Shown here: positions 1-64,000 of the stretch, in pieces
Layout of the letters: each line of letters starts with the position of its first letter
Numbering within the stretch: position 1 is the stretch's first letter
Assembly (NCBI RefSeq): GCF_042242105.1
Contig: NC_092016.1
Location: 12,290,501-12,354,500, forward strand
Source of the DNA: Pempheris klunzingeri
Lineage: Eukaryota; Chordata; Actinopteri; Acropomatiformes; Pempheridae
Reading direction: 5' to 3'
DNA length: 64,000 bases
Position numbers and translations under genes: made by a program
The notes under the pieces: model-generated
Told to the model about the DNA's origin: nothing
The model's input: only the letters and a program-made list of their open reading frames with translations
Databases searched by the model: none

Positions 1-115
1 TTGTCAGTTGTGAGGAAATCCTGCTTTTCTTGAACTGAATATATTTGGGATTTTGAGTTTTGACTGGACAAAATAAGCAATTTGAGATCCAGGAAATTGT
101 GAAAGAGTTTTTTTT
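1..115 (+). repeat. Fragment of a dispersed teleost repeat (the 'ATCGATTAAT' family)
   Basis: The first 115 bases match the middle of a short interspersed repeat that I recognise from percomorph genomes. The order is a 'GAGGAAATCCTGCTTTTCTT' segment, then 'AACTGAATATATTTGGGATTTT', then 'GGACAAAATAAGCAATTTGA', then 'GGAAATTGTGA'. Related copies in this window lie near 8,840-9,060, 16,620-16,760, 43,325-43,470 and 55,740-56,030. The family was assigned from memory; no repeat library was searched. Confidence 0.6.
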
Positions 116-1200
116 CACACAAATTTCAGACACATTATAACCAAACAATTAGTTCAGTAAAACAGTGGGCACATTAATTATTAAGGGAAATCATTGTCAA
201 TTGAAGCCCTAAAGACACACTCTCATCACTCTGGATGAAGAACTGCACCATCAATTGGCTCAACTATTTGCTGAAAACAGTCTGAAGTCTTCTGAATACA
301 CGTGCCAGTTCAAAACCCAACACATAACCTATATTTAGAGTTGTTTTGTACGGTGATGCCCACTGCACACTCTTGTTTTATGTTTTCCTTCTCAGCATTT
401 GTGAATCTTTTGTTTTAGGCTGCAAAGATCTCACCATAAAACTGTCAAAAACAACCTTTCACATTTTCTTGCTTTATTTTACAATGTACGGCTGTAATTA
501 ACTGATCTTGCTTTTTATTTGGGATATAAAATATTCACAAAAAAGGAGTTTTGCAGAATAATCACTAGAATGTCTCATTTTCTGGGAAATGTTCTTTTAT
601 TACTCACTGTGGGTGTGTAAATATAAAATATGAATGTAACAGTGTTTCAACATGCTTTTCAGAGTTTGGTTGTTTGATCAGCTTAATAGAATATGCGGTT
701 TACATTCAGCTTGATGTTCATTTTCCTACTATGTTTGATGAAATTTAAATTGTATTTTGCAACCCATCAACTCATGTGTGAACACTATTGATGACAAGTG
801 GTGGAAATAAATCTGTCCCCATGTTATAATTTTGTGCAAACCTGAATAGTAACAGGCTTAAAATAAATATCTGGAAAACAATATTCAGTAGGCGCATATA
901 GGAGTTGCAAATAATTACTAAAATAATGAGGCAGAACTCATAACACGTGATTTTTGAGATTACGTTACGTCAAGTGATGAGACAACTTGATGAAAGATGA
1001 TAAAGAAATTCTTTATGCAACAAGAGTTTTGCAAGTGAAATCGCGTTATGTTTTACTAAATAAACTGGTGGTGGTTTCAGTGCATACTTAACCACTTAAC
1101 ATTGATATGATAGTTGTAATATATGTTTAAAGTAGATGGATTTACAGTTTTTTTACGTGTTAAACTGACTTTCTTGAACACAATTCATTGCTCGAAAAAA
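116..1200. other. AT-rich intergenic DNA upstream of usp3
   Basis: No ORF, splice-bounded exon, RNA gene or clear repeat is visible here. The stretch is AT-rich and ends at the promoter motifs of usp3. In human the neighbour on this side is CA12; no carbonic anhydrase exon was recognised. Confidence 0.5.
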
Positions 1201-1858
1201 AAGCCGGAAGCGAGACAGCGGGTTGCTACTGCGCATGCGCAACTGGGTGACACCTACGACCCAAGTGAAGCCTCACAACATGGCATAACCGCTTATTAGA
1301 TGAGATATTATAACTTCGGAATTGTCAGGAGGTATGAATACAATAGAAACACAGTCTGCTCAGGCATGGGGCACCTAATGATACAGTATTTCTAAGCTGA
1401 CAGATGTAAACGAAGACGGAAGTAGTCTAACGTGCTCCCATGAGCTCTTTCATCTTTGTTTTGTAGCCTTTAACCAATAGCCGAGCCGGCAGTCATCACG
1501 TCACTTCCTCAAGTTATTTCCATTTGTTTGTGGCAAACGCCAGCAGTTACCTAGTACCTTATACACCAAAGAAAACGTCTACTATAACTTACAGTGTGTC
1601 ATGGTGGAAGCAGCATTGCCTTTATTTTCTGTAACCTGCTGTACCCTGAAATTATGCAGGAAATATAGTGGCTACTAAACGTGTTAGCGTTAGCAAAGAC
1701 AGGAAAACGTGCGTCGGCGAACAGAAGTAGTTGGTCAGCTAACGGCAGCTAGCTAGTTTAGGTTAATTGGCTAACTATTGTTAGCTGCCTTGTTTCCTGG
1801 TGCCGCCGGTGTTACGGTGTTGGCTAACGTTAGCGGACTCTCCCACAATAGAGAACTG
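1201..1858 (+). promoter_or_regulatory. usp3: usp3 promoter and 5' UTR region
   Basis: A cluster of housekeeping-promoter motifs precedes the usp3 start codon. There is a CCGGAAG ETS-type site at 1,203-1,210 and a palindromic NRF1 site, TGCGCATGCGCA, at 1,230-1,241. A CCAAT box lies at 1,474-1,478, a CRE-like TCACGTCA at 1,496-1,503 and a reverse ETS core (ACTTCC) at 1,503-1,508. No TATA box is evident. The CCAAT/CRE/ETS trio spans 35 bases and is a plausible core promoter, with transcription starting roughly 1.52-1.6 kb. If transcription starts before 1,601, an upstream ORF of 25 codons (ATG at 1,601, stop at 1,676-1,678) would lie in the leader. The transcription start itself cannot be seen from sequence. 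Confidence 0.55.
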
Positions 1859-4800
1859 ATGGAGTGCCCTCACCTGAACTCAAATGTGAGCTCTCCTATC
1901 GATACCTCCCGGTTCCCCAACGCTGCTCCGTCCTCCTGGTGTTGCAACGGTAAGAAAAGTGTTTCTCACCCTCCCATGTTTCATTCAGTGTTATTAAATT
2001 TGACGTTATAGGAAAAACAGAACTACAGGTGTCTGCGTAATACTGTGGATAACAGCCTCAGCTGGTACTGCCACTGCCACGTTTGTGTCAGCCAGATTGA
2101 TAAAGTAGCTACAAGTCAACAGCCATCACAGGGGCAGATCACTATCCACAGGATGTGCTGCATAACCCTGAGACAAGTCAAAGACTAGTCCAGAGTCAAA
2201 TTCACTGCCTCACTAAACTGCACACTCAAGACGGCCTCGTGTTTTATCTCCAGTTTGTAGGTCGAATAAAAGTCCATGGATCTGCCTTACCTGTCTGATG
2301 GTCCATTGTGGAAGGTAAGTTGGTGTCTGTTGTTCTGTTGGCAAAAGAAGCTGTACTTAAACCAGTAAACACACCACACCACTAACTCAAATAATACACT
2401 GGTGTGTCTCAATCCTTTTGTTGACCATTTAGACTTTGTGGCCAGCAACTTAATTATACAACCATATAAGTCCTGTAATACACAGATTAAGGTTTTTAGT
2501 CTACAGAACTCAGTCAGTAGTCACCAAGGTGGGTGTATATAAATATGGCCCTTGACACCTGAAGTTAACAAAACACATATTAAGTATTTGGCAAAGGGAT
2601 TCCCCCAAAGCTGCGATTGTGTTAGGATAGGTCTGGCAAGCCCCAGTTTCTGCTTTTCTTTCATTATACTTTGTCACGCCACATAGTCAAGCATCTGTTG
2701 TGAACTCTTCTGATCGCGTAGATGTAGAATATTTTGTTGACTCCACACAAAAAAGATAAAAATTACGTGTCTGAAAATAAACGTCATACAATATTCTTTT
2801 TAAACAATATGAAATGATGTCAATATCTAAAGAATACTAAAATAACTGATGATCAAACTGCATATATTTTGCTTAAGGTCCTGCAAATCAAGTAAGGAGA
2901 TATGTAATGTCCACTTACCACATTAATGTTGAAAAGAGAATGTAGTCTGCGCTTAAATAGTCTGCACATTAATGCACTTAATGAAGTAAATAAAATGATC
3001 TGTGAGGTTTCTGGAAATACCGTCAAAGCATCAGTTTAACTACTTCCCAGGGTTGTTATTCAGGTTCTTGGATAACATTTGTGAGCATGATTAAAGCCAT
3101 AACTTATTGTCATGTTATTTGAGATGCTGTTTGCTATGAGGAAATCTCTCTCTATATAGATATGTCAATGGACATGCAAAGAAGCACTTTGAAGAGAGCC
3201 AAGTCGTTGGCATTAGCCAAAAGAAGGGTGAGAAACAAGAGAAAGAGAAATCCCATCATTCTGTCTGCATGGACTGCAGCAACTACAGCGTATTTTGGTG
3301 AGTGTCGTTCTAGTTTACAGTCTGTGACTCACTATGGCGCCCATGCAAAGGTACAGCCATAAAAACCTCAAAGGATTCTTATGGTGTGATAATGGCAACC
3401 AAATGTCATCATTGATTCATCGAAGCTAATCGCTTAACTTTGCAAGTGATCCAGCATTTTCCTGGTTACATGCCACAAATGATCAGATGGTAATTACAAG
3501 CAAAATACAGTGACCCACTTGTTTTTAAATTTATAGAACTATTTGATGAATATCGCTCCTGCCACATTTACACTTGTGGTTAAATGTTGCATGCTACCAC
3601 TGTGAAACAGAAGGCGATATTTGTATGATACCATGTTTAAATGGGTCCCAATCTCACCAAGTCTGTTGTGTTTTCAAATACGGAGCGAATGTGTCTTGAC
3701 TAATGTGGCTCTTATAGTTACAGATGTGATGACTTTGTTGTCAATGACACCAAACTCGGGCAGGTGCAGAAGGTGAGGGAGCATCTTCAGAGTTTTGAAA
3801 AGTAAGTATTACTCTCAACATTAACGCCATGAAATATACTGTCTATATCTCATTGTTTTACTCTATTGTCATTACATTTGCTAAATAACAATAATTCAAA
3901 CCTGGAATTAGTTTTTACAGTGAAGATGTATTTGCCAAACATCAGCCTGACAAGGAAGATATGCACATATGAAGATAAAATGTTGCCCCCTCTTACAGCT
4001 CAGCATTGATGGGTGACAGACAAAGGAAAAGGAAACTCCAGGAAAGCCCAGCTCCTGACAGCAAGTTGTTAAAAGACAATGTAAGTGTTGTGAGTGTTTT
4101 CCCTCATAAGAAGAAGCAAAGTTGTAGCCACTTCACAATTGTGTCCCAGCCCAAAAGGCTGAACTACCACTCAGACTTTGCTAAATTTTCCTTTTACAAG
4201 TTCTTGTTCACACTGTGTGACTTTGACTGGGCTCTAATTAAATGAGTCACATATGCCTTTAAAGAGCTTTACGGTCACAATATCTTTAACTGTTGCTATA
4301 TATGTGTATATATAATACACACACACTCCTTTATGTGTCTCTTGTCTCTGTCAGGACGGGGCAGCTTTAGGTGCTACCGGGCTGCGGAATTTAGGCAACA
4401 CGTGCTTCATGAATGCCATCCTTCAGTCCCTCAGGTAAGGCTCTGCAGCGAAGATGAGGTATGTGGGTGGTAAACTGAGTTTGCAGCATGGTTCAGTAGC
4501 TGTGCCCCTGCAGACCCAGGGCCCCACGACCAGTCATCCTTTATTAATACAGTCTGGGGCACAGTCAGGGGAATTACACGGGCTGCTTGGAAACAAGACA
4601 AGGCCAGATTTCCCAGCTAACTCGCATTTAGCCCGGTCCTGAAGGATTATACTTGTTTTTTTCCCACTGTTACTTTATATTGAGTACATTTCGTGTTTCT
4701 GCTCACCATTTATCAAGGCATGCCATAGATCTTTACGAAATATATGTAATCTGTTTTCCCACTTTACATCAGCTGTTAGTTTCGATCATGCACATGCACT

Positions 4801-7800
4801 ATGGTGTTAAAATCAATTTGCAGAAACTTTAAATGTGATTCATGATCGAATTCAACATGGTGAATTTCTAGTTGTAGATGAAACATAATATACCATAGTT
4901 ATTGCAGTTATATTATTTTTTTCATGGCAACCTCATCGCCCCCCTTAAAGTAAATAAATAAGTCAAATCATCAGTATCAAAACTGTAATGCAATTGAAAA
5001 GCAAAGCCAGACTGAAATGTTTATCTGTTTAGTTTAAGTCTGACTTTGGTAGCAAGAATTTGAATTTCATTAACATAGCATAGCTATTATTCCATTCTGC
5101 TATCTGTAGATTCATAAAAAAAACACAGTATACTTTAATTTAGGCTGCAATTGATAGAGCGATCTAGAGAGTAGAGCAGGTGGACAAGCTTGTCAAAAAC
5201 AGTGTGGAGCTGCTGGTCCGTGTGTAATTGTACAAATAAAGGGCATCAAATAATATTGCATTTTCAGACAAATGCGTATGAACTAGTATCGCATATATAA
5301 GACACGAAAATAAGGCATAATACTGACTTGCGAAAGTAAGTGCAGTGATTTGAAAATGAAAATATTTTCTTTGTTAATTGGTGAGAGGCTATAGTGTCCA
5401 AGATTTTAATAGGCGGCTGTATGGCTCTGTTGTCGGGCAATTAAATCCAGTACGGACAGTATTCATAACAAACATGACATAACATGGCTAATTCAATGCA
5501 AGAATTGGTTGTTGTTTAATTAGATAATTAATCTAAACATTCAACTGCAATGTTAAACAATAATAAAGTACTAACAAGGTAACAGTAACTAGTGTCCTCC
5601 TTGAAGGCCTGAGAACATTCAAAATCTAAACTGGCATGATTTGAAAGAAGTGTCAGCAGTGATGTAAACATGTCTGTATGATCACTCAAGATAATTAAAA
5701 CAAGGACATATAGCGAATGAAATCTTACAGTTTTTTATTATGTTGTCTGTAGACCACTTCCTTTTACAGTATTATTTTTTTTCATTCATTTTTTTTTTTT
5801 TTTTTCAAATATCAGGGCTTAAACATTTTATCACAAAACACGTGTTTCTTTGACAGCAACATCGAGCAGTTCAGCTGTTATTTCAAGGAGTTGCCTGCAG
5901 TGGCTCTACGCAGTGGTAAGACGGCAGGAAGAAGGATGTACCACACCCGCAGCCAAGGGGACAACAGTGTGTAAGGTCCTCTTCTGAAGGAGGGAGGGTT
6001 AATGGACTGAGTGCATGAGCTGAAATACATTTCAGCAATTATTAAAGTGACAAAAGTGTTACTTTGGAGTGAACATGGAAGATGACCTTTTTAGAAATCT
6101 TTTATGAGGCTTCTAACAGTTTACTCACTTCTAGTATTGCACTGCATAACAACATAATTAATGCTAAGAAAAAGCAAATGAAAACGATGAAGAACTGGAT
6201 GCAGAAGCAGAATCAATAGTAGTAGTGATATAAATGAAGTCATAGCAATTTCCATTCTAAATAACGAGTGACCAAAAAAGTGAAAAAATATCTGCATTGT
6301 CTGACACAAATTTGGGTATGTGTTTGTTAAGTATTGATAATTCTACGTGTGTTGTGTCTTTCTCTCCACCCAGTAGAGTTTTAGACCGGCTTTAGATGAG
6401 TTGTGCAGCGTGGTAACAGGGTTGCTTTATGCTGAACAGGTCTTTGGTGGAGGAGTTCAGGAAAACTCTTTGTTCCCTGTGGCAAGGCAGCCAGACCGCC
6501 TTCAGCCCCGACTCCTTATTTTATGCTATATGGAAAATCATGCCAAGTTTCAGGTATGTCAACATCTCCAGAGACTTTGCCAGAATTAAAGTTCTTAATG
6601 CAAAGCAGTAAATCATTTCCTTTTCAGTTCTGTTTTCTGTTCATTTATAACATGATATAGTCAAGATGTTGTCAAAGATGCAACATTCAATACGGACTAC
6701 AACAATCTGTTGTGAGTTTACAGTGATGTAAATGACATTTAAAGCTTTGTTTTTGTGTCCAGGGGCTATCAGCAGCAGGATGCCCATGAATTCATGCGTT
6801 ACCTGCTGGACCACCTCCACAGGGAGCTCCAGTACAGTCGCAACGGGGCGTCTCATCCAGTCTCACCCCAGGAGGGGGTCAGACTCTCCACCGCAGAGGG
6901 CAAATGCTGCATGTAATCCCAACAATTATTTGTTCATGCCAGTTTGTTTGTATGCTTCTGCTGTTTTCCAGTTGATTTTATATCGACAAATTAGACACAG
7001 TTCACATCGTAAACATAGTGTCAGCCATCATGGCATGGCTTATGGAACAGTGAAATAGCCCATTTTACTGTGGCATAAACATTCACATTGATTAAGCACC
7101 AGAAGATTTTAATGTGTATTTGTGTGTCTTGATTTGTTATAGAAATGGGACTGCCAGTGTTGTCACATCCATTTTTGGTGGCTTACTTCAGAATGAAGTA
7201 AACTGTCTGATATGTGGGACAGAATCTCGAAAGTTTGATCCATTTCTTGGTAAGACAAAAACAACTTTTGTCAGTGAATAAACACATGTAGCTTAGTGCT
7301 GTCCTCTCGCCATTAGTGTTCCTCCCCATGTCAAAGTTAATGAGAGACTGTAAACATTTATACATTAATATAATTGAAGCACAATACAGTCTGATGATGC
7401 TTGACATCAGACAATTTATTTCCTCTCAGATCTGTCTTTGGACATTCCCAGCCAGTTCAGACAAAAGAGAAGTAAGGACCAGGAGCCAGGGCCGACATGC
7501 ACCCTACGTGGTAAGTTTCTCACCGTCGGAGGTAACGTCTCATTACACATTTTTGGCAGCATTGTTTTCTAATTGTGGACTGCTGTGATTAATAACAGCA
7601 CTTCATATTCATTTGACTTTGTTTCAGACTGCCTACGTAGCTTCACTGACCTGGAAGAACTTGATGAAACAGAGCTGTACTATTGCCACAAGTGTAAAAA
7701 GCGACAGAAATCCACTAAGAAGTTCTGGATCCAAAAGCTGCCAAAGGTAAGGACAGAATTCCTCAATTCTTTCATTGCAATTTACTAAGTTGACTCTTTA

Positions 7801-10658
7801 TTTTATGACAGTAAAGTAGCGGGGAAATGTTTATGTTTTTTGGTATAATTTGAGGTTTTATTCCCAATTGTAGGTTCTGTGTCTGCACCTAAAAAGGTTC
7901 CACTGGACAGCCTTTTTGAGAAACAAGGTGGATACCTATGTGGAGTTTCCACTGAAAGGCCTGGACATGAGGGGCTACTTACTTGAGGTGAGCTCAAAAC
8001 AGAAGATGTGTGTTGGTCATTGAATTTCACAATGTAGCTTTAATCTTGGTCTTTTTCAAACAAGGCATCAGGAAATAGTGTAGATCTGTGGCAATTTGTG
8101 GACTTTGACAAAAATAAAGAGTGATACATTTATGAAATTGGAAAGTGCTGCAGTTTAGTCAGGAAACAGTCATGATTCATAGGCTACACCAGTGCCACAG
8201 AAAGAACTGTATCAGGTCTGAACTGTGCTCTTTCAGTTCAAGCTTCTGTGACATTTGGCTGCAGTTTTGTGGCTGTGACCATGATAACAAAAATAAACAT
8301 CCTCACAGATACTTGTATTAATAAGCCAACAGTTTTTTTCCTATCCACTGTTCAAAAACTTTAAAAACAAGTTTTTCATCGTGAAAATTATATTGGTATT
8401 ACCTCAGTCATACATGTAGGAAACGTCACAATACCACAAGACCTTCGTGTACTTGAGTCGAATTTAAACCTTTGTAATGAAGGGTTTGGTAACTTAAAAA
8501 AAGGACTCAAGACCTTAGTCACACCATGGAAATGCAAGACAACTGACTGTACTGTAAAACGTGAAATGACGGTGTACTGTAGTGGCTGCAATGTAAGTTG
8601 GGCACTAACACAGCAGCCGCAGACGGCATGAAGAGCAGACTATTTGAAATGTAGCTCCTTTGCCAAACTGGTGATTTAATCAAACTGAATTTCCCTCTTG
8701 GGCTGATGATGGATTTCTATCTACAGTGGAAAAAAATATGATTTGCTAGTTGGCAACCAGAGAGAGATCACTGTTGGCCCCTGGTGGCTGACCAGAGATG
8801 CACTACATCTGGAAAATGGGGATTGTCTTAAAATCGTATTATACACACACTAATAGAGATGAAACATAAAACCAAATTGAGCAATATAAAATTAATCCAC
8901 AGCTATTTTGATAGTTAATTGATTTTTTTTAAAAGGAAAACTACTTTAAATTCAGCCTCTAAAATGTAATGACATGGTGGTTTTGCAGATTTCTATGGTT
9001 ATAAACTGATTATCTTTGGGTTTCAGACTATTGGTTGTACATTTTATTGACTAAACCAGAGTTTCCCAACCCTTGTCCTGATGGCCCACAGCCCTGCATG
9101 TTGTAGATGCTTCCCTAACACACCTCATTCAAATGAGCTGACCATTTGAATGAGGTGTCTTCCAGCGTCATCCAGCTCTGCAGGAGCCTGATAACAACAC
9201 ATTCATTTGAATCAGGTGAAGGAAAATCTGAAACACCATCTATGACTCAAATTCCAAACCACCGGTGTGTTTTGGAATTTGAGAGTGCCTTTATGCGTCT
9301 TCCTGTCTGAAAGTGAGACCTCTGGATTGTGTACACGTCCAGATGCCAGGTGGTCTGTCTCCTTTAACTCGTAAATCTTTGAATCTTTGAGATGTTGTGG
9401 GTGGAACTGAGAACCCAGAAAGGAAATCCTTATCTCTCTTTTTTTTTTTTCATGTTTGCAGCCAGAGAATTTATTACCAGAAAGTTGCCTGTATGACCTT
9501 GTTGCTGTCGTAGTGCATCATGGATCTGGGTGAGTAGATGCAGTATCCCAGATTAAACACACGATTGGAGAATTTGAAAATGATATTTGCCTGGTTTCAG
9601 CTGTTAAATTATAATTTGCGGTTTTAACAAGCATATAGAGCATCTAGAGTGCTGCAGCATCTTGCATATCTCAGATTTGTCTGGGGGCAGTAGGTGTTTT
9701 CCCTATAGCTGACAGATGGTCATATATGTATGCAAGAAGTGCTATGTGCATGGTTGCAAAATGAACAGCTTGATCCCTACATTATGAAAAAAAAAAGAAC
9801 ACTCAGCCATGAATCTATACACTATCATCTGCGGACGAGCTCTGACTACCACAGCTGGCTGTCTGTCACCCAATTTCTGTATAAACAGTTCAGATCCAAT
9901 TTTGTTGAAAAGCCTTGTGGACAGCTGCAGTTTAAAAATTCATGAAGCCACTAAATGCTGAAAGGCATTACAGGCTGAGTCCTTGAAAATGAGTTGAGAT
10001 ATGCCAAGAGCTCTTCATCAAAGTGCTGCTGTTTTACCTTTTAGCCTCTAGGTGGGGATGTTGCGCTGCCACTGTGTTGTCAGGCTGAACGTGTCCCTCT
10101 CACTTCAGCAGCAGTAAACCAAGTCCTGTAAGAAACCAGACAGCAGAACATGATGTATGTGTCTGTGTCACCAGGGTTGGATCGGGACATTATACAGCAT
10201 ATGGCAGCCACGAGGGCCGCTGGTACCACTTCAATGACAGCACAGTGACTCTGACCAATGAGGACGTAGTGAGGAAGGCCAAGGCCTACATCCTCTTCTA
10301 CGTGGAGAGGACTGAACAGGTGGCCTCAGACAAGACTGCCACGAACAGCACAGCCACAAACAAGCCCGCTGTGGACACAGCCGCCATAGACGGCGTTTCT
10401 TCAGAAGCAGCTGCTCAGGACAAGGTTACAGCGGGCACGGACGACACAGATACGGTTTTGACGGATGTGGCAGCCTCACTCATGAATACCGTGGATGTGG
10501 CAGCGCCAGATAATGCTGCACTGGAAAATGTTGGTGAAGACATGGCCGAACTTTATGAAGCTGACACAGCTTCAATGGAAGCTGCAGCAGATAGGGATAC
10601 CTCAGACAAGGCTGCAACAGAGGAAGCCGGCCAGGCTGCACAAGCTGTTGCACAATGA
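1859..10658 (+). CDS. usp3: usp3: ubiquitin carboxyl-terminal hydrolase 3 (15 coding exons)
   Basis: USP3 is a nuclear cysteine protease that removes ubiquitin from histones H2A and H2B in chromatin and DNA-damage responses. Coding exons: 1859-1949, 2254-2314, 3160-3297, 3718-3801, 3999-4080, 4355-4434, 5857-5970, 6440-6553, 6763-6912, 7143-7249, 7430-7510, 7628-7746, 7874-7987, 9462-9529 and 10175-10658. All introns are GT-AG and the phases join to 1,887 nt, or 628 residues (human 520). The N-terminal ZnF-UBP finger shows C3, H5, C29, C32, C41, C44, C49, H56 and H60. The USP core has the Cys box NLGNTCFMN with nucleophile C169, the QQDAHEF motif, CxxC pairs (CLIC, CHKC) and the His box GSGHYTAYG with H473. 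The start MECPHL matches the human start. Oddity: after SDK521, where human USP3 nearly ends, 107 Ala/Asp/Thr-rich residues follow in the same exon. Confidence 0.96.
4435..5856. other. usp3 intron 6
   Basis: This is a 1.4-kb intron between a CAG|GTAAGG donor and a TTGACAG acceptor. It is AT-rich, with a T-rich run around 5,780-5,805 before the acceptor. No exon or repeat was recognised in it. Confidence 0.7.
8840..9057 (+). repeat. Dispersed teleost repeat in usp3 intron 13
   Basis: This is a diverged copy of the family at 1-115. It reads 'AATTAATCCACAGCTATTTT', then 'GATAGTTAATTGATT', then 'TATAAACTGATTATCTTTGG', then 'TTTCAGACTATTGGTTG'. The order agrees with the family as I know it. The left edge is approximate. 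Confidence 0.55.
9058..9240 (+). repeat. Short dispersed repeat with a perfect hairpin, usp3 intron 13
   Basis: It begins 'CAGAGTTTCCCAACCCTTGT' and continues with 'CCCTGCATGTTGTAGATG', 'CCTAACACACCTCATTCAAATG' in pieces, 'CTCTGCAGGAGCCTGATAAC' and 'CATTTGAATCAGGTG'. This is the order of a common teleost non-autonomous element that I recall from other fish. A perfect 15-bp inverted repeat (CACCTCATTCAAATG at 9121-9135 and its complement at 9143-9157) surrounds a 7-base loop. Confidence 0.6.
9530..10174. other. usp3 intron 14
   Basis: This 0.65-kb intron runs from a GTGAGT donor to the GTGTCACCAG acceptor. Open frames inside it (for example 9,730-9,945) have no recognisable protein similarity. 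Nothing else was seen. Confidence 0.65.
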
Positions 10659-11750
10659 TTCAGTCAGATTGCCTCAGACCAGCTCCTCACTCCATTCTGG
10701 CCTCACCTCAATCACATTTCTCACAGTGCTTGATTTACATGGCTAATTTTTCACGTTAAACGTCTGTGTAACTCTTGTTTTTTATGACCTGCATGACGGC
10801 ATCATGTATAATTTGCTGCTTTAGTTTTGTTCAGTATGACTTTTGGCATTTATTTCCTTGATGTTGTATTTCTCAGTTGAGACTGACTTCTCCACATGTT
10901 ATAGATTCCAAAGGTGGCTGTTTAAAATAATGAAGTAAAGCTGTAGCCTTTGATAACCTCTGTTGGTCCAACGTTTAGCCTAGAATGATATGATTGATTG
11001 TGTCAAGACACTGTGTCATTGTAACAATATTTGGAGTTTCTGTTGTTTTAAAGTTTAGAATTTTTGTAATTTCCACCTCTTGAAAACCTCATAGTTCTGT
11101 TTTCAAGTTATTAGGGAAGATTTTAGGATATAGAATGCAATGCATTTATTGACTGACAAGTGCTCATTAGGGCTTTAGAAAGTTGTTTCTTCTTGACCAG
11201 AACCAATGTGAAACAAATGATCATTCGCCAATTGTTTTGTTTTTGTCTGTATTGACGCTGGAGTATAATTTAATGTTTTATGTTGATCTGAAATGGGCTT
11301 AGAAACAGGCCCCTGAAGAAATGCTCTTTTAAAACAATGTATCAGGCAAAGTGAACATGACAGAATACAATAGAATCTTTTTTTCAAAGGTTTTATGTTT
11401 GTTTTTTATCTTTGGAAAAAAACGTTCACCCTTCTCTGAACCCCACTCCTTCGGTAGCAACTCGGCACATCCATTGCCACAGCCAGACAACATGAAGCAG
11501 TTAAAACATGATGCAAAGACGAGCTTTTTTTTATTTCTACCATTACTCCTTTTAAGCGGTTGAATCTTTTTGATCCACTGGGTAAATATCTTTCCATCCA
11601 AGTGGACTTGATCTGTGATTCATCTTTTTTTTTTTTTATTCAAATTTATGGACTATAGTTGGAAACTGTCATGCACTTGGATTAATAATACACAGATGTT
11701 GGTGTTCAGTGTTAAGAACAAGATACAATAAACTGCAGGACAAAGGGAAA
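10659..11750 (+). other. usp3: Probable usp3 3' UTR
   Basis: Non-coding, AT-rich sequence follows the stop codon. A canonical AATAAA lies at 11,727-11,732, giving a 3' UTR of about 1.1 kb if it is used. No other polyadenylation signal as good was noticed earlier. The end point is inferred. Confidence 0.5.
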
Positions 11751-11789
11751 GAACATTGATGTAGAGCTTAAACTTAAATTCACTCAATT

Positions 11790-11860
11790 TGTAGGTCGAC
11801 ATTTTAATTTGCGATTATTTTGATAATCAACTGATTTAACTAAGTAATTTTCACCCTAGA
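11790..11860 (+). repeat. Short fragment of the 'ATCGATTAAT' teleost repeat family
   Basis: 'GCGATTATTTTGATAATCAA' followed by 'CTGATTTAACTAAGT' resembles the 5' portion of the family seen at 8,840 and 55,740. The fragment is short and the assignment weak. Confidence 0.35.
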
Positions 11861-12270
11861 GCCTAAAGCTTTGTCTTTTTGTGATGGACATCTTTCACAA
11901 TATTTTGAAGAAAAATGTCTTAATGCACACCTGTAATACCTTTTAAATGTATACGTTAGTTGATGAGAATCCACTGGTTTAACTTGAATAGCTAGTTTTA
12001 ACTATAAACCCTTTACACCACACGTACACTCTCTGATGTGCATGTCAGAAACTCTCTTGACTTTTTTTACATCTCTTTTGACTTTATTAGCTGGTGACCT
12101 GCACACCAGAAAGTACACTGTGTACATATATCCAATATAATTCTCTCAATACCATTAATATGACTTGTAATACTAAACAGCCTTTGATATGTCCAAGTAT
12201 GACCAGAGAGGAGAGCAAATGTCAAGTAAGCCTTTTTTTGTTGCTATTTTTCTTATGTGAACATCTCCGC

Positions 12271-13900
<1,630 letters not shown>

Positions 13901-14094
13901 CGTACCAGCAGTTGTCTTCCCAAAATAGCTTCCACTGCACGGCCTTATATGTGCAGGCCTCCAGCGTGTGCCTGAGGAGGCATCATGTATCTGGGCCACA
14001 CAATACTGGCTGCAGGCTCATTGTTGCTGCTTACCAGCAGGCCTATCAGCACCCCAGAGACGAGGCCTCTCTTTCTGTCTTGGGACGGCTCACC

Positions 14095-17000
14095 ATGCAC
14101 ATCACCCAGCTCAACCGCGAATGTCTCCTCCACCTTTTCTCCTTTCTGGACAAGGACAGCCGGAGGAGTTTGTCCCTTACCTGTCATCAGCTGCGTGAGG
14201 TCTTCCTGGACCCCCGCCTCTGGAATCTACTCCACTTCAGCTCCCCGTGTCAGCTGAGGAAGGACAACTTTGTGCTGGGACCCTCATTACGCTACTTGCG
14301 TGTTTGCTGGTACTCCAGCAGGGTCCTGCAAGTGTGCAACATTGAGGATTGGTTGAAGACCTCGTTTCAGAAGGACATCTGCAGTAAGCATGAAAGCCTG
14401 GTCAGGACTTTCCTGGCTCATGTCTGCCACATGTGAGTGTCTGTGTGTGGTTCTCCTCTGCTTTGTGATGTATTTTGGAATCAAAACTGACAAACATTTC
14501 CTCTAATGGTCAGTGATGAAAAAGGGTCTTGGCCTCCAGGTTGAGAACAGCACAAACCACAACCTCAAATCCGACCACACAGCTAAATTACCTCCACTCT
14601 TAACACATCCGCAGGTAAAACAGAAGATTTTACTTTTAGCTGTTTTTTTTTTTTTTTGGATGAATCTTGAGCTGTTCCTTTTGTCCATTGCTGTAGCTGC
14701 TGGTCACAAGATAATGCTAAAAAATGTCTCCGTCTGAGGTTTCCCAGTTATGAGCTACATATGGACATTCAAAGTCTTGTCTTAAAATGTTTCATTTTGG
14801 TAAGATATGTCTTGAGGATGATCACACAGTTTCCAAAAAAACTCAGCAGGAAACAAAATTGTTTTCATCTAGAGGCACATGGTTTACTAAAACTGGCAGC
14901 AAGGAAGAAAATCATTAGAAACAGATGGTGTATCCGGTGCTGGCTTTAGAGACAAAGAAGTGACACATCTGTGGGACATACGACTGATTCTATTAACTAA
15001 CATAACTGTGGTCAGATATTAAATTATATTTATTGAATGATGTGACAGTTGGATTTGATAGGTCACTGAAATGTAGCTCTATTGGCATTTGGCCTTGTGT
15101 ATGTGGCTGGCTGCATGCAGGAATCAGCCTGGAGAAGCGTAATGAGGTCTCTGGATAATTTCTTCAAGGCAGCCAGTAATAACCGTTGATGTGAGGGAGC
15201 CTGGCCACCGCAGCTGGCCGGGACAAGAGGAGGGAAGAGGGGAGAGCTCATTGGCTGAGCTAACGGCCCTGCGAGGATTTCCTGTATTGTGAAATTTGAG
15301 ATGCAGGACATGAGAGCTGGGACACCAGTCAAACTAGACCCACCTACTTTGTCTGGGTCCTGTATCTCAACGCCCTCAAGGCACACTCACTGCATACTGA
15401 TAAACCCTCCCAAATTGTCTAAAGCAGAAGAGAGCAAGTGCACGTGACAAAGTGGGAGGAGACGCAGAGAAGCTGTGGGGGTGATGAAGAGTGATTTGGC
15501 TGCAGACCCTCCCAGTCAGCTGCAGACTGGAGATTTACGCAGGCAGGTGGAGCCTACAATTGGCTCTTTGTTGCCGTCAGAGGAATGAACATGTGCGTCC
15601 GTCTCTGCCTGCCTCTTCCTGGATAAGACTCCACGCAAACTCTGACGCCAAGCTCATGTCTGTCTTGTTTTTTTTTAATCTTCTTGGAAAAAAACTATAA
15701 AACATAGCGTGTCATTGGGCCTCTTTACAATGTTGTTTCCAGTGTAAGGTTCCTCTAACGCCAGATGATTATTGAATCAATGCTTAAGCACACAGTTATT
15801 TGATATTGATTAAGTTGAGGCCACGGTATTGGAGTTATACAACAGAAATTAAAATGCTCAACACGCCACTGTGTGTTGCACAGTGGGTAGCAAAAGAAGC
15901 ATTGAGTAGTTTGAGTCCAATATTTGATATGGACCATGTGAATAAATGGAAGCTTCTCTCTCAAAATGAGTGCAAGCACATCTTGGGTTACTATTTAAGT
16001 TGTAAGTTTTAAGACCCACAAAGTCTTACAGTCTTAAGTACAGTTCCAGCTGACAGCTAAATTTAGCAAATGAAATATGTCCAAAATCTGTTTAGCTTGT
16101 TTGAAGCAAACCCTTCCAATTAAAAGACCAAAGCTGCTGAATGTTAAATGTACGTCTCAGTTCCTTTTAGAGTTCACTGGATAATTTAACCAGACAAAAT
16201 AACCGTTAGGAAACCAAACAGGTCATTAGAGAGATGATTACAGGTTAGCAGTGTGGTGTTCCGCTTGTGCTCGGCTCAGACCAGGCTGCCCCTCGTGCTG
16301 TTTTTTTTTTATTTGCATCATGTCTCCAACCTAAATGAGAAGAAGGAAGCATTGCAGACATTTTTGTGGCGCATAGGACAGATAGCTAGATAGATAAGAC
16401 GAGTATGATCGATAACCCGAAGACAAATTTGGATGATGTCATCTTGTAGCATATTTTGTTCTGTCTGTCGTTATTAAGAGCTGCAACTGTACTAGATCAA
16501 AAGACGCACAGAAGACATCAGTGGGATAAACACGCTGCAGGGCAAGAACATTAGTATCAAATCAGGCAGCATGCAAAGAAAAACAGGCCAAACGAAAAAT
16601 TCCTTCTACATACTGTAGCAGTTTTTTCTGTGAGTCGTTTTTGCATTAACTGATTGCCAACTTGGGCTGAGAATCGATCAAAATGTCATTTTCACTATTT
16701 TTCACATTTTAAGTTTCAGATTTTAATGTGAAAGCCTTAATATTTTTTCTTAAATCAACTAATGTATTCCTGTAAAGCTGGGACATGTCAATGGAAAACA
16801 AATTCACAAATGAGGAATTGTCCATAGGACGAATAAAGACATCAATAGGGTCATCTTACCACCCTGAGAGGTGCTATGATCAAGTTCCCTGATGTGCCTA
16901 AAATTAAACTTCACTAATGTGCATGCGGGCATTTGTGTGTGAGAAAGCAAGAAAGGAATTTGCAATGAGGACGGATTAAGACAAGGTGGCATGCGGATAG

Positions 17001-18494
17001 TATATGCTTCAGTAGAAAAAACAACACCTACACACACACACACACACACACACAAATATCTGTACAAAGTGAGGGGGGTGTCATAAGAGGGTGGATTATG
17101 TAACAAAGGTTGATGAAGTTTTTATTCCTGTCATGTTTACCTCCATTCACTTCCCTGGTGTACTGAGCTTGTCTGCTGAGACGCACCAACAGTAGCAGTA
17201 CTAGTGACGACTAAATCTCTAAATGTCACCAGCTTTGATCTCTTGTCATTCCACCACCCCACCTCCTTTTTTGTCTTTTTTTTCTTTCTTTTTTGGTTTA
17301 TGTCAATCCTGTGCAGTCACATCCACTGATAAAGCCCCACATTGGCCCCATGCAACAATGCAACAGGGCACGTGGATTGACTGTTCAGAGGTTACTGGGA
17401 CAGTACCCTCAACACTTGCAGGCAACCGGAATATGTTTGGCTCACATGTGGCAAAGTGGTCAGATTATGTAAGTCTTTATATAATCTGCATCAGTGAACG
17501 TGAATGACATCCTCGCTCTGCTGCCATCAGAGTGTCTGTCTGCCAGCTCTGTGCTGCCGGCCTGCCAGTAGGTTGCAGTGCACTCCTGATACTACATGAA
17601 AATGTGCAGCTCACATTCATTTTCAGAGGTAATTCCAACAAAATTAAACGTGAGAAAATGCATTTTTGTCATATTATGATTCATCAAACATCCTGTGATT
17701 GTTCTGTGGAGTAGTACCATACTCCATTTATTCACAAAGGCTTTTTAGAGGACGGAAACTCATATGCCCAGTGGGACTGTGTGTGAAGAAAAGATAGCTT
17801 GGTCTAGGTATTAAACCGCTCTATCGTTAAACAGATCATGTTGCTGCGTCTCAGTGGTGTAGTTTACATCCCATTCACACATGGCTCAGATCAGGCCACA
17901 AAACTATGCTCTGCTCTGATATCGGATTCTATTCAAGAGCACTGAAAAGTATAGATCTGAAAATAAACACACACGCCAAACGGCATTGTTTACTTAAGGC
18001 TAGTCCTACTCCAAACAAGCTAATCCTTTCCTATTATACAATATGTCCTAAGGCGTGATGAGTGACGCAGAGCAGGTCTTGTACTGGTCGTACTCAAACA
18101 TGTGTCATTGGTTAATGAGGTTACTGACTGCTGTCTGTGTCACAGGTGTCCCAACCTGATCTCACTAACCTTGTCTGGATGTGGACACATCACTGACCAG
18201 GATGTGATCTCCATGCTGCAGAGCTGCAGGAAGCTGCGCCGCCTCTACCTGGAGAACTGCGTCCGCATCACCGACCACAGCCTGGAGGGTGTGGTGGCTC
18301 ATGGAGGCAGTCTGCAGGAGGTGAAGATGGACTTCTGCAGGAACATCACTCAGGCAGGGCTGCAGGCTGTCAGAGAGAAAAGGCCGGGCATCCAGCTGAG
18401 TGCGGAGAGGAGCGCTGATATGATCCCAGACAGCAAGCCTGAGGAGAGGGCGCCGCTCAGGAGGACGCTGCAGAAAGTCCTGCAGTTCTCCTAA
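14095..18494 (+). CDS. fbxl22: fbxl22: F-box and leucine-rich repeat protein 22 (2 coding exons)
   Basis: FBXL22 is a substrate receptor of SCF (SKP1-CUL1-F-box) ubiquitin ligases. It acts at the sarcomere in striated muscle, where it is reported to promote turnover of alpha-actinin and filamin. Exons are 14,095-14,432 and 18,146-18,494 with a 3.7-kb GT-AG intron; the phase joins to 687 nt, or 228 residues, about the family's usual length. The F-box occupies roughly residues 1-45, starting [21 protein letters not shown] middle segment has 'VCNIEDWLK'. Leucine-rich repeats follow from about residue 113, with the AMN1/FBXL-type pattern '[11 protein letters not shown]', '[11 protein letters not shown]', '[10 protein letters not shown]'. 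The start is the only in-frame ATG upstream of the F-box. As in human, it lies just downstream of usp3 on the same strand. Confidence 0.95.
16620..16760 (+). repeat. Weak copy of the 'ATCGATTAAT' teleost repeat
   Basis: 'GCATTAACTGATTG', 'GAGAATCGATCAAAATG' and 'TTTTCACTATTTTTCACATT' resemble scattered parts of the family. Divergence is high, so this call is tentative. Confidence 0.3.
17030..17054. repeat. (AC)n microsatellite
   Basis: About 12 perfect AC units within fbxl22 intron 1. Confidence 0.95.
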
Positions 18495-18830
18495 TGGAAA
18501 CTTATTCAAATCCTTTCACATGGACCACAAGGGAGAGCATTTCTCTAACTTTCGGATTTAAGGACATGATGCTATGATGCCTTTGTTTTGATTTTTAACC
18601 TATTTATATTTATATTTATTAGAAGTGTCACCCTTTTGTTATCCCCTTTAATACAACACATATTAAATATGAGTCTTTATTTCAAATACATGCACTTTTT
18701 AAGCTGTTTTTGTTCCATTTCAACCTAGCCAGGAGGAATTCTAAGTACATTCCCGATAAAGTCTTAAAGTGTATACACAGGTGGCCTTATCAGGAATTCT
18801 TAAATCAATAAACACTGAAATGGCACAATC
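18495..18830 (+). other. fbxl22: Probable fbxl22 3' UTR
   Basis: Non-coding sequence follows the stop codon, with AATAAA at 18,807-18,812. This suggests a 3' UTR of about 330 bases. The end is inferred from the signal only. Confidence 0.5.
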
Positions 18831-18848
18831 ATATGATTCCACTCTTGA

Positions 18849-19035
18849 AGGAACAGTTTGCCATTTTGAGAAATATGCTTATTCACTTTCTTGCCAAGAG
18901 TTAGATAAGGCAATCGCACGTCAATATACAGCCAGTTAGCTTAGCTTAGCACAAAGACTGGAAAGAGCTAGGTTGCCTTCACCCCACCAGCGCTACAAAG
19001 TTTGTATATGTTGTTTGTTTAATTCACACAACAAC
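18849..19035 (+). repeat. MITE-like dispersed repeat, left part
   Basis: The segment reads 'GGAACAGTTTGCCATTTTGA', 'CTTATTCACTTTCTTGCCAA', 'GAGTTAGATAAGG', 'CAGTTAGCTTAGCTTAGCAC', 'AAAGACTGGAAAGAG' and 'TTGTTTGTTTAATTC'. This is the left portion of a repeat very common in percomorph fish. Related copies lie at 58,229-58,726, 59,755-59,935 and 63,331-63,890; two of those also carry the inverted right end. Confidence 0.65.
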
Positions 19036-19263
19036 TGAAGTGACAAACCACAATTTGACAAAATATTTCTTGGACAAGAAAAAATCCTCCTGTAAAAATG
19101 ACGTCAGTTGTGATTTTCTTCACTTTGGTTTTTGCACGGCTACATATTGACCATACACATATAAGAGTGCTATCAATCCTCTCATGTAATGCTCAGCAAG
19201 AAAGTGATTAAGTGTATTTTCCCAAATGTCAAACTGTGCCTATAATAGAACTTGATACTTTGA

Positions 19264-19270
<7 letters not shown>

Positions 19271-19307
<37 letters not shown>

Positions 19308-19309
19308 AC
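19271..19309. repeat. (AC)n microsatellite
   Basis: An AC-rich tract of about 39 bases with one interruption (an AA doublet). Confidence 0.95.
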
Positions 19310-21690
19310 CTCCCCCAGAGGAGTTATAAACGCCTGCACAGTACAAAAGAACAAAGGCCAGTGGTTGCACTTATGACAGGACATATCAGAGCTGGGAGGA
19401 GGGACAACGTGTGCACGAGTTGTGATTGGAATCATGTCATATATAATATATAATATCAGACATATAGAGTTTGTTTGGGGAGTGTGTCTGTCTGTAAATA
19501 CCATGTGACAAATGTATTGCATGCTGCTGCTGCAGGGTGCTCCTTGTCCTATGACCACATCTCTAAAGAATGACTGTGTATTTTCACACATGGTCAACTT
19601 AATGAGGAAGAGGCTTTTTTTAATCCTACCAGGATGTGTACTTTTCAGATGTTTTTTTTATACTGGATCTGGAAATATTTTGGTTTCTTTTTCTGTTTCC
19701 TTTGAAAGATCGCAATGCTGTGTGCTTTTCTATTGACTGTGTTTTTTGTTTTTTTACTTGGTGTGTATTTGTCCTTTTTACTTATTAGATACATTAAAGA
19801 CAATTTCTTGATCTTTGTAATACGGACTCCAAGTACATCTGCAAAAAACAGTTATTAGAAGAAACGCTTTTGTGATCCTGTAATTCAAAAACAAATGTAT
19901 ATATGTGATTGTAATTCCATGTAAAGCAACTACTGCGGCACTATGGGCCTTTAACAGGTTTGTATTAATCCATTATTGCAGAATTACAGCACTGGTGATC
20001 ATAAAAAAAAAACAGGTACTCAGCCTCATAATGCAAAATGTTTAGGGCTAACTTGAATTTTGTAACAACATAGTATATCTAAGTAAACTTCTGATTTGTG
20101 ATAACGAAAGAAAAATGAGCACAATTTGCATTTGAACTCAACTCAATTAAATTCAAGAGTAATTGAATCTTTCCAGTGAAAACAAAAAAAATGCACGTAG
20201 AGTTGATAAGAGTCAGACCCATTTCAATTAAATAATTTTGCTCCCATGACAGGTCTGTAGACACATGTTATCCCCATGATATTAAATGTACCAGGCTTAC
20301 TGAAAACTGCAATGCAACACACAATGGTGACAAAAGACAGCCCTCATGAGTGGGTGAGGACAGTAGAGCATATATTGTTTTAATTTACAGTAATGCCTTG
20401 TTTTGCAACAAAAAAAGCTCCAAACCGTCCAGATAAAGATAACTCTGCTATTGCACAGAGACACAGAGGCTCACTGCTCAGAGGCCAGACTGCAAGTGCT
20501 ATATTGTTTACTATAAAGGAAAATGACTTAATAGCAAAGTGTTTGCCAGGATAGACCTCTAACTGATATGAGTTTGAGCTGGGAAGACTCCTGAGGCACA
20601 ACCAGCTGCCTACAGCACTCCCAACACAATAACAAGACTCAGCTCCAGACATGTAACAGCACGACTGTATCAAAGCTTCACTCTGCTTGTTTCCAGCAGG
20701 GGCAGGATTTTTTTTCTTTATGGTTGTATAATTTCAAACAAAGACATTCTTGAAAGACCTGTTCCACAGATGAGTGCCCTAAAAAGCACTGCTTTTTGCA
20801 GTGTAGGCAGTGAGTTTGTTACCTCACCAATACTGATGTGAGTAACATTATATGACTCCTCATTTATATGTCTGTCAGAATTGTGAATCATCCTTCGCTC
20901 TAATGGTATCTGAAGACAAGTACTGATTTAATCCTGAACGGGTTCCTTGTAACAGTATTATACTCTGAGAGAGAGTGATACAGAAAACAACTGTTTTCTG
21001 TGTGTGGTTTGATATTGAACTTATTGTGCACAACCATAAACACATAACATGGACGTTTACAGTATTTATCTATACTGGCACATTCACGTGGTATCTTGTG
21101 TTGGATTGTTTTAATTTTAATATCCTCAGCTGTGTTTTTTCTCTTTTTTTGCTGTACAAAGGACAGTTCATGAGAGAGCTGGTGTAATATAAATCATCCA
21201 AGATCAATGGACACCCACATGTGTCTGTCTCCACCATGGACCATGAAGGGTCTCACACAACTGCGCCTGAGGTGACACAGACTGGGTTTGGGGCTAACTA
21301 TGTCTTCAAACACACCACACTTTGTAATTATATCCCTCTTTTATGAGAACAGTCTGCTAGACTGCTCATGGTTAAAAGTGCTTAAATGGAATATTGTGCC
21401 AACAGATTTCTGATTGAAGCGTCAGTCACGGTGAAACTTTATAACTTTAAGACCTGCTTCACAAGACATTTTACAAAAAACACGACAGATTTATTTGAAG
21501 TGCTCGAGGAGTGATTCTGGATGTCACACTGCTGGTTTTCTCTTTTCCCTTTTCTATTATGTAACTCTGCCACTGAGGGCTTGAAATTGTTTAGATTTTG
21601 ACTCCGCTTGTTTGCCGATATGCTTTGCGTAATACCACAGCCAAATAACCCTCCCAACAGGTTCAAGTCTGTGGAAGTGATCCATCATCT
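19310..21690. other. Intergenic DNA downstream of fbxl22
   Basis: AT-rich sequence without a recognisable exon, RNA gene or repeat. Open frames here are short and have no family resemblance. Confidence 0.5.
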
Positions 21691-21693
21691 GCG

Positions 21694-21865
21694 GTGGAAG
21701 CAGTATTCAGGTACTTTTACTTTTAAAGTAAAAAAAAAAAACACCATGTAAAATGACTCTATTACAACACAACTTACAACACAGCTCACAAATAAAAGTA
21801 CAAAAATATGCACTTTAAGTATCAAACATAAAAGTACTCAGAAGTTACTGTTAAATGTATAAAGA
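21694..21865 (+). repeat. Left end of the 'GTGGAAGAAGTATTCAG' MITE-like family
   Basis: It begins 'GGTGGAAGCAGTATTCAGGT' and continues with 'ACTTTTACTTTTAAAGTAAA', 'AAATAAAAGTACAAAAATAT', 'CACTTTAAGTATC' and 'CATAAAAGTACTCAG'. This is the left half of a widespread teleost non-autonomous element. Its inverted right end ('ACTTCTTCCACC') occurs elsewhere in the window at 24,226 and 27,116. Confidence 0.6.
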
Positions 21866-22767
21866 TTATTATCATTATATTATTAGATTAGATTTATCCC
21901 CTGTACATCACGGGACAAAATCTCATAACAAAGTCAAGGCTCGGCTTTAGATTCTGCAGGTTTACTTTCTCACTAAATGCATGTCTTAAAGAACAGAGAA
22001 GGAGCTCTGCAGACTCCGGGCCCTTGCTGGCACCATCGTGATTGGACACATCTGAATTTAACAAACAACAAGAGGAAAGCAAGAAAATTGTGTAAAAGGC
22101 TAATTCCAAGGGATTGATTAAATTTGTTAGTCCTGCTCCATTAGAATAACAAATTTCATTAAAAAATTCCAGTCGAGGGAAACAGCTAACACTCTAATCA
22201 TTTTAATTAGCTGCTCTGCTCTTAACAAGTGGCATCATGTGGAGAGATGAGAGACTATGATGTTAATGATGCAGCATTTTTTTGCATTTAGTTTGGAAGA
22301 CATGCTTATTACATCTGAATGTGAATCACAAAAGACAAAAAAGTTAATATTTTAATAATTCATTTGTAAGTATAATTTGATGTTTTAAATGTATTATGCT
22401 AAACCAGGTTCATGGCAGGAGACAGTAGCATATTAAAAGCAAAATTATACGTGAAAAACACTGATGTATGGAAGTTACAGAGACTTTTTAATGTTTCTCT
22501 GAAGCCATCTTGAGAGCTTGCACACTTAACCTCTTTGCCACCCAGTGACACTGTTTATTTTAGTTCAACTTTCATTAAATGACTTCTGAAAGCCATCGTT
22601 TAGCCCACAATGGAATGTTAAAATGGTGGAAAAGATTTGTGGTTTTCAACAGCTTCGGGACAACTGTGTCTCATTAGAGGTTCACAGTTTTCCGGCCTGG
22701 GCCATGTAAGAGTACTCCTCCGATTTTGCATTTCACACATCGACTGATTCACAATGGTCAGTTTAAA

Positions 22768-22769
<2 letters not shown>

Positions 22770-22805
<36 letters not shown>
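22770..22805. repeat. (GT)n microsatellite
   Basis: About 18 GT units followed by a short TATATT-rich stretch. Confidence 0.95.
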
Positions 22806-22809
<4 letters not shown>

Positions 22810-23989
22810 TGATATAATATGGATATATTATTGATTATTGATATAATAAAATGTTGTCAGCATGTAGGGGAATTGAGTGACAGGTACTTTTTACAGTAAT
22901 TGTAAAAGTAGATGGATGTTCTCTATGACTTTGTACAAGTCAAGTGACGGAGCAAATAGAGAGGGACTGAAGAGACAGCCTTGACGACAAGAGTGTGTGA
23001 TATGAAATTGGGGGAAGTAATGCCACCCATAACGATTATCACTGTGGGTTTTTGTTTTACAGTAGTTGAGTCATTTTGGTGAATTTTTCTGAGCAGCAGA
23101 TATTACATACAATGTATACAGTAGATGCTCTGAGGATGATGTCTGGCAAAGTATCCAGTATGTTATCTCAAGGATTCATGCTAGGTGAAGGCCTTTGTGG
23201 AGCTTGTAGTGCAGGCTTTTCCTCTGAGTGCAACATGAGCTGATAAAGACAGGATGCTTGTGGTAATAGAGGGAGGGGGGCTGAAGCAATGGAGGTAAAA
23301 GGGAAGGGGTAGCCATTTGAGCCCTGAAACCTGAAATCATCAGTTTCCGGACAGCCCTACAAGGTCAGCCATGGGAGACATTTCCAGTATCCAGCTGCTG
23401 ATTACTCATCCGAGGAGGGAAGGAGGAGGATGTAGAGGTTTCAGCAGAAGAGAGAAAGAAAAGTGTTTTTTGGTTTTTGAGCACTTTGTGTGTTTGTGAT
23501 TCCATGACCAAGTGTTTGTCCAGGGCCAGACAGGGAGGAGCTCTGTTGAGCTCTCGCCGTGATATCAGATGCAGAGTCATTTGGCTTCAGTGACTAATCA
23601 GTAACTGTGCTACTTTTTATAACCCAAAGCTTTATGTCATTAGAACCTGGAGTATAGGCTGTAACATAACTCTACACTGGGGATGAGTAACAGTCTAGAC
23701 GGTGGAAGCTTGTGTTATCTTCTTTTGTATGAGACAGGGGATAAATAGGCTGCAGATTCCTCAGTTCCGACCTCTATTATCACAAGTAAATGCAACGGGG
23801 ACATTCATGTCTTGAGTTGATCAAAGAATTTAACAAAGTCTCTGTTATGTGTTAATACCTTTTTGATGCAGTTTTGTAATTGTAGGTTATTCCAGAGGTG
23901 AAGTTGTGTATATTTCTTCTGTGTGTTCACATATCACAGTGATGGAATGTCATGGTAGTTCAAATTAGATTGTCCGTCACCAGTTGAGA

Positions 23990-24228
23990 TATTAAAATGC
24001 AGCTCAGACATCAGTGTGACCATGATAATTAAATAATATGATGATTAATAAAATGATACTCTGAAGAGCTATTTTTCGGCTTAATGAGTACTTTGACTTT
24101 TAACACTTTAGGTACATTTTGCTGATGATACTTTTACTTAATGCAGTAAAAGATAGTAAAACCTTTTTTTTTTTTTTTACACTGTGCTACTTGAGGAAAA
24201 TATCTAAGTACTTCTTCCACCTCCTTCA
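23990..24228 (-). repeat. Right end of the 'GTGGAAGAAGTATTCAG' MITE-like family
   Basis: Read on the minus strand it starts 'GGAGGTGGAAGAAGTACTTA' and continues through 'AGTAAAAGTATCATCAGCAA' and 'AATGTACCTAAAGTGTTAAA' to 'AAGTACTCATTAAG'. This matches the terminal part of the family at 21,694. An internal poly-T run of about 16 bases is present. The left edge is approximate. Confidence 0.6.
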
Positions 24229-26700
24229 ATTCTCCAACCAGCTCATATTTTTCAAGAAAGATCATGTTTACGGAGTATCACGGTCTATATGCCTCTGGTT
24301 CAATATCTGGCAAAGGAAGATGTTTGGATGTGCTCACATGAGCTCGGAATGTAGATAAATCGTATCTGGATAACAGACGCATGAAATGACGGACGTCTCT
24401 ACCTGAGACATCAGTTAATAACTCCCCGTTAGCAGTTTGATAAGAAAAACTGCAACTAAAGTCTCATTTTAAATGTTGTGTCTGTATATTTTAATGTTTG
24501 TATGCGCTATCTTGCACCTGCTCTGGTAGGTGTGAGACTGTCCTCGGGGCCCAGTCTGCAGATGGAGCATGATGTAGCAGAGCTTTGAAGTCCCTCTGTT
24601 GTCCCAGGATGCATTATTCTCCATGTTTCCTGCTGGGGTAACTCAAAGACTCCTTGCCAGAGGCCCCTGTCTTTGGGTAGCTCTCTGGAGCCTGCCTTGT
24701 AGCTGAAGCCACAGTTGAGAATTGTGGAGAGAGCTGCAGTCTTTCATAGCTATGTGTAGACATATAGAATACAAGGTGTGACAATTCAAATCTAGGATAC
24801 GAGCAACACATTGATATTTTAAATCATTCCCTAAACCTGACAGCTAAGATTTGACTTCTCTGCACGCACAAGCTGATATTGCTATGGTGTTGAAATGAGA
24901 AGGGTCACCCAGAAGAGAAGGAGCTAAAGAGGGAAAAGGTATGACGAAGAGCAGCCTCCTTGCGGGGGGGAAGCGGAGGGTTGCCTCAAGGACACATGGA
25001 GTCCAAGAGACAGTGTTTATGTCTGTCACAACATGAGAGCCAAAAGAAGACAAAAAAAAAAAAAGAAATGGCACAGGAGCTGCAGCAGACGGGGGGTTGA
25101 CTCAGTCGTTGACAGTCTCTCACCTCCCACTTTCACGTGCTGAGAGACCATTTCAAGATTGTGAGCTTTGCTGAATGTACACTCTCTCCTAAACTTTAAT
25201 TTGAAACATTTGCTTGTGAAAGAGTGAATTGAAGATACTATATCACCATATTCTTTTAGTGCTGCTCCGTTCTGGTTACTCATAACGCATCGTGTAACAT
25301 ATCTGACAAAAATGGGACGTCTTAAGTAATCTAATCACCACACTAATGACATCCAAGGATAAATGCTTGCTTTCATGTTCTCATTGTCCATATTCAGAGC
25401 TAATCTGTCTCTCCATTGATTACTCTGCATGTTAAAATAGGGTTGTTATTAAATGTGATGTGAGATGAACACAGCCACCTACTTATGCTGTGATCATTAC
25501 AAATGAAACTGTTCCAGATTGCGTTATTGACAGGAAGCAGAAAGCTCCAGAAATCAACCTATTTTCATAACAATACGTATTTATGCACACATTTCTCTTT
25601 CTCCCTAGATGCTTTTCGTACGATCTAATAATTCCAAATTTGATTTCCCTGTGGTTCTTAGCTAACTTGTTTTGGCCCGAGGCACACACGAAATAGGAGG
25701 CAAGAGCACACAGAAGTGGGGCTACTGCTCCCCTGTGAGCCAGAGGATGGGTCTATTTGTGGAGCTATTTCTGTTTCCGTCTGTCAAAGCATCCTCAAAG
25801 GCTGCCGAGCTCCGGCCAGAGCGCATGTGAGGGAGTAACTGGAGCACTACGGGGGAAGACAGTGAAGACACTGATGATGCTCCTTGGCTGGGCTTCAGGC
25901 AAGGACAGAATCAAAAGCAGTCTAGGATGTGATGGAGCACGCTGAGCTGATATCGTACACCGTGTGCTGTTTGATTGTCCCCCATGTGGCCTGGTAATTA
26001 GACAGGCAGTGTGAGAGCCCTGTGTGTCTGCTGTCGATCACAGCCTCTACAGAGAGGCTGCATACTTGGACCAGTCTGCCAGTCCAACTGGTCTCACTCT
26101 GCAGGGGATGTAGGAGGACAGCCAGCCTCCTCTGACGTTAGCATGGATGGAGGACAGAGCAGCAGATGACATGTGCAAATAAGAGTGGGAGGCTGAATGA
26201 AGCATGCTTATGAGTCACAGCATGTGCACATGAGCGCGCTACTTATAATGACAAGCTTTCAACTTGAGTTCATCGTGCATTCACTCTTTTGTTGTCAGCA
26301 AGGGGTACATGGATGGAAGGGATAAACAGGGAAACACAGAGAGCAGAAAAGCATTTCTAACCAGCCTGATTTCCACTCAAGCTCACTGGCTCTAATATGT
26401 TATGTTGGAGGTCAGTATTGAACATGTGTGCTCAATGTCTAGTGGCAAAGGTCAGTTCCTTCCATTTACTTTCATACAAGAAAGACTGAAGAATCTCTAA
26501 TACTCTATTACAGTAGAAGTAACAGTGAACCGCCCTCACATATCTTTGTATTTGTAAGGTGAGCTAAAGAAAACTACGCAAATGAAAAATCACTGGGATA
26601 TTCAACTGCCTGTCTGAACTTGATAAACATAGAAGGTATAACAAGCTTTGGTTTAGCCCTGCTCAGCCAGAATGTGTTATCAGAGAGCCATTATCATCAT
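24229..26700. other. Intergenic DNA
   Basis: No gene, RNA or repeat was recognised. Base composition is slightly more GC-rich at 24,500-26,200 than in the flanks. Open frames in this range are short and show no domain signature. Confidence 0.45.
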
Positions 26701-26718
26701 TCAAGTCGTCCTTATGGA

Positions 26719-27118
26719 TGGAAGAAGTATTCAGGTTCTTTTAGTCAGTAAAAGCAGTAGTATACCAAAGCAAAAGCAAAGGCCCTGCTGTAAACAAAGG
26801 TAAAAATGATGAAATGATCAGTGCCCCTTTCTGTGGTGTTAAATATGTTGATGGAATAATCTCCGTGATCCATTAACATGTGAGCAGGATTTTTGTTGTA
26901 GCTGCTCCAGGTGGAGGTGATTTGAAGTGTTTTATAAAGTATTGTGTAGTCTAACCTGCAAAAAATTCAATCTTATCAAACGTATAAAAAGAAAAAAAAA
27001 GTATGAGTAAATGAGTAAAAAGAACATAAGATAGAAATATTCAAAGTATAGCACGTGTACCATAATACTATACTGAAGTACTGTACTCGAGTGAATGATT
27101 GAACTTTCCTCCACTGGT
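26719..27118 (+). repeat. MITE-like element with terminal inverted repeats
   Basis: The left end is 'ATGGAAGAAGTATTCAGGTT' and the right end, read on the minus strand, is 'CAGTGGAGGAAAGTTCAATC' followed by 'ACTCGAGTACAGTACTTCAG'. The two ends are diverged inverted copies of the same family terminus, about 400 bases apart. There is no internal coding capacity, so the element is non-autonomous. Confidence 0.6.
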
Positions 27119-30100
27119 TGTCTTCAGTGAACAAGAGAGCAACATGACGCAGCCAATAGTGAACCCTGGGACCTCTAACCTCATTCACATGAGTTACTGG
27201 GTGATATATGGCTCCATGTGTGACATTTTAGCTGGCTCTCTCTCAATGTTTTAGAAAATGAATTCTCTGACAGGTCAGGCCTAGACATCATATTTCACAT
27301 TGTGTCTTGTTACATTGTACTCAACAGGTGATGTCAAAGGTCAGGTCAGGTGCGATAAGAAGAGCCTTGTCAATACCGCCCTGCGGAGGCTCAATAGAGT
27401 GAATTGCGAATTACTTTTGCCCCAAATTCTGGAGTATCCTATTGCATTTCAACATTTATTCACTAATGAAACGATGGAAAAAATAAGTCAAATGCTTTAA
27501 AAAAAACTGGCAAAATGTAATCCACTTCAACCTCTCCTTGTTCAGTGTCAACATTCAACAGTAATTTCTAGCAAAACTCTCACTCACTGAGTAATTTTAA
27601 GACATTAAATTCAATAAACAAATGTCTAGTGTTGCTGACAGGTGTTTATAAGTTGAATCCACAGTTTAATTAATGACGTGCCATTGTGCATTTACTCTGC
27701 CACTAATGAGTTTTTAGTCTTTTCAGTTGTACCATCATGTACAGAGTGTAGCTGAGCCCATATACTGTATATGTAATATGTAAACTATTCCTCTAAATAC
27801 AACATATACATGGAAACCTGATGATAAGCTACCTGTTTGTCATTCATCTTATTGTCTCGAATCACATCATATTAATTTACTCGAAAGGGAATAGTGGATT
27901 TAAATCCTCAAACAACAGTATACATCAAATCAGTGACAGAGTCAGTGATTGAAAGTGACTGGAACACTTACATGTGTGTGAAGTGAGAGTGAAGTCACAG
28001 CAGAAGGAGGAAATGTCAGTTATCCCATTGGCAGCTCGGCCCAGAGTTCATGTTTTCATAGTAGAAGAAAGAAAAGCTCTACTGAGGCCAAGGACAATGA
28101 GAGGTCACTGTGTGTTAAGCACCAGCAAGTGCTCAGTCACTTTACTTCTCAAGTGTTTCCATTTTAGGTGCAAGAGAACTTACTGAGATACACGGCATCA
28201 TTTGTCATGTCAGGAGCGACTACTGATTTCTGGCTGTGCCTCTTACACTCCTCCTTGAGGTGTTGACACTGTAACCTCCATTTTAATATAAACCTGTAAA
28301 TGATAATGATATTTTAGGTTCAGTTTTTTAAAGTGGAAACAGAGAGTTTTGCATCCAATTTCCGTTTGGAAATACACACTAATCCACTAATTGGTTACTC
28401 TTCAAAAATTTTAGGACACTTACACAAACACACTAATGCACGGGGCTCCACACATACATTTACAAGCACATGCGCACATAAATGTACACAAACCCATTGA
28501 CCTGCTGAAAGCCCATCCCCCGCCCTGTTTCTCTTTGCTAAGAAATACCAGCTCCTCAGCTCCTGGGCTCAGCCATCTGTGACACTCTGAACCTACTGAC
28601 CTTGTGGAAATGTAGAACCGTAAATTAGCCTAAAACATTTGGCTGAAACCTGTCCTCCTGAGGATCGGTTGTCAGACTCAATGTACTTAGCTGTGTTTTG
28701 AGGCCATTTCCCCTTTGTTTACGCCCCTTTACCATCATACACATGTGTCTGAGAGGTGTTTTCCATTATGTCAAAACCCAAATTAATGTTACTTTCCATT
28801 ACATCATGTATCCTCCTTACATAATGTTATAGTTTCCTCTGCCTGCTTATAGTATGTTAGAACATTATTTAAATATACCACATACTGCTGTTGTCTGAGG
28901 CTAAAATTACACATGAGATTTTATGTATTGTATTTAAATGTGTATTACTATTTCATGGCCATGCTATTTACAAAGGGGAAACACAATCACAATTGTGGAC
29001 ACAGATATTTATCTCAGAGGAAGCTGAGAAGCAGTATCTGGAAAAATAACCCTCATGGTCACGTTTTATTGACTAAATGAAAATACCACAGAGAGGATGG
29101 GCTTAACTCGGGTGTGCTCCAGCCAGCACAGAATGAAATCGTGAGCTGAAGTATATTCACATACGCACAAACATATACGGAAAATTTTGTGCTTTATGGG
29201 AACAGAAAACATGCCATTTAGTAGTCCCAGGGCTTACAGGAAGGAAGATTTAGTGTTGGATAAATGGTTGTAATGTTGAGTGTCCTTGACTGGCTTAGTT
29301 TGTGGCTATACATAATTAGCTCTGTGACCATTAAACTGTTTAACCAGGATCCTGCTGAGCTGAGCTCCAACCAATGCTGCGTGAATTCAGATCTCCTTGG
29401 AAAGTTAATGGGCCATGGGGGAGGTTTGAGCTAAAATTAGGTAACTGAGTTTCATCCTGACTATGAGATTTGTCAAAGTCCACAGAATCCCCCCCTCCAC
29501 CACCTCCCTCCCCCTGTCACCACTACTTTTTAAGCTGTTGGCAGATTCATTTGCGCTTGACCTAGTTAATGTCTCTGGAGAGATGGAGGAGTAAACACAC
29601 GTCACTGCTCCTCTCCAGAAAACCTGGAATTTTCCATACTTTCACACCCAGTTCACAGGCCAGGCTACTGTCCACAAAGGAACATTTGGGTGGGGGATGT
29701 TTTTGGCTTGTAATTTACTATTAGGGAAAATCCCCAGGCTTTACAGCTTGATAACACTTTGACATTATACCAGGTCACACCATACGGGGGTCACCACCTT
29801 TATCTAATTAAAAACCTTGCTTTCCTTAAAGTATTCTGTCATAGTGATGCTGGTGGTTGTTTTTTTCTTAGATTTAGCCAAATCTTACAGGTTTGTATTT
29901 AGTGATCTCTGACTAACGACTCCATATTCTGTACCTGAACCTATCATGAGGTTGCTCTTCAGAAATGACAAGTAATCATGTTTCTGTCTTTGGTCCTGCC
30001 TTTAATTCACACATGCTATAAATGGCTTGTAGGGCAGTCAAAGTAGAGCTACAAGGGCAGATAGAATACATTGAAACTCAGAGTATGGTATATATTGACA

Positions 30101-31590
30101 AATGATTTTTGAATTAACAATGACCCATGTAGTTAGTGGGTAAATGGGTGCAAAAACATCAACAAAAGCAATATTTGCTCTCTAAAATAAGCATTTGTTT
30201 TGTATTACTCTTCTCATATCTTAGATGCTCTTAAATCCTTTTGTTTTAGGATCTTCCTTTATCTTCTTTATAGATACATCAAGTGTCCTATAAACATGTG
30301 ACGGGTGTAGGCTGTGTTTTATGAATATAATATCTGACATCTGCTCAAATATTTACATTGTCATTAAAGCCAGTGTGACAGGATTATAGTCATTCTTATG
30401 TAAACACTATTTAGTTGTTCCATTCATTCATTATTCAATGCTTTGATTTGTTATGTGGATGGGATCATTGGAGATTCATTAATGTTTGTGTAAAAACTCA
30501 ACAGAAAACTCAAAATTAAAAAAGAAATAATGAAAAAAAGAATGATAGAAATGAATTATGGCTGCATTCCATTAAGGCATGGCTGTTCCTGGATGTTAAA
30601 CAAGGGGTGTGAAGTGATCTATTTTTGGCAGCCTGCTTTGGCTCCTAGAAACTGAGGCAGCTAAATGTAATCCAGCCATAATTTTATTATTTACATCTTT
30701 GCTTTTCATGCAGTGACATGTCAAAATGTCAGGAGACATTTGCTTTACCTGCTGTAAGAAGTCAAAAGGTCTAGGCTGTGTCTAAAATTGTCCACTTCCA
30801 TTATTCAATACACACTATACAATTCTATGCAGATGACTATATAGTGTGTCTGCAAAATATAAATATATATATGAGGACGATGTCTAGTTGGACAAAATGT
30901 CACCAAGAAATTCTAGAGAGTTGTAATTTCAGTGGATGGTTGCACTTAGTCACTTAAAACATCTAATTTCCCAGGTCATGAAGCCTTTATGACCTAAGTA
31001 AGATGTCACAGGCAAAAGCAGTCTATATAAAGACGACTCATTATATTTTATCATAATATTAGCTATGATGTAATTGACAGCAGAAATTGCTGTCTGAATC
31101 ACCCAGCCTCATTTTTTCTGAACTGTGACTGAAGCACATACTGCATTGACAGAACAGAACACAGTGCAGCTCATGTCATATTCATTCTCTCGACCCAATT
31201 CATGCTGTCTTTATGTAACAACAGAAGATTCATAGTTTTCAACATATTTAAAGCTAAGTTGTACAAAATGTATGCTAATAGAGACGGGCAGTGAACCATC
31301 TGTTTCTTATGACGTAGAATTTTCAAATACATATGAAATACCAACAACAGTAGGGGCTTTATTCTATTAACTCATCACGCTAAAGATCACATGGAGGAGG
31401 GATGCGGATGTTTGCACATGTGTAGTTGTGGGCAAGACGAGATGACACAAGAAGGAGATGGGATGGCTGATGGGATGGCAAAAAGGCTGAGGTGACTGAA
31501 TGGGAGATCACTGATGGAATTAATAAAGGGAGTGTAAAAATGTGAGAAAGGGCAGTGAGGGAACAGTATGCACCGTGTGTAGAGTGATAG
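27119..31590. other. Intergenic DNA
   Basis: About 4.5 kb without a recognisable gene. The block at roughly 30,560-30,700 contains a MEF2-like CTATTTTTGG and reads like possible regulatory DNA (see findings). No RNA gene or clear transposon was recognised. Confidence 0.45.
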
Positions 31591-31593
31591 AGG

Positions 31594-31740
31594 GTGTGTG
31601 TGTGTGTGTGTTTGTGAGAGAGAGAGAGAGTGAGAGAAAGTCGGGGGCAGGGATGTGAGAGAGAGAGAGTGTCACGTGTATGCCAGAATAAGCACAGAGC
31701 TGCACTGGGGCGATCTCTGGACACAGCAGCAGCAGCAGCA
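31594..31740. repeat. Compound simple repeats: (GT)n, (GA)n, (CAG)n
   Basis: A GT tract at 31,594-31,611 is followed by GA tracts (31,615-31,640 and near 31,657-31,668) and, at about 31,724-31,740, five to six CAG units. Together they form a purine-rich simple-sequence cluster. Confidence 0.85.
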
Positions 31741-34440
31741 GTAAGTCAGACCTTCAGTCCCTCAGGTCCTTCATGCTTCCACATGTACTTTTAGTGCCGA
31801 CCACACTGTGACACCTGTCCTCCCCCTCGCCTTATCTAACCACACCCCCCAGGCTTTTCTCTCGCTCTCCAGCTCTCAGCGCAAATCAGAACCATCTTGT
31901 TGCAGTAATTTGAGTTTTATTCCCACTCCACTAGTTAACATTTTCTCATAAAGGTAAAGCATTTCGAATGACTTCACCTCCGCATACTTGCGGATGGATT
32001 TACTGTAAATGTATGTTGTTGACATTTGAAAGCCATTGCACATGTACTGCCTCATTTCAGCTTCAGGTCCAGTAGGTGTCCTATGGCTAAGTACAGGGTA
32101 CATTCATCACTTAAAGTGCCATCCTAGTGTTTCTCTTTCAAAGGATGTGATGGAGGAGAAGCTAACTCCTCTCTGTGGCTCCTGTTGAATCTCAGCATTG
32201 CTCTTCAGAGAAAGGCTGGAAAGATGTCAGGTACTTTTTTCACTGTGAAAAAATTGGGATGACATCCAAACAAAAGAGCTGTAGTCCTAATGTGGGCCTT
32301 ACAATGTTATGCAATTGTATGACTGCGGCAGCAGCAGCATAATAAAAAAAAAATACATAAAGCCCACGTTGAAGCCTCTCTGCTCCTATTGGTAAGAAAA
32401 GCAGAAACCTCACACCTGGGTTAGGGCCAAGAACACGTGTTAGCCACAAACAACCCCCCCCCTATTAAAGATTTGTTCTGGATGGAAATTTCTGAGGACT
32501 GACTGAGTCAACTGCATTGTAAAGTAACTCTGAATGGGTGACTAATGCATGTGTGCTACTCTGCTACAGTGGTGAAGTGTAACTATGAGGAATCTCAAGG
32601 TGAAACTGCACTCATTCTGCCTCCTGGTTAAGGGCACTCTGCCCCGTGTCAGCTCACACAGCAATCCTGACAAACATTATTAGTGACATTCAACATAACT
32701 CCAAAGATTGTTGTCTCCACCTGTGATAAAGGATAGAACGTAAAACACAATGAGTGGCATGATCAGATGCTCCAATGCTGTTTTATTCTATAAATGTACC
32801 TGTCGTTTTGCTGAAGATAACAGTGGAATTTACTTTCACAGCTACATATTTTGTACACACATGCCTTCCTGTTTAATGAGATAATCCTTTCCCTCATGAG
32901 AAATGCTTTGCCTCACCTCAGACTCTCGGATGGCCACTGTGAAAATATTTTCTGCTGTTTTGTGATGTTTTATAGACGAAACAATAGCTCAGTGAATCAG
33001 GAAATAGCTGATTGTGAAAAGATATCAAGTCCAGAATGTGTTTACATTGTGTGTTCGTGAGAGTACTTGCCATGCCTATTCCTTAGAACTATAGAAGAGT
33101 TTCTCTTAAGTAGAAGATCAGGTCTCAGGAGGTGACAAAAAATTGTAGAGAATAAAACAATCAACAAATGATTATGTCATGATTTTTTAATCTTTTAAAC
33201 AATTAGCTTTACTTCTAATCACTTATTCCCAGAACTACTGCTCTGAAACAGCATGAAAAGGAGACGAATTCAGTGTCAAATCACACAAATTACACAACCA
33301 AGCACAAGCAGGCATTGTGTGATTTTAGGGTATTGTAATTCTAGAGGCATACAAGTTCATCAAACCCACCTTCGCTCATGACATAGTGTATGTAACTGAT
33401 CAAGTGAAGTAACATTAACAGAGTAGATATAACGATTTTCGTGACAATTAACAAACAAAAGATACATTTGGTCACGATATGTATTTGATAGTCTTAAAAT
33501 ATTGGTTTTTATCATTTAAAAATCTCTTTAAATCTCTGAAAGCGCACGTCTGTGTTGCTGTCAGAGCAGGCCTGTTATGAAGTTTCGGGTCAAAACTCCG
33601 CTATGAGAGCGCTATGATCATCAGCTCGTCTCCAAGTGAGGTTGGAAGGCTGCCTACTAAGAAATTATCAGCCCATATTGCATCACTTCTAGATAGGATC
33701 TCACACTAAAACACCCACATAATGATACCATAAAAGTGCTAGCAGAGGGAGCGTGGGTAGTTCTACATTGGACATAGATTTGGTGGCTAGCCTGTTGTCA
33801 GCTATCTCTTCACATGAAGACTCAAGTAAAGACCAGCCTATCAAGAAGAGTTTGTCTCATGTCTACATGTAATTTGCTTCTCAAGAACCTGCTCATTTCA
33901 TTTCACACCATATCATCACAACCATCAGGGGAATCTATAGCAGAAAAATGTGAGTGGAGCAGTCAGTGCTTGTGTGGGGCTTTTTTTTCGCATAAATCCC
34001 CTTATGTAACCCTTACCTTCACATTAAGAGTATATTATAGTGCGACTAGCTCAAAATGTTACATCACCTGAAATCAATATTAAACATTGCTGAAGGCAAA
34101 GATAAGCTTCAATAATTATGAATTACATGACAGCGCAGTCAATCTTAAGGCCCTTTTGAAGTGGAAACCAATACTGAAAAGCCAGTTTCTGTGAAATGTG
34201 TATTGGCCCGAGCTTCAGCCGAGTGAAGGAATTATTCAATGTGCTGTGAAGGCCATGCTTGTGGTGAGCTCACAGTCCTCAGCATCATGCGTAGCCCTCC
34301 TCATCTGTGCGTGGAGAGCGCAGGCTGGAGCACTTACATAACCCAGTTAAAATATACCCCAGTCACATGTAACATTCAGCCCTGCAGATAGATATCCCAC
34401 TGTCGCTTGAGCTGCTCTGGCAGCCGTTCAGACATTAGAG
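31741..34440. other. Intergenic DNA
   Basis: No gene or repeat was recognised. Open frames such as 33,814-34,071 have no visible domain. Confidence 0.45.
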
Positions 34441-34449
34441 AGAGTGTAA

Positions 34450-34471
34450 ACACACACACACACACACACAC
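34450..34471. repeat. (AC)n microsatellite
   Basis: About 11 AC units. Confidence 0.9.
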
Positions 34472-37400
34472 GGCCACAAAAGATTTGACAGTGATTCGCT
34501 GCCAGACATTCTCTACTGCCTGCATGTGAACTGTGTGTGGAAAATAGTCAGGGAGCTTTTTCTCTGAGTGAAGCGCATGTGACTGAGTGGAGTTGGACCG
34601 GGAAGAAGCCACAAAGGGAGAGGGAGGGAACATGACGGGGTACCGGAAGTCCAGCCCTTTAAAGTCACAAAAATGCGCCCAATATCACTTCTCATCTGAC
34701 TACATAACCTCTAGCACTAAATCCAAATGCTATTGGCTGAGCCTTGGCACACACAACTGGCACTTTTCCCCCACCACACCGTTGCGGCATGCCCACACTA
34801 TGTGCAGTCACATTTCTGTTGTGTGGGTGGAGTTAACTCGTCGAAACCAGCGTTTACTGTAACAGGATGACATATCTGGAGGAGTAAACTACACTTGTGA
34901 GAGGTGGAAGACACGTTTCTAACCAAGATTAACAAGAGAGTCCAGACTCAGTGGCGTTCTTTCCAAAAATTATGCAAGAAACATGTTTGTTTAGATTGTA
35001 AGATTCGGTCCATGATGATTTCAGGTTTACTATTACTGTCATGTAGAACATGAAAACTTTGAATCTGAAATCCAAGCCACAAGTTCTGTTTTTACCAAGA
35101 GCAATGAGTGTAATAAGGCTTCAGTCCTCTGAATATTGGCAGACAGGCTCAGTTTAGTTCAAAAAGACGAGCAGCTGGTCCAAGGCCTTAAACTTTACAG
35201 GAAAAGTTATGTAATCTTGTTATTACAAAGCCATGAATTACTGCAAAGACCGAATATTCTGCATCAACATCAACTGAGTCGCACAGCCAGTGCATGTGTC
35301 TTACAGGTCTGATCCACAGTGACATGGCTCACATGTTTGTGTTTAGGTTTGTGTTCCCTGCAGCGGCTTTACTGCAGGTTAACACAGTTATGAAAATATG
35401 AAAACCTGTTCCTCTGGGACACTGTAGCTGTTAGAAGTGAGCAGTTGCAATGTGAACAACGCTGTGGAAAGCCTGCTGATTGGTGTCCCAATCTAGAGAC
35501 ACACTGTATGGTGTATAGCCTGCACATACGTCACCATAGGTCCAAATTTAGGTACAGGACAGCATATGGCCCAGAGCCAGGTTACTTTTATATGCACAGC
35601 TCATTGCAGAGTACAGTACCTGCCTGTAAGACATGACACACACATATATGTTCCTCTGCCAGCCAAACACCGTCATACACTGGCACACATCCATATCCAC
35701 TTGCAGCATACGTTCAAGTAAGGACACATTTTCTCATTATACTGCACACATGTGAAACAAGGGTCGACTGAGGCTATCAGAAAGCAATCCACACTCCAGC
35801 GAATGTTTTCAATGGCGAGCTATTGCATTAGACACGTCACCCTGTCTGTAAATGAGGAACAGATTTTGCAAATTCTCATACTGTAAATTGGACACACATG
35901 CATGAAACTCTCAGCAGGGCCACAGGGCTTCCAAAACCTCTCTGTCCATAGGATGAGGTGTGGCACTGATGCTCACCCACGCACACGTGCTGCATTTTTC
36001 TAGGAGGGATGGTTAGGGCAGATGTTCAGTGTATGCCCTATAATAAAGTGGGCGTGAGGCTCTGATTTGTCTTTTATTTTTTATGAATGAAAGCGGGAAA
36101 CAGACAGTCTCTGTGGGATACAGAATCAGCCAGCATCTCTGACAAACTGAAAATCACAGTGCCAGTTTGTGTTGTGTGACTCATCTCGGATCCTGACAGG
36201 AGAACGCACAGATAAAAGAGTCCCCTTTGTGAGGGGACTGCAAATTGCCGCTGTTGTTTTTTTGTGTGGATGAAAAATTGCGGCGCAAATGAATGCAGCC
36301 GGATTATTGTTAATAGATAAATGCTCCTCGAGAGATCACACAGAAGATTTACAGAACAATCTGCGGTTTAACACTGAAAAATACTTTCACCAAAAGACAT
36401 TAGAGTAGGTTAGTTGCGCTAATCTGTTACTTCTATAAACACAGACATGTCTGTGCAGTTTAAAATGCATTCATGTAAGTGAGACATCCCTTTGATCCAA
36501 AAAAATGCAGATGTCTGTTTCCTGTGCTTTGAAGTGGATATGATGTACTCCACAGCCTCAAAGACAAAAAAAAGGGAAATGAGAGTTTGCTGGGAATCTG
36601 TAGGAAGCTCTCGGCCGTCACGAAGTCTGGGGTCACCAGAGGATCGCGGTCTGGGGAGGAGAACGACGTGAGGCTGTTTATGGGATGTTTAAAAGATTGC
36701 AGCAGCTTACAGGACAATTAAAATTCAACATGAGTGGCTCTCTCTGCCAGCAGGCGTGTCACCTCGACCTGCTTTATGGGTGCTCTGGTGTCAGCGGTGT
36801 GCATTCTTCACAGCAGGATGTGATTAAAGGCACAGCAGCAAAGAGTAAACCCACCGTTGCGACATCAGGCCGCTGGTGCCCTTGTCCTGCCTGCTCCTCA
36901 CTTTGACAGCAGCACATAAAACAAAAGCAGCCACATACGCTCCTCTATGATCACTTGACCACAGAATGCTCTCAGAATCAAATCACCGTGGCACAGGCTC
37001 ATTATGGGAAAGCACAGAAGACAGTCCAAGGAGCCTTTCTGCATTTTATGCCACACAGATTCGTACCCAGTCGGGGCAGCATCTTCGGCTCTGTAAACAT
37101 CTCATATGTGACCTGTTCGCTGTGCAAATGTGTTATTCTAAATTCTGTTTGCTCACATTGTCAATTGAGGGAGAAGAGGAAGGGAAGGCTGGTTATGCTT
37201 TTTGAGTGGGTGTCTCCCAATCACACGTGATCACGTTTGCTGTGAGAGGGCTGTGACTCACTGGCTCCAGGCTCAGGATCCTTGTCTGGCCTCTGACAGA
37301 GTGCTCCTAATCCCACCCTCTCAGGCAGTCAAACAGAGGTCCTGTGAGTCATGCCTTTACCGTCAGTGTGTCCAAAGGAAAAAAATAAGACGCACAGTGA

Positions 37401-37620
37401 ACACGTTCTACATGTCAGTTGCAATCAAAAGTTACTGATAGTTTTTCTTGTTAAAGGACCTGCTTATTTGGGTTAAAAGGCTGGAGCTTTTGAGGATGAG
37501 CAACACCCAACTCGGACTAATTAATTCGATTATAATTCATCGTAATTTATCACTTAATCACTCAGGACTCATGAGAGACATCTCATGACTCACACACATG
37601 CAAATTGAGAAGGAAATTCG
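34472..37620. other. Intergenic DNA
   Basis: About 3.1 kb without a recognised exon, RNA gene or transposon. Parts of it (34,200-34,850 and 36,060-36,900) are GC-richer than the surroundings, but the reading frames there are broken and unlike known proteins. Confidence 0.45.
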
Positions 37621-37629
37621 TGTTGTACA

Positions 37630-37990
37630 TTTGCACAAGTGGGATACTTTACTTGAGTATTTCCATTCAATGCTTCCTCCTCATACCCCATCCTCATACT
37701 ACAGCTTCATTAGGCCACATTTTCACAGGGAAATATTGTATTTTTGAATTATATTTTCGCCCCAGAATAAAATGTTACAAAACATGAACCATTTATATAA
37801 TTATGATGCACCGATATGGATTAAACTACCAAAAACTATCTCTGTAAAGCAATAATATAACACAGATATGGAGTATTCTGCCTACTGGGTATCTTTACTC
37901 TTGATAAGTAAGCTACATTTTTTTTTGTTTGTTGTTTTTTTTATTGCTGCTTTTACTTAAGTGAATGATCTAAATGCTTCCTCTAGGTTT
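37630..37990 (+). repeat. Internal part and right end of the 'GTGGAAGAAGTATTCAG' family
   Basis: 'TACTTGAGTATTTCCATTCA', 'CACAGGGAAATATTGTA', 'ATGATGCACCGATATGGATT' and 'AAACTACCAAAAAC' follow the order of the central part of this teleost family. The right end is 'TTTTACTTAAGTGAATGATC' and 'TAAATGCTTCCTCTAG', an eroded version of the terminus. Confidence 0.5.
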
Positions 37991-38259
37991 AGTCTAAACT
38001 TGGGGTAATGACTGTCTAGACCAGATCGCCAGACAATCCGTGTTCAAATATAGTCTGCAGAAGTGTCCTTGAGCAAACTCTCACACGAGCTTTCCCAGTT
38101 GTTCCTGAATTTGCTGACTGCGCCTTTACCGGGCTGCTCAGCTTACTGACATGCCACAAGTCAGGCATCATCATCCAGATGATATAATGAGGAAGAATGC
38201 CTGCAGAATGACCAAAACTAGCCCTGGTTTGACTTTTCGCCCAGCTGCTGAAATGAAAC

Positions 38260-38683
38260 CGATCCTCGTGTCCACGTGTTTGTGTCATTTCCATGTCATT
38301 TGCATATGTAAACCGGCCTCGCCTATCGCTCCGCAGCTGCACGGAGCCGAGAAGCCGATTTGTCAGTCGGGGGCGACTGAAGAGCAAATGGGAGAGCAGG
38401 TCCCCGCTAATCCCGCCCTCCCAGACACGTTGCCTTGGGAGAAGCAACACGGGCCGATCACTGGCTGTACCGTCTCCCCATTCTCTCTCTCACACTCACA
38501 CACACACTCACACACACATACACACACACACACTCACTCACTCACTCACACACACTCTCTCTCTCTCTCTCACACACACACACGCCCCGCACGTCCAGCA
38601 CATCAGCTGCTCTGTGGCCGACGGTCCTGCCGGATTCACCGCTGAACATCGGGAGAGTTTAAGCAGCCGCTCCATCCTGGGAA
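38260..38683 (+). promoter_or_regulatory. Candidate ciart-like promoter and non-coding first exon
   Basis: The ciart-like coding exon opens with a strong splice acceptor at 40,856, so an upstream non-coding exon must exist. A GC-richer stretch at 38,600-38,683 ending in a donor (GGGAAG|GTACGA, intron starting at 38,684) is the best candidate seen. Upstream lie CTCGTG (38,265-38,270), a canonical E-box CACGTG (38,273-38,278), an octamer ATTTGCAT (38,298-38,305), a D-box-like ATATGTAA (38,304-38,311) and CACGTT (38,426-38,431). E-box and D-box control is expected for CIART. The first exon and start site are inferred, not shown. Confidence 0.35.
38484..38584. repeat. CA/CT simple-sequence tract
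   Basis: Mixed (CA)n, (CACT)n and (CT)n tracts cover about 100 bases directly upstream of the candidate ciart-like first exon. Open frames through it (38,151-38,760) are artefacts of the repeat. Confidence 0.9.
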
Positions 38684-39122
38684 GGTACGAACCTGCTCTA
38701 CCGATCCACATCTTAACCAGCAGACCAACATCACTCATTGCTGTGAGTGTGTGGAGGTGATTTTTTTTAAAATCTTTTTTTTAAATCATCCACAGGAATT
38801 TGACGCAGACGTGATGACCACAAGTTAACAATTATTTGCGTTGAATGATTTATATGACAGACATAGGGGTGACTAATCATCCCCGTCTGCGTTTATGGTT
38901 TTATATAATCTAAATGTGCATGCTGCCAAATTTACTATGACTGATGAGGAAGTCTATTGTGTCTGTTACCCAACTGATTTGAAACCCGCATTTAGGCGGA
39001 CAGATCGGATCGTTCACCTTATCAGTTTTTCCTTTTTTCTATGTGAGTAAGATAGTGATGTTTGATCTCTTCATGCGAATATTATTCTCATAATATTTCG
39101 TGTTTATCACCGTCTTAAAAAA

Positions 39123-39166
39123 AATTATATATATATATATACACACACATATATATATATATATAA

Positions 39167-39202
<36 letters not shown>

Positions 39203-39292
39203 AAAAATATATATATGTGTGTGTGTGTGTGAATATATATCTATATATATAGATACATAGATATATATATATTTGAGTGTATGTGTGTGAAG
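39123..39292. repeat. AT-rich compound microsatellite with inverted AC and GT tracts
   Basis: (AT)n tracts are interrupted by ACACACAC near 39,141-39,148 and by GTGTGTGTGT near 39,217-39,231. The AC and GT blocks are complementary and flanked by AT runs, so the 100-base segment can fold into a long hairpin. Confidence 0.9.
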
Positions 39293-40856
39293 TGGTGGAC
39301 ATCTCGGTTAATGTGCCCCACCTACACAGGTAGCTGGAGGCATGGAGATCATAAAGGCTCCGTGGTATGAGTGTATTTTATCAAAGAAATGTGTGTCATA
39401 TTAAAACACACACTGTTTTCAGCATCAGTTTGATTTTCTGTCTGTTCTGTTTCACTCAAAGACTGCAGGCCACTGTGGTGTGTTCAAATGCCCGGGACAA
39501 GTGAAATTTAAACAAGTTGAAGTATGCCATATATTTTCAGCTGCACTGACTATAATAAGGAGCAGGGATGAGTAATGTAATACTTATTTTGTGAGAAGTG
39601 GTATTTTATTGGCACCAGTCTGCTTGTAGAAGAGCACGAATGTGTGGCTCATTGTGCTGTAAGATGTATGCTTGGATAAAGTAAGACGTGTGTGATATGT
39701 AATACCATAAAATACTCCACAGAAAAAAAACTTTTCACTCGTACAGATATCTTGGTCTTCAATTAGACTGACCCCTGCACAACTATTTGCTTTGCCCACA
39801 GTTTTGTTTTCACTAAAATTGGTCTGCTGAGGTCTCTGCTACCCGGGAGCCATATTATAACCTTTTTTTTATTGCCTTATCTGTTTGTGTTAGGTCAGAG
39901 CTTGTAAAGTCAGTAAATCTCCGCTCCACCCTCCTCTGTAACAATAAGATCAGAAGGTGGTCATCCCGAGACAAAGGGCTAGGGGGCAATTAACTCTCCC
40001 AGCCTCAAATTTCACTGGAGACAAGAGACATGCCAGACGTTAAGCACTCAAGACACCAAAATAATTCCAGGGCTGAAAATGCTGTTCTCACTTCCTTTAG
40101 CTACTAATCGCCGAGGAAACATGTTGGAGAGATGTAAAGATCCCAAAAGCAATTAAGCATCTGGGAAGAGCATTTGGTCGGAGGGGTTTTTAGTCATGAG
40201 GCGTTCGTGTTGTGAACAAACACTGCCAGTCCCCCCCCCCCCACTTGTGTCACTTGTGTTGATGGAAGGTCTGCGTTCTGAGGCACTGGTCGTCATGGTG
40301 GCAGACCCCCCCTTTGAATAAACAAGTAAATAATGCTTATGGATCACTGTGGTGGCAGATGAGCCCGAATGGGGAAAAATACTCAAGCTGGCGATGCAAT
40401 TTGTTCTTGTGTGACGTCATAATGTGGAGATTTATAATTACAATAAATGTGTGAGACAAAGATTCGATGGTTTTGCAGGATCGTTGTGAACACTAGCATG
40501 TTTGGTGCTTGCTTTTGATGGTGGCTAGCTCGTGTTTACTGGCTCAGGTGTTGCATCTGCAAAACAAACAGGTCATTGTGGTCTCAACTACTGTGGTCCC
40601 ACTGCCACCATCTGCTCTGCTGTGTCTCTGCCTTTATTCATGCCTGCTTGGTTGGAGGTGCAGGGTTTTCTATCCAGACTAACCTGCAGTGTTAGTCTTA
40701 CTTGCCCAAGGACATTTCACTACAGTATTTTGGCTACTTTTGCCCCATATTTAAACTGTTTATGTCTTTTTTTTCTCACCTTCATAGCTGTGCTGCTTGG
40801 TGCTTTTTGTGCCTTTCCGAATCTTTGTGTAGTAACCTCGACTTTCTGTCCTTCAG
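39293..40856. other. Probable ciart-like intron 1 (3' part)
   Basis: Non-coding sequence that ends in the polypyrimidine tract and acceptor TTTCTGTCCTTCAG before 40,857. It holds a poly-C run near 40,232-40,241 and a full palindromic CRE, TGACGTCA, at 40,412-40,419. No exon was recognised. Confidence 0.5.
40412..40419. promoter_or_regulatory. Palindromic CRE (TGACGTCA)
   Basis: A perfect cAMP-response element lies about 440 bases upstream of the first coding exon of the ciart-like gene. CREB sites of this kind drive light- or cAMP-induced clock genes such as PER1. Whether this one is functional is unknown. Confidence 0.4.
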
Positions 40857-40896
40857 GTCAGTGATGGTCAGTGCTAGTTAGAGTCTGCAGCCGAGG

Positions 40897-43800
40897 ATGT
40901 CTGCTACAGATTCGGACAACTCCATTGACTGGCTGGCTAGTGACAACGAGGACAATGAGAGCGAACAGAAGTGTGACTGTACCAGAAAGCACAGCCAGAC
41001 AGAGGCCTCTCCATCCCCCAGCACCCCGCCACACCTGGGCCCGTCTGACAGCAGCTGCCGCCAGAGCAGCGAGGTGAAGGAAAGCGATAGTAACTGGAGC
41101 GAGGTCAGGGAGGCCTACAGGCGGGGATCTCCCCCCAGCTGCATGGAGACGTGGGACAGCTCCAATGGACTGTATAAAACGCAACAAGGAGAAAAAACGA
41201 ACGGCAAAAACACTCAGCAAGCAGTGAAGAGACCTCACAGCGCCACAGAGGAGGAGGGCAAGGAACGGCAGCTCATTTCCAGTGTGTCAGAGAAAAACAG
41301 AGTTTTCAGCAGTAAGGTGAGCACCTCTCTGACTGAAGTCTGTTTCACACAGGAGGAGGTATTTGACTGTCAGCAAAACTAAAGCATGGCCCATCACCTA
41401 GATTAACTCTCCTGGCAGTTTTACAGTGTCTCATGCATGCCTTTCCATTAAAGATGGCACTCCTGTATAACTCTAAAAGCAGAATTAGTCATGCTTTTCT
41501 GGAGAACTCGAGTCATCCTATCATATGTCAAACTCAGTGAATCAGTTATCTTAATCACATTGAGCAACTTTTCTATGAAAATGAACTGTAGTTTGTGGAA
41601 GCCCGTTTGATATCAGCTTTTCAAAAGGTCTTTGAACACGTTTTGACAGATATCACCTACAAATGAATCTATTTGCATTTTCAGTGCAAGGAGCTACAAT
41701 GCTACATTCATCCACTGTCATCTATCTTGAATGGCCTCCGTTCAGGGAGATACAGAGAACGTAAGTCAGCCATTTAATATCTGTCCTGTTTTTGTCTCTC
41801 TGTACTGTTTAACACAACCATTTTTTTAGCTGTGCCTTCATCTCCCCGTCTGTCTCTCTCTCTGCTCCTGTCTTTCTTATGTGTCAGAGAAAAACAATAG
41901 GCTGAATACGACAGCGTGCCACTCTAAATAGAATATGTGTCCCTGAGATTTGAGAGGGAGATGTCTGAACCGTGTATTGTTGTAGGACTATCAAGTAACC
42001 ACAAGTATTTCCTGTGTGTGTGTCTATCTTTCATAATGGAGCTCATTTTAGGTGAAGGTTCACTCATCAATTTCATTGTTTCAAAATGTCTTTTTAAAAG
42101 TTACAAACCAAATTTTTTTTAACCAATTGAGAACAACTTGAAAATTAGCTGATTGGCAGAAGCGAGTGAGAACATACTGTACCACAGTGTCCACTAAGGC
42201 AGCTGCTGTTTGTGAGTAGTCTGATAAGTGTTATAAGGGTCTCTGGGGGATAGTGCCATGTTCAGACAGGCTCTGAAAACTGCTTGGGATCTTTGCCAAG
42301 CCCAGACCTTGTGTGACCCAACACTTCCTGGCCACAGAGGCATCGAGTGTGTTCCCACACACACACACACACACATTTTACACAACCCATATGCTGTGCA
42401 GACTCAACCCTGCCGTCATCACAGCTCATGTGGCTCATGGTACGACTTTCTTCCTTTCCAGGACTCAGCAGTTTCCAGGAAAGCGTGGCCATGGACAGGA
42501 TCCAGAGGATCATGGGTGTCCTGCAGAACCCCTGCATGGGGTGAGTGTCCTCAGCATGGCCCACACACTGTTATACATGAAACAATGAGCTCTATCATCT
42601 AATATTCTCTTTGTCTCCTGTGTATGTTTCTGGGGCCACAAACACATCCTGAGCCATATGTTCACTTTCTCCAGCCTGTCTTGTGTCTGTGCAAGTGTTT
42701 TACTGAAAGAGAAAACCTCTGCTGCGTCCAATTCCATCAGAGCAACAACAACAATACATTCAACGGCAACACACAATTACAGCTGACAAATGTTTAGAAA
42801 TGGTGTTTGCTGCCTGTGGGTCAAAGTGGTCTCCGGCATGTCTGGGACACATGGCTCACAGCAGGTTGGCCTGCGAGGAGCTGCTACCCCCACACAATCA
42901 GGATGAATTTACTGCAGAGATGGCTGCATCTCCCTATAGCTGGGCATCTTGTTAAAAATGTATCAGGCTCCACTGTGAGCGCAGCACACTTGTGTCTGCT
43001 TGATTAGCTCTCCACTGGCCAGACGGTATAATGGAGTATGAGATATCACCCCTTTTAAAAGGAGAAAGTCCCTAGTCTCTGGAACACGATCATCTCAGCC
43101 TCTTTAGCATCTGATATTGTATATTTAAGCACAAGGCAATATGGTTTATCAATATATCAATAGAATGTTTTCTGATTAAAAATATAACAATATAACGTAT
43201 AGTAATAATAATGATGCTGATATGTGCAATTTACTTGCCATTTTGATAAACTTTACATATCTAAAGCAAAAACATCCATACCTAATTTTGCTAGTTTTTT
43301 ATTCCATTTTCTTTTAAATGATCAATGTGGACTGGGACTGCAACTAATAATCATGTTTTTATTGATTATCTGTGTCAAATGTGACGTATCTAAAGTACCT
43401 GCTTTGTCTAACAGCCAAAAACCTAATGAGATTTACAAGAAGTAAATGAGTAACCAAACAGTAAAAATAATTATTTGAATTCTAAATGAGATGATTATAA
43501 ATGAAATGGCACCTTCATGTACTATTCTCCTCTGAATTTAAAACGGCACCACTGGTACCTGTATGGAAAGCAAATCCTGCCTTGCTGAGCAGCCAGACAC
43601 TGTGAGGTTTTGCATCAACGTATACTGATTTAAGATAACGTGCTACTGAGTTTGGCACAGACTAATCGGAGCCCTCACCCACCAGCTGCTGCCCTCATAT
43701 GGGAGACAAAGAGTGGGTGTGGCAGTCTCCCTGCAGACAGCCGGGGTGAAGGCTGGAAGGTGGACTAAACCCCTCCCTCCCTCCATCGCTCCCTCCCTCC

Positions 43801-45402
43801 GACCCTCCCTGTGCCTGCTCTGTGTTGCCAGCTGGCAGCCCCTGCAGCAACACAATGGTAGATAGGATCAAAGTGACTTTTTTAGCAGCCACTGTTGCGG
43901 ATAATCTTTCACATGAATTTATCATGCTCTGAATGGAGTATAGCAGGAAGGTCCTGATCATATGACATGGGCTAATCCCTACCCACCATCTGGTTTTGAC
44001 GGGTGGGAGTTAATCGGACGTTGCTCTCTGCCGCCCACCTCCACCGAGAATTACGTCATCACAACTAGTTTATTTTCGCAGTGACGCTGTTTGAGGCCGT
44101 TGTGGCTTTGGTGTTTATATTTAGAGGCGAGCAGAACTGTTACAGGCCTACATCAGGCCATGTGCGAGCTCAAAACATGTGAGAAATGTACTTGAAAAGA
44201 CAACCTCCCCCCCCTCACACACACACACGCACACACGCACACACACACGTGGAGCACAGGCTTTGCTAAGCAAGTATTAAGTGTTCACTCGCTGTTCAAG
44301 ATTGCATATTTCCTGTGTGAGCTTGATGGAGAGATACAATTTAAGAGAAGATAACTTAAGGCTTGATAACTTTAGTAAATGTCTCTGTCTTTACACCTTT
44401 CCTTTCCTGCCTTTTTTTCAGGGAGAAATATATCAGTATCATTCTTAAAATGGAGGAAATGCTGAAGAGCTGGTTCCCTAACGTGAAACTCCAAGACCAG
44501 CCCGCTGTCACCCAGACAGAGGAAGCCCTTCCCGCCAAGCAACCGAAGGTAAAACTGAGAAAAAGCAGAACAGTTGTGTAAGAAGTCTTTAGTTGGACCA
44601 GGCCTGCTGCCAAGAACATATGCAGACACAGTGAAGGACTGAATAAAATATCTATTATTATTTAATCACTAGTCTTGGACAGGTATGGGAGGATTAAAAG
44701 GTATTTTTGCTGAGGTATAACTGCAGTCTCAGGTTCACTAAGAACAATGGCAGAGGAGAAAAGGTAATTTTGGAGGAGTGCCTCTAAGGGGATAAGAAAG
44801 GTCAGAATACTCTCAAATGTTCCTTTACATTTAATTGGTGAGGATTTATTTCTGTGGCTAATCCTGACGCACCCTCCCATAAACTGGAATTTCATGTAAA
44901 ATGAGTTTTTCTCCATAAAGAAGCTATTTTGCATTATGTAACTGGTCACACTGGATGTTAAAGCAACACAGCGACTTTTAAGCTGCAATGAGCGTTTTTA
45001 TATGAACAGTTATTGCTGTTTTCAGCCCAGGCAGGCAGCTAGTTACAGTAACAAAACTCTGATGAATCCAGTGTACATTAGCTGCCACTTAACTACTCAA
45101 CTAGCTAGTGAACAACTACTAGAACCTGAAGGTTTTTTTTAGGAGATATGAGAGACCAAAACAGAGCTTGGGTGGCCAGAAACGCAAGGCTAAAAAGCAA
45201 TTATTGCAAGATTAAAGCCACAATGTATAGTGGTGTTTGTTAAAAAAAAAGAAAAGAAAGAAAGTTCTAGTGTAAATTGGGGCGATGTACATGTGTTACT
45301 TACAATCTGTTCGTCCCAGAGTTCCTAGGTGGTGCCAAATTTGGAAATTTTCAAACGATGTTTGACGTTTCAGAAAAGTTACATGTTAATATATGTTTAC
45401 AG

Positions 45403-45481
<79 letters not shown>

Positions 45482-45989
45482 TTTGAGTGCCTCTGATATG
45501 TGACAGGAAGGTTTTTTATTGATCAGTGGGCATCGTCCCTGAATAATAATCCACCACATAGATTAAATTAAACTGTGTTTTCTTCTTTCCTGGCAGGTTA
45601 CCCCGGCGACCGCCACCGCAGCTGTGAGCCCCGTCACCGTCAGTGATCCTCCAGCCGCTGTCAAAGCCCTGAGAGTCACCGACCTCACTCCTCCTGGAGC
45701 CTACTCTGCTAGTAACCTGAAGTGGCTCCACACGTCACCCATCTGCTCCCCCACAGCAGAGCAGGCCCAGGCTGGCCCCAGGCACCTGCTGCCCCCCAGA
45801 GACAAACATCTAATGCAGGACAACGCAGTGTCCTCCAGCACAGACAGCAAAACTAATACAGACTCAGTGCCCAGAGGCCCTCCACCAGGCAAAATCAACG
45901 CGCCCTGTCTAGAGAGGCTCCTTAAGTCGACAGAGAGCATCATCACCTGCAAGGGGTCGGGCAGTTTGATGGACAGCAGCTGGTCCTAG
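40897..45989 (+). CDS. ciart: ciart-like: circadian-associated transcriptional repressor (CHRONO family), 5 coding exons
   Basis: CIART/CHRONO binds BMAL1-CLOCK at E-boxes and represses it, acting in the nucleus within the circadian feedback loop. Coding exons: 40,897-41,316, 41,685-41,760, 42,462-42,540, 44,422-44,548 and 45,597-45,989. All introns are GT-AG and the phases join to 1,095 nt, or 364 residues (human about 385). Residues 1-140 are acidic, Ser-rich and low-complexity. The conserved helical core starts at C141 ('CKELQCYIHPLSSILNGL', then 'SSFQESVAMDRIQRIMGVLQ', then 'MLKSWFP'). A second conserved motif, 'LKWLHTSPIC', lies at 275-284. The start ATG at 40,897 follows a tiny upstream ORF (ATG at 40,864, five codons then TAG). 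It sits outside the position known for human CIART (1q21), so it may be a separate paralogue; the symbol is given at family level. Confidence 0.88.
43325..43470 (+). repeat. Copy of the 'ATCGATTAAT' teleost repeat
   Basis: 'GACTGCAACTAATAATCATG' followed by 'TTTATTGATTATCTGTG' and 'TGTCTAACAGCCAAAAACC' matches one end of the family at 55,740-56,030. Confidence 0.5.
44050..44060. promoter_or_regulatory. CRE/E4BP4-like site in a ciart-like intron
   Basis: ATTACGTCATC combines a half-CRE with a PAR-bZIP/E4BP4-type core. It lies in a GC-richer block (43,990-44,110) that also has 'GTGACGCT'. It is a motif match only. Confidence 0.25.
44216..44248. repeat. Interrupted (AC)n microsatellite
   Basis: An AC tract of about 33 bases interrupted by two GC steps, following a short poly-C run. 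Confidence 0.9.
44950..45240 (+). repeat. Possible diverged dispersed repeat in a ciart-like intron
   Basis: 'GCTAGTGAACAACTACTAG', 'GGAGATATGAGAGACCAAAA' and 'CAGAGCTTGGG' recall a teleost repeat containing 'GGTGGAGACCAAAACAGAGC'. The match is partial and the edges uncertain. Confidence 0.3.
45411..45472. repeat. (TA)31 microsatellite followed by poly-T
   Basis: A perfect TA run of 62 bases is followed directly by about 12 T residues, 125 bases before the last coding exon of the ciart-like gene. Confidence 0.95.
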
Positions 45990-47200
45990 TCCACACAGAG
46001 GGCTGGGTGTCCAGCTGTAAGCACCGCACAGCCCAACCTAGCCTTGCCCACCCTGCCGGGAGCCAGTCAGCTCGCTTAGCCCATTCCAGCCTTCAGGGGA
46101 GATGGGAGTCTTCAAAAGGGATGTCACAGATTCCTCTCAATGTGGAAGGAGTGTCGACGAACATGTTGTACTCTCTGTTTGGGAATGTTCCCCCTCTGAC
46201 ATGACAAGTGTCCGCTTTTGTTGACTTATCTTTGTTTCTTTGTTTGCACTCTTCAATAGCGTGTGTGAGACTGGGAAGGATAGATTTCACGTGCCGAGAT
46301 CACCGGAGCTAGTGATTTCACAACTGAATTTTTCCCACTGGCTTGTAGATGCAATAATACAGTTTGAGTATCTGTGAAACCGCCATTATGCCTGAAAGGG
46401 AAAGGATTGCAGGTTGCAGTAGTTTGTGCCGGAAGGGAGTTATCTCAGATATCCAGACATGTCAATGGTCTACATATTGTTGTGCTGAAAATGTGGGTGA
46501 AATGTGATGTTAGTTTCTTCCCCCACCCCATGACTCCACTTTTAAGTTTATTGATGTGACTGTTACTCATTTGTATACTTTATAAATAAGTCTTTTGGTA
46601 CAACTGTTCTACCTCAGTGGGCACCACGTCACAGTTAGTGAGTAGGAATGTGAAGGCTACGCTCAAAGTCTGGACACCTCACCAGATATGCAGTGAGCCA
46701 AACGGCCTCAGACAGCGAGGTCTGCAGTACGAGTCGTTCTGCATGTACAAACAGAGGATGTTCTCTCCATGGGGATGCTCTTGTGGCCTGACTGGTGCCA
46801 TTGTAAAGAATGTTAACTGCAGATTTCTTTTTTGAGTCTCCCAGTAGAAGGCAAACTGTGCCTGTAACGTCAAGCTGTGCCTGTAAGCCGGTTTGATAAA
46901 GAGAGAGAACTGTTCAGAATACGTGCTCCTCTGTGGGATGTACAAATCAGGAATTCTCACTCTCCTGCCATTTTCCTGTATCGAGTAAATTATTCAGATC
47001 TTGCCAACTACTTTCTGTGGTGGAGTAGAACAATTCTTTTATTTTGCCACAGAACTGGACAGTATGTTAGACCAGCAGAGAGGGACAAGGTATTTCTCTG
47101 TGTAAATCTTACAGAAAGGTTGTTGATTTACCCTGAAAAGTGGCCTTTATAGTGTGAAATTTTATACTTTCGAAATAAATGTGGTTATCTTTGTTTGATG
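45990..47200 (+). other. Probable ciart-like 3' UTR
   Basis: About 1.2 kb of non-coding sequence follows the stop codon and ends near a strong AATAAA at 47,175-47,180. A second, weaker candidate (TATAAATAA) lies near 46,580. The frames inside are random. Confidence 0.5.
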
Positions 47201-49841
47201 CAAAATGACTGCAGACTGTTTTATTGTAATTTATGTATCATAATACAAGTTACCTTTAATGCAGAGAATCAGCAAATGCTCCAGGGTTAGTAGTCTGAGG
47301 TTTCACTGCTCTTAAATTTTCCCCAAAGAAAGCGTAATTACCAGAAACATTCTCCACATTGGATTCATCACAATTACATATCACTTTGTTCTACTGATCT
47401 CAGCTCTTTTACCTTAATGTTGAGTGAACAATGAGAAACACTTTGCAGAAACACAAGACTCGAGGGGGAAAGACCAACTGTGTCAGCAAAAGGATGAAAT
47501 AGCCCTCAACTGAGCTCAATTAAGCATCAAAGAACCCCAAAAGAAGGTTGTTATCTGATTTATATCACAGTTTGACCAATTATAGTGTGAGTCGTCAGGG
47601 AGCACTCAAAGGGAGCTCACTTCCTGAAGGAATAATAAGATTTATTGTTTGTAAGGCAGGATGTAATTTTCAGTACCGCAGTTCTCTTGTAGGCTACACA
47701 CAAAGCAACATTTCTGCTTTTAAAGAAGTGCAGTGAAATGTACCAGCTCAGTATCGCTTCACATTTCCCAGAAAGCATTGCTGTTGTGGGGAGGGAAGGT
47801 GCATATGCTGATCTGCCTCCACATGCCTGTAGACAAACCAGACAGCATAATTATGCCTATACAACATAAAGACACCTCAGCGAATGATAGGAATAGAAAG
47901 CAATGATAGATATATGGGCAGCATTTCCCGTAAATAAATAAATATATTACAGGAATGCCTTTGTATGTGTAAAATAACAAGTAGATTTGAAATTTCTGGA
48001 AATTGGTTCTGGAAAATGAGCAGGGTGCTGTAAAAAAAAAAAATGAAGTTTTTGATTATGCTATATAACTTTTTAGTGGCAGAAAAAAGTGCTTTCTAAT
48101 GTTCTGTGTGATACAAGACACAGTTTTCTACACCTATTGCCTGTGGCTGTACTCTGAGTTGGGTTCAAAGAAACTATACCTGTACTGACAAAAGACACGC
48201 AGCGTTTCCGCCAACTAGAATTGAAAAAGAAACAAGTGGTGTCACTAGATTTAAAACTAAATACTGCCATCTATAGTTGAAAGGGTAAACATCACAAGTT
48301 TATTGTCTGTTGCTCTGTTAATAGAATATTCTTCATGGACAAAATGACATCATATTTTAGCACTTTGGTTAATATGGCATATCATGAGAGCAGTTTTCTT
48401 CTTTTTCTCATTCTCTCTTGGAAAATCCACATTTTTGAAACTTTGGAGTTGCTTTCATTTGTTAAAGCCAACCTTTTAACATTGCATGAATTTTAACATT
48501 TTTGTGAAACCACCATGATACCACAACTGTGGGTTCAGTTTCAGTCGGCTCTTTTTCTCAGCCTGTTTCTGTAAGAACATGGTGTAGTCACAGAGCGTGA
48601 AAACAGAAGTTTGTGGGAGTTCCTTGGCCTGGACAACAGTCTGTCAGGAAATTTTTTAAATGGTAGATGCCCACTTTTTTTTGAATTTGTCTTTTTCTGA
48701 ATCACACAGTATAGTCACATGTCCTTTTTTCCAGATTAAAAGGGGTGATTGAGAGGAGGCAGAGGGGTCGATTACCCAGACTGCATTGTTTCAGAGTTGC
48801 CGCCCCAGATTCCACCTCCCAGGGCAGGGCTAATGATCTGGACTCACGTGCACAGATGACCTGACGGCATTCACGTCCAAAGACAGCTCAGATCTGCCTC
48901 GCACTCGCCTTGAAAAGGGAAGTTGTTATGAATGTAAGGAAGAGCTGCATCAACATAACGGCAACTTTCTCACAGAGCTGGACCAGAGCTGGAGGGAGTT
49001 GGACCAAATCACATTGTGCAGTGATACGACTGCCAATGGTGAACATGTGATGTGCTGGGAAATTACACAGAAAACAAAGGGCAGGGAATATAAATGTAAC
49101 CAAAAGAAAGGTGGTTGAGATGCTTTATTTGAGTGCATTGCAAAACAAAAATGTGGGGTAGTGAAAAAAAAAATTGTCTTGTGATTTTTAAAAATACTTA
49201 GATTGCGAAAAGTATCCGAATAAAAAATTAATTTGCTCAATTATGCGTTCAAGTGTGTAATGGTGCCAGAATTACCTGGCAACATTATAGGCCGATATTG
49301 ATGTGGACAAGACATCATATTGCTTTCCATTTTAAAGGTTCACAGAGGTTACGCTTTACAAAAGTGATTGATGTTCAGGTTTTTTGTCCAGGCTGTGTGT
49401 GGGCAAAACTACAAAGACTAACCATTACTGCAGAAGCAGAGATGGGAGCCTTTTGTTGCAAGCATTCAAAGGCGAGTGGGAGTGAGAAAAAAAAGGGGGG
49501 ATTAGGAAGGAGGACAGGTTCATGGTTCCAGTTGCAAAAAGCCGGAAGGAATAATAAATAGAGCTTCATTTTCTCCAGCTACCCTTTCATTGTAAATTGG
49601 CCTTGATTTGTGCTCCAGCTGAGTGTGAAATGACAAGGCTGTGTGGTGTTGAATCAGAGCCAAGGTGACGATGCTTCACTCTGCTGCAGTTATTTATAAG
49701 AACTGTATCTATGTAATTCATTTCTTTTTTCAAGTCTTCCCAGACAGAAAGGGGCAGATGTGAAGTCAACAGTTAACTACCATGTCAGTTAATGAATAAA
49801 AAAGAAATGCTGTAGAAAAAGCATGAGGTGAGAAAACCTGA

Positions 49842-49882
49842 TATAATTAAACCTTTTCATGCTACAAAAAGGTTTAATTATA
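49842..49882. repeat. Perfect 16-bp inverted repeat (hairpin)
   Basis: TATAATTAAACCTTTT at 49,842-49,857 is exactly complementary to AAAAGGTTTAATTATA at 49,867-49,882, with a 9-base loop. Confidence 0.9.
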
Positions 49883-50195
49883 ACAGTACAGGTAATGAAT
49901 GAAGGGAAGATAATTGCAGCAACTCTTCTGCAAATCCTTCCTCAAAAACCATCTTCCTCAAGCTATGAAATTCAAATTACAAACCTAATTACCTTCTACA
50001 ACACAAAACTTGGCTGTTGTATACAATCCTACAATTCTAAAAGGCAGTCCCGTTACAATCATCAAATATTACACGATTATATGCTGTGACCAAAATTTAT
50101 TTGCTACCAGAAAATCATAGCCTGCTAGCATCTCAGACCCAGACGAGGATTAAACTCTCTGTTATTAACTCTCACTTCTCAAATGTCAGATACCT

Positions 50196-50231
50196 GAGTG
50201 ACCATTAAGGCCTAAACCTTAATGGTCACTC
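50196..50231. repeat. Perfect 15-bp inverted repeat (hairpin)
   Basis: GAGTGACCATTAAGG at 50,196-50,210 is exactly complementary to CCTTAATGGTCACTC at 50,217-50,231, with a 6-base loop. Confidence 0.9.
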
Positions 50232-53200
50232 GAGTTTTGTACATGAAATCAAGGCCAATTGACACACTTGGAAAATCACAAACACAAGTCATTGGAGCAA
50301 CAGGAGTTCTGAGGAAGAACAGCTCATTTCAGAACAATCTGCACATTTCAGACTGTCACATTACCGCAAAGCAAGGAATGGACTCATTATGTTATCATGA
50401 ACTGTACAGCGGATCACAGCCTACAGAGATAATGGTCTCATCTGTCAGAGGACCGAGAACCTTTAATTAAGAGACCCGAAATATCCCCTGCTCAAACATC
50501 AGAAGAGCATGTTAAACAAATGATGAAACTGCCATCACAATGTTTTTTCTGCTTTTCACCAGGGAGAGTCATGCTACACTCTGAACTGAGTAGTTCACAT
50601 TGACACCAGGAGCTCTGGTTAGTCGTTGTCTCAGCTTTGGTTCATCACAGAGACTAGGCAATTTTTATAGTGTATTATTTATCATTTATTTTAATTTAAT
50701 GCCATGGGATATTGATGTGAACAAATCAATGCTGTATTATGAGAGGCTGCTGTTTCTTCCTCATATTGCAATTGGGAATATTGTCTTGGGACCAAACTAC
50801 TACTGGCAGTGGCCTCTGTAATTCAGTGCACTGCAATTGATTTTGGTCTTGATTTTTTTCTCCAATAGGTTATCCTCAGCGCTTTTAAGGGGAAGAACAA
50901 AGAGCGCCATTGCCATTCCGTGCAGGCTTTACCAGCAGCATTGATTTTGAATATTTCATCAGACACCAAGTTTTTGATATTTCAAATGGCTGAAATTAAA
51001 CGGGGAATGGTACTTGCGCAGGAAAGTGACATAGATTATGTGTGAAAGGTTCAAACATACATAATCAATTGTAGAGGTGACGTGCACTTCACAGAGCATG
51101 TTCACAGTATAAATGATAAGGGAATCATTAATGAGAAAATGTAACATTCAATCTGAGTGAATTAATGAATGACAGCTGTTTAATAATATGTTGACATGGA
51201 CTAAAATTCAGATCAGTTGTTCAGTACGCTCTCACATTATGGTTAGTTGTCACTGGTAGTATTTTAACTTTTTTTCAGGGGTTAATTGGTATGCAGTTTT
51301 TAAAGATGTGAACTGTCAGTGCCTTGGAGACCAATTATGTGAGCAAGGCGTTATCATGCCTCACACCACAACCATCCACATATTGTCAGCTAATTATCTG
51401 TACTTACTCTTGTAGCAGTGGGGCAGAAATTATTCTTGTGGGCTTTTGATCTTCCCAGAAGATGTAAACTATGCTGTGAAAGAACAAACAGGACGCATAT
51501 AGTCCAGTGTCATTTAGGAAATCATCCCTTCGGGTGTATATATGCCCCATATGCATTATACCAGTGGGGATGTTTGGATGTAGGGACCACAACACCCTCA
51601 ACAACCGCTTCAGACAATCAGACAGACAGTCCGTTCTTGACAAGTTGACATTTTGTCACTGCGCACAGGGCTGTAAAGATGCTCTGAATTTTGAATAATT
51701 ATTATGAACTATGTGTAAAAATAGATCATGCAACACACCCTGTCTATATTACTTTAGAATAATAATAGTGCTTTCAAAATAGAGGCCTGAGGCAATAACT
51801 GCCTGTCACAGAAATCAGTGGCTCATTTTGAAGCTTTGTCAGATCCACTATTGCTCTTATAGCTGCAAAACACAACTTTGATGGAAAGGTCAACCAATCA
51901 AATGGCAGGCTTCGTGTTAAAGGGGCATACTAGTCATCCTCTGGATACTAATGAGCAACACCTGTCACCTCCCTCAGGTCTAATCATGCAGATTCTGGTG
52001 AAGCAGAATGCCGAGGACGAAGCGTGCACATACAAAGCCATGCCACTCAGTGACACATCAAGACCACGGAGCCTAAATATGGCCACCCTTCATTAAGCCT
52101 CATTTCCAAGAATAGGGGGCAGACTATGCTCTTGTAGGTATGAATAATGGAAGCAGTCTCCTGGAGCTCATTTCCAGGGAGTGATCATCATGTTCAAGTA
52201 TGGCCTAATGATCACACAGATAAAGTGAGAGGCTGGCATCCATGATTAATGCCCTCAGGTCTGTCTCCAGAGTTACACAGCCTCTGCTGCCACAGTGTCT
52301 GATGGCTTTGTTCACTGAACACAGAAAATAAGATGCACTATACACTGGAGTCCACAGATGTGATATTGACATTTGTAACTGTGCACGCAGACAGTTGTAA
52401 AATCAGACACATAATTCTAAATACAATAACGGCATAAAATTAAATTACAGTAATTCATACAATGTCTACAGTGCAACAAAACTCATTAGTTGCAGACTGA
52501 ATCTATATTTTGAGAAGATTCATACATACAACTATTTTTTTGTTTTTCACATTTGTAAACAAGTCCTGTAATTATACTACATAAATAACTATAAAAATGC
52601 ATGTTGGACAATACAATTTACCACCAGATTGTGTAAGCTTCATTTTTGTGTCTTTTGTCTGTATGCTTTGTTGGTGATTTTTTTTCTTTTTAATCTTTGC
52701 AATCCATGCTTAATTCCCTCAATTTTGTTATCCTTGGTCCATGAACATGTTTAATGGTCATATGAGTTTTCCTTTTGTCTGTTTTTTCCACAGTCTTTGT
52801 TTTCTCTCTCCATTGTTTTCTTTGTAACCAATCAATTCTATGATTACATTAGTTATGATATCTATTTCTACCATTGAGCTTCCTCAGGACATCTTTGTCA
52901 TGCCCACTAGGTGGCACCATTTTCAAAGAAAAACAAAATATCAATGGAAAGTTACTTCTCTGACCTCAGTTAAAATCCTTAACAAAAAGGTTTTATGTGG
53001 TTAGCTGGCGCAGTGGTCTCAAAGTCCCAAGGGTTGGGAATTTGCATATTAATATTCTCTTACAACAGAGGTCCAACACTACCATAAAAGCAGTAATGCA
53101 GTAATGTGCTTGCAACAGGCTGCATTTCAGTGTCAAAATTGTGAGGGTGCCTCACACTTCAGATTTACATGCAGGTAATTCACATTCTTACTGAAGCAAA

Positions 53201-53782
53201 TCATCGGATTAATTCGGCTTCATGTTACATATTACAGTTTTGCTTCCTGACACATCACTGAGTCAAGACCTGCCTCACAGATATCTGTATCCCTCTTGAT
53301 TAAGGGCGTGGTTTCGTATTACACACATACAGCGCTCCTTATTTGTCTGTGTGAAGGGCCCATCCATCAGATCATCCCTCCACAAGTCTGCTGGAATCCT
53401 ATGATCCCGTAACCCTGTCGCTGGTCGACCACAGAATTGATCCCAACATACCAGCTGTTACGTGAGATGTTTCAGACCTGAACTGTAACGGCTGACTGGA
53501 AGGCATGTCATTTCACTCTCTATCAATGACAAAGCTACAAAGGACTCAGCTCATGTTTCAGTGAGACATGGCTGAAATATTTACAGTCACCAGCCTGGAG
53601 ATATATACTCCGTCAGGCTGGATACAGACGAGTGACCCGAGCATGCTCTAAATGTTTCTTCTTATCTCATCTTATGCCAGTAACTCACAGGTTGTCATTA
53701 AACAGAAACATACTGCTGTATGCTCTGATGTGGACTTGGGATGTATAAAGTCAGCAGTGTCCATTCTCCCCTGACAGCTATA

Positions 53783-55384
53783 TAGTGGGGCAAAAAAGTA
53801 TTTAGTCAGCCACCAATTGTGCAAGTTCTCCCACTTAAAAAGATGAGAGAGGCCTGTAATTTTCATCATAGGTATACCTCAACTATGAGAGGCAAAATGA
53901 GAAAAAAAAATCCAGAAAATCACATCGTCTTATTTTTAAAGAATTTATTTGCAAATTATGGTGGAAAATAAGTATTTGGTCAATAACAAAAGTTCATCTC
54001 AATACTTTGTTATATACCCTTTGTTGGCAATGACAGAGGTCAAACGTTTTCTGTAAGTCTTCACAAGGTTTTCACACACTGTTGCTGGTATTTTGGCCCA
54101 TTCCTCCATGCAGATCTCCTCTAGAGCAATGATGTTTTGGGGCTGTCGCTGGGCAACACGGACTTTCAACTCCCTCCAAAGATTTTCTATGGGGTTGAGA
54201 TCTGGAGACTGGCTAGGCCACTCCAGGACCTTGAAATGCTTCTTACGAAGCCACTCCTTCGTTGCCCGGGAGGTGTGTTTGGGATCATTGTCATGCTGAA
54301 AGACCCAGCCACGTTTCATCTTCAATGCCCTTGCTGATGGAAGAAGGTTTTCGCTCAAAATCTCACGATACATGGCCCCATTCATTCTTTCCTTTACAGG
54401 GATCAGTCGTCCTGGTCCCTTTGCAGAAAAACAGCCCCAAAGCATGATGTTTCCACCCCCATGCTTCACAGTAGGTATGGTGTTCTTTGGATGCAACTCA
54501 GCATTCTTTCTCCTCCAAACACGACAAGTTGAGGTTTTACCAAAAAGTTCTATTTTGGTTTTATCTGACCATATGACATTCTCCCAATCCTCTTCTGGAT
54601 CATCCAAATGCTCTCTAGCAAACTTCAGACGGGCCTGGACATGTACTGGCTTAAGCAGGGGGCACGTCTGGCACTGCAGGATTTGAGTCCCTGGCGGCGT
54701 AGTGTGTTACTGATGGTAGCCTGTTACTTTGGTCCCAGCTCTCTGCAGGTCATTCACTAGGTCCCCCCATGTGGTTCTGGGATTTTTGCTCACCGTTCTT
54801 GTGATCATTTTGACCCCACGGGGTGAGATCTTGCGTGGAGCCCCAGATCGAGGGAGATTATCAGTGGTCTTGTATGTCTTCCATTTTCTAATAATTGCTC
54901 CCACAGTTGATTTCTTCACACCAAGCTGCTTACCTATTGCAGATTCAGTCTTCCCAGCCTGGTGCAGGTCTACAATTTTGTTTCTGGTGTCCTTTGACAG
55001 CTCTTTGGTCTTGGCCATAGTGGAGTTTGGAGTGTGACTGTTTGAGGTTGTGGACAGGTGTCTTTTATACTGATAACGAGTTCAAACAAGTGCCATTAAT
55101 ACAGGTAATGAGTGGAGGACAGAGGAGCCTCTTAAAGAAGAAGTTACAGGTCTGTGAGAGCCAGAAATCTTGCTTGTTTGTAGGTGACCAAATACTTATT
55201 TTACCGAGGAATTTACCAATTAATTCATTAAAAATCCTACAATGTGATTTCCTGGATTCTTTGTCCCCATTCTGTCTCTCATAGTTGAAGTGTACCTATG
55301 ATGAAGATTACAGGCCTCTCTCATCTTTTTAAGTGGGAGAACTTGCACAATTGGTGGCTGACTAAATACTTTTTTGCCCCACTG
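53783..55384 (-). mobile_element. Tc1/mariner-type DNA transposon, about 1.6 kb, defective
   Basis: Both ends carry inverted repeats of about 200 bases (53,783-53,982 and 55,185-55,384). They begin CAGTGGGGCAAAAAAGTATT on the right; the left has one change at its first base. TA target duplications flank the element (53,781-53,782 and 55,385-55,386). Each repeat contains two similar direct repeats, an outer 'AAGTATTTAGTCAG' and an inner 'AAGTATTTGGTCA', so it is the IR/DR type. The element lies between the ciart-like gene and dapk2. The enclosed transposase is frameshifted, so the copy cannot move by itself, although its ends look good enough to be mobilised in trans. Confidence 0.92.
53999..55018 (-). 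pseudogene. Tc1-type transposase, two frameshifts
   Basis: The N-terminal part (54,707-55,018, minus) starts [12 protein letters not shown] and has the paired-like helix-turn-helix with '[20 protein letters not shown]'. The C-terminal part (53,999-54,607, minus) is the DDE catalytic domain, with '[12 protein letters not shown]' (first D), '[11 protein letters not shown]' (second D) and '[11 protein letters not shown]' (E), the DD34E arrangement. Between them the frame is lost near 54,720, apparently through a 2-base deletion, and again near 54,661 through a 1-base deletion. The two losses together restore the original frame. The full reading length would have been near 340 residues, normal for the family. 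The antisense open frames over this region are shadows. Confidence 0.9.
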
Positions 55385-55386
55385 TA

Positions 55387-56970
55387 TCTGAAGCCTTTTT
55401 ACTTCAGCAATATAGGTTGAAGAAAAATAAAAACAAACATAAATTAAAAATCTTTTTAAGTGTTTTCTTTATTGTTAGCATAATATTCACTGAAAGAAGA
55501 TGCAAATAGATATGAAATTCAATCATATGTAAGAAGGTAACAGAGGCACAACAGACTTTTCCCAGTGAGGTATGGTACTGTGGATAACATGTGTTACCTG
55601 ACATGTATGCTGCTTTATATATGCATATTTATTTACTTAAAATGTAAAGTACAAGTTTTCATGTAGATTCAAATGATCTAAACTAACAAACTAACTGAAG
55701 TTAGCACTGTTATAACTTAAAGTACCCGACAGCATGTATGAGTACAACTGAAACAATTCATTCATCAATTAATTAGTCAACTGACAGAAAACTGTCAACT
55801 AGTTTGATAATCGTTTGTCATATTTAATGCAAAAATATTTTGTGGCTCCCTTTTGAATTCTATTTGAATTTTGCACTATTGGCTACACAAAACAAGCATA
55901 GTGAAGATGCCACCTTCCAGCTGTATAAGAATTTGCGATGACATTTATTACTGTTTATTCAGAATTTCTACAAACCAAAACAAAAAAACTGATAAATCGA
56001 GGAAATAATCATCAGTATTCTAAAATCAACCCGTTGATGCCAGCTTGGGTTTGGAGAATTTGTAACAGAAAGGCTGTGTTACAAATTGTGGGCTGAAAGT
56101 TTGAAATACTTTAGGGGAAATATAAGACGGTTTTGGAGCTTGACCCACACAAGGTTAAAGGTCGGGATATCTCTGCCTGTGCTGCTTTGTTTTGACCATT
56201 CTTTTTGTAATATGTCTCTTGTGATTTATCCAACTTTATGCGCAATACTAAATCATTGAAGCACCTCTTTAAACCCCACATGATTATCGTACACAATACT
56301 GTGTATAAAATAGCTTGTGTTCTTAAGATGAACATTGAGCAACTCAGTAATGGGATATTGAAGCACAAACAGGCTTACAGATTTCAGACTGACCCACTTG
56401 TTGGTTATGACTCCCTTCTTACCATCTGTGTGGAGCTGGCCTACATTGTGTCACTGCCAAAAATGCATTTGGTTCAGGTCAAATTATTCCCCCAATCTCT
56501 TTCAGCCCAGTTGGGCCAAAACAACATTGCTGTTGTGAGACGAAGTAACTGACCAGTGGCTGGATGAAGAATCCGTTCAAGTATCACAATTAGTGCTTGT
56601 TGATGTTCAGACAATCAATAATGTATTTATTGTCCAGGGATTTTCTAGTCTTACTCTAGTTTGACAGGGACATCGGCTTGTTTCATCACATTTCTACAGC
56701 ACAGTCATTGTTGTCTTTGGGTCATCCGAATGCTGATACATTTTTCAAACTCCCAGACCGACATATGGCCATAATCACACCTTTGCACTGAGATTATTAC
56801 ATTGTAAAAGACAATATTTTCACATGATAACATGATTGCCCAAAACAGAAAATGGAAACAGGTTTAATAGTGCTGATTTATATCCAAGAATCTTGAGATG
56901 TTCTAATTTTTACATTGTGACGGAGTCATTTATTTTTGACTTAACAGAAACTCAAGAAGAAAACAATCAT
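55387..56970. other. Intergenic DNA between the Tc1 element and dapk2
   Basis: It holds the repeat at 55,740-56,030 and otherwise no recognised feature. It ends at the probable dapk2 polyadenylation site. Confidence 0.5.
55740..56030 (+). repeat. Copy of the 'ATCGATTAAT' teleost repeat family
   Basis: It reads 'CAATTAATTAGTCAACTGAC', 'AGAAAACTGTCAACTAG', 'TTTGATAATCGTTTGTCATA', 'GCACTATTGGCTACACAAAA' and 'CAAGCATAGTGAAGATG', and ends 'GATAAATCGAGGAAATAATC'. This is the most complete copy in the window, about 290 bases. Confidence 0.65.
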
Positions 56971-57969
56971 GTTCATTAATTTATTAAACAAAATGCCAAT
57001 TTACAATACATACAATACATACAAGTTAACAGAAAAAACCCCCCAAAAAGTGTGCTTAAAACAGTGACAGTTCTTTTTAATGAGCTAAGATACGAGTTGA
57101 AATGAAATTAAGACATTTGGCTAATATTTATGTATATTTACACCATAAATACATCAAATATATCACAATCTAACAATTATGTTGAAAAATTCAACTGTTA
57201 AAATTATTTTATGTTTATATATGCGATATTTATAGATATTTATTCATATATGTTTAAGATGAAATGCAATTATTGTCCCAGTGGACATGAGTAATTTACA
57301 TAAATTCAAAATATCACACACACAGTAAACAGTTAAAGGCTTTAGCTAAATTATTCTGATGTGGCAAAAGAGAGGGTTCACGGTAAACAGCGTGTTTGAA
57401 CAGACATTGCTGTATGTTAAGCAAAAGAACATGTAAACATATGGTTATGAAGTTCTGCTACCATTCTGTCATCCTGCAGTGCTAAACCCTTTCATCTGCT
57501 CATTCTTATTAAACACACTTTGTGCAAATCTCCACTTCCAGCCTGAGCAATAAAAAGAAAATAATCTAACTGTCAATATTCGGATGTTAAACAGCAGCTG
57601 ACGGACTTTTAAGACTACAGTTATTAGAGGAAGCTGCCTACATTCTCATGTATGTGCTAACATTGGCCTCTCAGTTCCTGTCGACAGTAATACAGTTATA
57701 TCTTCTTAAGCCAGAGAACAGCAGCTCCGATTTAGAAATGGCAGAATGCTATCTAACATACAGCAGATGAACTGGTGGTTTTGTGGGTCACCAAGACAAA
57801 ATTACCTTGACCAATGAAAACTCTGCATTTACAGCAGTCACTCAAACAGATACTGGAGCTGATTCTTTATGACAAGTAACAGCTGCAAAGTGTGCATCAA
57901 AAAGGTGCATTGTCACTGTTCTGCAACCGGAACATTGTTGACTGACACACTTGCTGCTGGTTGTTGTTC
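56971..57969 (-). other. dapk2: Probable dapk2 3' UTR (short-tail isoform)
   Basis: About 1 kb of AT-rich sequence lies beyond the stop codon on the minus strand. A TTTATT (AATAAA on the minus strand) at 56,980-56,985 is the likely polyadenylation signal. No coding potential was seen. Confidence 0.45.

Positions 57970-64000
<6,031 letters not shown>

Follow-up and report, generated by a model that had tools for sequence, protein, structure and literature searches.

The window, a 64,000-nucleotide stretch of Pempheris klunzingeri DNA, contains an intact gene of the CIART/CHRONO family at 40897-45989 on the forward strand, which is probably a functional paralogue of human CIART. This genome carries two classes of CIART genes, and the window gene belongs to class A, which most plausibly represents the 15q22-side ohnologue of the early vertebrate duplications. 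The teleost duplication would then have produced the two class A copies, one in the window (contig C5) and one on contig C1. The window gene is not the orthologue of human CIART as far as the sequences indicate: a position of the mammalian sequence beside the C5 gene is rejected by the AU test, though not by the SH test with mouse (p = 0.088), and ca14, mrps21 and prpf3 lie elsewhere in the genome.

Structure and neighbours of the window gene

The window ciart gene is located between fbxl22 and dapk2 and has five coding exons (40897-41316, 41685-41760, 42462-42540, 44422-44548 and 45597-45989, +) with GT-AG introns, which join in a single frame of 364 amino acids. Moving the last junction by one base leaves the protein unchanged. 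The start codon at 40897 lies in an exon that spans 40857-41316 and follows an acceptor AG, identified by eye, that ends at 40856. The helical core begins in coding exon 2 (41685-41760), continues in coding exon 3 (42462-42540), which encodes the SSFQESVAMDRIQRIMGVLQ core and was matched in the genome search, and ends in coding exon 4 (44422-44548). The last exon (45597-47180) is coding to 45989 and encodes a class A motif that includes PCLERLL (LxxLL); it continues as a 3' UTR with an AATAAA at 47174, at the 3' end of the gene. The spliced protein matches the Pfam family Ciart (PF15673) with E = 1.5e-41 and 143 bits against a curated cut-off of 27, and Ciart is the only Pfam family that matches it at E up to 0.001. 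The spliced frame and the Pfam match bear out the original prediction of a five-exon CIART-family gene between fbxl22 and dapk2, and the limits first given for it (40857-47180) agree with the acceptor AG and the AATAAA. A non-coding first exon, absent from the exons listed originally, probably ends near 38684; the candidate (+, with 38455 as a nominal start) was read by eye from the sequence and has a GT donor at its end, 38684.

Three other genes were recognized in the window. The 3' part of usp3 (4316-10655, +, limits set by open reading frame edges) encodes a UCH domain (E = 1.8e-12). The fbxl22 gene (14095-18491, +) encodes an F-box-like domain (E = 2.3e-7), with exon matches at 14095-14445 and 18087-18491, and this is the sole strong fbxl22 match in the genome. 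The 3' part of dapk2 (58730-63202, -, limits likewise those of open reading frames) has DAPK2 as its best match among solved structures (E = 2e-59) and stands tail-to-tail with ciart. No tRNA genes were found in the window.

CIART loci and classes in the genome

A family search of the P. klunzingeri genome identified four CIART loci, located on C5 (the window), C1, C8 and C16. The exon layout is common to all four spliced genes, and the second and third coding exons measure 76 nt and 79 nt throughout. Since four such loci with a common layout are present, the window gene is not a chance find. Chance open reading frames or a pseudogene were also rejected because the spliced frames are intact at all four loci and pN in the core lies far below pS (0.128 and 0.79, respectively, between the C5 and C1 genes). 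The copies on C5 and C1 constitute class A, and those on C8 and C16 constitute class B. Both class A copies are intact, with a conserved core. The three loci found in addition to the window gene establish that it is not the sole ciart of this species and exclude the translocation of a single CIART. The prediction of one extra CIART gene stands with an adjustment, as class A holds two genes. A split of classes A and B at the teleost duplication itself was rejected, because each class is already present in two copies. A scan of viral contigs returned three pattern matches, with no confirmed relative among them.

The surroundings of the two lineages are of different types, those of class A resembling human 15q22 (usp3, fbxl22 and dapk2 at C5, herc1 at C1) and those of class B resembling human 1q21. 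Human CIART has ca14, mrps21 and prpf3 as neighbours, and the human 1q21 and 15q22 blocks are regarded, here as in the original prediction, as paralogous counterparts. Each of these three neighbours adjoins the C8 or the C16 ciart in this genome, not the window gene. The C8 gene is accompanied by ca14 and prpf3: the carbonic anhydrase has CA14 as its best solved match (E = 3.4e-20, versus 2.4e-17 for CA12), and the single prpf3 that the genome search detected lies 12.5 kb from this ciart. The only mrps21 detected lies 5.4 kb from the C16 ciart, so that the class B neighbours are split between the copies, prpf3 being detected on C8 alone and mrps21 on C16 alone, a pattern that would fit a class B pair from the teleost duplication. 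Two mrps21 motif patterns were absent from the C8, C1 and C16 stretches and from the window; the family search later placed the gene on C16. Stretches on C8 and C16 that we take to be rprd2 had no Pfam match (C8) and no solved-structure match (C16). On C16, the rprd2-like gene and mrps21 lie on opposite sides of ciart, unlike the human order.

For class A, herc1 lies approximately 4 kb from the C1 ciart (HECT domain; best solved match HERC1, E = 1.9e-144). A second herc1-like copy is present on C19 and none was found near C5. The class A block thus lacks a clean pair of partners from the teleost duplication: ciart is present in two copies, fbxl22 on C5 alone, and herc1 on C1 and C19. Of the two links proposed for another ciart, the one to ca14 was found on C8 and the one to aph1a was not found. 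The genome search detected no aph1 beside either class B ciart (C8, C16), and the sole aph1 detected in the genome lies on the C1 contig, 1.08 Mb from the C1 ciart.

Placement of mammalian CIART

The core tree comprises 73 columns (26 with mouse letters) and is unrooted, with no outgroup. The human core sequence is provisional, and the mouse CHRONO fragments are translations of published oligos (PMC3988006). Class A is separated from class B and the mammalian branch with support values of 99.1-99.7 and 100, on an internal branch of 0.35-0.47 substitutions per site, and the AU test rejects both other pairings tested for the fish genes (p at most 1.3e-4). Core identity is 59/73 between the C5 and C1 proteins and 52/73 between those of C8 and C16. 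The published mouse residues are matched best by C8 (21/26), followed by C1 (16/26), C16 (15/26) and the window protein (13/26).

Placing the mouse fragments beside C5 or C1 is rejected by the AU test (p = 7.4e-5 and 0.009), as is the same placement of the provisional human core (p = 1.9e-6 and 9.0e-6); the SH test does not reject either placement of the mouse fragments (p = 0.088 and 0.104). Of 2000 site bootstraps, a fraction of 0.996 (mouse) and 1.000 (provisional human) gave a shorter distance from class B to the mammalian sequence than from class B to class A; with the tree unrooted, these distances favour a split of the two classes older than that of fishes and tetrapods. The mouse sequence is nearer to class B than to class A in just 0.899 of bootstraps. 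Support for joining C8 and C16 to the exclusion of the mammal is only moderate (82-91 and 72-90), and the tests do not reject a placement of the mammal as the sister of C8. Judged from these sequences, mammalian CIART belongs with class B. The window gene accordingly falls outside the 1q21-type side (C8, C16 and mammal), as the original prediction anticipated for its tree, and pairs with the C1 copy beside herc1.

Origin of class A

The four loci, the tree and the neighbours support the predicted ohnologue as opposed to an orthologue of human CIART. The date assigned to the split draws on synteny and distances and not on a rooted tree; classes A and B and the mammal form a three-way split in the unrooted tree, so their branch order is likewise based on distances and synteny. 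In the favoured scenario, the early vertebrate duplications would have given rise to class A on the 15q22 side and class B on the 1q21 side, and class A would then have been doubled in the teleost duplication to yield the window and C1 copies. We infer both this date and the loss of class A in mammals, including that proposed for human 15q22.

A duplication restricted to ray-finned fishes, after the split from tetrapods and before the teleost duplication, would make a human loss unnecessary, and the unrooted tree permits it. We consider it unlikely. In nearly all bootstraps class B lies closer to the mammal than to class A, and the new gene would have landed by coincidence in the usp3-fbxl22-herc1-dapk2 block, the presumed counterpart of 1q21. 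Moreover, a long branch leads to class A, yet the later change in class A is smaller than that in class B on the assumption that the teleost duplication produced both pairs (59/73 versus 52/73), so a short and very fast burst of change would be required. Still less probable are two CIART genes that predate the vertebrate duplications, with classes A and B as survivors of different ancestral genes; the depth of the split (0.35-0.47 substitutions per site) sets no maximum age, but the neighbourhoods of the two classes are taken, here and in the original prediction, as duplicated counterparts, which is what an ohnologue origin predicts. A relocated orthologue of human CIART would belong to the same family but is hardly credible, given that two other loci retain 1q21-type neighbours and mammal-like residues and that the AU test rejects the mammal beside C5.

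Upstream region

An upstream element conserved between the C5 and C1 ciart genes (38412-38454, +, in the window) contains a CACGTT E-box at 38426. The two copies are 84% identical over 44 bp (E = 6.9e-5), and their local score is 49, whereas 500 shuffles reached no more than 30. This is a candidate promoter element common to both class A copies. A CACGTG E-box at 38273-38278 (no strand assigned), within CACGTGTTT, is part of the candidate promoter by sequence only; the CACGTGTTT nonamer with its CACGTG recurs in the C1 copy, at -2508. A scan of the ciart strand gave a single occurrence of CAGACACGTTGCC in each of the two stretches, the window and C1. None of the four ciart genes has E-boxes in tandem, with a spacing of 5-8 bases, in the 8 kb upstream.

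Protein features and putative function

At the sequence level, all four fish CIART proteins can be aligned gap-free over a core of 73 residues. The C5 and C1 proteins are identical at 165/332 positions overall and are diverged outside the core. In each class A protein a single LxxLL lies near the C-terminus and the core lacks the motif, whereas each class B protein has two copies within the core and lacks one near the end; when each protein is shuffled, 9-24% of the shuffles contain at least one LxxLL by chance. The N- and C-termini of class B also differ from those of the window protein. A W-containing motif before the C-terminus is present in both classes (LKWLHTSPIC in the window, LTWVHVAPIL in C8). 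The peptide PGPIRCRHRSKVS, the nuclear localisation peptide of human CHRONO (PMC11599456), is absent by eye from all four fish proteins, class B included, and was not taken as defining the family.

By analogy with mammalian CHRONO, class A may bind BMAL1, repress CLOCK-BMAL1 and cycle. CLOCK:BMAL1 would drive class A ciart through the upstream CACGTT and CACGTG boxes, and the protein would then enter the nucleus, where its helical core would bind the C-terminal activation domain of BMAL1 and block coactivators or recruit a deacetylase, as reported for mammalian CHRONO. A second CHRONO gene in fish may thus provide an extra brake on the body clock. Class A might alternatively be old but no longer chiefly a clock repressor, serving for instance as a cofactor of nuclear receptors by way of the LxxLL near its C-terminus, a motif that class B has in the core instead. 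This seems doubtful, as conservation between C5 and C1 is highest in the helical core (59/73), the upstream E-boxes have been kept, and LxxLL also arises by chance in shuffled proteins. An equally tentative proposal is that two CHRONO designs existed in early jawed vertebrates and were reduced in mammals, that fish class A, with the BMAL1-binding helical core retained and LxxLL at the C-terminus, couples repression differently from CHRONO to nuclear receptors (the glucocorticoid receptor, for example), and that teleosts possess up to four CHRONO brakes. If the ohnologue origin is correct, this family's repression of BMAL1-CLOCK would have rested on two genes early in vertebrate history and become simpler in the line leading to mammals.

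CIPC is a further repressor of CLOCK-BMAL1. CRY is also described as repressing this complex (PMC7177903). The likeness of both to class A consists in the proposed repression, with sequences compared at the Pfam level alone.

Relation to published CIART/CHRONO genes

Mammalian CIART/CHRONO (Gm129, C1orf51; PF15673) is a BMAL1-CLOCK repressor that has the Pfam domain and the helical core in common with the window protein; it differs from the window gene in its core residues and in the 15q22-type neighbours of the latter. The helical domain that carries CHRONO repression is given in PMC7177903 as residues 111-196, extended to 264. The mechanisms put forward in PMC7177903, PMC3988006 and PMC3988004 include binding of the BMAL1 C-terminus with coactivator block or deacetylase recruitment. 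A statement in PMC7177903 holds that no gene homologous to CHRONO has been reported, and a passage of PMC3988004 terms it mammal-only. An intact sister lineage with its own conserved upstream element contrasts with these descriptions. A literature search returned no paper describing an ohnologue or paralogue of CIART.

Pomfret Ciart primers, read by eye, showed no clear match. Like the window gene, ciarta and ciartb of zebrafish are CIART genes of a fish. Cycling of ciarta is recorded for cavefish in PMC8297936, and a peak of ciartb at ZT0 in zebrafish testis in PMC11884735. Their names suggest a teleost pair, but they may instead be one gene of each class; given the two classes, ciarta and ciartb may not be a simple teleost pair, and expression studies of fish 'ciart' may mix two different genes.

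The ciart gene of the window and its neighbours

An intact CIART/CHRONO-family gene containing five coding exons (40897-41316, 41685-41760, 42462-42540, 44422-44548 and 45597-45989, + strand) was identified in the window. The exons are separated by GT-AG introns and form one frame of 364 residues, and the protein matches the Pfam family Ciart (E=1.5e-41). The limits of 40857-47180 in the original prediction are right: an acceptor AG ending at 40856 (by eye) precedes the start-codon exon and an AATAAA is present at 47174, downstream of the coding region. A GT donor after 38684, located by eye within a stretch of 49% G+C, suggests a candidate non-coding first exon. The neighbouring genes are usp3 (Pfam UCH), fbxl22 (Pfam F-box-like; the sole strong match for this gene in a genome search) and, on the minus strand, dapk2 (best solved-structure match DAPK2, E=2e-59). 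Downstream of usp3 (~12270-12550), an extended simple repeat of the (CA)n type is also visible in the ORF list. Two adjoining ORFs of 235 and 124 aa, in the same frame with a stop between them (53999-55081, - strand), look by eye like a Tc1/mariner-type transposase.

Four CIART loci in two classes

The 646-Mb assembly (439 contigs) was searched with the Ciart family model, which gave six exon matches at four loci on contigs C8, C1, C5 (the window) and C16; the search for further copies that the original prediction called for thus yielded three more loci. A degenerate fifth copy may lie below the search threshold. The spliced frames are intact at all four loci (435, 372, 364 and 342 residues in C8, C1, C5 and C16, respectively), and coding exons 2 and 3 measure 76 and 79 nt in every gene.

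In a gap-free alignment of 73 columns covering the helical core of the fish genes, identity is 59/73 for C5-C1 (class A), 52/73 for C8-C16 (class B) and 44/73 for C5-C8. Two further motifs, MSxxDSDxSIDWLASD in the N-terminal part and RGPPPxKIxxPCLERLLxxxESII in the C-terminal part, are common to C5 and C1 and absent from C8 and C16. A W-containing motif reads LKWLHTSPIC in C5 and LTWVHVAPIL in C8, and is missing from the C16 gene (G000:C16:8593370-8593744, - strand, locus L022), whose branch is longer than those of the other three genes. In the unrooted core tree, class A is split from class B and the mammal by a branch supported at 99.1-99.7 / 100, and C8 and C16 group apart from the mammal with moderate support (82-91 / 72-90). 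Two trees pairing a class A gene with a class B gene were rejected (AU p at most 1.3e-4). Class A was rated a second subfamily within a family that has been regarded as having one gene. The zebrafish genes ciarta and ciartb have already been published (PMC5397488, PMC11884735), and no account of a CIART ohnologue was found in the largely open-access literature searched.

Position of mammalian CIART

Mouse Chrono oligonucleotides printed in PMC3988006 were translated as ELQGFIRPL, GERYLGTLLQV and TWFPHI, the second being assembled from two apparently overlapping oligonucleotides. The 26 residues obtained agree with C8 at 21, C1 at 16, C16 at 15 and C5 at 13 positions, and carry the class B state in all three of the ten class-separating core columns that they cover. 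A presumed human CIART core sequence has the class B state in 8/10 of these columns, neither state in 2/10 and the class A state in 0/10; it shows the class A state in 1 of the 18 columns that are fixed in class A and differ from both class B genes.

The AU test rejects the mammal beside C5 (p=7.4e-5 with mouse, 1.9e-6 with the presumed human core) and beside C1 (p=0.009 and 9.0e-6), and the SH test with the mouse fragments rejects neither placement (p=0.088, 0.104). A sister position to C8 is not rejected (p=0.317 mouse, 0.204 human), and the AU test rejects a sister position to C16 when mouse is used (0.029) and not when human is used (0.097). The class-separating columns and the AU tests, from few columns, place mammalian CIART with class B, as judged from sequence.

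Gene neighbourhoods

On C8, a carbonic anhydrase gene lies ~13 kb upstream of ciart (best solved match CA14, E=3.4e-20; CA12, 2.4e-17), the sole prpf3 detected in the genome lies 12.5 kb downstream, and rprd2-like exons without a Pfam match are present at 16.727-16.730 Mb. An RNase A-like ORF (16671807-16672400, - strand, locus L007; Pfam RnaseA, E=2.3e-5) is also found ~26 kb upstream of this ciart. On C16, the sole mrps21 detected is 5.4 kb from ciart, with rprd2-like exons on the other side (CREPT family in Pfam, E=2.5e-8; no match among solved structures), and an RRM exon in this neighbourhood resembles celf3. The rprd2 identity beside class B ciart is weakly supported. The human 1q21 order is CA14, APH1A, CIART, MRPS21, PRPF3, RPRD2; C8 fits this order, whereas C16 departs from it in the side of rprd2. 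Human CHRONO is located at chr1:150255862 according to PMC7177903. With prpf3 detected on C8 only and mrps21 on C16 only, the class B loci show the arrangement of a block duplicated in teleosts.

The class A loci fit such a pattern less neatly. The human 15q22 block has HERC1 between FBXL22 and DAPK2, and the window ciart occupies this slot. On C1, herc1 and ciart are arranged tail to tail, with the end of herc1 ~4 kb away from ciart (HECT exons, Pfam E=3.6e-36; best solved match of the repeats HERC1, E=1.9e-144). A second herc1-like copy (G000:C19:15443832-15445223, - strand) is 60-86% identical to it exon by exon, and the genome search, with copies on C1 and C19, found none near the C5 ciart. 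The sole Aph-1 gene detected (G000:C1:3545555-3550247, - strand) is 1.08 Mb from the C1 ciart on the same contig; the genome family search found no aph1 beside ciart on C8 or C16.

Age of the split

Class A, class B and the mammal form a three-way split in the unrooted core tree. In 2000 site bootstraps, the mammal-class B distance was smaller than the class A-class B distance in 0.996 (mouse) and 1.000 (presumed human core), and the mammal-class B distance was below the mammal-class A distance in 0.899 and 0.992. These distances favour a split older than the fish-tetrapod divergence. A second observation points the same way: on the assumption that the teleost duplication produced both pairs, the two class A genes have since diverged less than the two class B genes (identity 59/73 and 52/73), and a generally high rate in class A would not account for its distance. 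Taken with the paralogous neighbourhoods, and within an unrooted tree, the best reading of the window gene is a CIART ohnologue from the early vertebrate duplications, as in the original prediction; a duplication confined to the ray-finned lineage is possible but less likely.

Predicted action, constraint and upstream sequences

In mammalian CHRONO, the helical middle part binds the BMAL1 C-terminus and represses BMAL1-CLOCK (PMC7177903, PMC3988006). Since the class A core is conserved, class A proteins most likely act in the same way: the core would bind the BMAL1 C-terminus and BMAL1-CLOCK would be repressed. In the core, pN and pS are 0.128 and 0.79 for C5-C1 and 0.189 and 0.65 for C8-C16, synonymous sites being saturated in both pairs and the contrast of pN with pS alone being meaningful. 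Over all alignable codons, C5-C1 pN is 0.369 and identity is 165/332 residues, which indicates that the class A termini are loosely held.

Both class B proteins contain two LxxLL motifs in the core; both class A proteins have an LxxIL-type sequence there and one LxxLL close to the C-terminus. Because at least one LxxLL arises in 9-24% of shuffles per protein, this apparent difference in position serves only as a lead. The NLS peptide of human CHRONO described in PMC11599456 was absent by eye from all four fish proteins of both classes.

A stretch at 38412-38454 is common to the upstream regions of C5 and C1 (84% over 44 bp, E=6.9e-5), around CAGACACGTTGCC, and scores 49, compared with at most 30 among 500 shuffles of two-base blocks. 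On the ciart strand, this 13-mer has a single occurrence in each of the window and the 60-kb C1 stretch, and is absent from the C8 and C16 stretches scanned. CACGTGTTT is present in both class A genes, 153 and 191 bp farther upstream than CAGACACGTTGCC. The CACGTG E-box is common by itself (20 in the window), and E-boxes occur within 8 kb upstream of all four ciart genes.
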